Virus record (IMG/VR): IMGVR_UViG_3300027741_000085
Coordinates: 1-54,249 of that record
DNA length: 54,249 nt
Reading direction: 5' to 3' (one strand)
Source: a virus
The notes beneath the pieces are model-generated. The model searched no databases and had not been told where the DNA came from. It saw only the letters and a list, made by a program, of their open reading frames with translations. Shown here piece after piece: positions 1-54,249 of the stretch. How positions within the stretch are numbered: the first letter of the stretch is position 1; the number at the start of each line of letters is the position of its first letter. The position numbers and the translations under genes were made by a program.

Positions 1-229
1 CGTTATGCCTGTCTTTGGCAGCCACAGCCAAGCCGAGCATGTAGTGGTCTTCGAGGCCCTCACGGACTCCGAGTTTGGGGGCCTTTCGTAGTCCGTGACC
101 CACTTCCCACCCAATCCGCCAAGCCGATTCGATGAATGGATTGCCCTTTGGAAATTCGGGGTGCGCATCGGCATAACTAGCGGTTGCAGGCAACCCCTCT
201 ATGCTATCTGTCGGTGGATTCGTCTTCAT
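1..229 (-). CDS. Cassette gene, Rmf-like small protein (partial, leaves window)
   Basis: Open frame from an ATG at 229 to the left edge, at least 76 codons, so the C-terminus is missing. The N-terminal 17 or so residues are encoded inside the attC of the upstream cassette (171-262), and the frame then crosses the GTTATGC box into the cassette proper. A segment reading NPFIESAWRIGWEVGHG recalls the Asn-Pro ... Ala-Trp ... Gly-Trp pattern of ribosome-modulation-factor-like phage proteins. That match is from memory and weak. The box GCATAAC (complement of 2-8) at the window edge matches the cassette's own start, so the next attC begins here. Function unknown. Confidence 0.5.
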   Translation of the reverse strand, partial: MKTNPPTDSIEGLPATASYADAHPEFPKGNPFIESAWRIGWEVGHGLRKAPKLGVREGLEDHYMLGLAVAAKDRHN

Positions 230-262
230 GGCTTCGTGGTTGCCTGACCCTTATCGTTCTAA
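171..262 (-). repeat. attC-like integron site a4
   Basis: On the minus strand it runs from box TTAGAAC to box GTTATGC. Arms AGGGTCAGGCAACC and GGTTGCCTGCAACC pair into a hairpin with one extra base on the 3' arm. The ATG of the downstream cassette gene (229) lies in the loop. Confidence 0.8.
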
Positions 263-571
263 TCATTCATCGGGCATATTGGGTAGCCACATCCAATGCG
301 TGATATGGCAGTCGATTGCTTCGTCGCTATGCACGTCGATCCAGTCTTTTCCGTCCCATGACGCGACGTAGTGCGTGCCTTGGTCGGTGGCGAGCACTGG
401 CTCAGGATCAGGCGGGAGCCACGAATCGGAGTTTACCCATGTCGGCACATTGCGCTTTTCCGCCATCGCTATGATTTGATCATGGACGCGGTCAGGCATC
501 TGACCAGAACCATGCGGTGCAGCGCAACGGGCAGGGTCTTCGGTGGTTTGAATATCGTTCGCTTCGTTCAT
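263..571 (-). CDS. Cassette gene, DUF551-like protein
   Basis: A 102-aa acidic, Trp-rich protein. Its C-terminus (HWMWLPNMP) matches the HWMPLPEPP-type ending of DUF551 proteins, which are small phage and prophage proteins of unknown function. The ATG sits in the loop of attC a3 and overlaps the stop of the preceding gene as ATGA. The first residues are therefore coded by the upstream cassette's attC and the rest by its own cassette. It is followed by attC a4. A second DUF551-like gene occurs in a different array at 9486. Function unknown; the family call rests on the C-terminal motif. Confidence 0.6.
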   Translation of the reverse strand: MNEANDIQTTEDPARCAAPHGSGQMPDRVHDQIIAMAEKRNVPTWVNSDSWLPPDPEPVLATDQGTHYVASWDGKDWIDVHSDEAIDCHITHWMWLPNMPDE

Positions 572-634
572 ATTTTTTGGTGGTTTAATTGTTGGTTGCG
601 GTCAGCCTGCCCGTTGCTGACCTGATCGTTCTGT
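504..634 (-). repeat. attC-like integron site a3
   Basis: Minus strand from box ACAGAAC (628-634) to box GTTCTGG (504-510). Arms CAGCAACGGGCAGG and CCTGCCCGTTGCGCTG pair. The upstream cassette starts GTTCTGT (830-836), the exact complement of ACAGAAC. An ATGA overlap lies in the loop (568-571). Confidence 0.8.
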
Positions 635-879
635 GAATAGATCGGCTCGCTCCACGTCCGCACAGGGAAGTGGATTCGCTCGCCGCCGAGTCCGTTCTTC
701 CGCAGGAGTGAGCAGACACCATCCGCTTGCTCCTTCGTGTCGTGTCGATCTCGGGTGGTGTTTTCGTGCCCCTCGTAGGAGAAGCTAAGCAGGTCGTCAG
801 GCCATTGAGCGCACGAGTTCCATGCGATCACAGAACACGGCACTGGTGGCAACGGAAGGGGATTCTCTGGAGTATCCAT
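568..879 (-). CDS. Cassette gene, small hypothetical phage protein
   Basis: A 103-aa protein starting at the ATG inside attC a2; the open frame continues further upstream but other cassettes favour this start. It is rich in charged residues, with a central segment containing TRDRHDTKEQADGVC and GLGGERIHFPVRTW. I associate this with an uncharacterised small phage family, but cannot assign a function. Its first 15 residues (to VPC) come from the attC, and the crossover box GTTCTGT lies within codons for CSV. The stop overlaps the next gene's start (ATGA). Confidence 0.6.
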   Translation of the reverse strand: MDTPENPLPLPPVPCSVIAWNSCAQWPDDLLSFSYEGHENTTRDRHDTKEQADGVCSLLRKNGLGGERIHFPVRTWSEPIYSQNDQVSNGQADRNQQLNHQKI

Positions 880-959
880 ATCAGTCTTGATTTGAGTGTT
901 GAGCGGCTTCGTCGGAGCGCATCGCCGCCCCTTCCGTCGCCACAGTTTTGACGTTCTCT
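830..959 (-). repeat. attC-like integron site a2
   Basis: Minus strand from box AGAGAAC (953-959) to box GTTCTGT (830-836). The arms GTGGCGACGGAAGGGG and CCCCTTCCGTTGCCAC are complementary except at one G.T position. AGAGAAC is the exact complement of GTTCTCT at the start of the same cassette (1170-1176). Confidence 0.85.
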
Positions 960-1246
960 CAACTGAACATAGCGGCATGTTTGATCGCTACGCATGATGA
1001 GCAAACATAGTATTCAGCCTCTTGTGTGCCGCCCTCATAGGCTCCAACTATTTGCACCCATATCAGTTCACCTTCTTTTGCGTCGGAACACACATCGCAG
1101 TCACGCGGATCTTTTGCCCAGAAGTCGCAGCACTCTAGCCCCATCTGGTCAGCCATCTGGTCAACCGTCAGAGAACACGGCACTGCATCCGACACGCAAA
1201 GCGGCGGTGGCGGTTCCGCGGGCGGAGTATGCGCGATCTCACTCAT
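959..1246 (-). CDS. Cassette gene, small Cys-containing hypothetical protein
   Basis: A 95-aa frame from an ATG in the loop of attC a1. A shorter form from an ATG at 1156 lies wholly inside the cassette. Cysteine pairs (ECCDFW, CDVC, CSSC) suggest metal binding. The ATG overlaps the stop of the DUF1064-like gene (ATGA), which implies coupled translation. The Pro-rich N-terminus comes from attC sequence, which argues that the working part starts near residue 30. The stop lies just before the AGAGAAC box. Function unknown. Confidence 0.55.
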   Translation of the reverse strand: MSEIAHTPPAEPPPPLCVSDAVPCSLTVDQMADQMGLECCDFWAKDPRDCDVCSDAKEGELIWVQIVGAYEGGTQEAEYYVCSSCVAIKHAAMFS

Positions 1247-1279
1247 GATTCGGCGTGCGTATGAGTTTGATCGTTACAT
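1170..1279 (-). repeat. attC-like integron site a1 (first of the left array)
   Basis: Minus strand from box ATGTAAC (1273-1279) to GTTCTCT (1170-1176). Arms are weaker than in the other sites (ACTCATACGCACGC against GCGTGTCGGATGCAGT). It overlaps the 3' end of the nuclease gene and carries an ATGA stop/start overlap at 1243-1246. Confidence 0.65.
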
Positions 1280-1755
1280 AGTTGACTAATTTTCACAGCC
1301 CAGCCTTCCGTTTGCTTCTGAGCAAATCGCCATGTCCACATGGGGAATGCGCTGACGGCTTCTTTGTATGCGCGCAGGGTGTGTCCGTTGTGGATACGGG
1401 GGCCTTTGACTTCACAGAGGCACACAATTTCTGCGCCTCGCAGGACGACTAAATCAGGGGTGTAACGGGTGCCGCTGGGGAGATGTAAGGTGAAGGGTTC
1501 AAAAAGCACGAGGCAACTTTGATGTTCAGCGATAAGAAACCGCTGATATTCTTGCTCTCCTTGGTTCATCTTCCGGGGGCGGGGCATCCGAATCTGGGGC
1601 GCGCTAGTGGCGGGTTGAACCAAGCCGTTCGTGCGAACGAACTCAGCGGCTTTCACGCCTTTGGGAAGCTGGATCGTGCTGCCAGACGGCAAGTTCATGA
1701 ACGCCCGGTATTCCTTCGCGGTCATCTGCATCTGAGCTGGAGAAAGGGTGCTCAT
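1243..1755 (-). CDS. DUF1064-like putative endonuclease
   Basis: 170 aa. The second half has the layout of a PD-(D/E)XK nuclease: a variable region, then RYTPDLVVL (Asp), then CEVKG (Glu-x-Lys), followed by an Arg/Lys-rich helix and a Trp-rich C-terminal strand. DUF1064 proteins are phage nucleases thought to act on recombination or Holliday-junction intermediates, usually beside replication genes. The 3' end overlaps attC a1 and a copy of the AATTAG/TCAAC boundary motif. It is probably the last backbone gene before the left cassette array. Catalysis is inferred, not shown. Confidence 0.65.
   Translation of the reverse strand: MSTLSPAQMQMTAKEYRAFMNLPSGSTIQLPKGVKAAEFVRTNGLVQPATSAPQIRMPRPRKMNQGEQEYQRFLIAEHQSCLVLFEPFTLHLPSGTRYTPDLVVLRGAEIVCLCEVKGPRIHNGHTLRAYKEAVSAFPMWTWRFAQKQTEGWAVKISQLCNDQTHTHAES
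1278..1293 (-). repeat. Boundary motif copy (AATTAGTCAACTAT on minus strand)
   Basis: Lies inside the 3' coding end of the nuclease gene, about 30 bases before the next start codon. This is the same position relative to the next gene as the copies in the early operon. Confidence 0.6.
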
Positions 1756-1811
1756 ACGTAAGAGAATGCTTTTTGCTTGTGAAAGCGGGCGTTCTCGGGT
1801 TTACTAAGGGT

Positions 1812-2036
1812 ATGAAACTGGAGGCTCCCACCAATCCTGATGTCATTGAAGCGCTGAATCTGCCCGCCAATGCTCCCTTCATTCAACTGGTGATCCCGCC
1901 GCCCACCTGGTGGCAAGAAAACCGCGAATGGATCATTACCGTGTTTCTCCTGCTGGTCATCGCTGTTTGGATACTGAGCGCCCGCAGTGAGCAGACTGAG
2001 GAGGATTACAACTCCCGGTATGAACTTGTTCATTAG
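1812..2036 (+). CDS. Small single-pass membrane protein
   Basis: 74 aa from an ATG at 1812. The N-terminal half is Pro/Asn-rich, then after TWWQENREW there is a strongly hydrophobic stretch (about residues 42-58, ITVFLLLVIAVWIL) and a short charged tail. It overlaps the next gene by 17 bases. The pairing of a membrane protein with a small lipoprotein recalls spanin or superinfection-exclusion gene pairs next to phage immunity regions. That is context only; no family recognised. Confidence 0.55.
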   Translation: MKLEAPTNPDVIEALNLPANAPFIQLVIPPPTWWQENREWIITVFLLLVIAVWILSARSEQTEEDYNSRYELVH

Positions 2037-2214
2037 CTTTTTGCTAGGGCTTACTTTGCTCTGCTCCTCCTGTCGTAGATCGTATCCGCATTGTGATCCT
2101 ACTGCGTCAGTATGCCCAGCTTGCGCAAACTGCACCAAGTGCCGCGCCTGCGTAAGTGGCATTACCTGTTCCGTGTGCCGCGAGAATCCACTCCAGAAGT
2201 TTAGAAAGCACTGA
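2020..2214 (+). CDS. Cys-rich small lipoprotein
   Basis: 64 aa starting at the ATG at 2020. Residues 1-14 form a short signal sequence ending in a lipobox-like LTLLCSSC. The mature part has many cysteines in CxxC-type spacing (CPACANC, CRAC, CSVC). This suggests an outer- or inner-membrane-anchored disulfide- or metal-bound domain. It is coupled to the upstream membrane-protein gene and converges on the repressor gene. A lysogenic-conversion or exclusion role is possible but unproven. Confidence 0.55.
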   Translation: MNLFISFLLGLTLLCSSCRRSYPHCDPTASVCPACANCTKCRACVSGITCSVCRENPLQKFRKH

Positions 2215-2325
2215 GCCAATGCGGCCAAGTAGGTAGAAGGTTGATCTATAAAATAGGTATTCATGCTTATGGATAACGCTGGCTTGGGAATGCTATGACA
2301 TTGGATGGACAGACAGGGCGTAGTT

Positions 2326-2748
2326 TTAAGCACTCTTTTCCTTACCGTAGTGCAATGGTTCATCAGCGATAATGGCAAGATTATTTCGTTGCTCGGCTCC
2401 CTCTTCCGTGAGTTTGGCTTCCTCATCGCAGCACTGAATGGCCCATTGCTCAAGGGTTAGCCCTGCGGCAAGAGATGCTTCGTTGTAAGCGCGGAATCGG
2501 GGTAGATCGACCTCTAGGCTAAAGATCTGATTTGTAGGCTGGAGTTGTTGTTTGCGCTGTTCTTCCTCTGCGGCGCTGTCTTCCATTAGGCGCTGGATTA
2601 ACAGTAATTTGGAATGAGGAATATTTTGCGGACTTGATAACCAGTTATCCACCGTCTTTGAGGCGACTCCAAGCTGCTCTGCTAGCCAATCTCTTTCTCG
2701 GTTAGATTTTTTGAGCCAGTTTTTTATGGCCTCTTTAGTAAGCGTCAT
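2326..2748 (-). CDS. Phage repressor-like HTH protein
   Basis: 140 aa. Residues 1-55 contain a helix-turn-helix (RDWLAEQLGVASKTVDNWLS) of the Cro/CI type, and the remainder is acidic and helical with no protease-like Ser/Lys dyad visible. It is transcribed away from the early operon across a 100-bp region with three operator-like palindromes. Its predicted promoter contains the leftmost operator, so autoregulation is expected. The predicted transcript would start at or next to the ATG (leaderless), as with lambda cI transcribed from PRM. Repressor and Cro-like roles cannot be told apart from sequence alone. Confidence 0.7.
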   Translation of the reverse strand: MTLTKEAIKNWLKKSNRERDWLAEQLGVASKTVDNWLSSPQNIPHSKLLLIQRLMEDSAAEEEQRKQQLQPTNQIFSLEVDLPRFRAYNEASLAAGLTLEQWAIQCCDEEAKLTEEGAEQRNNLAIIADEPLHYGKEKSA

Positions 2749-2753
2749 AGTGA

Positions 2754-2782
2754 CTAATACCTTGTTTGAGGCGATCTGGCAA
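2754..2782 (-). promoter_or_regulatory. Promoter for the repressor gene
   Basis: On the minus strand TTGCCA (2777-2782), a 17-base spacer, then TATTAG (2754-2759). The ATG follows 6 bases after the -10, so the mRNA is probably leaderless. Operator O1 fills the spacer. Confidence 0.6.
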
Positions 2783-2833
2783 ATAAAAACCTTAAATAAG
2801 GCGTTTTAGTGTTGCATACTGCCTCACATGAGG
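2760..2833. promoter_or_regulatory. Three operator-like palindromes between divergent promoters
   Basis: CCTTGTTTGAGG (2760-2771), CCTTAAATAAGG (2790-2801) and CCTCACATGAGG (2822-2833) share the form CCTY, four bases, RAGG. Their centres are 30 and 32 bp apart, close to three helical turns. The outer two lie in the spacers of the two divergent promoters. This is the layout of a lambda-type switch. Confidence 0.75.
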
Positions 2834-2840
2834 TATTATT
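2812..2840 (+). promoter_or_regulatory. Early rightward promoter
   Basis: TTGCAT (2812-2817), a 17-base spacer containing operator O3, then ATTATT (2835-2840; TATTAT if the spacer is 16). The first early ATG is at 2849, so the transcript has almost no leader. Confidence 0.6.
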
Positions 2841-2848
2841 AAGGCGTT

Positions 2849-3058
2849 ATGAGCACCCAATCACCACAACTACAGCTTCCACCCATCGCCTTGGATGCCT
2901 TGTCGCCACGGGGTAAGGATTACCTGATTGCGATGGCGAACAAGGACAACGTTACACCTACAGATGCGTTTATCCGTCTGCTGGATCGTGCCGCCGCCCG
3001 CGCTGGTTTCCGCACTACGCCCGCCTCCAACCAGCAACGCAAAGGAGAATCCGTCTAA
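2849..3058 (+). CDS. First early gene, small hypothetical protein
   Basis: 69 aa. Polar N-terminus, then a helical segment (LDALSPRGKDYLIAMANKDN ...) and an Arg/Ala-rich tail. It is the first gene under the operator-controlled rightward promoter, the position of cro or N in lambdoid phages, but no HTH is evident. The stop and next start overlap as TAATG. Function unknown. Confidence 0.55.
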   Translation: MSTQSPQLQLPPIALDALSPRGKDYLIAMANKDNVTPTDAFIRLLDRAAARAGFRTTPASNQQRKGESV

Positions 3059-3267
3059 TGAACGAGGAATTACCAGAGCTCGAAGACTCTACAGAAGAGA
3101 ACGCGGTTCTCTACGGTGGGCCTTTTGATGGCTTGGGAATTCCTCCTCATCCGATGGGCGGCGAGATTCTTTACTACGGACATTCCTACCACTGGTGCGC
3201 GTGGATGACTGCCCGCCTGCGCAAGCCAACCTTTATCAGTGAGCATTTGCACCTTCAGTTCTTCTAA
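3058..3267 (+). CDS. Small early protein with YGGPFDG motif
   Basis: 69 aa, acidic N-terminus followed by VLYGGPFDGLGI and several Tyr, Trp and His residues. The LYGGPFDG motif recurs in small uncharacterised phage and actinobacterial proteins. Start overlaps the previous stop, so translation is probably coupled. No function assigned. Confidence 0.55.
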   Translation: MNEELPELEDSTEENAVLYGGPFDGLGIPPHPMGGEILYYGHSYHWCAWMTARLRKPTFISEHLHLQFF

Positions 3268-3272
3268 CCATC

Positions 3273-3458
3273 ATGACGACGACACCACAATCCAAACAAA
3301 ACCTGCGCCGACTGGCCATAGCCAAGCCTGCCTGTCTCTACACCACGCCTTTCTGTGCGAGCTTTCCCACGCCGCCGCTGGTATTTGAAGAGGCGAGCGT
3401 TCAGCAAGAGGGTAAGAAGCTTTATGGACTCCGCACGCGTCGCACAATGTGGCGCTGA
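3273..3458 (+). CDS. Small basic hypothetical protein
   Basis: 61 aa, basic, no recognised domain. ATG follows the preceding stop by five bases without a Shine-Dalgarno. It ends in a TGA immediately before the first plus-strand boundary motif (3460). Coding status rests on position and the intact frame. Confidence 0.4.
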   Translation: MTTTPQSKQNLRRLAIAKPACLYTTPFCASFPTPPLVFEEASVQQEGKKLYGLRTRRTMWR

Positions 3459-3459
3459 T

Positions 3460-3475
3460 AATTAGTCAACCATCC
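3460..3475 (+). repeat. Boundary motif copy (AATTAGTCAACCATCC)
   Basis: Between the genes ending at 3458 and starting at 3501; followed by a pyrimidine/A-rich leader without Shine-Dalgarno. Confidence 0.7.
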
Positions 3476-3500
3476 ATTCAACCACCCTCCACTCCACTCC

Positions 3501-3779
3501 ATGAAACCCGAAGACATTACACCAGAAGCCGCCCTCAACTGGATACGCAACCAGCGCCGCTACCTCATCGTGCGCGGCTACCTCGGCTACCACATCGCCA
3601 GCATCACGGGAAAGCGACTCACGGAGTCCTTTCGCAGCAATGGTGCCGCCGCCCTCGACCTTGTTCGGAAGGTGAAACCCACGAACCTCAAGGAAACCGC
3701 CACGCCCAGACGCACGGCGCTCAGCCAACGCACTCAGCGCGGCATGGCTGGTTTGGACTTCAGCCTTCTCACCAAATAA
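3501..3779 (+). CDS. Small basic early protein
   Basis: 92 aa, basic and Arg/Thr-rich, with a helical core (ALNWIRNQRRYLIVRGYLG). No family recognised. It follows a boundary motif and a G-poor leader (CCACTCCACTCC before the ATG). Possibly a nucleic-acid-binding early protein, judged only by charge. Confidence 0.5.
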   Translation: MKPEDITPEAALNWIRNQRRYLIVRGYLGYHIASITGKRLTESFRSNGAAALDLVRKVKPTNLKETATPRRTALSQRTQRGMAGLDFSLLTK

Positions 3780-3785
3780 CGCACC

Positions 3786-4151
3786 ATGAGCCTAACCACT
3801 CTTAGCCCTCAGATGCTCAGCGCTATCGCTGGGCAACGGGAAAAACTCATTGTCATTCAGGTGCAGGCGGACCATGCGCCGCAGCCGGAATGGATTACGC
3901 CCCCTGCCCGCAGTGTGCCAGGGAAACCGCCGGTGCGCTGTCCTTACACGGGGCTATCCCGCAGCACGCTCTTAGATCTGATCATTGAGAGCATAGGAAC
4001 AGAACACGAGGTCGTTATCAAACATCGGCGCAAAGCCGGCGCTGATAAAGGCGTCATCCTCATTCACTACCCCAGCCTGAATGCCTACCTTCATTCCCTA
4101 CCTGCGTGGAAAGAAGCCAAGGTGCTGGAAACAGCAGAGCAGGATAATTAG
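3786..4151 (+). CDS. Hypothetical early protein, stop supplied by boundary motif
   Basis: 121 aa, mixed composition, no domain recognised. The C-terminal Asn and stop codon (AAT TAG) are part of a boundary motif at 4146. The 3' end may therefore be a recombination joint and the protein may be shorter than its ancestor. Leader lacks a Shine-Dalgarno. Confidence 0.5.
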   Translation: MSLTTLSPQMLSAIAGQREKLIVIQVQADHAPQPEWITPPARSVPGKPPVRCPYTGLSRSTLLDLIIESIGTEHEVVIKHRRKAGADKGVILIHYPSLNAYLHSLPAWKEAKVLETAEQDN

Positions 4152-4159
4152 TCAACCAT
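4146..4159 (+). repeat. Boundary motif copy (AATTAGTCAACCAT)
   Basis: Provides the last codon and stop of the gene ending at 4151 and precedes the leader of the gene at 4189. Confidence 0.7.
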
Positions 4160-4188
4160 TAGTAAACATAACACTCCACTCCAAAACC

Positions 4189-4587
4189 ATGAGCTTCCTC
4201 ATTGAAACAAACCAACAACCAGCCGTTACTCCACCAAACGCCTACGAGGTGTTAGGATGGACTGTTCAATATTGCAGTGAGCAAACTGCCGAAGGCCGCG
4301 ATCTACAGACAATTAAAGCGACTGAGATAATCTTAGCATTTCAGCAAGCGTTTCACCTAAAATTAACCACCAGCACCACGCCTCCGACAGCCGCCGGAAC
4401 GTGTGAGTTCAAAGGCGTGCTGAACTCGGACTTCGTAGGCTCTATGGAGTTCTCGGATTTCTGCCCCTGTGAAGTCTTCATCCATGAGGAATCCAAACTG
4501 CTCTACGCCAAAGTAACCGCAGGCGGGTTACTGGAATACACGGACTACATCGGCCAGTTCCAAGGCGAATGGAGAACCGCAGCTTAA
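4189..4587 (+). CDS. Hypothetical early protein
   Basis: 132 aa starting at the ATG at 4189. Thr/Glu-rich with hydrophobic strands (SDFVGSMEFSDFCPCEVFIHEES) suggesting a compact beta-containing domain. No family recognised. Starts after a boundary motif and an A/C-rich leader. Confidence 0.5.
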   Translation: MSFLIETNQQPAVTPPNAYEVLGWTVQYCSEQTAEGRDLQTIKATEIILAFQQAFHLKLTTSTTPPTAAGTCEFKGVLNSDFVGSMEFSDFCPCEVFIHEESKLLYAKVTAGGLLEYTDYIGQFQGEWRTAA

Positions 4588-4635
4588 ACAAAAGAATTTT
4601 TCAATCATTCACTCCAACCCAACCAAGTAAACACC

Positions 4636-4893
4636 ATGTCCGAATCCGCTCCATCTCCAACTATCCCTATCACTGGCGAAGCCCCAGAAACTACTCCTAA
4701 AGACAGTCTTACCGTGAAGATGCCTGCGTTTCTGCGGGCGGCACTGGATCGTGAAGCGGCCAAGTGGGGCCAAAGCGCGCCGGAGTTTATCCGGTCCTTT
4801 ATCATCTTCGCCATGCGGCAGGAGGAAGGGGTAACGCTGAAACTGCACGCGGCGGCCATGGAAACAACGGGTGAACTGACTCTTAACGCATGA
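4636..4893 (+). CDS. Ribbon-helix-helix-like DNA-binding protein
   Basis: 85 aa. After a Pro/Thr-rich N-terminus of about 23 residues, SLTVKMPAFLRAALDREA forms the beta strand and first helix, and APEFIRSFIIFAMRQ the second helix, of a ribbon-helix-helix fold. Such phage proteins are usually dimeric transcriptional regulators. The stop overlaps the next start (ATGATG). Its target is not known. Confidence 0.55.
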   Translation: MSESAPSPTIPITGEAPETTPKDSLTVKMPAFLRAALDREAAKWGQSAPEFIRSFIIFAMRQEEGVTLKLHAAAMETTGELTLNA

Positions 4894-5066
4894 TGCCTAT
4901 TCTCACCGCTTTAGCCAAGAGCTTTCCGATAATACTCGGATTTGGGATTGGCGCTCTCATAAGTCACTTCATGGGGATTAACTACGACCATAACATGCTG
5001 GTATTTATGATGACGAGCATGGGCGTTTATATCGCTAATTTAGCCAACGAACTTGATGCCTTTTAA
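4890..5066 (+). CDS. Small two-helix membrane protein
   Basis: 58 aa. Two hydrophobic stretches (about residues 3-27 and 36-52, containing IILGFGIGALI and LVFMMTSMGVYIANL) separated by a short polar loop, with an acidic C-terminus. Start overlaps the upstream stop and the 3' end overlaps the next gene's start, so it lies in a coupled trio. Possible superinfection-exclusion or holin-like protein; no family recognised. Confidence 0.5.
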   Translation: MMPILTALAKSFPIILGFGIGALISHFMGINYDHNMLVFMMTSMGVYIANLANELDAF

Positions 5067-5415
5067 ATCGTTTATGCACTATCCTTATCAACACGGTTTT
5101 TATCAAGCTTGGGCGAAGGCATGGGAGCAGGAGCAAACGGCCCATCCGGTTAAAGACCTGAACACGTTGCCTCCGCTGCCAGCCAAGCCCAAGGAAGGCG
5201 TTTACTCGCGTGCTTTTTGCATGGACGAATACGTCCACCGTTACCTAATTTACTGGCGTGGGCAGTGGCGAACCTGTTTGGTTACCATGGAAACTTTTAG
5301 TGATCTCAAGATATGGCCTAGTCCTGAGCTTTCACTGGAGACTTTACTGAAAATCTTTGACCATCTTGAACCCGCGCATCGCTGGGAACTGCCATTAAGA
5401 CTCCTTCCACCTTGA
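5056..5415 (+). CDS. Hypothetical early protein
   Basis: 119 aa, rich in Tyr, Trp, His and Pro (HYPYQHGFYQAWAKAWEQEQ), soluble. Starts inside the end of the upstream membrane-protein gene, so translation is probably coupled. No domain recognised. Confidence 0.5.
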   Translation: MPFKSFMHYPYQHGFYQAWAKAWEQEQTAHPVKDLNTLPPLPAKPKEGVYSRAFCMDEYVHRYLIYWRGQWRTCLVTMETFSDLKIWPSPELSLETLLKIFDHLEPAHRWELPLRLLPP

Positions 5416-5455
5416 ACCTTGAACCTTCATTCTTTCTTACCTCCTCTCCCTTGTT

Positions 5456-5872
5456 ATGAAAAGCATCTCCTTTGCCCTCACTGTTCCGCAGTTTCAAGAT
5501 CGTAGTAAATCGGTGACTCGTCGCCTTGCCTGGGATTCGCTCGTCGAAGCCTGCGCCCGTGGTGCGAAACCTATCCTTCGCGCCTGCGAGAAGTGTCAGG
5601 GCTTGAAGAAGGGAGAGAAAGCCGTGGTGCTGGGTTACATCCGTGTCGTGAGCGCACGGAAAGAACAGCTCAGTAAGATGCTGGACAATCCCGACTATGG
5701 CCGCCGGGAAGTGATCAAGGAAGGATTCCCAGAAATGGCTCCCGAGGAGTTCGTGGATTTCTTCGTGAAATCCCATCCCGACAAAGCGAACCCGACCACG
5801 AAGAAGACTTTTGTGACGCGGATTCAGTTTGAATACCTGAGTGAAGCCGAAGCGGCGGCGTTAGAGAATTAG
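5456..5872 (+). CDS. ASCH/PUA-like phage protein
   Basis: 138 aa. The N-terminal pattern ISFALTVPQFQDRSKSVTRR, then CEKCQGL and a hydrophobic strand VVLGYIRVVSARKEQL, fits the ASCH (PUA-like) beta-barrel domain seen in phage proteins. These are thought to bind RNA or act in nucleotide modification. The last residues EN-stop come from a boundary motif. The preceding leader CTCTCCCTTGTT has no Shine-Dalgarno. Biochemical role unknown. Confidence 0.55.
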   Translation: MKSISFALTVPQFQDRSKSVTRRLAWDSLVEACARGAKPILRACEKCQGLKKGEKAVVLGYIRVVSARKEQLSKMLDNPDYGRREVIKEGFPEMAPEEFVDFFVKSHPDKANPTTKKTFVTRIQFEYLSEAEAAALEN

Positions 5873-5880
5873 TCAACCAT
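5867..5880 (+). repeat. Boundary motif copy (AATTAGTCAACCAT)
   Basis: Supplies AAT TAG to the ASCH-like gene and is followed by leader CACCCCTCCATCCC before the next ATG. Confidence 0.7.
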
Positions 5881-5895
5881 CCACCCCTCCATCCC

Positions 5896-6156
5896 ATGAA
5901 TACCGAAAGCTTAGCTGAACTTCTCCCACTTCCAGACACCACCGCGGGTAACTCCGCCCGCCGTCTTGTCTGGTCCCTTTGGAACCAGCATTACACCGTG
6001 AATCTTTATGAACACATTGGGAATCTCCCTCTTCCGGCCCGTGTGGAGTTCGGCGCGTTGATCGCTGGAAACATCGAAGATAGCGAACCCTACCTGCGTC
6101 GGCTTATGACTCAGACGGGTGAGTTTGACCGCATTGACACGCACCCTTTGAACTAA
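5896..6156 (+). CDS. Small acidic hypothetical protein
   Basis: 86 aa, acidic, alternating leucines and a central NLPLPARVEFGALIAG. No recognised family. Begins after a boundary motif and ends five bases before the next ATG. Confidence 0.5.
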   Translation: MNTESLAELLPLPDTTAGNSARRLVWSLWNQHYTVNLYEHIGNLPLPARVEFGALIAGNIEDSEPYLRRLMTQTGEFDRIDTHPLN

Positions 6157-6160
6157 GACC

Positions 6161-6376
6161 ATGAAAGCTCTCAAACCCTTCATTGGAAAGCGTGTTATAC
6201 ATCACGCCAAACTCAAGGACATTGGGACAATCAAAGGGAAAAGCGCATGGATTACCACGATAGACCATCGTGATGTGATCCTTTTGTGTGTTGCAGGGTC
6301 ATGGGCATGGGTGCGCCGCCCAAAATGCAATCCTTACACATGCCGAACTAGAGAGATTACCCCAATAACAGCATGA
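6161..6376 (+). CDS. Small hypothetical protein
   Basis: 71 aa, basic, beta-rich in appearance (GTIKGKSAWITTIDHRDVILLCV), possibly a small SH3- or KOW-like barrel. This is a visual impression only. The stop overlaps the ATG of the methyltransferase remnant (ATGA), which suggests the two were once a coupled pair. Confidence 0.45.
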   Translation: MKALKPFIGKRVIHHAKLKDIGTIKGKSAWITTIDHRDVILLCVAGSWAWVRRPKCNPYTCRTREITPITA

Positions 6377-6477
6377 CCTACGGTTCCATTTGCAGCGGCA
6401 TCGAAGCCGCTACCACCGCTTGGCATTCGCTGGGCTGGAAGCCTGCATTCGTGGATTCACTACCCCTTACGAATTAG
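6373..6477 (+). pseudogene. Truncated DNA cytosine-5 methyltransferase (5' remnant)
   Basis: Only 34 codons remain. MTYGSICSGIEAATTAWHSL matches the start of phage C5-cytosine methyltransferases: the motif I region (G-S-x-C-S-G-I-E-A) and the following WHxLGWKP. Full enzymes are several hundred residues; here motif IV (PCQ) and all later motifs are missing. The frame ends SLPLTN-stop, with the Asn and stop codons belonging to a boundary motif at 6472. The deletion or recombination joint thus lies at or next to the motif. The product cannot be active. Confidence 0.7.
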
Positions 6478-6485
6478 TCAACCAT
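6472..6485 (+). repeat. Boundary motif copy (AATTAGTCAACCAT)
   Basis: Marks the exact truncation point of the methyltransferase remnant; followed by a long pyrimidine-rich leader to the ATG at 6535. Confidence 0.7.
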
Positions 6486-6534
6486 ATCCCGCCCTCCTGA
6501 CTACTGGCTTCTGTCTTCTCACTCTTTCCTCCCC

Positions 6535-7425
6535 ATGTCTGACTGGATCAAATTCAACCGCTCGCTGCTCGCGAATCCCAAGGTGGACGCGATGCTGGCG
6601 ATTCTTTCCCAGCGTCGCAATGTTACGTTACGTGTTACGTCACGCGATACGGTGATTGTAACATTGCTCTCGTTATTCTTCGTCATCAATGATCATGCAG
6701 ACGGGGAACTCGTGCGTAACGCAGATGAGGATTGGGTGGACCGTCACAGCACGGAGGGCTTCGCAAGCGCACTCCAAAAAGTGGGGTGGTTGGAAGTGAC
6801 GGAAGAGGGATTACGCTTCCCGAAATTCCTTAACCATAACTCTCCAGCCCGCTCCCGTAAGCCTGCGAAGAGCAATGCAGAGCGGCAAGCTGAGTATCGC
6901 GCTCGTAAAAAAGGCGTTACTTCACCCCCCGCAGAATCCCCAGCCAGTGACGTAACAAGTAACGATGATGTTATGTTACGCTGTAACGTTACAGTAACAG
7001 AGAGAAGAGAAGAGAAGAGAAGAGATATTAATAAAGAAAGTAATCACGCGGGCGTGAGGGAAGCAGGAAAGCCGGACCCAGAAACGGAACTCGTGGAGAA
7101 GATCGTCACGGCCTACACGAAGCGAAAGGACGCGCCGATGGAGTGTCGCCAAGCAGTGCTAGCTGCTCTGCGCGGCGGTGAAGATGGCGTTACGATTCTG
7201 AGCGCGGTGCAACGTTACGTTACGGAAATCGAAGCGTCTCCGCACGGTTGGGATAACGCTTACATCCCGAACGCTAAGGCGTTCTTCACGGGCGCGCAGT
7301 GGGGCAGCATCGGCGGCCTCATCGCTCGGCTGAAAACGAACGGAGAGAAAGTCATTCGGCATCAGCAGGAGCAGAAGCGCTTACCTGTGACCACTGGACT
7401 CACCTTGGACTGGAACAATTCCTAA
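6535..7425 (+). CDS. Replication initiator / DnaD- or O-like protein
   Basis: 296 aa. Residues 1-110 read as a winged-helix domain (SDWIKFNRSLLANPKV ... FASALQKVGWLEVTEEGLRFPKF) as in phage replication initiators. A basic segment (NAERQAEYRARKKG) and a charged linker follow, then a C-terminal helical domain like DnaD. It lies directly upstream of a DnaC-like loader, the O-P arrangement of lambdoid phages. Its coding sequence contains many GTTACG/CGTAAC repeats and a purine tract, so it probably contains its own origin. The leader has no Shine-Dalgarno. Confidence 0.65.
   Translation: MSDWIKFNRSLLANPKVDAMLAILSQRRNVTLRVTSRDTVIVTLLSLFFVINDHADGELVRNADEDWVDRHSTEGFASALQKVGWLEVTEEGLRFPKFLNHNSPARSRKPAKSNAERQAEYRARKKGVTSPPAESPASDVTSNDDVMLRCNVTVTERREEKRRDINKESNHAGVREAGKPDPETELVEKIVTAYTKRKDAPMECRQAVLAALRGGEDGVTILSAVQRYVTEIEASPHGWDNAYIPNAKAFFTGAQWGSIGGLIARLKTNGEKVIRHQQEQKRLPVTTGLTLDWNNS
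6622..7044. other. Putative replication origin inside the initiator gene
   Basis: Repeated GTTACG or its complement at 6622, 6627, 6634, 6715, 6915, 6951, 6959, 6975, 6983 and 6987. They are followed by a run of GA-rich purines (about 6999-7024) and an AT-rich stretch (7025-7042). Iterons plus a purine/AT-rich region within the initiator gene mirror the lambda origin in gene O. Confidence 0.55.
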
Positions 7426-7429
7426 CGCC

Positions 7430-8161
7430 ATGACTACCACGACTGCACCTTTACAAAATCCCCATTCTCCGGGCAGCAAAGCTTTCTGGGACTGGCATCA
7501 TGCCCGAATCGCTGCGCTGGATGCTGAACAGCGGGAAGTGATGAAGGTCGCGGGCGTGGAAGCAGCGCGGCGGCGCTGGAAAGCCATCCCGATAGAACTC
7601 ACTATGCCAATCAATCCGAAGCATTCCGGTTTCTGCATCTCTGACGAGTATTTGCAATACTGCCGGAAGTGGGACCCCGCGAGCGGGCGCGGCATCGGCT
7701 TGGTGGGAAGCCCAGGGATCGGCAAGACTCGAGTGCTCATTGAGATTCTTGGTCGCCTGCCGGTCTATGTCCCGTGGCTTTACCTCCCTGTGTGGCAGTT
7801 CTGCGAGTGCGTGGCCTTGGCTAATAGCCGCAACACGCAAGAAGCGCAGGAAGCACGTCATCTGCTGCAAAAAGCGCGCCGAGTGAAGGTGCTACTCTGG
7901 GATGACATCGGCGATCTCCGCGCCACGGATGCCTGCGTGCAAGAAGCGAAAGCCATGGTGGACTATCGCGTGCATCATCGGCTCCCCTTGCTCTGGACGG
8001 GAAACCCTAGCCAATCTGCACTAATCAGCAAATACGGCAAAGACGAAGCCATGCTGACCCAGATGCAAGCCGTGGTGCGCCGCCTGACCGGGTTCTCATG
8101 GATGCCTGGTGCGCGCACTGAAGCCCAGCCTAGCCTTTCGTTGGACACTCCAACAAACTGA
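7430..8161 (+). CDS. DnaC-like helicase loader (AAA+ ATPase)
   Basis: 243 aa. Walker A GSPGIGKT near residue 90 and Walker B VLLWDDIGD near residue 158, with later sensor-type residues (LLWTGN), as in the DnaC/IstB/DnaI loader group. It would load a replicative helicase, of host or phage, at the origin. It follows the initiator gene by four bases and probably forms one functional unit with it. The N-terminal 70 residues would contact the helicase or initiator. Confidence 0.8.
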   Translation: MTTTTAPLQNPHSPGSKAFWDWHHARIAALDAEQREVMKVAGVEAARRRWKAIPIELTMPINPKHSGFCISDEYLQYCRKWDPASGRGIGLVGSPGIGKTRVLIEILGRLPVYVPWLYLPVWQFCECVALANSRNTQEAQEARHLLQKARRVKVLLWDDIGDLRATDACVQEAKAMVDYRVHHRLPLLWTGNPSQSALISKYGKDEAMLTQMQAVVRRLTGFSWMPGARTEAQPSLSLDTPTN

Positions 8162-8197
8162 CAAGAATCAACCCTAAAACCTAAGACATCTCATTCA

Positions 8198-8386
8198 ATG
8201 AAAAAACCAAAAGTCAAATTCAGCCCCGAAGAACGCGAACGCTGACGCTTTTTCCAGCATTACACGGCCCGTATCCCTCGGAACATCATGAGCCCGCAGA
8301 ACGGGAAGAACAAGGTGCAACGGGCGCGGTTATCGTCTGCCTTTAGCAACTTCCGCCGCTGGGATAAACTGCCCGCATTCATTTAA
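8198..8386 (+). pseudogene. Small gene interrupted by an in-frame TGA
   Basis: The frame from ATG 8198 reads MKKPKVKFSPEERER, then TGA at 8243-8245, then continues in the same frame for 47 codons (RFFQHYTARIPRN ... WDKLPAFI) to TAA at 8384. The continuation looks like a normal small basic phage protein, so the TGA probably replaced a sense codon such as TGG. An internal ATG (near 8288) could give a 32-residue product. TGA is used as a normal stop elsewhere in the window. Confidence 0.5.
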
Positions 8387-8390
8387 GATC

Positions 8391-8606
8391 ATGAACAGTA
8401 AAACCGCTAAACTCATCCGTCGCTTTTCTCATGAAGGCGAACGAAGATTCGACCCAAACATTCGCGCTCATTATTTAGCAGCGAAACGAGGCTGGAACCG
8501 CACACCCCGCGCGCAACGGAAACTTATCCGCCAGGATATGAAAACCGTGGTGCGGCATCGGGTGCCATCGGCTACTTTAACCTCAGTTCCGGCGACAGAG
8601 AATTAG
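8391..8606 (+). CDS. Small basic protein
   Basis: 71 aa, strongly basic (RRFSHEGERR, RAQRKLIRQD), likely nucleic-acid binding. No family recognised. Its final Asn and stop codon are from a boundary motif (8601), as for three other frames in this operon. Confidence 0.5.
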   Translation: MNSKTAKLIRRFSHEGERRFDPNIRAHYLAAKRGWNRTPRAQRKLIRQDMKTVVRHRVPSATLTSVPATEN

Positions 8607-8614
8607 TCAACCAT
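8601..8614 (+). repeat. Boundary motif copy (AATTAGTCAACCAT)
   Basis: Supplies the stop of the gene ending at 8606 and is followed by a leader CCCTTTCTTCTCCTC directly before the ATG at 8633. Confidence 0.7.
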
Positions 8615-8632
8615 CCGCCCTTTCTTCTCCTC

Positions 8633-9172
8633 ATGAGCACCATGCATTTATCTAAATCCGAGATGCCGCCGATCCCATCGGCTCCACCGGACCCGATCTT
8701 GCTTGGCGCTCGTGGGGATCGGAGGTTAAATTACAACAGCGCCACGGGGCGGCGCTTGTTCCACCAGTCCCACATGCCGCTGGGTCGGCACGCGGGAAAG
8801 ATCATGGAGCGAGTGCCGGCGGCTTATCTGGTGGAGTTCTACGACTGCCGTTATGCGGAAATGAGCACGCAGCAACGCAAGGACTGGTATCCCGTCTGGT
8901 GCTACTGTGATACGCACATCAAAGACCTTCGCTGCCGTGTGGAAACCGAACTCGTCTTAACCGACCTGAAACCTAAGCTACCCAGAGAATACACCCTACG
9001 CCTGAAATGCACTCTCATCAGCTTAACCGCGGCAGCTACCAGCCAGTCTCCGCACCACAAGTGCGAAATCTGCCACGATATAGCGGGTGTGAAATGTGAC
9101 TGTGACCCTGTTTTGAAAAACAAACGGAATATGAGCCGCGCCAGTTATGTAAAGAGGAAAGGAATTTTATAA
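8633..9172 (+). CDS. DUF3820-like protein with C-terminal Cys cluster
   Basis: 179 aa. The segment MPLGRHAGKIMERVPAAYLV resembles DUF3820 (M-P-F-G-K-xx-G-K-xx-x-x-V-P-x-x-Y-L), a short phage domain of unknown role. The C-terminus has CEICHDIAGVKCDCD, which could bind zinc. A second Met at codon 4 is an alternative start. The stop TAA is the last backbone position before array b; the bases TATAACG there resemble an attC left box. Confidence 0.5.
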   Translation: MSTMHLSKSEMPPIPSAPPDPILLGARGDRRLNYNSATGRRLFHQSHMPLGRHAGKIMERVPAAYLVEFYDCRYAEMSTQQRKDWYPVWCYCDTHIKDLRCRVETELVLTDLKPKLPREYTLRLKCTLISLTAAATSQSPHHKCEICHDIAGVKCDCDPVLKNKRNMSRASYVKRKGIL

Positions 9173-9179
9173 CGACAAG

Positions 9180-9489
9180 GTGAGCGCGCGCCTGACAGCG
9201 CCGCTCCGAATCGGAAAGAAACTCCATAAGCAAAAAGAAAGCATCAACGTCACATCGGAAGTCGCAATCGGGTAAAGTCTCTGACAAAATTGCCCGCCAC
9301 TTTTTTCAACGCTTCGACAATGGAAGCGACACATGCAAGCGGCTCGCTGCTCGTGGCGGGCGATGGCCGGACAAAGAAACCGACCTCGGTGGAGTCTGTG
9401 AATCCGCCTTCGCATCAATAATTGAGGACGCACTCAATGCGCTGAACGACCAAACTCTGCCGACCGAAGGGGCGGCGAAAAAGCCATGA
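9180..9489 (+). pseudogene. Frameshifted first cassette gene of array b
   Basis: A GTG-started frame (9180-9275, ending SEVAIG-stop) is continued in another frame that lacks a start codon and runs to TGA at 9489 (KVSDKIARHFFQRF ... EGAAKKP). Removing one T near 9273 would join them smoothly, so this looks like a single gene with a one-base frameshift. The fused product would be about 103 aa, helical, with no known domain. The stop overlaps the next start (ATGA) inside attC b1. Before it, AACGACAAGGTGAGCGCGC resembles a decayed attC left arm. Confidence 0.4.
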
Positions 9490-9542
9490 AATCACGAAAG
9501 ACTACATCCGCCCCGAAGGTTGGCAGCAGTGCCTTGTTCGGC
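9441..9542 (+). repeat. attC-like integron site b1
   Basis: From box GCTGAAC (9441-9447) to GTTCGGC (9536-9542). Arms CTGCCGACCGAAGGGGCGG and CCGCCCCGAAGGTTGGCAG pair, with one extra-helical G following in the 3' arm. ATGA overlap at 9486-9489 lies in the loop. Confidence 0.85.
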
Positions 9543-9806
9543 ACTTGGTCGCCGCCAGACACGGCCCCGAGAAACGGCACGCTCATCCTCGGAGACTTTG
9601 GATGGCCATGGCCGCTGCTTGCGGTCTGGGATGAGTATGATGAGCAATGGGTGACGGCCACCCTGCAAGCCTGCCCGATGGAGAATGGGAAGAAGAACTC
9701 ATACCTTGAAACTGACACGGAAAAGGGCAGCGCATTGAAGCGATGGACTCCGCTACCGCTGCTGCCGAACGTCTCGGATCAGGCGACGGCGAGGAGGAAG
9801 CAATGA
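9486..9806 (+). CDS. Cassette gene, DUF551-like protein
   Basis: 106 aa. Contains SPPDTAPRNGTLILGDFGWP, a Trp/Tyr-rich middle and a C-terminal KRWTPLPLLP, the layout of DUF551-type phage proteins (an ending near H/R-W-x-P-L-P). The ATG lies in the loop of attC b1 and the stop lies in the loop of attC b2, where it overlaps the next start as ATGA. Its cassette starts GTTCGGC and ends GCCGAAC, exact complements. It is a distant relative of the cassette gene at 263-571. Function unknown. Confidence 0.6.
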   Translation: MKSRKTTSAPKVGSSALFGTWSPPDTAPRNGTLILGDFGWPWPLLAVWDEYDEQWVTATLQACPMENGKKNSYLETDTEKGSALKRWTPLPLLPNVSDQATARRKQ

Positions 9807-9855
9807 AGACACGACAGACTAAATCGAGCCGTTGCCTGCATCCGATTTGTTCGGT
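9764..9855 (+). repeat. attC-like integron site b2
   Basis: From GCCGAAC (9764-9770) to GTTCGGT (9849-9855). Arms TCGGATCAGGCGACGGC and GCCGTTGCCTGCATCCGA pair with one extra-helical base. The loop holds a purine-rich GGAGGAAG and an ATGA overlap (9803-9806). Confidence 0.9.
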
Positions 9856-10087
9856 CTTGTTGGCGTGTCCATTTTGCGGCGGCAAAGCAAAACGTGGCCG
9901 CAAGGCGATAGGCTTCGACACCATCGCTGATATCGTGCGTTGCGGTGCGGTGCGTTGCCCTGTGCATCCAGAAACAACACCGTGCGACCATCGCGGAATA
10001 CTGCGAGGCAAACGAGGCGCGGCGGAAGTGTGGAACCATAGACCGAACGTCGGCGGTGAGGCGACGGCGAGCGAGGCGCACCGCTGA
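9803..10087 (+). CDS. Lar-like restriction alleviation protein (cassette gene)
   Basis: 94 aa from ATG 9803. LLACPFCGGKA, then paired cysteines, then AAEVWNHRP match the Lar family (LxPCPFCGG ... A-x-x-x-W-N-x-R). Lar proteins lessen type I restriction of phage DNA, classically by enhancing host modification. Unlike backbone genes it has a strong Shine-Dalgarno (GGAGGAAG), and this lies in the attC b2 loop. Its last 13 residues (NVGGEATASEAHR) are coded by attC b3 and are identical to the end of another cassette protein at 35301-35534. The cassette starts GTTCGGT and ends ACCGAAC, exact complements. Confidence 0.75.
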   Translation: MKTRQTKSSRCLHPICSVLLACPFCGGKAKRGRKAIGFDTIADIVRCGAVRCPVHPETTPCDHRGILRGKRGAAEVWNHRPNVGGEATASEAHR

Positions 10088-10134
10088 CACGACAAAATTT
10101 TTACGAGCCGTTGCCTCCACTGCTCTTGTTAGAC
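10042..10134 (+). repeat. attC-like integron site b3
   Basis: From ACCGAAC (10042-10048) to GTTAGAC (10128-10134). Arms GCGGTGAGGCGACGGC and GCCGTTGCCTCCACTGC pair. The two boxes do not complement each other, as expected when they belong to different cassettes. Nearly identical to attC c5. Confidence 0.9.
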
Positions 10135-10312
10135 CCAACGAACCACAAATATGCACTCCTGCCCTGAATGCGGACAAGCCTGTTATTGCAATGGCGACAT
10201 CGACGACATTGACGCAAACGCGATGGATGGACCACCGTTCTGCGAACACCCATGTATTGAGCCAGAGAAAGATGATCGCTGGCCTGATGACCCACCAGAA
10301 GTGAAGTCTAAC
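10046..10312 (+). repeat. 267-bp repeat, copy 1
   Basis: Differs from 35493-35759 at two positions by eye. Contains an attC and the whole zinc-ribbon-like cassette gene. Confidence 0.9.
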
Positions 10313-10321
10313 AGTGATTAG
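10151..10321 (+). CDS. Cassette gene, zinc-ribbon-like small protein (copy 1)
   Basis: 56 aa. Starts MHSCPECGQACYCNGD with further Cys and His (CEHPC), a likely zinc-binding knuckle, then an acidic Pro-rich tail. Starts 17 bases after the GTTAGAC box; the cassette ends GTCTAAC, its exact complement. Compared with the copy at 35598 it has two substitutions and a different C-terminus (SNSD instead of a longer tail), because a different sequence follows the GTCTAAC box. Function unknown; similar small Cys-rich proteins are common in phages. Confidence 0.6.
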   Translation: MHSCPECGQACYCNGDIDDIDANAMDGPPFCEHPCIEPEKDDRWPDDPPEVKSNSD

Positions 10322-10338
10322 CCTACCACCCGTTAGCA
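10306..10338 (+). repeat. Terminal short attC-like site of array b
   Basis: GTCTAAC, 19 bases, GTTAGCA. From 10315 it shares 29 identical bases (TGATTAGCCTACCACCC and onward) with the end of array c at 36071. The hairpin is only 5-7 bp, so it may be an anchor (attI-like or secondary) site instead of a full attC. Confidence 0.55.
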
Positions 10339-10363
10339 TAATGGTTTTCCGTTGTAATATTGC

Positions 10364-10612
10364 ATGATGCATTCACCATCAGGAATAGAGGTTGCAGTTT
10401 GCCAAGATATTGCGGAGCGTCAGCAAAAGGGTATCGCTAAATATGGCGTGACGGTGGCGGATAATCCGCTGGAATTGCGGGACTGGCTCCAACACGCCTA
10501 CGAGGAGACTTTAGACAAAGCTGTTTATCTGAAACGAGCTATCGCGGAAATGGATAGGGCGAATCAAAACCCATCGCTAACACTTCCCCCACTGCTACCG
10601 AAGTCTGAATAG
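10364..10612 (+). CDS. Small hypothetical phage protein (AYEETLD motif)
   Basis: 82 aa from tandem ATG codons. ERQQKGIAKYGVTVADNPLE and LRDWLQHAYEETLDKAVYLK form a helical pattern seen in small phage proteins related by eye to MazG-like or dATP/dGTP pyrophosphohydrolase helices (E-E-x-x-D). I cannot confirm the family. The 3' end overlaps the terminase gene, on the opposite strand, by 49 bases. Confidence 0.55.
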   Translation: MMHSPSGIEVAVCQDIAERQQKGIAKYGVTVADNPLELRDWLQHAYEETLDKAVYLKRAIAEMDRANQNPSLTLPPLLPKSE

Positions 10613-12396
10613 GAAGTGACGCCTGCGCCGATGGGTCCTTGATAAAGGGTAGCCGAGGGGAGACACTTGATACCGATGGCGCTACTCATAACCCAATCGT
10701 CATGCCAACCGGCTGCGGCTTCGAGTTTGCCGTCCACGTTCTGAAACACGCGGAGTTCGTGGCGGGTGCGCTCACAGGGGATGCTGATTTCTTCTTCACG
10801 CACGAGACGGGCGACGACATCTATCATGTCCCGCTTGTTGTTGGCAGTGGTAAGCCAGCCGGGGATGCGAATGATTTTCCCCTGCCCTACAGGTTTGGTT
10901 TCGTCCGCGCGGCGTCGGCACCAAAGAGGCACGCCACGGCGTCGAAGCATCTCAATGATGCCGTGCATGTTGTTGACCTCCGGGGCGCAGACGCAGTTCC
11001 CATACTCACGGGACATGAGGCTAATCCAGTCACAAAGCACATCCAAGTCCACCCGACAATCTGGCGGGATGGCTGCGACTTGTTTGACAGGCCAGTAAGA
11101 ACCTTCTGAATCCGTGTAAGCATCCCGCCACACACTGACGGCGTGGCAGTCAGGTTCACCCCGACTGCCTGCGGCTTGTTCTCCCGTCATGAAGTCGGCG
11201 CTGATGAGGTAGCGACAGCCGATGCGGGGCGGCTCCCACACGCGGAGCCAAGCATCCGAACGGGCGCAGGGCTGAAATACGGGCGGGCGCATCTCATTGA
11301 GCTGCACTTGTCCATCACGGTTTAGCTGCTCACTTTCCAGCGTGCCCCAAAGCGTTTGCTGGGTGATGGCCATGGTGTCCAGGGTATCAAGGCCATCGAG
11401 GTCAAAGCGATTGTTTCCCGTGCCCCTGAAACAAGTGATGTCATCTGAGGGATATTCGACATCGAAACGCCGTGGATCTCCGCCTGATCGAGGATCTGAA
11501 ATCACGTCACGCCGCCACTGAAGATGTGCGGCGCTGATCTTCCAGTGATTCCCATATTTGGCCATCAAGCGCGATTCCCACTCGTCCAAGGAGTTCATGA
11601 GGGCTTCGCCTTCTGTAGCGGTCATCTTGCGCAGCGGTTTGGAGTCTTCAAAACCAAACCATGGATAGAAGACTTTCACGTAGCCATTGCCACGCTTGCC
11701 CGCTTTGAACTCGTCGAACGTGATCGCACCGTTGTAGGTTTCGTAGTAGACGCCTTGCTGTCCGTTCGCGGTGCTCTCAATGATCACGCAGGTATTTGGC
11801 AGGTCCGGCACACAGTTTAGGAGCGACTGGAATACAGCCTCGCCCGTGGCCTTGCCGCTGGGTCGGTAGTAGGCGGCTTCAGAAGCGAGAACAAACTGGA
11901 ACGTCCCGCCCATCCCGGCGCGTGGATCGTTCGCGGTTTCTTCGTAGAGCTTGCTGCCGTGGCTGAAGCCCATGCCGTCTTTGTCCGGGGTATTCCCCCA
12001 ATTCCATCGGTCGTTATCTGTGTAGCGATGGAAGATTTCCATCAGTTTACCCGTGGTATTTTTATCGTCACCAAGAATGCCGCCTGTGCAACAGAAGTTC
12101 CGCAAGTGCGTGTAAAGCAGGGCAAGCGAGATGGTGGAAGATCCTTTCTGCCGTGGCTTCAAGATGACGATGCGGCAGGGCTGCCCCGTCTCAATGCAGT
12201 ATTTATAGATGTCTACGACCTGACGCTGGAATTCGTTGAGGCGCAGTTCAGGGAACTTCACCAGTCGCCCGCCCTTGTCCTGAATGGCCCCCTCCATCTG
12301 AAGCCAAACGGCAGGATTCCCGCGCACCTCCATCTGGGCCTCAAGGCGAGCGATGGCGTCCGCTGCCTTGGTCTTGGGGGAAGCGATGGCGACCAT
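10564..12396 (-). CDS. terL: Terminase large subunit
   Basis: 610 aa from the ATG at 12396; an upstream TTG would add nine residues. Walker A-like KPRQKGSST near residue 80, Walker B/coupling region CVIIESTANG near 205, and a C-terminal nuclease domain with SADFMTGEQ (Asp), CVCAPEVNN and GWHDDWVMSSAIG (Asp pair). This is the ATP-driven motor and nuclease that packages DNA. It is last in a minus-strand operon with the small subunit and divergent from the portal gene. Confidence 0.9.
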   Translation of the reverse strand: MVAIASPKTKAADAIARLEAQMEVRGNPAVWLQMEGAIQDKGGRLVKFPELRLNEFQRQVVDIYKYCIETGQPCRIVILKPRQKGSSTISLALLYTHLRNFCCTGGILGDDKNTTGKLMEIFHRYTDNDRWNWGNTPDKDGMGFSHGSKLYEETANDPRAGMGGTFQFVLASEAAYYRPSGKATGEAVFQSLLNCVPDLPNTCVIIESTANGQQGVYYETYNGAITFDEFKAGKRGNGYVKVFYPWFGFEDSKPLRKMTATEGEALMNSLDEWESRLMAKYGNHWKISAAHLQWRRDVISDPRSGGDPRRFDVEYPSDDITCFRGTGNNRFDLDGLDTLDTMAITQQTLWGTLESEQLNRDGQVQLNEMRPPVFQPCARSDAWLRVWEPPRIGCRYLISADFMTGEQAAGSRGEPDCHAVSVWRDAYTDSEGSYWPVKQVAAIPPDCRVDLDVLCDWISLMSREYGNCVCAPEVNNMHGIIEMLRRRGVPLWCRRRADETKPVGQGKIIRIPGWLTTANNKRDMIDVVARLVREEEISIPCERTRHELRVFQNVDGKLEAAAGWHDDWVMSSAIGIKCLPSATLYQGPIGAGVTSYSDFGSSGGSVSDGF

Positions 12397-12413
12397 GGTA
12401 ACAAATGAGCGGT

Positions 12414-12728
12414 TTAACCCCAATCATCATCTGCGGGCGGGCCATCATCGTGGCCGCCGCTTTTGTCTTGTCGTTTTTGGACAACATCGAAAAGCTTCAC
12501 CCGCGCGGAACTGCTGCCCTTGTCCGCCATGGCTTTAGCGAGCATAAAAAGGGCGGGATGGAGAATGTCCAAATTGAACTTCAACTCGAGCCACTTGTTC
12601 CCATCGTTGTTGTTTTCGTGCTCCAGTAAAACACCGATGTCTCGGTATTCGACGGTAGGTTTGTCCTTTCCTTGCTGCTGGTAGGAACCGACGGGAAGAC
12701 AGGCGCGTTTAATGATGCGGGTGCTCAT
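12414..12728 (-). CDS. Hypothetical packaging-operon protein
   Basis: 104 aa. STRIIKRACLPVGSYQQQG, then a beta-rich middle (VEYRDIGVLLEHENNND) and an acidic tail. It resembles small phage proteins that begin with a basic strand and the phrase LPVGxY, of unknown role. Start overlaps the upstream stop (ATGA). It lies between the two terminase genes, so a packaging or DNA-binding role is possible. Confidence 0.5.
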   Translation of the reverse strand: MSTRIIKRACLPVGSYQQQGKDKPTVEYRDIGVLLEHENNNDGNKWLELKFNLDILHPALFMLAKAMADKGSSSARVKLFDVVQKRQDKSGGHDDGPPADDDWG

Positions 12729-13054
12729 GAGGGTGGTAGTAGGCGTTGATCACAATGAGGGCCTCCGTAGTAGGAGGTGAAATTATCAAGTCGCCATGGC
12801 TCTAGGTGCTCGCGGTAGCGCAGGCATTTGTCTCTGATTGAGCACTGGTTATTCACGCAAAGCGGGGACTCGTCCGGTAAGGCGTCCGATGGCACACGGA
12901 AAACCATTGCCTGAAGCAAGCAGCCGTTGTTATTGACGGGACCGCCCACGACTTCACAGTCCCAACGGTCCAGCAGGGTATTGACCCGTGCTTGCAATCC
13001 GTTCGGCGTGGATGACGTAATGAGGGCGTAGCGTTGTTGGCGTAGGGTGCTCAT
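12725..13054 (-). CDS. DUF1737-like domain protein
   Basis: 109 aa from ATG 13054. Residues 8-47 (YALITSSTPNGLQARVNTLL, GG, QAMVF) fit DUF1737, a short domain with a strand-helix-strand look seen in bacteria and phages. The C-terminal half has two Cys pairs (CVNNQCSIRDKC) and may bind metal. Start lies beside a diverged inverted boundary motif (GAATTAGTCGTC). It is coupled to the downstream gene by ATGA. Role unknown. Confidence 0.55.
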   Translation of the reverse strand: MSTLRQQRYALITSSTPNGLQARVNTLLDRWDCEVVGGPVNNNGCLLQAMVFRVPSDALPDESPLCVNNQCSIRDKCLRYREHLEPWRLDNFTSYYGGPHCDQRLLPPS

Positions 13055-13067
13055 GAGAATTAGTCGT

Positions 13068-13646
13068 CTAAGCACGTCCACTTGCGCGAAGTTGAGCAAG
13101 TTTCGCGGCGGCCTCATCCAGTGGGGTGAAGTCATCTTTTCCACCGACTTCGACACGATCCCGGTATTTGTTGGGGAGTCGGCCCTTTAGCATAAGGGCA
13201 AGCAGGGTATCGCTGTATTCGCGCCCCTCTTCGAGAAGCTGGCCTTCTTTGCCAAATTTGGCGTAGGGGACACCTTCGACAGCGCGTATATACGCGGCAT
13301 CTTCTAGGGCATCACTGCCTTCCGTAAAGGCTTCATCCCATTCTCGGGCGAAATTCGGGTATTGTTTGTAATGATTGTAGGCTGTCTGGTAGGAAATGCC
13401 CGCTTTCTTGGTGGCTCCACGGACGGTGCGGCCTTCGCTCAAGGCCTCGATAAAGAGTGGATGCCAGGACGTAACGTGATGCACGCCCCGTCTGCCGTTC
13501 CCTCGCTTGACAGGTTGGACGGCTTTACGCGTGGAGCGTGCTTGAGACGCTGGAGGCGTTTTCGATTTGGGTGGGAGAGCCGCTTTAGATTTGGATTTGC
13601 CGGAACCCTTCTGAGCGGCTCCCGCCTGCTTGGATGGTTTCTTCAT
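13068..13646 (-). CDS. terS: Terminase small subunit-like DNA-binding protein
   Basis: 192 aa from the ATG at 13646 (a TTG upstream would add seven residues). A long Lys/Pro/Ala-rich N-terminus, then an HTH (ALSEGRTVRGATKKAGISYQ), a helical segment (FAREWDEAFTEGSDALEDAA) and a C-terminal MLKGRLPNKYRDRVE. This pattern is common in phage small terminase subunits, which recognise the packaging start on DNA. First gene of the minus-strand operon ending in terL. Confidence 0.7.
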   Translation of the reverse strand: MKKPSKQAGAAQKGSGKSKSKAALPPKSKTPPASQARSTRKAVQPVKRGNGRRGVHHVTSWHPLFIEALSEGRTVRGATKKAGISYQTAYNHYKQYPNFAREWDEAFTEGSDALEDAAYIRAVEGVPYAKFGKEGQLLEEGREYSDTLLALMLKGRLPNKYRDRVEVGGKDDFTPLDEAAAKLAQLRASGRA

Positions 13647-13677
13647 GGCTTTGGAGGATGCGGACAAAGAAACGTAT

Positions 13678-13690
13678 TGTCAACTAATTA
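13678..13690 (-). repeat. Boundary motif copy (TTGTCAACTAATT) between terS and portal
   Basis: Lies in the 47-bp divergent region; AATGTGC follows, as at the three internal virion protein genes. Confidence 0.65.
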
Positions 13691-13693
13691 TCA

Positions 13694-15784
13694 ATGTGCA
13701 AGACTTCGCCCGTGCATCCCGTCTTCACTCCTAGCACTCCTGAAAGCATCAAGGCCATGCCGCCACGGATGCCGATGCGCACGTCCCTGCTTTTGGATCG
13801 GCATAATGAGGACTTGCTCGTAAATTACTTTATGGAGCGGCATCAAGGTTGTCGTGATGCCTATGACGCGAGCAATCAAGGCCTGCTGAATCAACGCGCA
13901 GCCCCCGGCTTGGTCGGTGGCGTGATGGACTCGTGGATAGGGATTCGCCTCAAAGCAATGGCGCAATGGAAGGGAGATTTCTCTTGGAGAGCCACCATTC
14001 AGGATAGTGTTTACCAACTTTCCAACAAGAGCCTAAACACCGTGCGCCGCGTGATTCGTGCTGCTGCGGCTAAAGTCGTGGCGGACATCGTGGGAAGCGA
14101 TCCATTTTTTGGATTGATTCCACAAGGGCCGGAAGATGACCCGAAGCTTTGCCAAGACGTGGAACGCTGGGGACATGAACAGGCGCGCAAAGCGAATGCC
14201 CGCCACGTTTACAGGTCTGCCATTTTAGGCGCGCTCATTCGTGGGGAGAGTGTGGTGAAACGGCGCTACAACGTCCATGAAAGCAAGTGGGTGGAGCTCG
14301 TCGTTATCGCCCACACCGCCGAGGGCGAACCTATTGGTGATAGCAAGCGCGGCCCCATCTATCAGACAGATGATTTGATGCCTCATGCTTCTTTGAAGGG
14401 AGTGATGGTGTTGGTTCGAGATCCAGAGACGTTTCTTCCGCCAGATGTGAAATGGCTCGGGGTGCGGATGCCGCGCTCTGAAATCAATCAATCCATTGAA
14501 CTGGAGCAAGTTTACTGGTCTGACTTCTACTGCAACACGACGGAAGAGGACATTCATAAAGCGGACTACATCGGCCAGAGCGCGGATGTTAGCTACTACA
14601 CGATAGCGGACATGGTGCGTGGTCCGAATCTGCTAGACCCTGCGGCGGCACAAGAACTTTTGGATGCTGTAAAAAATCAGCAAACTTCCGTGCAGTCTCA
14701 GAAGTCTCTGCCTGATGCGAAGAAAGGCGAGGACGTAACCCGCCGAGGTAATCTGAAACTGCCTGCGGGTTACATTATCGAAAGTTACGGACGAGTGGAT
14801 GCCGATGGCGATGGTTCCGCCGAAGAAATCTTTGCGGTGATTGAGAAAAATACGGGGCGTCCAGTGTTCTACGATTATCTGAACGCCGTGTTTAAGGACA
14901 AGAAACGGCCTTTTGATGTCATTCGCACGGACCCTGTAGAGGGGCGATGGTATGGCACAGGGCTATACGAAGCGAATGCGCCGCTGAATGAGTTTATTGA
15001 GTTACTGTTCAATCGTATCAACCTGCGTTGCTCCAATGGTGGGCGCATCAACTTCAGTAACCCGCAAGCGACTAAAGAAACGGCTGCGGGTGAAAAGATC
15101 AGCTTTGGTAATCCCACGAAGAATTACACGTTGAACGATGGATTTACGAAGGATGATGCTTACTCCTACGTAATCGCCCCGGAGATCGACGAGAAAGCGA
15201 CGGCGCTCATGCAGATGTGCCTGCAAGCCATCCAGCTAGAGACGGGTGAGATAACCGCCGGCGATGGAAACCTGAGCGGCTTACCGTCCACTAATCTGGC
15301 GACGGGCATTCGCTCACTGGAACGGCAAGCGGCGTCTCTCATGAAGGACATGCTCATGACGCTAAGCCAAGGCGTCAGCGATAGCATGGAAGGCTTTTTG
15401 AGCTATTGCATTGCCTACATGAACGAGGAAGAAGCGTTCAACGTGATGCAGGCGGATGCGCCTAAACTGATCCAGCTCAAGCGGCAGGACGTTCAAAAGC
15501 TGAAGTATCTCTTCCGCTTATTGCTTACCCCATCTCGTGGCGACGAATTACTCGAGGCTAGCAAGCAGCGTATCGACATCGCTACGCAGTATCACGAGTT
15601 GCTGATTACTAACCCCAGCGCTGCGGCTTCCATGCGTTCTTTGTTCATTCAAGAACTTACGGCTTTAGAGACGCAGGACATTGATACCATTCTTCCTCCG
15701 GTCGTGCTGCCGCCACAAGGTGGGGCGTTGCCGCCAGAGTCAACGTCACAGCCTCAACCAACCGAACAAGCGCAAGCAGTTTAA
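13694..15784 (+). CDS. Portal protein
   Basis: 696 aa, the size of portals in P22- and N4-like short-tailed phages. The head-proximal core has helices and strands typical of portals, including RVDADGDGSAEEIFAVI and PVEGRWYGTGLYEANAPLNE (the lipid-like crown/wing region), and a Pro/Gln-rich tail. It forms the dodecameric ring through which DNA enters and leaves. Start: ATG 13694 lies within the extended motif found before virion genes, so a later Met (about residue 22 or 25) is possible. Confidence 0.85.
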   Translation: MCKTSPVHPVFTPSTPESIKAMPPRMPMRTSLLLDRHNEDLLVNYFMERHQGCRDAYDASNQGLLNQRAAPGLVGGVMDSWIGIRLKAMAQWKGDFSWRATIQDSVYQLSNKSLNTVRRVIRAAAAKVVADIVGSDPFFGLIPQGPEDDPKLCQDVERWGHEQARKANARHVYRSAILGALIRGESVVKRRYNVHESKWVELVVIAHTAEGEPIGDSKRGPIYQTDDLMPHASLKGVMVLVRDPETFLPPDVKWLGVRMPRSEINQSIELEQVYWSDFYCNTTEEDIHKADYIGQSADVSYYTIADMVRGPNLLDPAAAQELLDAVKNQQTSVQSQKSLPDAKKGEDVTRRGNLKLPAGYIIESYGRVDADGDGSAEEIFAVIEKNTGRPVFYDYLNAVFKDKKRPFDVIRTDPVEGRWYGTGLYEANAPLNEFIELLFNRINLRCSNGGRINFSNPQATKETAAGEKISFGNPTKNYTLNDGFTKDDAYSYVIAPEIDEKATALMQMCLQAIQLETGEITAGDGNLSGLPSTNLATGIRSLERQAASLMKDMLMTLSQGVSDSMEGFLSYCIAYMNEEEAFNVMQADAPKLIQLKRQDVQKLKYLFRLLLTPSRGDELLEASKQRIDIATQYHELLITNPSAAASMRSLFIQELTALETQDIDTILPPVVLPPQGGALPPESTSQPQPTEQAQAV

Positions 15785-15796
15785 CTTTTATTTATC

Positions 15797-16303
15797 ATGA
15801 CGACGCAAGAAGTTACTGACCTTACTGCCGCTTCTAATCGCGTTACAAGCTTATCGTTAAGCTTGGTGAATGCGAAGCGTCTAAAAATACAAGTGATTGA
15901 TGCTTATGGCGCTTTGGCCATCAATTTGGTAAGTTCACAAACGGTTTCTGATCTTGGTTCCAACTACAGTTCTGTCTTCGCTGAAGTCTTTCAAGAGGTT
16001 TCAGCTTACCCTGCAAATGGGGCGATTACTCTGGCGTCAGGAGTCGTCAAGCTCAGCAAAACCAGTGCAGGGGCATACACTTTAGCCGCGCCTACCACCG
16101 CACAAGATGACATGTATTTGATCATTTTTACGAGCACTGCTTTCGCTCATGTCATCACAGCTACAGGCCTGCTTGATGATGGAACCGCAACCCCAAAAAA
16201 TACGGCTACTTTTGCTGCGACGGTCGGTAGTAGTCTAACTCTGCAAGCAAGCAGTGGAAAATGGAAAATGCTTAACAAAAACAATTGCACCATTGCCAGT
16301 TAA
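15797..16303 (+). CDS. Small virion protein with beta domain (paralog 1)
   Basis: 168 aa. From about residue 75: GAITLASGVVKLSKTSAGAY, TLAAPT and a terminal GKWKMLNKNNCTIAS. This repeats in the next gene. The pattern is a common beta-rich domain in head-decoration or head-fibre proteins of phages. The N-terminal half differs between paralogs and may bind the capsid or portal. Confidence 0.6.
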   Translation: MTTQEVTDLTAASNRVTSLSLSLVNAKRLKIQVIDAYGALAINLVSSQTVSDLGSNYSSVFAEVFQEVSAYPANGAITLASGVVKLSKTSAGAYTLAAPTTAQDDMYLIIFTSTAFAHVITATGLLDDGTATPKNTATFAATVGSSLTLQASSGKWKMLNKNNCTIAS

Positions 16304-16348
16304 TTAAATCATCACTCCTCAGTATCCTAACCTCAAACTCACATTGCC

Positions 16349-16837
16349 ATGCCAACTCTATCCCAAGTCTTCTCAGCAATCGCTTACCAAGTCACCGGTA
16401 AAGGTGACAATCCCCGTGTGGAACGGTCAACCCTGGCTCATGCTGTATGCAGCGGCACGGGTGTCTTGCTCCTGAACTTCTGGAACTTCACCAGCACGAT
16501 TCTGGCGCGGGCTTACCTGCAAACCATGGACATCACGGCTTACTCCGCTGATGGTGCGATCACTGTCCAAACGAGTGCGGTGAATCTGAACAAATCAAGC
16601 ATTGGTGCTTACACTTTAGCAGCTCCGACGGCTGCGCAAGATGGGGTTCAGCTTGAAATCTTTGCAGGCACTGCCTTTGCTCACGTCATTACGGCTACCG
16701 GTTTACTTCAGGACGGTGTGACAGGTGGCGCTAAGAATACGGCTACGTTTGGGGCGTTTGTTGGGGCAGGTCTGACGTTGCTCGCCTCGGGCGGCAAATG
16801 GATCGTTCTGAGCAAGAACGTCTGCACCATCGCTTAA
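16349..16837 (+). CDS. Small virion protein with beta domain (paralog 2)
   Basis: 162 aa, sharing the C-terminal beta domain with the previous gene (GAYTLAAPTAAQDG, AFAHVITATGLL, GKWIVLSKNVCTIA), while the N-terminal 65 residues differ. This suggests domain duplication with exchange of the anchoring half. Role as above. Confidence 0.6.
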   Translation: MPTLSQVFSAIAYQVTGKGDNPRVERSTLAHAVCSGTGVLLLNFWNFTSTILARAYLQTMDITAYSADGAITVQTSAVNLNKSSIGAYTLAAPTAAQDGVQLEIFAGTAFAHVITATGLLQDGVTGGAKNTATFGAFVGAGLTLLASGGKWIVLSKNVCTIA

Positions 16838-16848
16838 TCCGCATCTGC

Positions 16849-17121
16849 ATGAGTGAGGATCTCCCAATCTTCTCAGATCTTAGCAGGCATGACCGCCTGC
16901 GGTTGCTTCGGGAACTCCAGTCCACCAAGGGCTGGAGTGTCTTTTTGCAACCGTATCTTGCCCGCAGAGAAGAGACGGCCTTGCAGAATGTCCGCACGGC
17001 TAAGGCTGGCGATGACCTGCTCGTAGCGAGGGAAACATGGAAGTTCCTAGAATCTCTTACCAATCTGGTATCGGACACGATTAATACGCTGGAGGTAGAA
17101 GAGGCGCAGGAGCGCACATAG
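16849..17121 (+). CDS. Small helical hypothetical protein
   Basis: 90 aa from ATG 16849. Highly charged, helical, coiled-coil-like in the C-terminal half (ARETWKFLESLTNLVSDTIN). No family recognised. It lies within the virion cluster and may be a chaperone or assembly factor. Confidence 0.5.
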   Translation: MSEDLPIFSDLSRHDRLRLLRELQSTKGWSVFLQPYLARREETALQNVRTAKAGDDLLVARETWKFLESLTNLVSDTINTLEVEEAQERT

Positions 17122-17138
17122 TATTTGACCGAAACAAT

Positions 17139-17154
17139 AATTAGTTGACTATCC
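17139..17154 (+). repeat. Boundary motif copy (AATTAGTTGACTATCC)
   Basis: Directly before the ATG at 17158 with only a few pyrimidine/A bases between. Confidence 0.65.
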
Positions 17155-17157
17155 ATC

Positions 17158-17439
17158 ATGGCTGAATCCGCTGCACTCTCCACTTCGTCCGGCCCTATTT
17201 TCACCATCGCTCAAGGTGCGGTCGGTGTGCTCATCCAAAATGATAGCGGGATAGACTGCCGGTTTAACATCGATTCTCCTGCCGCTAATAGTGGCGCTAC
17301 GAAAGGTGTCCGCATCAAAGATGGAGAGGCTATTTCTCTGTCTTGGCCGCTGCCGCTGACACGCTCGAAGCAAATTCATGGCATAGCCGCAAGCGGCACA
17401 CCAACGCTGACGATTTTGCAACTACCGACGGGTGAATAA
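17158..17439 (+). CDS. Small virion-cluster beta protein
   Basis: 93 aa, Ser/Ala/Ile-rich, alternating hydrophobic pattern (IFTIAQGAVGVLIQNDSG) suggestive of a small beta-sandwich of the type used as head or fibre decoration. No cysteine motif, no signal sequence. Family not recognised. Confidence 0.45.
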   Translation: MAESAALSTSSGPIFTIAQGAVGVLIQNDSGIDCRFNIDSPAANSGATKGVRIKDGEAISLSWPLPLTRSKQIHGIAASGTPTLTILQLPTGE

Positions 17440-17447
17440 CAGCTTTT

Positions 17448-18299
17448 ATGAACGTCGCCTTTTATCCCAAGAAGCATACGATTGTCGGCAGCAGTGTCGC
17501 CAGTTTTGCGCCGCAGGGGTTTAAAGGGATTTTGGATGCTTACGCCTCATCCATTTATGATGCATGGGATGTGCAACGAAGACTCTTAGTTACATCTCCC
17601 GTGAACCTAATACGGGTGCGGCGTAGTTTGGATAGTTTGGAGACGGATATAGGGACAAGCGGCGGCAATCTTGATACTACAGCGTTACTTGCATGGACAG
17701 GCTCAGGAAGTGGTTATGTCACGAAGCTGTATGGCACAACAGGAGATCTTGTTCAAGCGACGGCAGCACGGCAGTTGAGAATTGTCAATGCAGGCTCGCT
17801 AGTGACCGATTCCAGCGGACGCCCGACCATGGAATATCCAAGCGCTGGAGTGTTTAATTACATACTGTCCATCACAGCCACGGCTACATTCACGCAGTTC
17901 ATTACCTGCCAGCCTGTTAGCACAACGGGAACAACTACTTTTGGCGGTTCATTCCGAACTGGAGACTTGGACCTTTGGGGTGTTGGAATGACAAGCACTA
18001 ACTGGCTAGCCATTAATTCAGTGTATGCTTATTCTATCACTTTAGCTGGAGCCGCAGCCGGATCAAGGAAAGCTATTGGAAGCGCTTTTAGATCATTGTC
18101 TAGCATCGTCACATGGAACTTACGTGAAGGTGCAAATAACGGCACAACAACGTTTAGCGGGAACTCTACGGGATCGAGTGTTCAGCTTGGCAGAACAGGG
18201 GCGGGCCGCAGTGGAGATAAAATCAGCGGCATTGTTCATTCTAATTCATTTTTATCCAACACCACAATGGACGCCATTAATACCATTTTAGCTGCTTAA
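17448..18299 (+). CDS. AbfB/LamG-like fibre or receptor-binding protein
   Basis: 283 aa. Residues 30-125 (AWDVQRRLLVT, NLIRVRRSLDSLETDIG, LDTTALLAWTGSGSGYVTKL, QLRIVNAG) match the beta-sandwich domain related to fungal arabinofuranosidase B and LamG lectin domains, which recurs in phage tail and head fibres. The C-terminal half is Ser/Thr/Gly-rich beta. Probable role: carbohydrate binding at the host surface. Enzymatic activity is not implied. Confidence 0.65.
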   Translation: MNVAFYPKKHTIVGSSVASFAPQGFKGILDAYASSIYDAWDVQRRLLVTSPVNLIRVRRSLDSLETDIGTSGGNLDTTALLAWTGSGSGYVTKLYGTTGDLVQATAARQLRIVNAGSLVTDSSGRPTMEYPSAGVFNYILSITATATFTQFITCQPVSTTGTTTFGGSFRTGDLDLWGVGMTSTNWLAINSVYAYSITLAGAAAGSRKAIGSAFRSLSSIVTWNLREGANNGTTTFSGNSTGSSVQLGRTGAGRSGDKISGIVHSNSFLSNTTMDAINTILAA

Positions 18300-18301
18300 T
18301 C

Positions 18302-18706
18302 ATGATCCGCTACATCCCAACCTCTGGTTCTAACACGGCTGCATTACTCAGTGATGCGCTGTGGGCGCTTACTGTGCCAGAAGATTTACGGGGTGATAAT
18401 ACCACGTCGAAGATGTTCGCTTCCATCGTCTGCCTAGACCAAAGCGTTTGGCTGGAAGTGAATACGGAGTTTGATATTCCCGTTCATGCGCAAGCGGTGC
18501 TGAATGGCCTGGCTGACATCCTTCAGCCGTGGATCAACAGCGCTTTGTTACCTGCGGACACGAACACGATTCTGGCAGCGTTCATCGAATCCAAACGCGG
18601 CCAACGGCTTGTCGTCTATGACGCTTTCCCGCAGCTCTTCAAAGATCAAAGCAAGACGTATGATGAGCTTGTAGCTCTCGGACTCCTTCACTCTTCTGAT
18701 CTGTGA
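18302..18706 (+). CDS. Hypothetical virion-cluster protein
   Basis: 134 aa, no recognised domain; hydrophobic helices alternate with acidic loops (SALLPADTNTILAAFIESKRG). It begins two bases after the preceding stop. The stop shares one base with the next start (TGATG). Likely part of the fibre/protease group, function unknown. Confidence 0.5.
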   Translation: MIRYIPTSGSNTAALLSDALWALTVPEDLRGDNTTSKMFASIVCLDQSVWLEVNTEFDIPVHAQAVLNGLADILQPWINSALLPADTNTILAAFIESKRGQRLVVYDAFPQLFKDQSKTYDELVALGLLHSSDL

Positions 18707-19176
18707 TGAAGATTTACCACTATCTCCCCAGAGGACCATTTCAAACGCTGGACGGCTACGATGCTGCGCTTGCGCTCAGGGATGCCCTTAAGCGATGGGA
18801 GAAAAGCGGATTAGTAAAGTTTATCGAAGGCACTGGAGAGAATCAGCTTGTCTTTGAGTTTGGTGAACTGGACGAGGCTGTAGTTGCTCATACCTACCTA
18901 CCCGAACGCCAAGGCGATGCGACGAAGATTGTTTTGAACGACGAGAAGGTTTGGAGTCTTGCCACGGGTATCTGGAACGTCTTTACGTTTGGAGCCGTGA
19001 ATACGGTCGCCGTGATCGGTCATGAAGTAGGCCATGCGTTAGGCTTTCAACACGCCCCGCCAGATGTGGCGAGTGTCATGGTGCATAACGATGACAAGGC
19101 CCGTGTGTATCAATCCAGATACCCGACGGCCTATGATTACCGAGTCTTGGAACTTTCACAATTGGATGCGTCATGA
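18706..19176 (+). CDS. Matrixin-like zinc metalloprotease
   Basis: 156 aa from ATG 18706. Zinc site HEVGHALGFQH (HExxHxxGxxH) near residues 106-116 followed by a Met-turn-like SVMVH. The N-terminal half (YHYLPRGPFQTLDGYDAALA) resembles the start of matrixin catalytic domains. No signal peptide or propeptide, so it may act inside the cell or in the virion, for example in prohead or fibre maturation. It is coupled to both neighbours. Confidence 0.75.
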   Translation: MKIYHYLPRGPFQTLDGYDAALALRDALKRWEKSGLVKFIEGTGENQLVFEFGELDEAVVAHTYLPERQGDATKIVLNDEKVWSLATGIWNVFTFGAVNTVAVIGHEVGHALGFQHAPPDVASVMVHNDDKARVYQSRYPTAYDYRVLELSQLDAS

Positions 19177-19334
19177 GTTACCCCTCACCCGCAGATTCTA
19201 ACACTCAGCATGGATGCGCTTTGTTCGCATTTATGCTGATTGTGGCGGCTGCGGTGCTTTGCGCCTTGTGCGCTGCGGGAGATGCAGGCGTGAAGTCACA
19301 GGAACTACCACACATTACCATTTTACCCCAATGA
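19173..19334 (+). CDS. Small single-pass membrane protein
   Basis: 53 aa, with a hydrophobic stretch of about 20 residues (CALFAFMLIVAAAVLCALCA) at positions 15-34 and a polar C-terminus. Start overlaps the upstream stop (ATGA) and its stop overlaps the next start (ATGA), placing it in a tightly coupled lysis-type cluster. Holin, antiholin or pinholin-like role possible. Confidence 0.55.
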   Translation: MSYPSPADSNTQHGCALFAFMLIVAAAVLCALCAAGDAGVKSQELPHITILPQ

Positions 19335-19675
19335 CTGCTATCGCCCGCTCTATTTATAACGACATCCCGGCTTGGATTGTGCGAGGAATTATCATCGCTT
19401 TTGGTGGCTTAACTTTTGGGTATGTCGTCTTTTGGTCAGACGACCATAATGATTCACGATACATCAAACAGATGGATTGGAAGCGTGAGCATGATCGCGA
19501 TGTAGACATTCAGAAAGACAGTTCAGACAGGCTTAAGGCCGTGGAACACGCGCAACGTTCTAACGAACTGGTAAACATGTCTGTTTCTAAGGATCTGAGT
19601 TCCCTCAAAGAAGGGCAAGGACGTTTAGAAAAGCATCTCGAAGAAATAAGCATGTCGTTAAAATCCAAGCCATGA
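19331..19675 (+). CDS. i-spanin-like membrane protein with coiled coil
   Basis: 114 aa from ATG 19331. One N-terminal transmembrane segment (about residues 18-34, IIIAFGGLTFGYVVFW), then a charged region and a heptad-like coiled coil to the C-terminus (LKEGQGRLEKHLEEISMSLK). This is the layout of an i-spanin, and a small lipoprotein gene follows with an ATGA overlap. Together they would bridge inner and outer membranes at lysis. No sequence family recognised, so the call is architectural. Confidence 0.5.
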   Translation: MTAIARSIYNDIPAWIVRGIIIAFGGLTFGYVVFWSDDHNDSRYIKQMDWKREHDRDVDIQKDSSDRLKAVEHAQRSNELVNMSVSKDLSSLKEGQGRLEKHLEEISMSLKSKP

Positions 19676-19869
19676 GAACGCTGCTTCCCTTTCTTTTCAT
19701 TTTGAGCGCGTGCTCATCCCCTCCACTGCCGCCGCATGTGATCCAATACAGCGGGAAAGGCACGCTAACGGTGACGGTGCAACGGGACCAAGCCAATAAC
19801 ATCTTTACCTCATGGGGCGAGAGCCTCGGAGGAATCGCTAAACAACTGCTACCCTTCATCGGATTATGA
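19672..19869 (+). CDS. o-spanin-like lipoprotein
   Basis: 65 aa with signal peptide and lipobox FILSACSSPPLPP (Cys at about residue 14), giving a Pro-rich start of a short mature protein of some 50 residues. Coupled to the preceding coiled-coil membrane protein by ATGA, and to the next gene likewise. Size and order fit a two-component spanin. A Gram-negative host is implied if correct. Confidence 0.55.
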   Translation: MRTLLPFLFILSACSSPPLPPHVIQYSGKGTLTVTVQRDQANNIFTSWGESLGGIAKQLLPFIGL

Positions 19870-20300
19870 ACTTCTTCCAGAAAGCTGAACAAGAAATCCT
19901 TGCGATTTATCACAAGATGCTGACCCCAGGCAATGAGGCGATCATCATTGGTCAGATTGCCTTGGTGAATAAAAATCCAGACACAGCTAATAAGCTGGGG
20001 GATGAAAAGCATTTCATTCTTGCGAGCATCGTCGCTGAACTGCTGTCTATCTCAGAAGCGGTGGCGCATACGTTGGTGAAGATCGTTTTCCAACGAGTCG
20101 AAGAGAAATCGCCAGAAATCTTGAAGCCGTTGGAAAAGCAGATTGAAGACGCGGCTCAAGCTTCGGTGACAAGTGCTGCGGCACAGGCTGAGGCCAAGCT
20201 AACGACCAACCCTTTAGCCGCTATCGCTACAGCGCCCGCTCCAACATCGCCCCCAACGGAAACAGTCGCCCCTGGTGCTGACCCCGTGGGAAAACCTTAA
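19866..20300 (+). CDS. Hypothetical helical protein with Pro/Ala tail
   Basis: 144 aa; amphipathic helices (FQKAEQEILAIYHKMLT), then an Ala/Gln-rich region and a Pro/Thr/Ala-rich tail. No signal or membrane segment. Located in the lysis cluster. Function unknown. Confidence 0.5.
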   Translation: MNFFQKAEQEILAIYHKMLTPGNEAIIIGQIALVNKNPDTANKLGDEKHFILASIVAELLSISEAVAHTLVKIVFQRVEEKSPEILKPLEKQIEDAAQASVTSAAAQAEAKLTTNPLAAIATAPAPTSPPTETVAPGADPVGKP

Positions 20301-20320
20301 CCCTGTCGCCATTTGCGCGG

Positions 20321-20473
20321 ATGGCAGGGTGGATCAAGCAAGCAAGGTTGAGTTTAGCGGCGCTCATTGCGCCGAGTGCTCCTAAACCGCAAAATGGAGC
20401 GATGCTAAACCGAGTCATTCAAGATCAAACGGAGATTGTGCCACGGAAGAAATTGGAACCCTTAGCCACCTGA
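20321..20473 (+). CDS. Small basic hypothetical protein
   Basis: 50 aa, basic, starting MAGWIKQARLSLAALIAPSA with a weakly hydrophobic stretch and ending in KKLEPLAT. Too short for a family call. The frame is intact and ends three bases before the holin-like gene. Confidence 0.4.
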   Translation: MAGWIKQARLSLAALIAPSAPKPQNGAMLNRVIQDQTEIVPRKKLEPLAT

Positions 20474-20476
20474 CTT

Positions 20477-20788
20477 ATGCCTATCATCGAATCCCTTGAG
20501 AACCGCGCTCTTCAATGGGCGTTTCAGAAATACTTGCTCAATGCTTTGCGGCATTGGAAGACAACGTTGGCGGGCGTGATCACGCTCATTTCCGCTCTCG
20601 GGATGACGTTGAATTATGTGCAGCAATGCATTGCTAATCCTAGCGCGCTTGATGTCGCCCACATCGGCAGCATTGGCACGGTGTATGCCATTGCGTTTGG
20701 GCTTATCAGCGGGAAAGACATGGGCACTACAGACGTGGCTTTTGATAGCAACGGTTTAGCAATCCCTAAAGGTGAGACAGTGAAATAA
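20477..20788 (+). CDS. Holin-like membrane protein
   Basis: 103 aa with two hydrophobic segments (about residues 31-50 TTLAGVITLISALGMTLNYV and 64-77 IGTVYAIAFGLIS), then GKDMGTTD. The ending G-L-I-x-x-K-D is common in phage holins after the last membrane helix. It lies two genes before a cell-wall hydrolase-like gene, the usual holin-endolysin order. Confidence 0.6.
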   Translation: MPIIESLENRALQWAFQKYLLNALRHWKTTLAGVITLISALGMTLNYVQQCIANPSALDVAHIGSIGTVYAIAFGLISGKDMGTTDVAFDSNGLAIPKGETVK

Positions 20789-20790
20789 CG

Positions 20791-20862
20791 ATGTTTGAAT
20801 GGCTAAGTAAAATCGAAGACGCTCCCCTGCCACCTCCTACCCGTGAGGACATCTATGGATAA
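20791..20862 (+). CDS. Very short ORF before the hydrolase
   Basis: 23 codons (MFEWLSKIEDAPLPPPTRED and three more). Overlaps the start of the next gene by eight bases and places a GAGG ribosome site before it. It may serve as a translational leader. Doubtful as a protein. Confidence 0.3.
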   Translation: MFEWLSKIEDAPLPPPTREDIYG

Positions 20863-21481
20863 CACCCGAAAGATCATCGCAACCATCGCTAATACCAATG
20901 TGTATTGGGATGGTGAGTGCATGGAGTTTATCGCGGGAATGCAAGTGGATGCTGACGGCAGCCCGAAAGCCTATCATGCGACTGATCCCCACGGCGGACT
21001 CGATGATTGGTCTTCGGCTGGTTATCCCAATGGGCATTATCAAGACATCCTCGTGTGTGATGAAGCGGGAAAGCCGATTGTGCAAACGGGGCTGTCTGCC
21101 GGAGATCCAGCGAAGGGTTACTTTATCTCAGCTACCAGTCTGCAACGTCCCAACTATTCCAAACAGGATGTGCGGCGCTACGTTGATGCAGCCGTGATTC
21201 CTTACGCGGTGATCAATGGGGCGCTGAAAAAGATGGTTGAGCCTAAGTTTCTCGGCTGCCGTGTTGAAGTGGAAAACATGCGCTTAGGTCGGACTTATAA
21301 TGCCGTGTGCGCGGATGTGGGACCGGCTAATAAGCTTGGAGAAGGAAGCATTGCCCTAGCTCATTTTGTGGGCTATCCGAAAGCTTCGCCTCGGAATGGA
21401 ATCGATGACAAGATTTTCAGATGGCGCTTTTATCCGGGGCAATCGGCCACGATCAATAATGAAAAGTGGGCCTGTGTGTAG
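20855..21481 (+). CDS. GH75-like glycoside hydrolase, putative endolysin
   Basis: 208 aa from ATG 20855, chosen because GTGAGGAC lies upstream as a ribosome site. VDADGSPKAYH, GLDDWSSAGYPNGHYQDILV, GYFISATSLQRP, YVDAAVIPYAV, VCADVGPANKLGEGSIALAH follow the conserved pattern of glycoside hydrolase family 75 (chitosanase-type) domains, including Asp/Glu candidates in ADVGP and GEGS. In this position after a holin-like gene it probably cleaves the host cell wall. Substrate is inferred from context. Confidence 0.65.
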   Translation: MDNTRKIIATIANTNVYWDGECMEFIAGMQVDADGSPKAYHATDPHGGLDDWSSAGYPNGHYQDILVCDEAGKPIVQTGLSAGDPAKGYFISATSLQRPNYSKQDVRRYVDAAVIPYAVINGALKKMVEPKFLGCRVEVENMRLGRTYNAVCADVGPANKLGEGSIALAHFVGYPKASPRNGIDDKIFRWRFYPGQSATINNEKWACV

Positions 21482-21488
21482 CCAGCCA

Positions 21489-21502
21489 AATTAGTTGACA
21501 AT
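21489..21502 (+). repeat. Boundary motif copy (AATTAGTTGACAAT)
   Basis: Between the hydrolase and scaffold genes; contains a consensus TTGACA that could act as a -35, though no good -10 follows. Confidence 0.6.
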
Positions 21503-21528
21503 AGTTATCTTAACCGCACTTTCCAGTA

Positions 21529-22575
21529 ATGCCTGACTTCGCTCCCATGCCCTCCCTTGCAGATGATGCCGACGCTAACACGTGGGACATCCTCAACGCG
21601 GCTATTCAAGGGACTGCCCTTCCTGCTGCTGCGCCTGCTACTCCGGTCACTGTAGAGACGCCTGCCGCGCCTACGCCTACCCCTGCGGCGGAAGTCGTAA
21701 CGCCGCCCGTGGTTGAACCAACGGAGACGCCCGCAGAAGGCACCATCATTGATCCCGCTGAAGAAGTGGATGATGATGTGGGAAACATCCGCCCGGAAAA
21801 GGGAAAGGCCATCCGCCTTAAAGGACCAGACTTTCACTTCGCTGCTTTGACCAAATCAGGAGTGTCTCCCGCCGAGGCATTCCAGCAAGCGTATGGCACT
21901 TCTCCGACTCACCTTGAGGAGACGCCTGCGCCGAATGAGCAAGGTGCCGCGAATCAAAACCAAACCCAAACTTCTGCTCAAATCGAAGCGCAGATAGCAG
22001 CCCTTGAAGCTGAGCTCCTGGACGCAGGCGCGAACGAAGGATTGCTAACAACTGACATCGCTAAGAAGCAGATTGAACACGCGAAACTGTGCGCGCAACT
22101 CCAACCGATCAAGCAACAAGAGGCGCAAGCCCATGATGCGGAAGAGGTCCAGTTCGCCACCGCTCGCAATGATTCACTTGAGAAAGCGAAGGCATTACAT
22201 CCAGACGCGGCTAATCCTGATAGCGTGCTGGGCAAAGCTGTTGCTCAGGTGCTCGGTGAGCTTCCTGAACAAGTGCTAGCTTTACCGAATGCGCCAGAAA
22301 TAGCTATTAGCATGGCGTTCACCCGCACAGGTGTTACCCCTGTTACCAACAAAACTCCATCGAATCCTCTTCAGACGCAGCCGTTACCGGCGCGGACGAT
22401 GATTCCGCCGGTGCTTCCTGGTAATAACGGTGGTGGCGTCAATGGTCCGCCCGCTTATAGCGAGCAAGATTTGATGTCAACCCTTCAGGAAATGAGTCCT
22501 GAAGAACTGACAGCGGCCTTGTTTACCCCTCCTGCTAATAATGGCCGGTGGGCAAACATGCCGATGATCCGCTAA
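21529..22575 (+). CDS. Putative scaffolding protein
   Basis: 348 aa, acidic. A long Pro/Ala/Thr-rich N-terminus, then helical coiled-coil regions rich in Gln, Glu and Ala (SAQIEAQIAALEAELLDAGA), and a flexible Gly/Asn/Pro region near the C-terminus. No enzyme motif. Low-complexity acidic helical proteins immediately upstream of the major capsid gene are usually scaffolds. The call is by composition and position. Confidence 0.6.
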   Translation: MPDFAPMPSLADDADANTWDILNAAIQGTALPAAAPATPVTVETPAAPTPTPAAEVVTPPVVEPTETPAEGTIIDPAEEVDDDVGNIRPEKGKAIRLKGPDFHFAALTKSGVSPAEAFQQAYGTSPTHLEETPAPNEQGAANQNQTQTSAQIEAQIAALEAELLDAGANEGLLTTDIAKKQIEHAKLCAQLQPIKQQEAQAHDAEEVQFATARNDSLEKAKALHPDAANPDSVLGKAVAQVLGELPEQVLALPNAPEIAISMAFTRTGVTPVTNKTPSNPLQTQPLPARTMIPPVLPGNNGGGVNGPPAYSEQDLMSTLQEMSPEELTAALFTPPANNGRWANMPMIR

Positions 22576-22790
22576 TCTTTAGTCAACGATATACCCCCAA
22601 AGCCGCTCTTTTTAAAGGGCGGTCAGTTCATCTCCAGACCAACAGAGAGCCGACGTAAGATCGCTTTCAGGCGGAGAGACTGGATGAGGCGAAGCCCATC
22701 CTACCCGCAAACCGTTCACCTAGCCGCCGGCGTGTGCCGTGATGTGCCGTGGGTGGGCCTTAACGCAACAACGTCTCTCTTTTTACGGCC
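22576..22790 (+). promoter_or_regulatory. Long structured leader of the capsid gene
   Basis: 215 bases without an ORF. Holds a boundary motif (22578-22590), a hairpin CCGCTC/GGGCGG with an eight-base loop (22603-22622), and further GC-rich inverted segments (GCCGCCGGCG region near 22720). It ends in a pyrimidine run CTCTCTTTTTACGGCC before the ATG, with no Shine-Dalgarno. Probably stabilises or controls the abundant capsid mRNA. Confidence 0.4.
22578..22590 (+). repeat. Boundary motif copy (TTTAGTCAACGAT)
   Basis: Directly after the scaffold stop at the start of the capsid leader. Confidence 0.6.
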
Positions 22791-24275
22791 ATGGCCTCAT
22801 ATACCAAACTCAATGTTCAGACAGTATCCGACATGCTGTCGCAGAACTCCAATGCCCAAGTAACGGCATGGGTGATGCGCGCTTTGCAACTCGGAAAAGC
22901 ATCGTGTGTCTTTTATGACAACTTTATCGGGGGCACCGGCAGCGGTAAGCCCATTATTGAAATGTCCGACATGAACGTGAAAGCGGGTAACACGCTGGTC
23001 GTTCCTACGCTGGCCCGCCTCGGTGGTCCAGGTGTGCAGGGCAACGGTGAGCGCACCGGTCAGGAAGAAAAGATGCGTCAAGGCAGCTTTACGACCAAGA
23101 CAGGCCGCCACTGGTGGGGCACCGCGCTTGATAGCGTCGCCAAGAACGAAACCGTCATCGGGACGCAGTGGGATCTTCTCCGCAATGAAGCCCTTGGGCA
23201 GCTTTGCAATAAGGAGAAATCCGACACCATTCAGATGGAACTGATCAATAACGCCTCAGGTCTGAACACGATCTACGCGAACAACGTTGGCTCCGTCGAA
23301 AACCTGCGCTCCAAGGATTACTTCCTTACCGACACCGTCAGCGAAGGGCAAGAAGTCCTCGCCACAAACGCCGCTAAGGGGATGAACATCCGTAAGAGCA
23401 CCGCTGGCGCTCCTTATCGCTGCTTCACTTACTACCTCCCTCACTTGGGAGCGAGTGCGATGAAGCGCACCACGAAATACAAGGATCTCATCCAATTCGC
23501 GAGTGAACGTGGCGACTTGAACCCTGGCTTCACGGGTGACTTCGCCATGATCGACGGTTGCGGGATCTACTCCGATGAAGTGGAGGATCATGATGCGTAT
23601 GGTCCGGTGGGTTCTCCTTGCCTTCCTCGCGCCCGTTTGGGTGTGGCCATCGCTGCGGGCACTGGCACCTTTGATATTCAAGGGGGTGGCAGTGCGGAAG
23701 GTGCGGCGCTTACGGCTCCGCTTTACTTCCGTTGGTTCAACAATTCGCTTTGGAGCAGCTTCAACGTGACCCGTCGACAGGCGTCCACCTCGACCACGCG
23801 CTATGTGCTGATCAAGAACGTGACGGGCTCTGATGCGGGCAAGTTCGGGATGTATTCCTACACCACGAACAACGGGAATAAGCTGACCATCGTGAACCGT
23901 CTTGGTAGTGCGGCCTCGAGTGCGCGCGTAACCACGCTGGGCAACGTGACTTGGAACACAGGTGTGTGGAATGGTCTGCATACCGACGTTCACCCTGTCG
24001 GTTCCATCGTGATGGAGTGCAACAGCTACGGTCAAACGTTCTGCTATGGCTTCGGCCTTGGTGAAATGGCCGCCGTTGCCGGCCATGCGAACATTGACGG
24101 AACGCTCGGCATCGGTATCCGCACCGAGGAACACCGCAACCACAACATGGACCACGCCATTGGCTTGGAAACGGCTTGGGGTTGCGCGGTTACTCAGCGC
24201 ACGGACGGCCTCGCGAACAACTACATCCTGACGGTGAGCGCCTACAACCCGCCCGGATTACCTAACATCGTCTAA
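22791..24275 (+). CDS. Major capsid protein, N4-gp56/DUF4043-like
   Basis: 494 aa. The N-terminal third follows the N4-gp56 (DUF4043) capsid layout: helical start, then an E-loop-like KAGNTLVVPTLARLGGPGVQ, GERTGQEEKMRQGSFTTKTG, and a helix region with TQWDLLRNEALGQLCNKEKS. The later part is beta-rich with a Gly-rich insertion (AAGTGTFDIQGGGSAEGAAL). It is the longest gene between scaffold and connector genes and has a dedicated leader and a terminator, as expected for the most abundant virion protein. Confidence 0.8.
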   Translation: MASYTKLNVQTVSDMLSQNSNAQVTAWVMRALQLGKASCVFYDNFIGGTGSGKPIIEMSDMNVKAGNTLVVPTLARLGGPGVQGNGERTGQEEKMRQGSFTTKTGRHWWGTALDSVAKNETVIGTQWDLLRNEALGQLCNKEKSDTIQMELINNASGLNTIYANNVGSVENLRSKDYFLTDTVSEGQEVLATNAAKGMNIRKSTAGAPYRCFTYYLPHLGASAMKRTTKYKDLIQFASERGDLNPGFTGDFAMIDGCGIYSDEVEDHDAYGPVGSPCLPRARLGVAIAAGTGTFDIQGGGSAEGAALTAPLYFRWFNNSLWSSFNVTRRQASTSTTRYVLIKNVTGSDAGKFGMYSYTTNNGNKLTIVNRLGSAASSARVTTLGNVTWNTGVWNGLHTDVHPVGSIVMECNSYGQTFCYGFGLGEMAAVAGHANIDGTLGIGIRTEEHRNHNMDHAIGLETAWGCAVTQRTDGLANNYILTVSAYNPPGLPNIV

Positions 24276-24287
24276 CGACGGTTTGAT

Positions 24288-24301
24288 AATTAGTTGACGA
24301 T
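24288..24301 (+). repeat. Boundary motif copy (AATTAGTTGACGAT)
   Basis: Between the capsid stop and its terminator hairpin. Confidence 0.6.
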
Positions 24302-24303
24302 GT

Positions 24304-24343
24304 GAAGCGGTGCGGCGAAGGTCGCACCGCTTCCTTTGTTCTT
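24304..24343 (+). terminator. Terminator after the capsid gene
   Basis: Perfect 11-bp stem GAAGCGGTGCG / CGCACCGCTTC with an eight-base loop, then CTTTGTTCTT. The T-run is interrupted, so it is probably a partial terminator lowering expression of downstream genes. Confidence 0.65.
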
Positions 24344-24826
24344 ATGACGACTCCCACTATCACCTACGTCCTTGAGTGTCCTGATGCCCGTGTGAACGAT
24401 CCCGTCGAAGGGAAAAGCGGCAAGGTGTATGGGGTCTATTTGAGGGATGCGGTAACCAGCGTTCCTACGCTGCGGATGACAGCGGCACAGTTTGAGGAAG
24501 CGAGGAAAGATTTGTTTGGTTATCAGCGCAGGCATAACCACATCATCCCACGGGTCGAGATTGAAGGAAGTGAGCCTGAGAAGAAGGCTCCTAAAGAACC
24601 TGATCAGAAAAAGGAAAAGGAAGAACCAAAGCGTTCACACAAGAAAAAAACTTTACCGGAAGTTCCAAAATCACAGGATGGAGAAGCGGCATCTCACCAG
24701 TCTCATAATCTGGAGAACGAGGGTTCAAATCCCTCTCCTGTAACCCCTCCTCCTGCTGCCGCGCCGGCGCCAGCATCTTCTGCACCCTTAAAAACAACGC
24801 CTGACGGGAAGGTGAAGAAATACTGA
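24344..24826 (+). CDS. Hypothetical protein with low-complexity tail (contains a tRNA gene)
   Basis: 160 aa from ATG 24344. Residues 1-75 form a beta-rich domain (TYVLECPDARVNDPVEGKSG), after which the protein is Lys/Glu- then Pro/Ala-rich. The segment from about residue 110 (EAASHQSHNLENEGSNP) is the in-frame translation of a complete tRNA gene in the same orientation. The tail may have arisen by insertion of the tRNA with the frame kept open. Role unknown; the position fits a head-completion or minor virion protein. Confidence 0.5.
   Translation: MTTPTITYVLECPDARVNDPVEGKSGKVYGVYLRDAVTSVPTLRMTAAQFEEARKDLFGYQRRHNHIIPRVEIEGSEPEKKAPKEPDQKKEKEEPKRSHKKKTLPEVPKSQDGEAASHQSHNLENEGSNPSPVTPPPAAAPAPASSAPLKTTPDGKVKKY
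24672..24743 (+). tRNA. tRNA with CAU anticodon (Met or Ile2)
   Basis: Full cloverleaf: acceptor CACAGGA/TCCTGTA (C1.A72 mismatch), D arm GAGA-AGCGGCA-TCTC, anticodon arm CCAGT-CTCATAA-TCTGG with CAT at 24704-24706, variable AGAAC, T arm GAGGG-TTCAAAT-CCCTC, discriminator A, followed by CCC so the CCA is not encoded. A C1.A72 mismatch is an initiator-tRNA feature, but the anticodon stem lacks the three G-C pairs of initiators. It lies inside the CDS 24344-24826 on the same strand. Confidence 0.8.
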
Positions 24827-24842
24827 CCAAAACTAAGACTTC

Positions 24843-25775
24843 ATGGCTGCTACCTCTCCAGTTAAGCTACGGGACATGCTCCTTAATATGGTGGGAGTAA
24901 CCGATGTTTCAGCCCTTGATGTCATTGGCGCGGATACAAAAGATCAATATCTAAACCGTATTCAAAGCGACATAAATACGGCGCTGCAAAAACTGTATGC
25001 CGTGATGCCTGATCACGTTCTGCAACGGAATGATTTTAAAGTCATTTATCCACCTACAACACTCACCCTTACAGGATTGGGTGCTTATAATAAGTCATTT
25101 GTTAGCTCAACACCTTTTTCAGGTTGGATGAATGGTTGCACCATCCGCATTGATGGAGATCCCAATGACAACCGAATCATTGATGCTACGACCTTGGAAG
25201 CTCCTTACATGGGGACTTCTGGAACGCGCACCGCGACTGTTTTCTGTGACTGTATTCTTCCAACGAGCAACATCGCAAGTGTGGATGCGCCTGTGAGACT
25301 TGGCAGCCAACCTTATCCCGATTTGGTGCCTGTCGTCGCACGAGCTAATCTAATGGATAGCTGGTTTATTCCTGTCTGGAATACAGGAGGGCTAACGGCT
25401 TGTATTACCCGGCCCATTCGCCGTCCGCAACTTTACTTTGTGGAAGCGATGACTTCTAACAATGTGATCAAGCCTCGCATTTTATTGGATACCTTGCCGG
25501 AAGCTGCTTACCGTTTGGACTTCAATACTCATTTAGCTGCACCACGTTTTGAAGTAAGTGATTTAACGAGCACTACGCCGATTGATTTACCTTTAGGCTA
25601 TGGAGAGTCTATTCTAGAACCTTTGGTTAGGGCAGAGTTTTCTTCTTTTGAAGCGTTTAACGGTGATAGTAAAGCCTACATGAAAGCGGCTGAGGTTGCT
25701 CTTCAAACAGTAGGCAGCGTAGCCAAGTTTCAAACCCATGTAAGTAACTACACGCGGGTAAACCCTCACGAGTAA
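24843..25775 (+). CDS. Putative connector/tail protein
   Basis: 310 aa with helical N-terminal (MLLNMVGVTDVSALDVIGAD) and mixed beta C-terminal parts. Length and position just after the capsid gene suit a short-tail adaptor (gp4/gp11-like role). More AT-rich than its neighbours. No specific family recognised. Confidence 0.45.
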   Translation: MAATSPVKLRDMLLNMVGVTDVSALDVIGADTKDQYLNRIQSDINTALQKLYAVMPDHVLQRNDFKVIYPPTTLTLTGLGAYNKSFVSSTPFSGWMNGCTIRIDGDPNDNRIIDATTLEAPYMGTSGTRTATVFCDCILPTSNIASVDAPVRLGSQPYPDLVPVVARANLMDSWFIPVWNTGGLTACITRPIRRPQLYFVEAMTSNNVIKPRILLDTLPEAAYRLDFNTHLAAPRFEVSDLTSTTPIDLPLGYGESILEPLVRAEFSSFEAFNGDSKAYMKAAEVALQTVGSVAKFQTHVSNYTRVNPHE

Positions 25776-25781
25776 ACGATT

Positions 25782-26384
25782 ATGGCGTTACACAATTACT
25801 ACGTTTATTTTAATGATGGAACTTTTCAAGCGGTGCCTCAGTCGAAGCCGCCTGTATTAGTAGGTGTTTCCGTTGCGATGGGCACGTATCGCGATTTGAA
25901 CGGGGCGGGCACGCAAACAAACATCCCCACGAGCAGCAGTTCTTTGGGCAATGAATCAGGTTCAGGCACCAAAGCCGTCAATAGCAGCACGCCTTCATCT
26001 GTTGCAATCGGAACTGGAGATGGCGCCACCAATACGTTGCAACATCAGACAAATAACACTTCTGATGTAAGCAATACTTCTAAAGTGTCATCCTCTGCAA
26101 GTGAAGGCTCAGGAGGCATTTTAAATAATCAAGGCGTTGCAGTAGCCGGCACGGGTCATGATGTGCTGACGACGTTGAGCGCAGACGGTTCCAATGTTGT
26201 TAAAGCGACGGCTCCAAATGTGTATTCGTTTCCTGATGACATCACACACATTCCGCCACGCCCTAAAACTGAAACGTGGTCCCATTGGGAGTTTCGAGAT
26301 GATAATGATGATTTACTAGCCTCACCCAGATATGAGGATGTCCTCAACTTTTCAACGTTGCCTCCTCAAGTCTTAATCGCGTAA
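25782..26384 (+). CDS. Ser/Thr-rich virion-cluster protein
   Basis: 200 aa, with a long Ser/Thr/Gly/Asn-rich middle (QTNIPTSSSSLGNESGSGTK) flanked by ordered ends. Low-complexity flexible regions like this occur in phage fibre linkers. No domain recognised. Confidence 0.45.
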   Translation: MALHNYYVYFNDGTFQAVPQSKPPVLVGVSVAMGTYRDLNGAGTQTNIPTSSSSLGNESGSGTKAVNSSTPSSVAIGTGDGATNTLQHQTNNTSDVSNTSKVSSSASEGSGGILNNQGVAVAGTGHDVLTTLSADGSNVVKATAPNVYSFPDDITHIPPRPKTETWSHWEFRDDNDDLLASPRYEDVLNFSTLPPQVLIA

Positions 26385-26387
26385 CTT

Positions 26388-27158
26388 ATGGCTGAGAAAC
26401 CACCCGGATTTCGCATGGAGACGACATCACCGCATAGCCGCGATGATCTTCTACATGTCCCTTTCCAAATGGTGGCGATGTCGCCTGATACCCGCCCAAA
26501 TTTGGGTGAGAAGCTAAAAGATATTCGATTTGATGCCAATGCGCGCCCAAGCATTTCTAAATTCTCGGATTGGGTGTTAGTGGAAATTGACAGCGGATCG
26601 CTGGTGTTCGGTCAAAACAATCTTCCTACGGCGGCTTTAGCGCTGGAACCAAGTGATACGTTACATGATCGAGATCATTGGAGCTGGCCGACGGTGATAC
26701 GCGGTCAACCGATTTGGCAACATATTATTGGCACAGGTGGAAACTACTTGGAGACAAGAGTCATTATTGATGAAGTGCCAGAGCAAACGTTACCTACGTT
26801 TTTCCTAACGGAAATCTGGTGGACCACTGAACCTTGGCCGCTGGAATTACTTAAAACAAAGCAACCTCTCACTTCTCCCGTGGTGTGGGGCTATCCCGGA
26901 GCGCGAGGAAGTAGGCAAGCACTCCATGAAACTATCGACACGCCCCCACTAACGATCACTTCTATACGCGGACAAACGGCACCGGTTCATATTCCTTCCC
27001 GTCGTTTTCCTGGCACAGATTTCAAGCATTGGACCCGTTACGTGGTGTCTGATAAACAGCCCAAGATTCGAGGCCGTTATCGCCGTGAACGGCGCACGGC
27101 TATTCCTCCTTACGATTCACGTAAATATCCTAACCCACCTTTTGATTTGAGTTCATGA
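26388..27158 (+). CDS. Hypothetical tail-region protein
   Basis: 256 aa, Pro/Trp-rich and basic toward the C-terminus (RGRYRRERRTAIPPYDSRKY). Compact beta-type pattern in the middle. The stop overlaps the start of the collagen-like gene (ATGA). It may be the anchor or baseplate partner of the collagen-like fibre. No family recognised. Confidence 0.45.
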   Translation: MAEKPPGFRMETTSPHSRDDLLHVPFQMVAMSPDTRPNLGEKLKDIRFDANARPSISKFSDWVLVEIDSGSLVFGQNNLPTAALALEPSDTLHDRDHWSWPTVIRGQPIWQHIIGTGGNYLETRVIIDEVPEQTLPTFFLTEIWWTTEPWPLELLKTKQPLTSPVVWGYPGARGSRQALHETIDTPPLTITSIRGQTAPVHIPSRRFPGTDFKHWTRYVVSDKQPKIRGRYRRERRTAIPPYDSRKYPNPPFDLSS

Positions 27159-27925
27159 GTGACGGCTATTCGAGTGTAGAAGCCTGGCGACAAGCGGAGC
27201 AAGCGCCTTTTTTCATGGCCCCGAATCAGCGCCAAAAAGGCTTTGGTTCGCGGGTGTTTTTGCAAGCACAGACGCCGCAGGATGAATACCCCTTGGATGG
27301 GTGGGGTAACCCAGGCATTCCGGGTAAAGATGGCGTGTCAAGCAGTGGTGTGGATGGACTACCCGGAAAAGACGGAGTAGACGGAGCAGACGGGACGCCT
27401 TCCACGGTAGCAGGTCCAATGGGTCCACCGGGTTTAGCAGGCGCAAACGGAGCCGATGGCAACCCTTCTACGGTAGCTGGCCCCCCTGGAGATGCTGGTT
27501 CTCCAGGAACTCCTGGGAATCCATCAACAGTGCCGGGACCGCCCGGACCGCCCGGACCACCGGGAGCTCCTGGAAGTGATGGCGGACCCCCAGGCCCCCC
27601 AGGTTCACCTGGAGGCCCAGGAAGTGACGGAAGTCCTGGCGGCGCTGGTAGCCCAGGAAGTCCTGGCGGCGCTGGTAGCCCGGGAAGTCCCGGAGCGCCC
27701 GGAATAGACGGCACGGATGGAAGAGACGGCACGGATGGAAGAGACGGTGTAGGTGTGCCTTCCGGTGGCCATACCGGCCAAGTTTTACGCAAACTTGATG
27801 AATCTCCTTACACATCCGTTTGGGATGAATTGGGTAAAACTATCAACGTGGCAGTGCTCGCCAACGATGGGGTTACAACCATTATTCTACATTTTACCAA
27901 CGGCCTTTTAACCTCAACCTCATAA
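27155..27925 (+). CDS. Collagen-like fibre protein
   Basis: 256 aa. Residues 1-45 form a non-repetitive anchor. About residues 46-205 are Gly-X-Y repeats in which Pro dominates X and Y, with GPPGPPGPPG, GSPGSPG and GRDGTDGRDG runs interrupted by PSTVAG. The last 50 residues are a globular cap (SGGHTGQVLRKLDESPYTSV ... TIILHFTNG) of the trimerising type. Expected product: a trimeric collagen-helix fibre. A prolyl-hydroxylase-like gene follows 17 bases downstream. Confidence 0.85.
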   Translation: MSDGYSSVEAWRQAEQAPFFMAPNQRQKGFGSRVFLQAQTPQDEYPLDGWGNPGIPGKDGVSSSGVDGLPGKDGVDGADGTPSTVAGPMGPPGLAGANGADGNPSTVAGPPGDAGSPGTPGNPSTVPGPPGPPGPPGAPGSDGGPPGPPGSPGGPGSDGSPGGAGSPGSPGGAGSPGSPGAPGIDGTDGRDGTDGRDGVGVPSGGHTGQVLRKLDESPYTSVWDELGKTINVAVLANDGVTTIILHFTNGLLTSTS

Positions 27926-27942
27926 TAATTTAAACTACTCCC

Positions 27943-28512
27943 ATGACATCTTGGAAACATCTTCTTCCTGCCGCCCTGACACCTGCTGAGTGTCAGCAAC
28001 TCATTGCCTACGCTACGACACAGATTCCTGATACTGAAGGTGCGATTGGCTACGGGGGAAAAAACGTGATCGTGAATACGTTTCGTCGGTCGCGACTACG
28101 TTGGTTAAAGCGCGAAGATCCTGAATTGCAATGGTTGTTCACGCGTATGGATCAGTGGGTGATGAGCGCAAACGCTCGAGTCTTTGGCTTTGATGTCACG
28201 GGCAACTTTGAAGTGCAGTTTACCGAGTATCACGGCTCCAACGCGGGCAAGTATGACTGGCATGAAGATAATTCATGGTTGGGCACCACGCCGTTTGACC
28301 GTAAGCTGAGCATGAGCATTCAGCTTTCCCATGCACAGACCTACAGCGGTGGACGCATGGAACTGGCACAGGGGAACCTTGCAGAAGGTGAGTTCTGCAA
28401 CCAAGGCGACGCACTGATTTTTCCTTCCTTTCTGCGCCATCGCGTGCTGCCCGTAACCAGCGGCGTGCGTTATTCCCTCGTCTCATGGTGGCAAGGGCCA
28501 CGACTGCGTTGA
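27943..28512 (+). CDS. 2-oxoglutarate/Fe(II) oxygenase, PKHD/prolyl-hydroxylase-like
   Basis: 189 aa. Double-stranded beta-helix pattern: FEVQFTEYHGSNAGKYDWHE (iron ligands H-x-D/E type, WHED near residue 107), LSMSIQLSHAQTYSGGRMEL, GDALIFPSFLRHRVLPVT (distal His, near 167) and SGVRYSLVSWWQGP (Arg binding 2-oxoglutarate). This matches the P4H-type Fe(II)/2OG dioxygenases. Located just after the collagen-like gene, so its substrate may be prolines in the Gly-X-Y repeats. Family confident, substrate inferred. Confidence 0.75.
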   Translation: MTSWKHLLPAALTPAECQQLIAYATTQIPDTEGAIGYGGKNVIVNTFRRSRLRWLKREDPELQWLFTRMDQWVMSANARVFGFDVTGNFEVQFTEYHGSNAGKYDWHEDNSWLGTTPFDRKLSMSIQLSHAQTYSGGRMELAQGNLAEGEFCNQGDALIFPSFLRHRVLPVTSGVRYSLVSWWQGPRLR

Positions 28513-28535
28513 TTGGTTAGATCCCTCTTCCTTTT

Positions 28536-31500
28536 ATGAAAACCCTCGATCATCTCGACTGGCAACAGATCATCAGCATAGAGCCTGACGGGGAAGACGA
28601 ATGCGTGTGTATCGAAGTCACTCACCCTAGCAAGTGCTACATCACGGATGACGGGATCGTGACACACAACACGACGGTGAACACCCCATCTTTGCAAATG
28701 GGGGCTGCACAGGAGAATCCAAATGCTGCATTGCAGGATAAAGCTATTCGTGGTATAGATGAGGCACTCTATGGAGACTCCCGCAAAGAAAATCAGCAAC
28801 GGAGGCGTGGTCACACCGGAAACGATGCCCGATCTTTTAGCCGCGCCGCGCTCCAAGACGAACGCCGAAATAAGGGCGCAGGCGGAGCGCGCGAGGAGCT
28901 GGCGCGCGACACAGGCGCAACGCGAAGAGAAGAAGCCGCTCGTCTCGTAGATTACGCACGGGATAACGGCTTCCTCATTGAGAAGATGCCGGAGCAATGG
29001 AAGCCCTACGCCGAGGGTGATGTGGGCGGACAAGAGCACCATGTGTGGATTCCAGAACAAGGAGCGCGGGTTATCAAGCTTACAACGCTGAGCAAACGCG
29101 GTGCCGACATTTTTGGTATGAACCCTGTGCCCTATCAAGGGAAGTGGGACTTGGACACGAAGGGAGCGACCGCTTACCGCTATCTTCAGCGTCTCGAAGA
29201 CGGAAACCAGACTTTCGGGGATGATCACATTGTGCATGGTGTCTGGAATGATCGTGGAGATGTCCACCTTCTTACGAGTCAGCGGGCCTATGATGGGGAA
29301 CTGCCTAGCAATCTTCCCGAGGGACTCGCAGCAGCCGAAGAAGCGGCGGAGAGCGACCGACGCACGCAAGATGTTGCCGAGGCGTTTGCTAAACAAGGCT
29401 TTGTCGCTCTAGATAACCGCACCTATTACCGTCCTTCCGACAATACAGCCGTCTTTGATGCCCACTTAGCAAACGTCATGTGGGTTACTGGAAAAAGCGG
29501 AGTGCGTCGCCTAGTTCCCTTTGATGTCACGACCATGCATCCCGTGGGCAAGCTCAAGGAGAATTTAGCTCAAGCAGCGCAGGCTGTTGCCGAACCCCAA
29601 CGTCTCTACATGGCCGCCGCACAAGCTGCGGATGAACTCGCCCGTATCAATCGCGAAGCTGGCGCCGCCCGCGTGATCAAGGATGAACTTGAGGAAAAGG
29701 GCCAGCCGGCGAAGCAAATGACCGGAGTGAAGGAGTCGGCAGCCGCCGCTCTGCGTGGCATCTTTGCTGGGAAGTTTGATAAGATGGAAGCCGCCGCCCG
29801 TGGTCTTGGTGACTTGGTGCGCGGGAATGACATTGAACAGCACTTCTCGGAAGCCGCGCTCAATGACTACATGGATAAGGTGCGCCAGTCGGTAAAGGAA
29901 AGCTTCGGCTCGCCTTCCTACTGGCATAACCGACAGAACCGGAAACGTCTCCAGCGCTTCAGTGATACCTTGCTGCCTGTCGCGGCGCGCTTGAATGCCA
30001 CGGGGATTGATCCAACGGGCTTCACGTTCTCCGACTTCGACATGCGCGTGGGCACGATCTTTGAAAGTGACCTCAAGAAAATGAACGCTAAGCCGGGTGA
30101 CATGATCCCGTGGAAGGGCGCGAGTGGCATGATGGAAATGCTCAAGGTAGGGCCGCTCATCATGGACCAAGGCGTGAACGCCCGTAGTTCCAAGAATGGG
30201 CGTTATACCCTGCTCCGCCACATGGCTGCGGATACTCAACAGATCATCTATGACCACTTCAAACAAGAATTCCCTGAAGGCGCGGCGTGGTTAGATCAAT
30301 GGATTGATCCCCTGCTACGGGATGCCACGCAGACGGGGCCGGGTAATGTGCAAGTGCCTGTGTTCAATCGCCACGCGCTGCTCAAGAGTTTTAATGACTG
30401 GTCGCCAGAACTGAAAGCGCTCTTTGGTAGTGAACCCCTGCCAGGCATCACCGGAATGGAAGGCTACACCCCGGACGTGATGGCGCAGAAGGGGCTGATT
30501 AACAGCATCGGTGCTGCCTTGAACGGCAATAGTTACCTGAATCGATTCATGTCCAGCGCTCGCAAATTCAAAGCGGGTGACTTACGCGAAGAGGGCAACG
30601 TCAAGAACCTTTTCGACGGCTTTACGCAGCGGGCCATGGAATCGCATCGTGAGAAGATTCGCCTCAAGACACGGCGCGACATCATTCAGAAAGCCGCCCG
30701 GCCAGCGAACAAGGTTCAACCGGAAGACTTGCGCTCTGGCTTGTTCATTCCCCTCGATGACACGTTCAAGAAGCTTTATGAGGCGCATGTGATCGCCTCT
30801 GGCCTTGATCGTGCGAAGTTCCCCGTGCTCACGCAATCTCTCAATCCTGACCAGAAGAGCGCCTTGCAAAAGCTCTTTGCTGATATGTATCAGCTCTATG
30901 GGAACGGCATGGTGATTCATCGCGATATTCACCGCCAGCTTGTGCTGGGTGCCGCCATGACCCAGACAGAGAATAGCCTCACTAAAGCGCTGTCATGGAT
31001 CATTGGACGACGTAACCGTAACGTTTTAGTAGAGTTGGGCACGTATGCCAATAATTGGAGAGGTAACTTTGTGCTGCAACCCGTGGAACTTATGAACCGG
31101 GTGAACCTTGCGATTGTGAACGGATTGACGGCTCCGTTCAGTAGCAAGGCCAAGGATGAAGGTGAACTAGCCGCTCGCCAAGTAGCTGAGCTCTTCAAGG
31201 GCTTCTTTGCTGATCGCCGTATCTTCGACCTCTGGACACTGAATAACGGTTTAGGGGCGGGGATTGGGAAGATTCGTCCATTTGTGCCGCAAGAAGTCTT
31301 TGGCGACGGTAGCAATCTTAGATATGACGAGGATTTTCGAGACAAAAGCGTGCTCGGTCATTTGAAAAACCTCGACGTAGGCGCGGCGTTCCTGCAAGGC
31401 ATCCGCTACGGGAACATCGATACACATCCAAAGATGAGTAACACGTATCGGCTTCTCCGGGCAGAAGCGGCGCATGTGGCCGCCCGTCAGAAGATTCCCA

Positions 31501-33047
31501 ACGCCAAGCGTGAAGCCTTCATCAATGATTGGATGCTGAACGCTCATAAGGATAATCCCCTTGCCTTCCTGCGAGCGTTCAAGGCTAGTCAATCCCGGTT
31601 CATGGACTATGAGAACGTCCCTTCGTGGATGGACCCTACGCAGTCGGCTTTGCCCCTGAATGCTAGTGACAACGCTCGTCATTGGGAAAAACTGCTAAAA
31701 AGCGCCACGTTCCCGTTCATCCGCTGGAACTACAACATGATGCGTCAAGTCTATCATCAGAGCTTTGGCGCGCTCATCAATGCCACGCAAGGCGCGCAAG
31801 AGGGCGACTGGAGCAAGGTGCGTTCTGAAGTGGCAAACCTCATGACGACGGCGGCTCTAACGGGTGTGGCTTCCTATCTTATTGGTGGTGGCGGTGGGGA
31901 TGATGACAAGGAGCTTTCTCTAGGCACAAATCAAGATGCTGAAGGTAAGTATCTGCCTAAACAACTGCGCAGTGGTAGCCGATTGAATTGGGCCTCTATT
32001 ATGCGTAGGCTTACGGGTAAGCCAGCTACAGATGACTATAGCGTTGAAGGTTTAGATCATAGTGCGAATGATTTATGGTATCGCTACAAACAAGACCCAT
32101 GGTTGCCTCAAGCCATCATCCTCGGTTTGCTTGCTCGAGGCCGTGCCGATGAAGCTTACAAAGCGGCTGGCGATCTGGGCACCGATTACTTTTTAAGTTT
32201 TGGTGTGATTGGGAATACTATTCCAGGTCTGCGCGCTGTTCTAAATCCTTATACGGCGGATCAGAACTATAGTTATGCAGCAACAGGCACCGCTATTGAT
32301 TTGGCCATCTCGCCGCTTGTGCCAACTCGGTTGATTCAACACATCAGTAAGATTATCGACCCTGTGACCCGACAGGAAGCACCGCGTGTGTTGCCTCGCA
32401 GTGAGGGCAAGACCAAGAAAGGCTGGGAGGATTATCAGCCTGGACCACTCGAAGCATTGAAGATGCGTATTCCAGGCATGAGCAAAGACTTGCCTGCTGC
32501 TGGCACTCTTACACAGGGGGAAGCGGGGAACTTTGATCCTGAAGCATGGTTACGCAATAAGACCAGCACGCTACGCACCCAGCTTAATAAAGGACTGATC
32601 ACGAAAGAGCAGTTCCGCCAAGCCGCCGGCGATGCCGTCAACCAAGCCAAGGAACTTGCCGCCAACAAGCTGAGCCCTCCCCAAGTAGAGAAGCTCTATG
32701 CCGACATGGGCATTAATCAGACTCCCGATGATAAAAAGCGGGTGAGCGGCGTTCCCATGATTCCTGAACTGCGCACGCTTCAGGATCTCGGCGTAGGCAA
32801 GGAGAGCGTGAGAACCTACGTCAGCAAAGATAGCAAAGGCCGTGATGTAACCAAAATTACCGCGCCAAGCCCTGATACAATAACTGTCGCCGATCCGCGC
32901 TTAGAAATCCTTAAAGCACTTACAGGAATTAACGTATCTTTGATCCCCACAGGGCGCGTGAAAGCTGCCGTTCAAAAAGGCGATTTCTACAAGACCCCGT
33001 GGAAACCTAAGCAGGCGTTGACGGGTAAGGATTGGTTCAAGAAGTAA
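28536..33047 (+). CDS. Giant virion polyvalent-type protein with orphan C-intein at its start
   Basis: 1503 aa. Residues 1-45 are a C-terminal intein: CVCIEV (block F), YITDDGIVTHN (block G) ending His44-Asn45, followed by Thr46. Residues about 125-330 resemble the kinase-like domain of phage polyvalent proteins (FLIEKMPEQWKPYAEGDVGG, ALDNRTYYRPS, DAHLANVMWV). From about 407 to the end it is homologous to the last 1130 residues of the 4450-aa protein. A hydrophobic segment (TGVASYLIGGGGG) lies near residue 1110. Probably packaged in the capsid and injected with DNA. No N-intein precedes it; the upstream gap is only 24 bases. Confidence 0.75.
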   Translation: MKTLDHLDWQQIISIEPDGEDECVCIEVTHPSKCYITDDGIVTHNTTVNTPSLQMGAAQENPNAALQDKAIRGIDEALYGDSRKENQQRRRGHTGNDARSFSRAALQDERRNKGAGGAREELARDTGATRREEAARLVDYARDNGFLIEKMPEQWKPYAEGDVGGQEHHVWIPEQGARVIKLTTLSKRGADIFGMNPVPYQGKWDLDTKGATAYRYLQRLEDGNQTFGDDHIVHGVWNDRGDVHLLTSQRAYDGELPSNLPEGLAAAEEAAESDRRTQDVAEAFAKQGFVALDNRTYYRPSDNTAVFDAHLANVMWVTGKSGVRRLVPFDVTTMHPVGKLKENLAQAAQAVAEPQRLYMAAAQAADELARINREAGAARVIKDELEEKGQPAKQMTGVKESAAAALRGIFAGKFDKMEAAARGLGDLVRGNDIEQHFSEAALNDYMDKVRQSVKESFGSPSYWHNRQNRKRLQRFSDTLLPVAARLNATGIDPTGFTFSDFDMRVGTIFESDLKKMNAKPGDMIPWKGASGMMEMLKVGPLIMDQGVNARSSKNGRYTLLRHMAADTQQIIYDHFKQEFPEGAAWLDQWIDPLLRDATQTGPGNVQVPVFNRHALLKSFNDWSPELKALFGSEPLPGITGMEGYTPDVMAQKGLINSIGAALNGNSYLNRFMSSARKFKAGDLREEGNVKNLFDGFTQRAMESHREKIRLKTRRDIIQKAARPANKVQPEDLRSGLFIPLDDTFKKLYEAHVIASGLDRAKFPVLTQSLNPDQKSALQKLFADMYQLYGNGMVIHRDIHRQLVLGAAMTQTENSLTKALSWIIGRRNRNVLVELGTYANNWRGNFVLQPVELMNRVNLAIVNGLTAPFSSKAKDEGELAARQVAELFKGFFADRRIFDLWTLNNGLGAGIGKIRPFVPQEVFGDGSNLRYDEDFRDKSVLGHLKNLDVGAAFLQGIRYGNIDTHPKMSNTYRLLRAEAAHVAARQKIPNAKREAFINDWMLNAHKDNPLAFLRAFKASQSRFMDYENVPSWMDPTQSALPLNASDNARHWEKLLKSATFPFIRWNYNMMRQVYHQSFGALINATQGAQEGDWSKVRSEVANLMTTAALTGVASYLIGGGGGDDDKELSLGTNQDAEGKYLPKQLRSGSRLNWASIMRRLTGKPATDDYSVEGLDHSANDLWYRYKQDPWLPQAIILGLLARGRADEAYKAAGDLGTDYFLSFGVIGNTIPGLRAVLNPYTADQNYSYAATGTAIDLAISPLVPTRLIQHISKIIDPVTRQEAPRVLPRSEGKTKKGWEDYQPGPLEALKMRIPGMSKDLPAAGTLTQGEAGNFDPEAWLRNKTSTLRTQLNKGLITKEQFRQAAGDAVNQAKELAANKLSPPQVEKLYADMGINQTPDDKKRVSGVPMIPELRTLQDLGVGKESVRTYVSKDSKGRDVTKITAPSPDTITVADPRLEILKALTGINVSLIPTGRVKAAVQKGDFYKTPWKPKQALTGKDWFKK

Positions 33048-33053
33048 ATAAAA

Positions 33054-33270
33054 GCTACGCCGTGCGGTGGCGTGCTGTTAGCAAATCTGTTAGCAGATCT
33101 CTCATTTTGCGCCTGCCTACCCTTTAAAAAGGGTGGCGGAATCGACGGGACTCGAACCCGCAACCTCACTCCTAAGTAAAATAGGTAGCGGTAAAGCCTT
33201 TATTTACTAGGGTTAGCTGACGTGACGTGATGGAAAACTCTTGACGTTCGTTAGCAAATCTGTTAGCATG
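33054..33270. other. Probable attP: tRNA 3'-end core with flanking arm repeats
   Basis: The complement of 33135-33176 reads as the 3' end of a tRNA: T arm GCGGG-TTCGAGT-CCCGT, acceptor CGATTCC, G, CCA. It has no 5' half. GTTAGCAAATCTGTTAGCA occurs on both sides (33077-33095 and 33250-33268), as integrase arm-type sites do. GTTAGCA also recurs before the integrase gene (36088). The ACCCTTT/AAAGGGT palindrome at 33120-33135 may be the tRNA's terminator. This fills the 302-base gap before 33350. Confidence 0.65.
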
Positions 33271-33349
33271 GCTTGCCCTCAATTCTCCCCAAAGAATCAC
33301 GTTTCAAATCAGGAACGATGCTTATGTTTGATCTAAAAATCTAACGCTT

Positions 33350-33793
33350 ATGACGGAACTTCCTACACCGCCTAAAATTAATCAGAACCCTGAAACTCTG
33401 AATTTTGAAACTGCTGCCGTTGAAGAGTGGGCGCTCCGAAATGATTCTTTGTGGCAGAATAGTCAACGCTATTGCGAACTGATGGGGATACCTGAGCAGG
33501 GATACTATCGTCTTATCGCAGCCCGCCAACTCGTGGAACTCTACCGACTTAAAAACGAGATCATTAAAATGATGGATAGAGCACCAACCATTTCTTTGAA
33601 CTTCCCCGGCTTAGAAGAGCCTATGCAAAAGATCGCTCTGGATTTGGTAGCGACACTTAACGCATACGAGGGTGGTGGATCAAGTATTGCTAATCAGGGG
33701 CAAGCCTTGGATGGGTTTAGTGCATTGGCTGGGTTTGTGAATACGGCCAAACGAGCACGCACGGCGTTAAGTGAGAAAAAAGACGGCAACTAA
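33350..33793 (+). CDS. Hypothetical protein
   Basis: 147 aa, helical, acidic N-terminal half (FETAAVEEWALRNDSLWQNS) and a small-residue-rich C-terminal part. No family recognised. First gene after attP. Confidence 0.5.
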   Translation: MTELPTPPKINQNPETLNFETAAVEEWALRNDSLWQNSQRYCELMGIPEQGYYRLIAARQLVELYRLKNEIIKMMDRAPTISLNFPGLEEPMQKIALDLVATLNAYEGGGSSIANQGQALDGFSALAGFVNTAKRARTALSEKKDGN

Positions 33794-33812
33794 AGCGAGT
33801 AAGAAAATATCT

Positions 33813-34238
33813 ATGAATGCCAAAAAAGAACTGATCACACTTGGAAATTATTTTATTGCAACTCGGCAAGTGGGGCATACCACGGCAATGATGGAGGGGG
33901 CGAAGAATACGTCTTGTCTCATTCTTACAAGTAATCAAATGGGCGTTGATCGGTTGAAAACCTTCAAGCCTAAAGGTGATGTCATTTCTATTCAAAATGT
34001 AGAACAAGATTTGCGAGGGAGAAATCAGCCTTTGCTGTTGGATAATGAGGCAGTGGTTACCGTTATTAGTCATGCGCTTGAAGAAATTAGAAGACTTGAA
34101 GCTTTGAGATCTCACTATAAAAAAGCGCTGCAAAAGATTGCTGATTTAGGAGGCGGATACTTGGGGTCTGAAGATCGAGAGTATGACGGGAATGTGTGTG
34201 CGATGACTGCGCGGGAAGCTCTAATAGAAGTTAAGTAA
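33813..34238 (+). CDS. Hypothetical protein with Walker-like segment
   Basis: 141 aa from ATG 33813; a GTG at 33771 would add 14 basic residues. FIATRQVGHTTAMMEGA resembles the start of small phage P-loop-like proteins but lacks the usual GKS/T lysine. A charged helix follows (ALEEIRRLEALRSHYKKALQ). AT-rich relative to its neighbours, suggesting recent acquisition. Function unknown. Confidence 0.5.
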   Translation: MNAKKELITLGNYFIATRQVGHTTAMMEGAKNTSCLILTSNQMGVDRLKTFKPKGDVISIQNVEQDLRGRNQPLLLDNEAVVTVISHALEEIRRLEALRSHYKKALQKIADLGGGYLGSEDREYDGNVCAMTAREALIEVK

Positions 34239-34241
34239 GCG

Positions 34242-34559
34242 ATGCCTGTTGATTACTCCAAATATCCCAAAGACTGGAAAACAGTGATTCGTCCGCGAAT
34301 CCTTGAACGGGCGCAGCACCGATGCGAGGGGACGCCATCATTCCCAAACTGCCAAGCAGTGAATAAAGCCTGTCATCCTGAGACATGCTCAATGGTCGTG
34401 CTGACTATCGCCCATTTAGATCATGATGTGACTAATAACGCCGACTCTAACCTCAAAGCTTTATGTCAACGCTGCCACCTGACTTACGACGCCGCGCATC
34501 ACGCCCACAATGCACGGAAAACGCGAGAAACGCGAAGAGGTCAGATGGTGCTGCTATGA
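34242..34559 (+). CDS. HNH-like zinc protein
   Basis: 105 aa. YSKYPKDWKTVIRPRILERA, HRCEG, VLTIAHLDHD (His-Leu-Asp-His), NNADSNLKALCQRCH match small HNH endonuclease-like phage proteins: paired Cys for zinc, a central His, and Asn-Leu then CxxCH. It may nick or cleave DNA in packaging or recombination. Stop overlaps the next start (ATGA). Confidence 0.65.
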   Translation: MPVDYSKYPKDWKTVIRPRILERAQHRCEGTPSFPNCQAVNKACHPETCSMVVLTIAHLDHDVTNNADSNLKALCQRCHLTYDAAHHAHNARKTRETRRGQMVLL

Positions 34560-34945
34560 TTAGGAACGTTCGCATCAGCGATGGCGGAAGTCCCTGCTCT
34601 GTTGACCAGCAGCAGGCTTGTTCGGCTTGTGTGCTGATTCACGATCTGCATTTGCGACTGAGCGCCTTGGAGGCGGCCCATCACCGTCTTGTGTGGAAGG
34701 TGGCAGAAGCGACCAAATGGGAACCGCAAGGCTGCGATGACCAGCCAGTGGGAATAGCTGAATCGTTCTGCCAAAACTGTCGGACGTGCCACTATCCGCT
34801 GTCCGGCTGCCCTGGTGATGGCGGCCCTACGGGACCAGAACCAAATGGAGCAGATGGGCCTGTCGGAATGCCTGGCCCGCGTGGACCAAATGCAGACGGA
34901 GCGCCTAGAGAAACGGAAGAAGAGCACAGGCAACGCCTGAGCTGA
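34556..34945 (+). CDS. Cys-rich protein with short collagen-like tail
   Basis: 129 aa from ATG 34556. N-terminal Cys-rich half (CSACVLIHDL, FCQNCRTCHYPLSGCPG) and a short Gly-Pro-rich stretch (GPRGPNADGAP) before an acidic end. The stop lies inside attC c4, so the C-terminus abuts the third cassette array. No family recognised. Confidence 0.5.
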   Translation: MIRNVRISDGGSPCSVDQQQACSACVLIHDLHLRLSALEAAHHRLVWKVAEATKWEPQGCDDQPVGIAESFCQNCRTCHYPLSGCPGDGGPTGPEPNGADGPVGMPGPRGPNADGAPRETEEEHRQRLS

Positions 34946-34992
34946 GGCACACAGCCTTGCGGGCTGTGTTGGCCTCCGGCGCTGTGTTCCCC
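34928..34992 (+). repeat. attC-like integron site c4
   Basis: From AGGCAAC (34928-34934) to GTTCCCC (34986-34992). A strong inner hairpin GAGGCACACAGCC / GGCTGTGTTGGCCTC with loop near TTGC. The next cassette ends GGGGAAC, the exact complement of GTTCCCC. Confidence 0.75.
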
Positions 34993-35033
34993 TGCGTTCC
35001 GACTGACCTACAAAAGATTTCTAAAAATATCGC

Positions 35034-35062
35034 TTGCGCATCTACGGCAATGCCGTATTATA
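35034..35062 (+). promoter_or_regulatory. Promoter with palindromic operator inside a cassette
   Basis: TTGCGC (35034-35039), 17-base spacer, ATTATA (35057-35062). The perfect palindrome TACGGCA A TGCCGTA (35043-35057) fills the spacer. The second gene of the cassette encodes an HTH-like protein that could bind it. Confidence 0.6.
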
Positions 35063-35097
35063 TAAGGCAGTCAGAAACCAACAAACTAAGCGAAAAT

Positions 35098-35304
35098 ATG
35101 AACACAGTCACACTCCACGTATTCACCAACGAAGCAGACATCGAAGCCGACTCTGATAAAGACACCGCTTTTACGCGGTGGAACGAAAACTTCAGCGATC
35201 CTTACACGCGCTATTTCACGATAGCCATTGAGGTTCCTGCTGTGGTGTCGCAAGCAAAAATTGTGCTACCAGTTGAGCCTACTCCAAGCGTCACCTTCGC
35301 ATGA
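35098..35304 (+). CDS. First gene of a two-gene cassette
   Basis: 68 aa, acidic (TNEADIEADSDKDTAFTRWN) with a hydrophobic beta-type C-terminus. An upstream in-frame ATG exists but 35098 fits the promoter best. The stop overlaps the ATG of the HTH gene (ATGA). With its own regulated promoter this pair resembles a toxin-antitoxin or other self-regulated module, but neither product has a recognised toxin fold. Confidence 0.5.
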   Translation: MNTVTLHVFTNEADIEADSDKDTAFTRWNENFSDPYTRYFTIAIEVPAVVSQAKIVLPVEPTPSVTFA

Positions 35305-35534
35305 TTTTTGCTCAACAACTCCGAGCCGCCGCTGGCGACCTGACCGCACGGCAGGTCGCCTTTGCGGTGTCTCCGCTCCTGAGCGTCCGCACGGTAGAGG
35401 ACTGGCTCGCGGCCAGACGGACGCCACCGGACTGGACGCACGCATGGATTCTGAAAAACGTCGGAAGTCCAAAGAATCCCCGCAAGCGGGGGAACGTCGG
35501 CGGTGAGGCGACGGCGAGCGAGGCGCACCGCTGA
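35301..35534 (+). CDS. Small HTH-like protein, second gene of the cassette
   Basis: 77 aa. FAQQLRAAAGDLTARQVAFA, VRTVEDWLAARRTPPDWTHA reads as a helix-turn-helix of the Cro/XRE type with a typical recognition helix. It may bind the palindrome in the cassette promoter. The last 13 residues (NVGGEATASEAHR) are coded by attC c5 and are the same as in the Lar-like protein of array b. Confidence 0.6.
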   Translation: MIFAQQLRAAAGDLTARQVAFAVSPLLSVRTVEDWLAARRTPPDWTHAWILKNVGSPKNPRKRGNVGGEATASEAHR

Positions 35535-35581
35535 CACGACAAAATTTTTACGAGCCGTTGCCTCCACTGCTCTTGTTAGAC
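35489..35581 (+). repeat. attC-like integron site c5
   Basis: From GGGGAAC (35489-35495) to GTTAGAC (35575-35581). The interior is identical to attC b3. The left box belongs to the HTH cassette (starts GTTCCCC) and the right box to the next cassette (ends GTCTAAC). Confidence 0.9.
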
Positions 35582-35759
35582 CCAACGAACCACAAATATG
35601 CACTCCTGCCCTGAATGCGGACAAGCCTGTTATTGCAATGGCGACATCGACGACATTGACGCAAACGCGATGGATGGACCACCGTTCTGCGAACACCCAT
35701 GTATTGAGCCAGAGGAAGATGATCGCTGTCCTGATGACCCACCAGAAGTGAAGTCTAAC
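35493..35759 (+). repeat. 267-bp repeat, copy 2
   Basis: Second copy of the segment at 10046-10312 with two substitutions by eye. Confidence 0.9.
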
Positions 35760-35792
35760 GGTCAGGGTCAGGCAACCTCCGAAGCGAAATGA
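35598..35792 (+). CDS. Cassette gene, zinc-ribbon-like small protein (copy 2)
   Basis: 64 aa. Same MHSCPECGQACYCNGD start and CEHPC knuckle as the copy at 10151, with Glu for Lys and Cys for Trp changes. The C-terminus continues through the GTCTAAC box (SNGQGQATSEAK) because a full attC follows here. Stop overlaps the next start (ATGA) inside attC c6. Confidence 0.6.
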   Translation: MHSCPECGQACYCNGDIDDIDANAMDGPPFCEHPCIEPEEDDRCPDDPPEVKSNGQGQATSEAK

Positions 35793-35855
35793 AGACGAAG
35801 CTACCAGACAAGGCGCACCAAAGCGACGGGGGTTGCCTGCAACCTGTGGTTATGC
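35753..35855 (+). repeat. attC-like integron site c6
   Basis: From GTCTAAC (35753-35759) to GTTATGC (35849-35855). Arms CAGGGTCAGGCAACC and GGTTGCCTGCAACCTG pair with one extra base. Closely related to attC a4 at the other end of the window, including the ATGAAGACGAA in the loop. Confidence 0.85.
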
Positions 35856-36067
35856 GACGGCTCTTCCTAGAGAAGGTGGCCGCAAAGGAAGCTGCTGCTG
35901 CTGCTGCCCGCACCGCCGCCATCCGCCGCAAGCAACTCGGCCCCATGCAGACAGAGGAGGGGATGCGCCATGACATCCAAGGCATCTTTGCTGATGGCGT
36001 CCACGCCCGAGGCGTCGGCTCTGCGGCAACCAAAATTCGCATCAAGGAACATGGGCAAGACGCATAA
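35789..36067 (+). CDS. Cassette gene, Ala-rich helical protein
   Basis: 92 aa. First 21 residues are coded by attC c6; an in-frame ATG in the GTTATGC box (35852) gives a shorter form that lies wholly in the cassette. Ala-rich helix (VAAKEAAAAAARTAAIRRKQ) followed by a Gly/His-rich end. The stop TAA is within the GCATAAC box, which is the exact complement of the cassette's start. Function unknown. Confidence 0.5.
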   Translation: MKTKLPDKAHQSDGGCLQPVVMRRLFLEKVAAKEAAAAAARTAAIRRKQLGPMQTEEGMRHDIQGIFADGVHARGVGSAATKIRIKEHGQDA

Positions 36068-36094
36068 CACTGATTAGCCTACCACCCGTTAGCA
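36062..36094 (+). repeat. Terminal short attC-like site of array c
   Basis: GCATAAC, 19 bases, GTTAGCA; from 36071 identical for 29 bases to the end of array b. Lies just upstream of the integrase gene. Confidence 0.55.
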
Positions 36095-36127
36095 TAATGC
36101 TACGCAACGTCATGCACCAATAACGTT

Positions 36128-37285
36128 ATGTTTACGCTGATTCCACGCGGGAAGAAAGGGTTGTTCTCGGCTGTTTGGTGGGAGAAGCAGCCGGATGGGA
36201 CGCTGAAACAGCAGTGGAAGGCTACGGGGACGAGTAATCGGAAGCTGGCTAAGGAGATGGCGGAGCTATGGGTGGAGGCTTCGCAGGAAAAGCGTATTTC
36301 GGAACGATTTAAACAACGCACTTTGGAACTGACTCGACGGCTTTCGGGGCGGTCGGGATCGTTGACGGTTCGGGATTGGTTCAAGAAATGGATTGAGGAA
36401 CGCACGCCCGAGGTGAGGCCTTCAACGCTGGCGTATTTCAAGGGGAAGACACAAGCGTTCATGGATTACCTGGAGTCGGTGAAGATGGCGGATGCGGATC
36501 TCGGAGCCATTGATGCGCGGCATATCCAGGGGTTCCGAGATGCGGACCTGAAGCGAGTGACGGCGGCCACGGTAAATCATTCCCTGAAGTGCTTACGGAT
36601 GGTGTTCAAGGCGGCGTGCGAGCGGGGCTTGATCATGGAAGATCCGACAAAGACGGTGAAGACGTTTAAGAAAAGCACGCAGGAACAAGAGGGCGATGAG
36701 ACGCGCCGCGCTTTCGAGGTGGCAGAACTTCAGGCCGTGCTCAAGGTGTGTAATGAGGAATGGCAAAGCCTCGTGATGTTTGGGGTTTACACGGGTCAGC
36801 GCCTCCATGACATCGCGAAGATGAAATGGAAGCAAGTGGATGTGGCTACGGGAATGATTCATTTTAAATCCAGTAAGACGCGCCGCATTGTGCGGTGTCC
36901 GCTCCCTGCGCCCTTGCATGACTGGCTCCTCACTCAGACGATGCCGGATGATGAGCGCGCGCCCGTGCATCCGCTGGCGTTCAAGGCTGGTTCAAGCACG
37001 TTGTCTGGGCAGTTCGGTGATATTTTAGCGGCGGCTGGACTGCGGAAAAAGATTCCCCGGACAGCCTCAAAAGATCGAGTGCTTACGGGCGACCGACGAA
37101 CCAAGAACGAACTCAGCTTCCATTCGTTGAGACATACCTATGTCACTTGGTTGAAGATGGCTGGCGCATCATCTGCCGTGGCCATGGACGCCGTGGGGCA
37201 TGATTCCGCTGGAATTAATGAGCATTACACGCATGTGGATGATGACACGAAAAAGCGCTTTGCGGACTTGCTGCCAAGATTGTGA
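36128..37285 (+). CDS. int: Tyrosine-type phage integrase
   Basis: 385 aa. An N-terminal arm-binding region, a core-binding SAM-like domain (LTVRDWFKKWIEERTPEVRP ... ATVNHSLKCLRMVFKAACER), then the catalytic domain: Arg in YTGQRLHDIAKM, Lys in the KSSKTRR region, HSLRHTY (H-x-x-R), GHD (His) and HYTHV (Tyr nucleophile). It should act at the attP about 3 kb upstream; the cassette array lies between them. It lacks the extra IntI-specific segment before the HxxR box, so it is unlikely to move the attC cassettes. Confidence 0.85.
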   Translation: MFTLIPRGKKGLFSAVWWEKQPDGTLKQQWKATGTSNRKLAKEMAELWVEASQEKRISERFKQRTLELTRRLSGRSGSLTVRDWFKKWIEERTPEVRPSTLAYFKGKTQAFMDYLESVKMADADLGAIDARHIQGFRDADLKRVTAATVNHSLKCLRMVFKAACERGLIMEDPTKTVKTFKKSTQEQEGDETRRAFEVAELQAVLKVCNEEWQSLVMFGVYTGQRLHDIAKMKWKQVDVATGMIHFKSSKTRRIVRCPLPAPLHDWLLTQTMPDDERAPVHPLAFKAGSSTLSGQFGDILAAAGLRKKIPRTASKDRVLTGDRRTKNELSFHSLRHTYVTWLKMAGASSAVAMDAVGHDSAGINEHYTHVDDDTKKRFADLLPRL

Positions 37286-37298
37286 TTGTCAACTAATT
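37285..37298 (-). repeat. Boundary motif copy (ATTGTCAACTAATT)
   Basis: Upstream of the virion gene at 37320, followed by GATGTGGCA. Confidence 0.65.
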
Positions 37299-37319
37299 CA
37301 GATGTGGCATGAATAGGGC

Positions 37320-38219
37320 ATGGCGGATGCTTCTATAGGCGAGTTGGCTTTAAAAAATCGGGCGCTCAAAAAAGCGGATTGGTTCAAGCCTAAAATAAAA
37401 GTGCGGGGCCAGCCCGAGGAAGAAATCCGTTTAGCTCAACCTGTATCTAATGGATTCAACCCTAAGATCGCTACTGCAAAGCGATCAGTTCCATCGCCAT
37501 CAAAAGATTACCAACAGGTTACTGGTGAATTTCTAGACCGCCTCAACGATGAGGATCTTAAAAAGGCCAAACAAGCGCGTCCTGAAGGTAATGCTGATTT
37601 TGAGAAAAAGATGGGACTAGATGATTCAACCCGGAAATTAACGGGCAAGCCAAAGAATTGGAAAGATGAATTAGATGCAGGTGTGGATGAGGGGTCTATG
37701 CGGATTGGGCAAATGGCGGCGGGACTTAGTAGCTTAATGCCTGGGAAATTTGGTAATGATGCTGAAAAAAGGAGAGTGCTCTATAAAGACCGTGCCGATA
37801 TTGATAATGCGTTCAGAAATCGAGGAGCCCCTAAAAAAGCATGGAACTCTTTTAGTCCTGGCGATGTAGCTACGACCACTATACAGCATGTCCCAGATGT
37901 CTTGAATCCTGTAAACAAGGCTGGCGCTGCTGCGAAAGTGGCTAATGGTCTTTGGCATGGGGTGAGAGGTTACACTTCAAACAAAGATGTTGGTGAGGCA
38001 CTATCATCAGCCGCAGGTAGTGTCATCGGTGAAAAGGCTGATGATCTTGTGACACATGGTAAAGGTATTGTTGGAAACGCCGCCGGAGCACTGGCTGAAG
38101 CAGGGTTAGATAAGTTACGTAGCATGATACCACAACAACAGTCAGCACCTTCAACTCAACCTAATGAGGATTCTGGCACGGAAGATAACAACCGTAAAAG
38201 AATAGCGATTATTAGATGA
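37320..38219 (+). CDS. Internal virion-type hypothetical protein
   Basis: 299 aa, basic and Lys/Ala/Gly-rich, with helices and an Ala/Gly-rich hydrophobic segment near residue 225-255 (ALSSAAGSVIGEK). C-terminus Gln/Pro-rich. Similar in style to small ejection proteins that precede giant internal virion proteins. Has an extended boundary motif upstream. No family recognised. Confidence 0.5.
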   Translation: MADASIGELALKNRALKKADWFKPKIKVRGQPEEEIRLAQPVSNGFNPKIATAKRSVPSPSKDYQQVTGEFLDRLNDEDLKKAKQARPEGNADFEKKMGLDDSTRKLTGKPKNWKDELDAGVDEGSMRIGQMAAGLSSLMPGKFGNDAEKRRVLYKDRADIDNAFRNRGAPKKAWNSFSPGDVATTTIQHVPDVLNPVNKAGAAAKVANGLWHGVRGYTSNKDVGEALSSAAGSVIGEKADDLVTHGKGIVGNAAGALAEAGLDKLRSMIPQQQSAPSTQPNEDSGTEDNNRKRIAIIR

Positions 38220-38234
38220 TTACTCCAAATGTAG

Positions 38235-38252
38235 AATTAGTTGTCAACTAAT
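38235..38252. repeat. Boundary motif as a full palindrome
   Basis: AATTAGTTGTCAACTAAT contains both half-motifs head to head around a single central T. This is the only copy with both halves intact. Confidence 0.7.
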
Positions 38253-38273
38253 GCTAATGTGCCATGATGCGGC

Positions 38274-38654
38274 ATGGCTTCCCGAGCTTTGAGCGCTGAT
38301 TCCTTTTTTCGCCGTCGCAAACCACGGCTTCCGAATCTACCCCAGCAGCCAATGCAACCGGGAGAAAATGCGAAGCCTAGTCTGGTGGATCAAATGAATG
38401 AAGACAGGGCTTCTCAAGTGGCGCAACAACAAGTCTCTGACCAAGCGAGAGATGCCCAGGCTCAAGTTGAGCAAGCGCAGCAACAACGTATGCCTAAAGT
38501 TCAAGGCTCTTCCGATGTGCTGGAACGGGCCTCAGCTTATGGGCAACATTTGAGAGATGAAGCTGTTCAGGGTAACGGCTATAATCTGGACCTGATTGAT
38601 GCGGATGGTAAACGAGTTAAAGGGGGTGGAATGCGGATTCATCCACCTTATTGA
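38274..38654 (+). CDS. Internal virion-type hypothetical protein
   Basis: 126 aa, Gln/Arg-rich (QVAQQQVSDQARDAQAQVEQ coiled coil) with basic N-terminus (RRRKPRLPNLPQQ). Preceded by the palindromic motif. Probably one of a set of ejection or internal proteins. No family recognised. Confidence 0.5.
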   Translation: MASRALSADSFFRRRKPRLPNLPQQPMQPGENAKPSLVDQMNEDRASQVAQQQVSDQARDAQAQVEQAQQQRMPKVQGSSDVLERASAYGQHLRDEAVQGNGYNLDLIDADGKRVKGGGMRIHPPY

Positions 38655-38681
38655 TTAATAGGATTTTAAACTCATTTTCTT

Positions 38682-39317
38682 ATGGCTACTGCAATTCCTC
38701 GTCAACGAGTTCGTTCTCGGAAAACTCAAGTTCCTCGGCAACTGGAAGACTTACGCCCTGCTCGTGGCGTGGCTGCTTTGAATGGAGCCGGACAAATGCA
38801 ACCCATTCAGATGGGAAAGCGGTTCGGTTATCATACCGATAGCGCGGGCAATAAGATCGATTCGCGCACGGGCTTGGACTACGACGAAGCACAAGCGTCT
38901 CGCGCTCCATCTGATGGCAGCGCAGGTTTGAAACGCTGGGAAGCGGGCAAGGCGCAGGATTTCACCAACTTCTTTGGTCCTAAAGGGCAGTCCTTTAAGG
39001 ATCGCGAAAGCAAGCTGGCGGTAGGTGATCCTAACCGCGTGGGCTCATGGAATCGGAAGCAGATTGATCAAGTGCAACCCAAGGCGGATGCCTCCATGCA
39101 GCAGCAAGGCGCGGATGCGTTGAAGAAGCTGGGAAGTTCCACGGTAGCCTCAGCGATGCCGGGGCGGAGTCGGATATTAAAACCAAATGACATGCTCTCT
39201 GGTAAAGAGAGCGATGGGCTGAACGGCGGCGCGGCCAATGCGTTCAAGTCTGCGTCTACCGATGAACCGGAAACGGGGCCTTACGATAAGAAGGAAGAGG
39301 ACGACGAAGGGGAATAA
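38682..39317 (+). CDS. Internal virion-type hypothetical protein
   Basis: 211 aa, basic N-terminus, Gly/Asp/Gln-rich body (GYHTDSAGNKIDSRTGLDYD) and an acidic C-terminus (YDKKEEDDEGE). Low sequence complexity and gene context suggest an internal head or ejection protein. Family not recognised. Confidence 0.5.
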   Translation: MATAIPRQRVRSRKTQVPRQLEDLRPARGVAALNGAGQMQPIQMGKRFGYHTDSAGNKIDSRTGLDYDEAQASRAPSDGSAGLKRWEAGKAQDFTNFFGPKGQSFKDRESKLAVGDPNRVGSWNRKQIDQVQPKADASMQQQGADALKKLGSSTVASAMPGRSRILKPNDMLSGKESDGLNGGAANAFKSASTDEPETGPYDKKEEDDEGE

Positions 39318-39345
39318 GTAAAATCACAAGCTACCCTAGTTCGTC

Positions 39346-39357
39346 ATTGTCAACTAA
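39346..39357 (-). repeat. Boundary motif copy (ATTGTCAACTAA)
   Basis: Upstream of the 4450-aa gene, followed by GCGGATGTGGCA as at 37285. Confidence 0.65.
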
Positions 39358-39381
39358 AGCGGATGTGGCAACATCCGTATC

Positions 39382-42300
39382 ATGCCTAAAGCACCTCGGA
39401 CCCTGGATGATCTTGTCGCTAAAGACCCACTCTCGCAGGGGCTCAAGGCGTCACAACAGCACTCGCTGACGATTGGCGCTCCCCAGGCTGCCGCGCATTA
39501 CGAAAGGTTGGCTTCTCAACGAGCCTCGACGCTGGCGTCTAAGTTACCACCGCCCGCAGCGCCGCAGGCACCTAAAGAACCGACAGCGGCGCAACTGGTG
39601 CGCCAACAGAACGCGGCGACAAAGCAAGAGAACACGGCGACACGTCGGCAGTTCCAGAATGATGCGGTGGCATGGTTCACGACGGCAGAAGGTAAGCACA
39701 TCCCTATCACGGCACCCTCGGGCGGGCGACTGGTCAAAAAAGATCAGACGCCTTATTACTACGATGAAAAGACGGGGCAACCGTATCGCGTGATCGGTAA
39801 TAAAGCCGTGGGCGTAAATGAGCTTGGCGCAGTAAGCCGGAAGGCGAAGCCGGACGGGCTGGTGTATGAACACCTCGCCCAAACGAACTCGAGTAAAGAT
39901 GTGCCCGTGGATGTGAATGAGCAGAATCCACCGGGCATGAAGGAGTTTGAGCAAGGGCTCAAAGAAGATCAGGAGCAAGTGACAAAGGGCGTCGTTAGTG
40001 CAAACGCCAGCGTGACAGCTCACTCCAAAGCAGTCACCCAAGCCAAACAGGATCTGGCCGTCATGAACAAGATCGGCGCGGGAGATGATCCCGTTCATGC
40101 GGCGCTCGTGGAGAAGTATGGGCAAAATCCCGCTACGGAACACGATGAAAGTTCGGGTGAATACACCCCTACCGAACCCACGGACCCCGAAGAACTCGCA
40201 AAGAAAAGGCTGGGTGATATTTACACGCTCGCCAAAGAACAGAAAGCGCAAGCCATCATCGCTCTGAACACAGCGCAAGCGGCTAAGGATTCGTTCTTTG
40301 CAAAGAAAACTGAGCGACTCGCCACGGCGCGGGAAGGCTTCGCTTATGAAGCACGGGAACGCCTTCCCGGAACAGGGAGACTTGCGACTGCTGCCAATGA
40401 TCAGATTATCGGCGTGGTGCCACCGCCACCGCTGCCTGTAACGAAGGAAGATGCGCTGGACCCGGTGCGCGCCGCTGCACAAGCTGCTATCCGCACGGTG
40501 ACCGATGTGTCAGGGCTGAATCAGCGTGTGGATAAGGATGCGCTGCACTTTGATTTCCGTGGGATGCCAACACTTCCGCCGCTTCATATCAAAACGCCAA
40601 CATCGGCCACGGATTCAGCACCAGACAGCGAAATCGATACCGATACGGCCCCCGCTCCTGAAGCACCGATTGCCTATTCCACCTCCGTTCCTGACACCGC
40701 GCTTTTACCCAGAGCCGCTGAATTGCAAAGCTACGCAAAGGCCGCGGGTAAGACAGACTTCCATGCGACTCCCGGCTTGCAGATGCAGGACGACGGGAAA
40801 CTGATGGTGGACATGGAGCCACCAGCGCCCGCAGAAGAAGCGCCTGCGCCTTCCTACCCTGAGAAGCTGTTGAACATGGCGAACGATGCCGTAACAAAAG
40901 CGCAGATGGCCCCATTCGGAGCTGCCGCTGGTTATGTGCAGGACGGTATTAAGGCGCTTGGAGAGGGAATCACGAAAGCCTTTGACCCGAAAACTGGCAA
41001 GCCTTCGCTCGTGCCGACCGAACGCGGGCAACGGGTGTATGATCAATACGGCATTCCTTCGCTGGAAATGCATTGGCAGGGGTCCGAAAAGCCCGGTGCG
41101 CCTGTGTCCCCTAGCCTATTGGCGAACGATCCTTATCACGGATTGCCTGAGTATGCCGCCGCGCCGCGTGACTTGTTCCCTGCGCCTGATTCCCCTTCCC
41201 TGAAGGGGATGTCTGAAGAGGAGATTGCAAAAGCACGCGAAGACGTGACGAATCAATGGCGGGCAAATCGCTGGGAACCAACCAAGACAGCGGACTTCCT
41301 CACACGTTGGAAAGCGGGAGACGATGCCGCGCGCCGTGAGATGATGGCGGAAGTGGATTCACGCCAGAACGATCTTCGCCCTGAACTGCGCCGCTTGGAT
41401 ACCAAGATGCTCTGGGAGACGGGGCAAATCTCCAAGCAGGAAGCGCGCACTTTAGAAAACATCGAAACCCAACGCCTGCCCGGACTGCCAGACTTGGATA
41501 TGCAGTGGGCTGTGAAAGGCGATAAAAACGCCGATGGACCAGCACGGCAGAAGTTCATTGAGCAGTATCTTCGTGATAATCGCAACACCGTGGACTTTGA
41601 TGACGCCACGTTCACCGCGCAGCGGGACAAGCTGTTGGCGGGGGTGCCAAGTGACCTTATCAGCGATGCAGGGCAGTGGATGAAGAACACCACCGCCGGC
41701 GCATTGGGTAGCAGCCCTGGGATGTTGATTGATCAACCTGTGAACATCCTTGTCGCGGGTGCTCATGCCGTGGTCGGTGCCTTGCAAGGCAAGCCGCTGA
41801 GTGGTGGGCAGAAAGACTTGCTCGCCGAGGACAACAAGCGCATGGGCTTGATCGCTGGGCAAACGGGCGATTCCCTCTATAACATGTATGCGCAGACTCG
41901 CGAACGTCTGCGCACGTTGACGCCGGACGGCGTGAATCGATTTGATGAGATGCGTCAGGATCTCGCGGGCATTCTTGCGGATATTGACAACGGGAAGCGC
42001 CCCACGGAAGCCGAGTTCCAAGCCGTGCGAAACCGCATCGCGGACCGAGCCTTAGTCGTGAACGGGGTTGCTGACAAAAGCATCCCACAAGAGCGCGCCC
42101 GTGCTTACTACGACATTGGAAACTTAAACTCCCGTGTCGGTGGCATCTTCGCGCAATACAATGAGACTCGTGACCCGAATCTCAAAGACCAGATGATTAC
42201 GGAGTTGCTCGCCCATCCAGGCGAGATGCAGCGCCGAGATCAGGCTTCGCAATACGCTGACCCGACGATTGCAAAAGAAAGCTGGCTCCGAACCATCGGC

Positions 42301-45300
42301 GAGGCCGAAGAAGCGGATAAGCTGGCGCGGGATCGCTCGGGTTTCATTAATCAAATTACTTCCGGCTATCGCTCCGGCGGTGTGGCTCCATTGACTGAGA
42401 CTGCCGTGGAAATGGCGAGCGCTGGCTTGGAAGGCTGGTTTGCGAAGGCTGCGGAACGCGGGCTTGGGTTGGCTGAGAAAGCCACGATGGAGACAGGGCG
42501 CAAAATGGCCGCTGGTGAAGCCTTTGAACATTGGTGGGAAAAGCTGGGCATCAAACACGCCGCAGAAGATGCGCCGCTTACGCTCGGAGATAAAGCGCGT
42601 AACCTTGCGGTGAGTGCGGCTAAATCTGCGGGCGGGGTAAGCCTTACGGAAGGTGCGGAGGAAATCGTGGGTGGCTTTGGGCAGAAAGAGAATACGGACA
42701 AAGATATTGCGATGCAGGGCTTGGGCGGGGCTTTCGGTGGGCTTGCGCTTATGCCGTTCTTCCATGGGCAGCATTTAGTATCTACAGGAGTAGCTAGCGG
42801 GTTGAATGCCGCTAGCTCCTTCCTTGATAATCGCCGTCAAGTGCTTGCCGATAAAGCAGCGGTGGCGAAGATCGTCGAGACACACAATCGTCTCAATCCA
42901 AGTGACCCGATTGACTTCGACCTCGCGCAGCAGGCTCGTGCTTACCTGCCTTCTCATGAAGTGGTCACGGGTGCGATCAATGCCGCCACTCAGCAAATGA
43001 TGAATGCGGCGGCGCTGCCTGAAGGTCCAGTGAGAGATAAAGCTTTACAAAAAGCCAATGACCTCTGGCATAGCACGTTCAACTTTCAATTCCAGAACGA
43101 GCAAGCTGCGCTGAATGCAGCCAAGGAAATCAACGGCCTCAAAGACCAAGGGCCGGAAGGCGAAGCCCTGCGTAACGTGGCGGATGCTGCCTTGCGGGCA
43201 GTGCAGGACGGCACGCTGACGCCGGACCAATCAGGATGGCTCGCAAACTACCATCTCCCCACGGGTGAGAAGGCAGCTTACTATGCCGAGGGGACCGACA
43301 ACACGGCGCGGCTGAAGGAAATCAACCAGCGCATCACGGAGCTGGAGAAGCAACGCGATCAAGCAAAGCAGAAAAACAAGCTCTCCATCGGTGACTTCAC
43401 GGGCAAGCCGCAAACAATCAAATACGACGCCAGCCAGTGGAACGCCGCGAAAAGTGGCGAACTTGAGTCGCTCAAGAAAGAAGCAGAATCGTCAACTAAT
43501 GTTCCACATGGAACACCGGACAAAGGGCGCTGGATCTTCACGGATGCTTTCCGTAATGCCGTGGCGGAAGTCGCCCCGCAGACTGCGGCAGCGTTCTTTG
43601 ATCAGACCGAGAACCAGCAGCTTGACGCGCATCAACAATTAGTCAACAATGCCACGTCTGGAGCGCCGACAGATACTCAAGCTGCTAAAGCAGCTTCGAG
43701 GGCAGGCGCAACGCCTGGGACGGGCGCGAACTTCATGGGAGTGGAGGGCGTTCCGTCTCAGGCATCTTCTACTTCTGCGCCCTCAGCACCCCAATCTCCG
43801 GCTGCTAGGTCTTTGGTTGTTTCTCCTAGCAGTGGGGAAAACGTAGGAGTCAGTGCGCCGGAACGTGGTTCGGCGGCTGATGTTCGGGCTTCTGCGGTGG
43901 GGAATCCGGTTTCCTCCACTGGCTCCTACACCTTCCCACTGAGCTACACGAGCAAGGAAGGATTGGAGGTAAAGAACACGCCGACTATCAAAGCGGCATC
44001 CCTCAGTGAGGCGAAATCAAAGCAACAGTCTTACGTGGCAAAACTTGAGAAGGTAGGACACACGGACGTCGTGGCTGGTGAACTCTCGCCAGTAATGTCG
44101 AAGGCAACTGGTAAGCAAAGCTTACAAGTTCAAGAACAGGAACAGGAACAGCAGCCTTACATTGCTTTGGATTGGCCACAGCAAGCACAATCATGGAAGA
44201 TTGAGACGCTAAAGGATCTGCTGACGAATGTAGCCAGCACTTACGGCTACGCGCTCGCAGATACGGGTATTCCAACGGGGATGCATGACCGTTGGGGCAA
44301 GGCGCTACATTGGGGCACCAATCTTTACGACAAGCTTGGAGATCGTCCCCCTGGCATTTCCCCTCAAGCGGAAACCATAGGCCATTGGATTGATAACCTG
44401 AGCAACTCAGGAATGAAAAGGGAAATCCTTTCACGCATGAGTGAAGGGGTAAACGCGGGCAGTGTCACGGGCGGTTATCTGCATCGCGTGTGGTTCGGTC
44501 ATGATGCGCTTAGTAACATGGGCGACATAGTGAGCAAGTTCGGTGTTAGCTCTGTGCCTCACTACTTTATGGCGTTGTTCAAGGACAGCACCACAAAGAG
44601 CGGCATTCCTCTCCCTGGGGTGCAGATGCTCGTGCGCTCCGGTGCCGTGTCTGACAAGCTGGCGACGAAGTGGATGTCCGTGACCCTGCCCGGCATGTTC
44701 GGCGCTGGCATGGCCATCTATGGCACGCTCCGCCTTGCCCGAACGCTGGAAGGTGGAAAGCTCACGAAGACTAAGGCCGTGCTCGCCACGCTCGGCGTAG
44801 GCTTCAAGGTCATCGGTGGGGCCCTTCATGCGCAGCCGTTCCTTGTGCTTTCAGGGCTGGCAGATGCCGCGCTTTTGATTACGCACTTAGGTGACATCAA
44901 GCGCGTTTTTGCGGCTACCTCCAAAGAGGAATTGAATACTCACGCGGCAGAAGTGAAGCAGGAATTTAAGCAATCCAGTCAGAGTCAGCCTGTGGCAAAT
45001 GATAAAAAAAATGTTACATTAAAAGATGATCTTTATCCCAAAAACCATGAGCCGGGAAGAAGCTCTGAAAGCTCGGTTGAACACGTCCACGGGCAAGACC
45101 GTGGAGCAAGTGACACGCAGCGCGGACGAGCACCACTGGCAGACGGCGGAACCCAAGTATCTAATCGCGCCGGACAAGTTGCAGGAACCGAAACGCCATC
45201 AGCACTTTCAAGAGGTAATGACGGCACGCTTCAAGGGCAATCTACCGAAGGATCTCGGGAAGGGACCGCCGCCACCGGTGGCTTACCTGCCCTTAATTCT

Positions 45301-48300
45301 ACTGCCTTGGAACAGGGTGCGCCCCAAGAAGTAAACGCTGCAACTGACCAAGAAGAACAAATTCCAGAACCCGCAATTGATGAAGGGGGTGGGAAAGTCG
45401 TTCCAAGTCGCACAGCGCCTACGAACAATAAGGAAAACAGTGTTCCGGCAGTAAAGCGCAAGGACAAGATTAAACTGACACACAAGAACACGTTTGAGGC
45501 GCTCAAGGAGCATTTCCAACCGGGAGAGATTGTTAACGATTATCTCGGGAAGAGCCGGGTGATTTCATTTACTGGAACCAATGTGGCTGATTGGTCCGTC
45601 AAAGTTCAAGGCTTGACCAAAGAAGGTGAAGACCTACCCAATGATGTCCGCACTCACAGGACATTCCCCAGTGCCAAAGAATTACAAATAGCTCTGAACA
45701 AGCCGCCTTCAGAAAGCGAAGCCGTAGATCAGCGCGCCCCTACCAACGCCTCACCTGAAACAGTAAAGAGTGCGAAAGATGAAGCGTATCTGAAAGCCGC
45801 TCAAGCTGGAGACCTTACGACTGCGCAGGATATGGTGGATGCAGCAGCAAAAGAGGCTGGCTACAATATTCCTGTCTGGCATGGCTTGAACTATGGAGGG
45901 TCCAAAGAAATCGAAGGGCATTCTTTTGACTTTGAACGTGGACGTTATGGGAAAGGTGCTTGGGTTACGACTTCTGAAGAAGTGGGCAACCGTTACGGAC
46001 CTAAGAATAAGTTAAAGTTATTTCTTAAAGCGGATCGAGTTTTCACCCAAAAAGACTACGAACAGCTACCCGAAAATGATCCCATTAAGCAGGCGATTGC
46101 CCGCAACAACGCTAAGCCTGAGACGCTCTCCACAGTCATTGATTTCTCAGAAGCGGAACCTCTTTTAAAAGCAAGAGGCTATGATGCTGCTGCGCACACG
46201 CGCCCCGGTTCTATGGATGGTGCACCGTCAGACGCGCTGCACACAGCCTACTTTGTTTTTATTAGTCCATCTCAACTCAAATCTGCAGACCCTATCATCC
46301 GCGATGGATCTGGTAACATCATCCCACTGAGCGAACGCTTTGCCAGCGGACCGGGGGAGCGCCGTGAACAAGAGCTTACTGGCAATCCTATAAGCACTCT
46401 TGAAAAGCAATCTTTTTCGGGTTGGTCAATGGTTGATAAAAATGGCGGAAACAGTGGAAATAGTGCCTCGGATGTGGTTAAATTTGAGGATGTCCCCTCC
46501 CACTCCCTCACTGACCAACAGCGTGACAACCTTGCCGCCCTTGCGTCAATCTGGCGTCAAGACGCCGGCGCAACTGGAGAGACTGGAGCGTTCACATCGC
46601 GCCGCATATCGTCCGTTGCCGACGGACGAGGAAGATCCCTTGTTGAATTCACTCAGGCATTTGAAGCGGCTACAGGAAAGCGAATTGAATGGGTAGATAC
46701 CCCTGCTGAATTGCCACTTCCTTGGAAGGCGGCGGTGAGCCCTCAGCGAAGCAACACAATCTTTGTCCATTCCCGTGCTCCTGGGAATGTGCTAGCCCTG
46801 ATCGGGCATGAGTGGGGCCACACTTTGAAGTCGCAGAACCCTGCTCTCTATCGGGATCTGCAAACGGCACTAGCAAAGCAAGCCTCCCGTGAGGATGTTA
46901 AAGTGCTCCGTAGTGATTTATCAAAACATTACCGGCGGGACATTCTTAACACAGAGCTGACGAACAACGTCATTGGAGACTTCTTCACTGATCCTGAGTT
47001 CTGGAGGCAAGTAGGCAAAGAAGAGCCAAGTCTGCTGCACCGCGTGGTCCAAAGCCTTCAAGACTGGTTCACGGGACTTGTGGCCAAGGTGAAAAGTCAG
47101 TGGGGCATGGAGAAGTATGCGAAGAGCCTTGATGACGCCCGCCAAGAAGTTGTGGCAGCTTTCACCCAAGCAGTAAGAGAAGGGCCTTATTCAGAACTTT
47201 CTAACGTGAGTGATGATGAGCTTGTTCGCAGTGGTATAACGGAAACGGATTTGGCCGCGCATGATGCAGCCACGTCTCCGCACAATAATCTTCCTGAACC
47301 TACACAGGCTCAGAAAGAAGCGGGCAATTACAAGGTTGGACGCTTGCGGCTTGGAGGCATGAATATTTCTGTTGAGAATCCTGCTGGAAGCACTCGCAAG
47401 GGCACAGATGGTAAAGGTAAGCTGTGGTCCCGTGAGATGAAGAGTCACTATGGCTATTTCCGTGATACCCAATCACGCGATGGGGACCACATGGATGTCT
47501 TTGTCAAACCCGGCACTTCGGCAGATTACAATGGCCCCGCCTTCGTCGTAAACCAAATTGACCCTAAGACCGGGAAGTTTGATGAACACAAGACTATTCT
47601 TGGTGCTCAGACACCAGAAGAAGCCCGTGCTCTTTACCTAGACAATTACGATGCGACTGGACCGTCTCGCATCGGCAGCATCGCCCGTTTCAGCACGCTA
47701 GAGAATTTCAAAAAATGGGCTACAGAGAAGCAACGCATAGCTCCTGCAAAAGAAGGTATGGAGGCAAAGCGTTCGAGGCGCTTGAGCGACAACGCCGAGA
47801 TGCCGACTGCGGGGGTTAGTGAAACTAATAATCATGCAAAAGAACTCGCAAAACCAAACCTAGAGAGCTATTTTAACTATCATGGACTCCCATCCTCCGA
47901 ACACGCCGCCGCCGAATCTTCCATCAGAGGATCTTTTGCCGCCTCCCCTACCCCCTACGAAGAAACAGCCGCTCGAGTATCCTCCAACGGAGGAGTGGAT
48001 CGGGGAGCCGTCAGAAGCGCCCGAACACATCAAGCAGCAGTTTATCAAGGATTGATCAATGGAGACATTGAAGGAACGGCCAAGAGCATTTCCGATGGGG
48101 TTCCTTTGTCATCCCTCATGCCACAATTCATTGGTCGTGAGATTTCGGGCTTTGATATTCGCGGGGCAGTCATCAACTCGCCTAAGGAGCTAGCACTTCA
48201 TGCCTTAGCCCACCGCACACCATATTTCGAGTCGGTCAAAGTCGTCGTTGTGGACAAAGCCCATCAGGTCATTCACAGCCAAGTAGTGCATGTAGGCTCT

Positions 48301-51300
48301 CTTAATTACTCAGTTGCTTCTCCGCAGAGCATTCTAGGAGTAGTCAACGCGGCGCGGATGATGGCTCCTAATTCCGAGATTGGAGGCTTTCTAGTTTCAC
48401 ACAATCATCCGAGTGGCGACCCAGCTCCGAGCAGCGAAGATGTGACCTTCACCAAGCGCATGAAGCAAGCTTCTGATGCTTTGAATATCCCGTTTATCGA
48501 TCATGTCATTACCAATGGACGGAAATATTACTCTTTCTTAGAAAATGATAAATTGGATGATTCAGCAAAGGGAACAAAAAATGATTCATCTTCATTGGGA
48601 TTGGAGACGAAGCACCCCTATGGAGAATTGGCAGACTTTGAAGCTATCCCCGTTGAAGACCGACTAAAGGTTGCGCAACCGGTGGACTCGGCATCCATTA
48701 TTTCCACGCTCCGCACGGCTGACCCTGGCTATGTTCACGCTCTGCACTTAGACACAAGAAAAGGACTCATTGGAGTTACGAGGCATTCAATCGGTTTATT
48801 AGATGACGATCTGGCACGTTCGATCGTGAGCGATACCCAAATGATGGGTGCTGCATCGTTTGCCATATCATTCCCTCGTGAGGATATAAACGTCCAAGCA
48901 ACGGTTCAACCAGTCGTAAAGGGCGTCTATAAAAATCTAACGCTTAAACAACGTTCAGTTGTTGGGGCTCTTATGAGAATGGCTAAACTGATGGGAGTAT
49001 CATTTGTTGATGCTCATGCGTCGAAGATCGGTTCTTTTTACGAAAATGGTTTAATGGAAGCAGTCGCAGAGCACATAGCTGGTGAAGAAAATGTAGTGCG
49101 AGAAGATGGGCCGGAATATACCTCCACACCAAGCGGGGAATCACCATTTGATGAAGACCCTGAGGTAGCTAAAGCCTGGCACGCCTCGAAGGAGCAGGAA
49201 AAACTTACAGACGCTGCTAATGAGTGGAGCCGCATACGCATGGAGGCAGGAAAGCGCCGTGTAATTCAGAGCGAGATTGAGGCAGGTAAAACAACGCAGA
49301 AGCCGGAGACTGGCATGAATGAAGGGCTAGCCACTCTCGGGCGCGCTTTCTTTGCAGGGAAGTTTGATAAGCTGGAAGCAGCGGCTCGTGGGCTTGGTGA
49401 TCTAGTTCGCGGCAATGACATCTCTCAGCACTTCAGTGAGGCCGCCCTCAATGATTACATGGACAAAGTGCGCCAGTCGGTAAAAGAGAGTTTCGGCTCA
49501 CCCTCTTACTGGCACAATCGGCAAAACCGCGCCCGGATGCAGGAGTTCCTAGATAATCTACTACCAACGGCAGCGCGATTGAATGCCGTCGATGTGGAAG
49601 ATGGGGAGTTTAAGTTTGCCGATTTTGACATGAGGGCAGGCGTTATCTTTGAGAATGATGTCAACCGTATGCAGGCAAAGCCGGGGGATGAGATTCTTTG
49701 GAAGACTGCCTCAGGGATTCCAGAAATGCTGAAAATAGGTTCTATGATTATGGAGGATGGGAAACCATCCCAGCCAGGGCAAAGGCGCTTCATGTTAACA
49801 CGGACAATGTCTGAAAGCACTCAGAAGACACTTTATGATCACTTCAAGCAAGAGTTTCCTGAGGGTGCTGCTTGGCTGGATCAATGGATTGATCCCCTGC
49901 TACGTGATGCCACGCAGACGGGGCCGGGCAACGTGCAAGTGCCAGTGTTCAATCGTCACGCTCTACTCAAGAGCTTCAATGACTGGTCCCCTGAGTTAAA
50001 GGAACTCTTTGGGGAACAACCGCTGCCCGGAGTTACTGGCGTGGAAGGCTACACGCCGGATGTGATGGCGCAGAAAGGACTGATTAATGCCATCAGTGCC
50101 GCGCTCCATGGTAACAGCTACTTGAACCGCTTTATGAGCAGTGCTCGCAAGTTCAAGGGCGGAGAACTCAGAGAGACAGGCAACGTTAAAAACCTTTTCG
50201 ATGGTTTCACGGGCCGCGCGATGGATTCGCAGCGCGAGAAAATCCGATTCAAGACTCGGCGAGACATCATTGAGAAGGCTTCCAAATCCAAAGATAAAAT
50301 AGCCAAAGAAAACCGCAGTCAGTATGTCAGTCTCGACGACACGTTCAAGAAGCTCTATGAGGCGCACGTAATCGCCTCTGGTTTGGACCGCACCAAGTTC
50401 CCCGCGCTTACACAGTCGCTTAATCCCGAGCAACGGAGCGCACTTGTTAAACTCTTTGGGGAAATGTATAAAAAATACGGGCAAGGCCTTGTGATCCACA
50501 AGGATATCCACCGCCAACTGATGCTTGGCGCGGCTATGACGCAGACTGAGAACAGTGCGATTAAGGCGCTTCAATGGATCATTGGCCGCCGGAATCGGAA
50601 CATGCTTGTGGATCTAGGCACCTATGCAAAGAACTGGACAGGTAATCTGATTTTTCAGCCTGTAGAGCTGATGAATAGGGTTAATCTCGCCATTGTGAAC
50701 GGGTTAACCGCACCTTTCAGCAGCACCGCACAGCAGGAGGGTGAACTTGCTGCACGGCAGGCAGCGGAACTCTTTAAGGGATTCTTTGCAGACCGCCGCA
50801 TGATGGATCTCTGGACGCTGAATAACGGTCTCGGCGCAGGCATCGGCAAGATTCGCCCTTTTGTTCCTCAGGAAGTTTTCAGTGAGGGTAATAACCTCCG
50901 CTACGATGAGAGTTCCCAAAACAAGACGTCATGGGAGCATTTGAAAAACTTCGATGTAGGGGCCGCGTTTCTGCATGGCATCAAGTATGGGAACATTGAT
51001 ACCCATCCCAAAATGAGCAATACCTATCGGCTGCTCCGCGCCGATGCCGGTATGGTGGCCGCCCGACAGAAGGTGCCAAAAGACCAGCGTGAAGCTTTTA
51101 TCCAGAACTGGATGCTGAACGCACATAAGCAACATCCCGCCGAGTTCCTTCAGGCGTTCAAGGCTAGCCAATCCCGCTTTGGAGATTATGAGAACGTCCC
51201 CTCATGGATGGACCCAACACAATCTATTCTTCCGATTGATTCCTCTGACACCCAAAAGCAGATTGAAAAGCTGCTAAAGAGCGCCATCTGCCCGTTCATC

Positions 51301-52734
51301 CGCTGGAACTACAATATGGCCCGTCAGAGCTATCATCAGAGCTTCGGTGCGCTTGTGAATGCCACTCTTGGAGCGAAAGAGGGCGACTGGAGCAAGGTGC
51401 GGGCAGAAGTGGCCAACGTCATGACGGCGGCAGCGTTGACTGCAGTTGGTGCTTTCATTGTTGGCGCTGGCGGCGGCGCAGGTGATGATGATAAAGAACT
51501 CACCCTGGGAACAAACGAGGATGCTGAAGGTAAATCCATTCCAAAGCAGTTGCGCACCAGCGAGCGTATCAACTGGTCGGAGATCATGCGCCGTCTAACG
51601 GGCGACAAATTAGGAGATACTTATGCCACAGAGGGCGCAGACCATAGCGTGAATGACCAGTGGTATCGCTACAAGAATGACCCGTGGTTACCACAAGCCA
51701 TTATCCTTGGACTGCTGGCCCGTGGACGCGGTGCCGATGCCTTCAAAGCTTCCAAGGATCTTGGAACCGACTACTTCTTGAGTTTTGGAGTTGCGGCTAA
51801 TCTGGCTAAGGCCGTATGGCATACTTCCTCCTATGAGGCCACACAACTAGCCGTGCAGATGGCGGAAGCGCCATTGATTCCAACTAGGTTAGTCGATCAC
51901 ATCAGCAAAGTGGTTGATCCTGTCACGCGCCAGACAGAACCTCGTGTGGCTTTCCGTGGTCAGCCAGGCGAGAACCAGAAAGGCTGGGAGGATTACAAAC
52001 CCGGTGCGTTGGAAGCCCTCAAGATGTCTGTTCCTGGCCTCAGTAAAACACTACCTGCGGCTGGAACTTTGATGAGTGGAGAGGCTGGAAACTTTGACCC
52101 TGAAGCATGGCTGAAGAGTAGGGAAAACGCGATTAAAGGTAAATTCACCAAAGGTGCGCTTACGCCTGAACAGGCATCACAACAATCAGCTTTGCGAAAG
52201 GAACTCAAGGCTAAGAAAATCACACCAGCGGAATATGTCAGTAAGGTTACTTCGCCTGAACTCACTGGCACCAAGCTTTCTAAAGCGGACATGCAGGACG
52301 GTTACAAGCAGGCCATTGCTGATGCCCGAGAACTGGTTAACAACAAATTGAGCCCCGCTCAGGTGGCGCAGCTTTATACTGACTTCGGTATTGTGCCGAC
52401 GCCTGATGACAAAAAGCGTGTAACCAGCATTCCGATGGTGCCGGTCCTAAAGACACTACAAGACCTCGGTATCGGGCCGGAGAGTGTTGGCACCTATGTT
52501 ACTCAGGATAGGCTTGGACGTCCCGTAACCAAGATCAGCGCTCCGAAGCCTGACACCCTGTCTGTCACTGATCCCAAGTGGGAAATATTAAAGGCACTTA
52601 CGGGAACGAACATCCGGCCTATTCCAACCGGAGCAGTAAAGGCTGCCGTCGCTAAAGAAGACTTCTACAAAACCCCGTGGAAGCCTAAGAGGGCATTGAA
52701 TACCCAAGATTGGTTTAGTGGTGCAAAAAAATGA
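39382..52734 (+). CDS. Giant polyvalent virion protein, 4450 aa
   Basis: Residues 1-500: disordered/coiled coil. About 1080-1140 and 1760-1850: hydrophobic, Gly-rich segments that could enter a membrane. About 2134-2325: ADP-ribosyltransferase-like (VWHGLNYGG, GRYGKGAWVT). 2476: zinc peptidase HEWGH. About 2648-2786: pyrophosphatase-like polyvalent domain (SRDGDHMDVFVK, Asp2700/2702/2705). About 2915-3053: RadC/JAB metalloprotein domain (HNHPSGDP from His3007). 3316-4450: module shared with the 1503-aa protein. This is a polyvalent protein in the sense of Iyer and colleagues: many effector domains carried into the host with the DNA. The gene fills a quarter of the window and is unbroken. Confidence 0.85.
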   Translation: MPKAPRTLDDLVAKDPLSQGLKASQQHSLTIGAPQAAAHYERLASQRASTLASKLPPPAAPQAPKEPTAAQLVRQQNAATKQENTATRRQFQNDAVAWFTTAEGKHIPITAPSGGRLVKKDQTPYYYDEKTGQPYRVIGNKAVGVNELGAVSRKAKPDGLVYEHLAQTNSSKDVPVDVNEQNPPGMKEFEQGLKEDQEQVTKGVVSANASVTAHSKAVTQAKQDLAVMNKIGAGDDPVHAALVEKYGQNPATEHDESSGEYTPTEPTDPEELAKKRLGDIYTLAKEQKAQAIIALNTAQAAKDSFFAKKTERLATAREGFAYEARERLPGTGRLATAANDQIIGVVPPPPLPVTKEDALDPVRAAAQAAIRTVTDVSGLNQRVDKDALHFDFRGMPTLPPLHIKTPTSATDSAPDSEIDTDTAPAPEAPIAYSTSVPDTALLPRAAELQSYAKAAGKTDFHATPGLQMQDDGKLMVDMEPPAPAEEAPAPSYPEKLLNMANDAVTKAQMAPFGAAAGYVQDGIKALGEGITKAFDPKTGKPSLVPTERGQRVYDQYGIPSLEMHWQGSEKPGAPVSPSLLANDPYHGLPEYAAAPRDLFPAPDSPSLKGMSEEEIAKAREDVTNQWRANRWEPTKTADFLTRWKAGDDAARREMMAEVDSRQNDLRPELRRLDTKMLWETGQISKQEARTLENIETQRLPGLPDLDMQWAVKGDKNADGPARQKFIEQYLRDNRNTVDFDDATFTAQRDKLLAGVPSDLISDAGQWMKNTTAGALGSSPGMLIDQPVNILVAGAHAVVGALQGKPLSGGQKDLLAEDNKRMGLIAGQTGDSLYNMYAQTRERLRTLTPDGVNRFDEMRQDLAGILADIDNGKRPTEAEFQAVRNRIADRALVVNGVADKSIPQERARAYYDIGNLNSRVGGIFAQYNETRDPNLKDQMITELLAHPGEMQRRDQASQYADPTIAKESWLRTIGEAEEADKLARDRSGFINQITSGYRSGGVAPLTETAVEMASAGLEGWFAKAAERGLGLAEKATMETGRKMAAGEAFEHWWEKLGIKHAAEDAPLTLGDKARNLAVSAAKSAGGVSLTEGAEEIVGGFGQKENTDKDIAMQGLGGAFGGLALMPFFHGQHLVSTGVASGLNAASSFLDNRRQVLADKAAVAKIVETHNRLNPSDPIDFDLAQQARAYLPSHEVVTGAINAATQQMMNAAALPEGPVRDKALQKANDLWHSTFNFQFQNEQAALNAAKEINGLKDQGPEGEALRNVADAALRAVQDGTLTPDQSGWLANYHLPTGEKAAYYAEGTDNTARLKEINQRITELEKQRDQAKQKNKLSIGDFTGKPQTIKYDASQWNAAKSGELESLKKEAESSTNVPHGTPDKGRWIFTDAFRNAVAEVAPQTAAAFFDQTENQQLDAHQQLVNNATSGAPTDTQAAKAASRAGATPGTGANFMGVEGVPSQASSTSAPSAPQSPAARSLVVSPSSGENVGVSAPERGSAADVRASAVGNPVSSTGSYTFPLSYTSKEGLEVKNTPTIKAASLSEAKSKQQSYVAKLEKVGHTDVVAGELSPVMSKATGKQSLQVQEQEQEQQPYIALDWPQQAQSWKIETLKDLLTNVASTYGYALADTGIPTGMHDRWGKALHWGTNLYDKLGDRPPGISPQAETIGHWIDNLSNSGMKREILSRMSEGVNAGSVTGGYLHRVWFGHDALSNMGDIVSKFGVSSVPHYFMALFKDSTTKSGIPLPGVQMLVRSGAVSDKLATKWMSVTLPGMFGAGMAIYGTLRLARTLEGGKLTKTKAVLATLGVGFKVIGGALHAQPFLVLSGLADAALLITHLGDIKRVFAATSKEELNTHAAEVKQEFKQSSQSQPVANDKKNVTLKDDLYPKNHEPGRSSESSVEHVHGQDRGASDTQRGRAPLADGGTQVSNRAGQVAGTETPSALSRGNDGTLQGQSTEGSREGTAATGGLPALNSTALEQGAPQEVNAATDQEEQIPEPAIDEGGGKVVPSRTAPTNNKENSVPAVKRKDKIKLTHKNTFEALKEHFQPGEIVNDYLGKSRVISFTGTNVADWSVKVQGLTKEGEDLPNDVRTHRTFPSAKELQIALNKPPSESEAVDQRAPTNASPETVKSAKDEAYLKAAQAGDLTTAQDMVDAAAKEAGYNIPVWHGLNYGGSKEIEGHSFDFERGRYGKGAWVTTSEEVGNRYGPKNKLKLFLKADRVFTQKDYEQLPENDPIKQAIARNNAKPETLSTVIDFSEAEPLLKARGYDAAAHTRPGSMDGAPSDALHTAYFVFISPSQLKSADPIIRDGSGNIIPLSERFASGPGERREQELTGNPISTLEKQSFSGWSMVDKNGGNSGNSASDVVKFEDVPSHSLTDQQRDNLAALASIWRQDAGATGETGAFTSRRISSVADGRGRSLVEFTQAFEAATGKRIEWVDTPAELPLPWKAAVSPQRSNTIFVHSRAPGNVLALIGHEWGHTLKSQNPALYRDLQTALAKQASREDVKVLRSDLSKHYRRDILNTELTNNVIGDFFTDPEFWRQVGKEEPSLLHRVVQSLQDWFTGLVAKVKSQWGMEKYAKSLDDARQEVVAAFTQAVREGPYSELSNVSDDELVRSGITETDLAAHDAATSPHNNLPEPTQAQKEAGNYKVGRLRLGGMNISVENPAGSTRKGTDGKGKLWSREMKSHYGYFRDTQSRDGDHMDVFVKPGTSADYNGPAFVVNQIDPKTGKFDEHKTILGAQTPEEARALYLDNYDATGPSRIGSIARFSTLENFKKWATEKQRIAPAKEGMEAKRSRRLSDNAEMPTAGVSETNNHAKELAKPNLESYFNYHGLPSSEHAAAESSIRGSFAASPTPYEETAARVSSNGGVDRGAVRSARTHQAAVYQGLINGDIEGTAKSISDGVPLSSLMPQFIGREISGFDIRGAVINSPKELALHALAHRTPYFESVKVVVVDKAHQVIHSQVVHVGSLNYSVASPQSILGVVNAARMMAPNSEIGGFLVSHNHPSGDPAPSSEDVTFTKRMKQASDALNIPFIDHVITNGRKYYSFLENDKLDDSAKGTKNDSSSLGLETKHPYGELADFEAIPVEDRLKVAQPVDSASIISTLRTADPGYVHALHLDTRKGLIGVTRHSIGLLDDDLARSIVSDTQMMGAASFAISFPREDINVQATVQPVVKGVYKNLTLKQRSVVGALMRMAKLMGVSFVDAHASKIGSFYENGLMEAVAEHIAGEENVVREDGPEYTSTPSGESPFDEDPEVAKAWHASKEQEKLTDAANEWSRIRMEAGKRRVIQSEIEAGKTTQKPETGMNEGLATLGRAFFAGKFDKLEAAARGLGDLVRGNDISQHFSEAALNDYMDKVRQSVKESFGSPSYWHNRQNRARMQEFLDNLLPTAARLNAVDVEDGEFKFADFDMRAGVIFENDVNRMQAKPGDEILWKTASGIPEMLKIGSMIMEDGKPSQPGQRRFMLTRTMSESTQKTLYDHFKQEFPEGAAWLDQWIDPLLRDATQTGPGNVQVPVFNRHALLKSFNDWSPELKELFGEQPLPGVTGVEGYTPDVMAQKGLINAISAALHGNSYLNRFMSSARKFKGGELRETGNVKNLFDGFTGRAMDSQREKIRFKTRRDIIEKASKSKDKIAKENRSQYVSLDDTFKKLYEAHVIASGLDRTKFPALTQSLNPEQRSALVKLFGEMYKKYGQGLVIHKDIHRQLMLGAAMTQTENSAIKALQWIIGRRNRNMLVDLGTYAKNWTGNLIFQPVELMNRVNLAIVNGLTAPFSSTAQQEGELAARQAAELFKGFFADRRMMDLWTLNNGLGAGIGKIRPFVPQEVFSEGNNLRYDESSQNKTSWEHLKNFDVGAAFLHGIKYGNIDTHPKMSNTYRLLRADAGMVAARQKVPKDQREAFIQNWMLNAHKQHPAEFLQAFKASQSRFGDYENVPSWMDPTQSILPIDSSDTQKQIEKLLKSAICPFIRWNYNMARQSYHQSFGALVNATLGAKEGDWSKVRAEVANVMTAAALTAVGAFIVGAGGGAGDDDKELTLGTNEDAEGKSIPKQLRTSERINWSEIMRRLTGDKLGDTYATEGADHSVNDQWYRYKNDPWLPQAIILGLLARGRGADAFKASKDLGTDYFLSFGVAANLAKAVWHTSSYEATQLAVQMAEAPLIPTRLVDHISKVVDPVTRQTEPRVAFRGQPGENQKGWEDYKPGALEALKMSVPGLSKTLPAAGTLMSGEAGNFDPEAWLKSRENAIKGKFTKGALTPEQASQQSALRKELKAKKITPAEYVSKVTSPELTGTKLSKADMQDGYKQAIADARELVNNKLSPAQVAQLYTDFGIVPTPDDKKRVTSIPMVPVLKTLQDLGIGPESVGTYVTQDRLGRPVTKISAPKPDTLSVTDPKWEILKALTGTNIRPIPTGAVKAAVAKEDFYKTPWKPKRALNTQDWFSGAKK
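43491..43500 (-). repeat. Boundary motif half-site within the giant gene
   Basis: GTCAACTAAT followed directly by GTTCCACATGGAAC (parS-like imperfect palindrome). Coding is preserved. Confidence 0.4.
43637..43650 (+). repeat. Boundary motif within the giant gene (AATTAGTCAACAAT)
   Basis: Same core as the intergenic copies, read in a frame that avoids the TAG (QQLVNNAT). Sits in a low-complexity linker, possibly an old module joint. Confidence 0.5.
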
Positions 52735-52768
52735 TGACGAAATGAGGTTCTCAGGTTTTAATGTAATC

Positions 52769-53209
52769 ATGAATCTGCGAACCTTACTCGTCGTGTTGTT
52801 GGCAGTGCCGCTGTCATCTTGTGATAAGCCAGAGCTACCTAAGCCACCACTGAACTCAGATGGGTCACTAAACATCAATCATGTTGCTTGGCTGGCGGCT
52901 AATCGATCCAGCTTAGGGAGTGATGATAAAGATTACCCCCTTGAGGTTACGTTTAGAGATACTGTGTCCTCCGTGAATCGTGCTCCAAGTGGACAGTGGT
53001 ATCTTCATTTTGGAGGTTCTTACCCTACTCAGGTTCTGAGTGTTTGGGTGCCTAAGACTTACTCAAAGCGGTGGAGAGCTCCATATTTTGATTCATTGGT
53101 AGGGCAGCGCGTTGAAGTCAGCGGCTTTGTTCGTTACTACCATGACCAACTAGAGGTTGTGGTTCATGACTCTAAACAGGTGACCTTACTGACTTCAAAT
53201 TCTCAATAA
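52769..53209 (+). CDS. Lipoprotein with OB-like domain
   Basis: 146 aa from ATG 52769. Signal peptide with lipobox LLAVPLSSCDKPELPKPP (Cys at about residue 19). The mature part ends with a beta pattern VGQRVEVSGFVRYYHDQLEV that resembles an OB fold. It is more AT-rich than the giant gene. It may be a lysogenic-conversion or exclusion protein exposed at the membrane. Function unknown. Confidence 0.55.
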   Translation: MNLRTLLVVLLAVPLSSCDKPELPKPPLNSDGSLNINHVAWLAANRSSLGSDDKDYPLEVTFRDTVSSVNRAPSGQWYLHFGGSYPTQVLSVWVPKTYSKRWRAPYFDSLVGQRVEVSGFVRYYHDQLEVVVHDSKQVTLLTSNSQ

Positions 53210-53218
53210 CAGAATACA

Positions 53219-53920
53219 TTAACGAAGCCTTCCAGATTCGACATTATGTCTGTAAAGTTGGCGTCCGATAGACTTGAGTTTTAACATGCCACTAGCTGTA
53301 AAGTTTGGAATACAGCCCGTTAATTCATGTTTCAGGTGTTCAGCGTTTTCTGAGAAAAGCTCTAGGTTATCTGGATCGTTGTTGGCAACGTCCTTGTCTT
53401 TGTGATGCACCACTTCTAGCCGCGTAAGATATCGGCCTAGTTTTTTTTCCATCACGAGCCTATGCTCTCTGACATACCCGTGTCGGTTTGCAAAGGGATG
53501 GTCTGGAGATTTGATCAAAATATAGCCATGTTTATCTACTGTTTTCCCGCCGGACCAAAAGGGATTTGTGTCTAGTTTCCAAGCTTTACCACGTAGTGAC
53601 TTTAGTCCTAGCTGCCTCATCCTATTTTCAATAGTGGGCTGAGAAAGCTTTAGCCGCTTACCTATTTCTGTGGTTGATAGTTTCTGATTGATGAGGCTCT
53701 TGAGTTCATCTTCATCAATTTTCGCTTTGCGCTGCTGGTGACGTAGATGGACAGCTTCGCTTCTTGATCGTATTTTTACTCCTCGATCGGCCAAGCATTG
53801 TTTAATCCTATAGGTCGAGATTTTGTATTTGTTGGCCAACGTCACCATGTCAACATTCGCCAGATATTCCGTCTCAATAGAAAGCGCTATTTCGGCTTGG
53901 ATAGGAGGTGGGAGGGCCAT
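53219..53920 (-). CDS. HNH homing endonuclease-like protein
   Basis: 233 aa. Residues 1-110: two HTH-like segments (TLANKYKISTYRIKQCLADR; TTEIGKRLKLSQPTIENRMR) for DNA binding. Residues 125-200: HNH_3-type nuclease (GYILIKSPDHPF, YVREHRLVMEKKLGRYL, EVVHHKDKDVANNDPDNLEL). This matches free-standing phage homing endonucleases. It lies antisense, right before the N-intein ORF, and has its own promoter. A freestanding homing enzyme next to an intein half is known from fractured phage genes. Confidence 0.8.
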   Translation of the reverse strand: MALPPPIQAEIALSIETEYLANVDMVTLANKYKISTYRIKQCLADRGVKIRSRSEAVHLRHQQRKAKIDEDELKSLINQKLSTTEIGKRLKLSQPTIENRMRQLGLKSLRGKAWKLDTNPFWSGGKTVDKHGYILIKSPDHPFANRHGYVREHRLVMEKKLGRYLTRLEVVHHKDKDVANNDPDNLELFSENAEHLKHELTGCIPNFTASGMLKLKSIGRQLYRHNVESGRLR

Positions 53921-53925
53921 TTGTT

Positions 53926-53953
53926 TTTATAAATGCATGTGGAGCGTTGTCAA
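53926..53953 (-). promoter_or_regulatory. Promoter of the HNH gene
   Basis: TTGACA (53948-53953), 16-base spacer, TATAAA (53926-53931) on the minus strand, six bases before the ATG. The TTGACA belongs to a boundary motif, the clearest case of that motif acting as a -35 box. Confidence 0.65.
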
Positions 53954-53958
53954 CTATT
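53947..53958 (-). repeat. Boundary motif copy (TTGTCAACTATT)
   Basis: Overlaps the -35 box of the HNH promoter. Confidence 0.6.
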
Positions 53959-53990
53959 TGCCATTGGCTACTAATTTGCTTTAGTGTGAC

Positions 53991-54249
53991 ATGTGTTTGC
54001 ACCTTTCTTGTTTTTCACCTTTCAATCACAACGTCAAAACTAGTGAGGATGAAGGCAGTAGTGGCCACGCGCAGCCCCTTCGCTCTCATGTGCGGACACC
54101 CCACGGCTTGCGCACGATTGGCTCTCTCCGGTTGGGTGAAGACCTCTCCAGTCCTGATGGTGAGCCTTCACAGGTGAAAGGCATCTATCCGCAAGGAGTG
54201 CAAAAGGTCTATCGAGTCACCTTGGCAAATGGTAAAAGCACCCGTGTTA
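53991..54249 (+). CDS. N-terminal intein domain ORF (partial, leaves window)
   Basis: Open frame from ATG 53991 through the right edge (86 codons). From about residue 27: SHVRTPHGLRTIGSLRLGE, then SSPDGEPSQVKGIYPQGV, VYRVTLANGKSTRV, the standard start of an intein (block A strand, Gly-x-Leu-x-x-Gly-Glu, then the strand before block B). The position that should be residue 1 of the intein is Ala in this alignment, not Cys or Ser. Either it is a class 2/3-type intein, or the start was lost. Only about 26 residues precede it, so a normal N-extein is missing or very short. Confidence 0.6.
   Translation, partial: MCLHLSCFSPFNHNVKTSEDEGSSGHAQPLRSHVRTPHGLRTIGSLRLGEDLSSPDGEPSQVKGIYPQGVQKVYRVTLANGKSTRV

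Follow-up and report, generated by a model that had tools for sequence, protein, structure and literature searches.

A 54,249-bp viral contig, analysed here over its full length (the window), carries three arrays of gene cassettes of the type found in integrons, the gene-capture platforms of bacteria. Our joint reading, to which we give a probability of roughly 0.7, is that the window comes from a Verrucomicrobiota phage whose operons end in cassette arrays at phage attI sites, and that an integron integrase (IntI) moves cassettes with inverted genes at G|TT. The earlier note on this DNA had placed integron-type cassettes in a phage genome at positions 1–1279. That array (array A) is real, and the same GTT-bounded cassettes recur within the genome and in related phages, but the range does not take in everything: further arrays of this kind are present at 9441–10343 (array B) and 34928–36128 (array C) (Table 1). 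The existence of three arrays, the inversion of the genes relative to attC and the IntI of related phages were all absent from that account.

Positions 1–1279 are confirmed to hold four genuine attC sites. The hairpins claimed there are present (92, 131, 130 and 110 bp, from left to right), as are the box pairs of their cassettes: GTTCTCT/AGAGAAC, GTTCTGT/ACAGAAC, GTTCTGG/TTAGAAC (with a G.T wobble) and GTTATGC/GCATAAC. Across the window there are ten sites, four in array A and three each in arrays B and C, and these have the R''/L''/L'/R' boxes and the asymmetric extrahelical base of attC. The top five places in a scan of the 54 kb for a hairpin between AAC and GTT are all array sites, and the site at 830–959 scores 29.1, compared with 25.5 for the best hairpin in eight shuffled windows. 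Compensatory stem changes among nine window sites give a covariation score that was reached in 0 of 500 shuffles. A covariance model (R2) constructed from 12 sites of other phage records, without window sequences, has a covariation score of 0.729 (0.175 when shuffled) and compensatory changes in 13 of 14 L-stem pairs. R2 detects nine of the ten window sites (E = 5e-8 to 0.02), including three of the four in array A (E = 5e-6 to 2e-4; attC A2 is missed), and matches no other place in the window. Its one match in a further 336 kb of phage loci is the attC at the second attI platform of a related phage (g17, described below).

The boxes match within cassettes and not within sites, as had been claimed, and this is the pattern that recombination at G|TT leaves. 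In 50 cassettes from 11 arrays, scored at the four variable positions of each box, start and end boxes agree at 3.82 of 4 positions, against 1.76 of 4 for the boxes of one site; identity is perfect in 45 of the 50 cassettes and in 2 of 54 sites.

Table 1 Features of the cassette arrays and the adjoining recombinase in the window. R1 and R2 indicate model matches.
Feature	Position	Strand	Evidence or remark
Cassette a1 gene, array A	2..229	-	ORF, cut by contig edge; box pair GTTATGC/GCATAAC
Far R'' box of cassette a1, GCATAAC	2-8
attC A1	171..262	+ (canonical strand)	R1 71 bits; R2 E 1.4e-5
Cassette a2 gene, DUF551-like	263..571	-	In-cassette start near 496; Pfam DUF551 E 0.005, below cut-off
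attC A2	504..634	+	R1; arms GCAACGGGCAGG/CCTGCCCGTTGC; missed by R2
Cassette a3 gene	568..978	-	ORF spans both flanking attC sites
attC A3	830..959	+	R2 E 4.7e-6; hairpin scan rank 1 in whole 54 kb
Cassette a4 gene	959..1246	-	ORF, box pair
attC A4, terminal site of array A	1170..1279	+	R2 E 2.1e-4
attC B1, terminal site of array B	9441..9542	-	R2 E 4.8e-8
Array B cassette gene	9486..9806	+	ORF; Pfam search without match
attC B2	9764..9855	-	R2 E 4.2e-5
Array B cassette gene, Lar-like restriction alleviation protein	9743..10087	+	Pfam Lar_restr_allev E 1.7e-6
attC B3	10042..10134	-	R2 E 5.9e-5
Cassette c2 gene (CPECGQACYC), array B copy	10151..10321	+	winB_0/winC_1 pair, 265 bp, 99.2%
attI-like motif, array B: GGCTAATCACTG|TTAGAC	10309..10343	-	Crossover 10311/10312; exact second copy in C
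attC C1, terminal site of array C	34928..34992	-	R2 E 4.4e-4
Array C cassette body (GTTCCCC/GGGGAAC)	34992..35495	+	Boxes match 7/7
attC C2	35489..35581	-	R2 E 1.6e-4; identical to B3 up to R' box
Cassette c2 gene, array C copy	35598..35792	+
attC C3	35753..35855	-	R2 E 0.02 (weak); R1 73 bits
Extra cassette gene (MRRLF..), array C only	35789..36067	+	Between c2 and attI-like motif
attI-like motif, array C: GGCTAATCAGTG|TTATGC	36065..36099	-	Crossover 36066/36067
Phage-type tyrosine recombinase beside attI C	36128..37285	+	Pfam Phage_integrase 2.8e-18

Arrays B and C were uncovered by a BLAST comparison of the array A region with its own record (matches at 9444–9478 and 35757–35855). With at least two attC sites each and no IntI-family integrase, all three window arrays (A, 4 sites; B, 3; C, 3) qualify as CALINs. 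The terminal sites of arrays A and C lie at the 3' ends of ORF 1243–1755 (minus strand) and ORF 34463–34945, respectively; the latter ORF encodes a small protein containing a collagen-like GxY stretch. The first cassette body of array C holds the small ORFs 34957–35304 and 35301–35534.

The two internal arrays finish with a common sequence, TGATTAGCCTACCACCCGTTAGCATAATG, at the shared 29-bp attI-like motif. They also share the c2 stretch, which begins and ends at GTT. In array C an extra cassette, with GTT at both junctions, is interposed between c2 and the attI-like motif; it is missing from array B, so that the states preceding and following an insertion at this motif are seen side by side in one genome. 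Array C has gained one cassette by insertion at G|TT beside the attI-like motif. L004, a near-identical phage recovered from a different sample, confirms the array B junction, and the array C junction is known from the window alone.

Cassettes have also changed places between related phages. Relatives found through the terminase (g17, record G017; g12, record G012; G014; G011) carry at least eight attC sites. The backbones of g17 and g12 are 98–99.9% identical, and the two phages have six cassettes in common, five of them 100% identical from end to end, with other cassettes found in just one of the pair and breakpoints at R' boxes. A 742-bp methyltransferase cassette, 100% identical in both, occupies the seventh place counted from attI in g17 but the second in g12; a common cassette at different positions in near-identical phages indicates that cassettes are being moved. 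The comparisons of B with C and of g17 with g12 thus both reveal cassettes that have their boundaries at G|TT and move as whole units.

The orientation of the cassette genes depends on which strand of attC is canonical. In the attC sites of aadA7 and VCR, the extra unpaired base sits in the 5' arm. Read in this way, the window sites yield an AACAAG-type consensus, and a conserved motif, GGCTAATCAsTG|TT, directly precedes the first cassette, which is the place expected for attI. The candidate attI sites were recognised from this short core alone; at arrays B and C the core is like that of phage attI (TAATTCACTG|TT in the comparison with array B). The minus strand assigned to array A by the earlier note is correct for its genes, but the canonical attC strand is plus, so the array A genes are antisense to their attC sites. 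Cassette genes are antisense in all three window arrays, starting near the R'' side and stopping near the attI-side box, and the longest ORF is antisense in 39 of the 50 cassettes. The recognised families in phage cassettes (Lar, DUF551 and N6_N4 methyltransferases) are all antisense. One cassette of g17 (g17_2) has a clear sense gene.

Cassette genes usually, though not by strict definition, lie in sense to attC and are expressed from the integron promoter; the phage cassettes depart from this usual orientation. In a small control of four cleanly delimited chromosomal Verrucomicrobiota cassettes (L102, L105, L083 and L107), with sites located by the same models, the gene is in sense and points away from attI in 4/4. 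A count of ORF strands in the 5 kb upstream of intI proved too crude to separate phages from hosts and was set aside in favour of these cassette-level comparisons.

Related phages encode an integrase. In g17, the 321-aa product of 15355–16320 is, judged by its sequence, an integron integrase: IntI models match it best (NCBIfam TIGR02249, integron integrase, 194 bits, E = 3.5e-57, below the curated cut-off of 265), residues R131, H258, R261, H284 and Y293 are invariant, and its best PDB match is Vibrio IntI4 (2a3v), with the IntI-specific region also aligned. The gene adjoins attI (core TAATTAACTG|TT) and diverges from the attC strand, which is the standard layout, and the g17 array sits between a divergent regulator gene and intI. 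The attI core TWTAATTCACTG|TT is conserved among IntI-bearing phages, and the window motif is similar. A further attI without IntI occurs in each of g17 and G011, like the candidate sites of window arrays B and C; no IntI was found in G011, a 59-kb relative that likewise has three arrays.

The closest relatives of the g17 IntI are L061 (79% identical), L062 (74%; on a contig with an HK97-type terminase, portal and head protein), L063 (73%; on a contig with Mu-type transposition genes) and L065 (74%; on a contig of an Akkermansiaceae metagenome-assembled genome (MAG) with a Mu-type transposase). In all of these, as in g17 and g12, intI lies next to an array, and IntI of this clade occurs in at least three unrelated phage types. 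Its presence on the Akkermansiaceae contig makes Verrucomicrobiota the probable hosts. In an unrooted tree without outgroup, five phage IntI form one clade (100/100) on a long stem, separate from the other sequences included (20 chromosomal Verrucomicrobiota IntI, IntI1, and the IntI of phages of Vibrio and Shewanella); the window integrase and L088, long branches that disturbed a first tree, were left out. In the INPHARED phage set, the best match to the phage IntI is IntI1 (40%). Every phage record used here is a metagenomic contig, and none comes from an isolate.

Some records show further features. In that of L062 (G309), attC sites lie near both contig ends (29309–35904 and 400–1001), which suggests that the genome is circular and carries a single array with about 15 sites. 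A wider scan of viral sequences with the attC pattern returned two more contigs: L112 (IMGVR 3300032092_003515) encodes at 6387–7307 an IntI of another lineage, next to attC sites whose cassette genes are antisense, and no IntI was found in the record of L113. In L101 (KX853513, Virus Rctr41k), an annotated XerD-like protein (4680–5678) groups with integron integrases at 32% identity to the phage IntI; the models detected no attC site in that record.

The window record is linear, with no end repeats found, and encodes a portal, a major head protein, a terminase-like protein, replication genes, a phage integrase and a repressor-like gene. An Rfam scan returned a tRNA alone, and a tRNA-Met gene lies between structural genes (24671–24746). 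The region 39382–52734 encodes a giant 4450-aa 'polyvalent protein' with inorganic pyrophosphatase and RadC-like domains, the C-terminal third of which resembles a separate 1503-aa protein (28536–33047); the latter ORF opens (28536–28670) with what seems to be the C-terminal part of an intein (..CYITDDGIVTHNTT..). No IntI was found in the window, where no intI adjoins an array and the contig ends inside array A. An exact-pattern search of viral contigs for an extension leftward past position 1 gave no match. The integrase encoded beside array C was considered as an integron integrase and rejected on its family scores, as it reaches 31 bits with TIGR02249, against a cut-off of 265, in a match that leaves out the IntI-specific region; no close relatives of it were found among the viral contigs searched.

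These observations fit a mechanism in which each array starts at a phage-borne attI, and IntI of the phage clade would excise and insert cassettes at G|TT. Encoded beside one attI, the enzyme would serve the other attI platforms of the same genome in trans. Because the window is without IntI and is cut inside array A, we infer the recombinase of this phage: its intI probably lies just past the left edge, next to the array A attI, or would be supplied in trans. By analogy with g17, attI and IntI are probably located just beyond position 1. The genes, being inverted, point toward attI, suggesting that they are read from the phage's own promoters and that new cassettes would be added to a phage operon at its far end and not beside an integron promoter. 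The Lar-like and DNA methyltransferase cargo suggests a role in escape from restriction. With somewhat less assurance, we favour the broader view that Verrucomicrobiota phages own an integron system, with a deep phage-specific IntI clade spread across unrelated types, attI platforms used in trans, inverted counter-defence cassettes on operon ends and a cassette pool exchanged among phages.

Other origins of the arrays must be weighed against this reading. The phage might be a passive carrier of ordinary host cassettes, placed by a host chromosomal IntI at attI- or attG-like secondary sites and left as a CALIN of the kind previously described (PMC9892861). IntI over the cut-off is found in 80 of 289 Verrucomicrobiota genomes, same-type attC sites adjoin chromosomal intI genes, and the window itself is without IntI. 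We nevertheless consider such an origin unlikely, because the genes of the examined host cassettes are in sense whereas those of the phages are antisense, because the relatives encode their own IntI in a separate clade, and because both internal arrays end at the same attI-like motif, the core of which is kept by other phages.

The tyrosine recombinase beside array C could instead move the cassettes itself. About 62 bp separate it from the crossover of array C, a placement relative to attI like that of the g17 IntI (about 52 bp from crossover to start codon), but XerC and phage integrases are closer to it than IntI is, its TIGR02249 match skips the IntI-specific region, and array B has the same attI motif with no such recombinase adjoining. 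A phage with a repressor-like gene would in any case be expected to carry an integrase for lysogeny, and we judge a role for this enzyme in cassette movement improbable. That the hairpins are terminators or unrelated repeats with coincidental box matches is scarcely credible: such hairpins at gene ends can serve as weak terminators, but the within-cassette box identity, the stem covariation, the co-occurrence of arrays with IntI and the exact relocation of cassettes all speak against it, and the g17–g12 rearrangement already contradicts it.

The earlier note had called integron cassettes in phages rare or undescribed, which is half right. In 10,705 phage genomes, Qi et al. 2023 recorded integrons or attC clusters in 21 phages, with 17 CALINs, one In0 and 3 complete integrons, and IntI1 recombined five of six tested phage attC sites (PMC9892861), so phage integrons are already known. 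Their cases comprise Vibrio phages p16 and p42, Shewanella phage M16-3 and P1, with CALINs in Tetrasphaera, Polaribacter and Pseudoalteromonas phages (PMC9892861). In the open (non-subscription) literature we found no earlier report of a phage-lineage integron or of an inverted-cassette, multi-platform one, and this type, belonging to a phage lineage and combining inverted cassettes with several attI platforms, appears to be a new form of integron. Published phage integrons look like host pick-ups. A phage-adapted integron, if correct, would be a dedicated device with which phages swap anti-restriction genes, and would help to explain modular gene exchange between unrelated phages. It would also raise the question of how inverted-gene cassettes arise and pass between phage and host pools, and is testable by existing attC x attI assays.

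The system described here resembles the published phage integrons and CALINs in having attC arrays inside phage genomes, but the Vibrio and Shewanella phage IntI are close to host types (75% and 95%) (PMC9892861), whereas the present IntI form a phage-specific clade, occur in unrelated phage types and accompany inverted cassettes. With class 1 integrons (IntI1/attI1) it shares the order intI, attI, cassettes, an intI divergent from the attC strand and the G|TT crossover; it differs in an IntI that is about 40% identical, in the inverted genes and in that conserved segments of the class 1 type were not seen. Spirochaetota (Treponema) integrons also have one gene in a non-standard orientation (PMC9668308), but there the reversed gene is intI, whereas here intI keeps its normal position and it is the cassette genes that are turned round. 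The sedentary chromosomal integrons of Verrucomicrobiota have the same attC fold, consensus (NNNNAACAAG..GTTNNNN), attC orientation to intI and cassette boundaries, and the same covariance models detect both sets of sites. They are set apart by IntI of another clade and, in the cassettes tested, by genes that point away from attI, whereas the phage genes point toward it and the phages have several platforms per genome, most of them without IntI.
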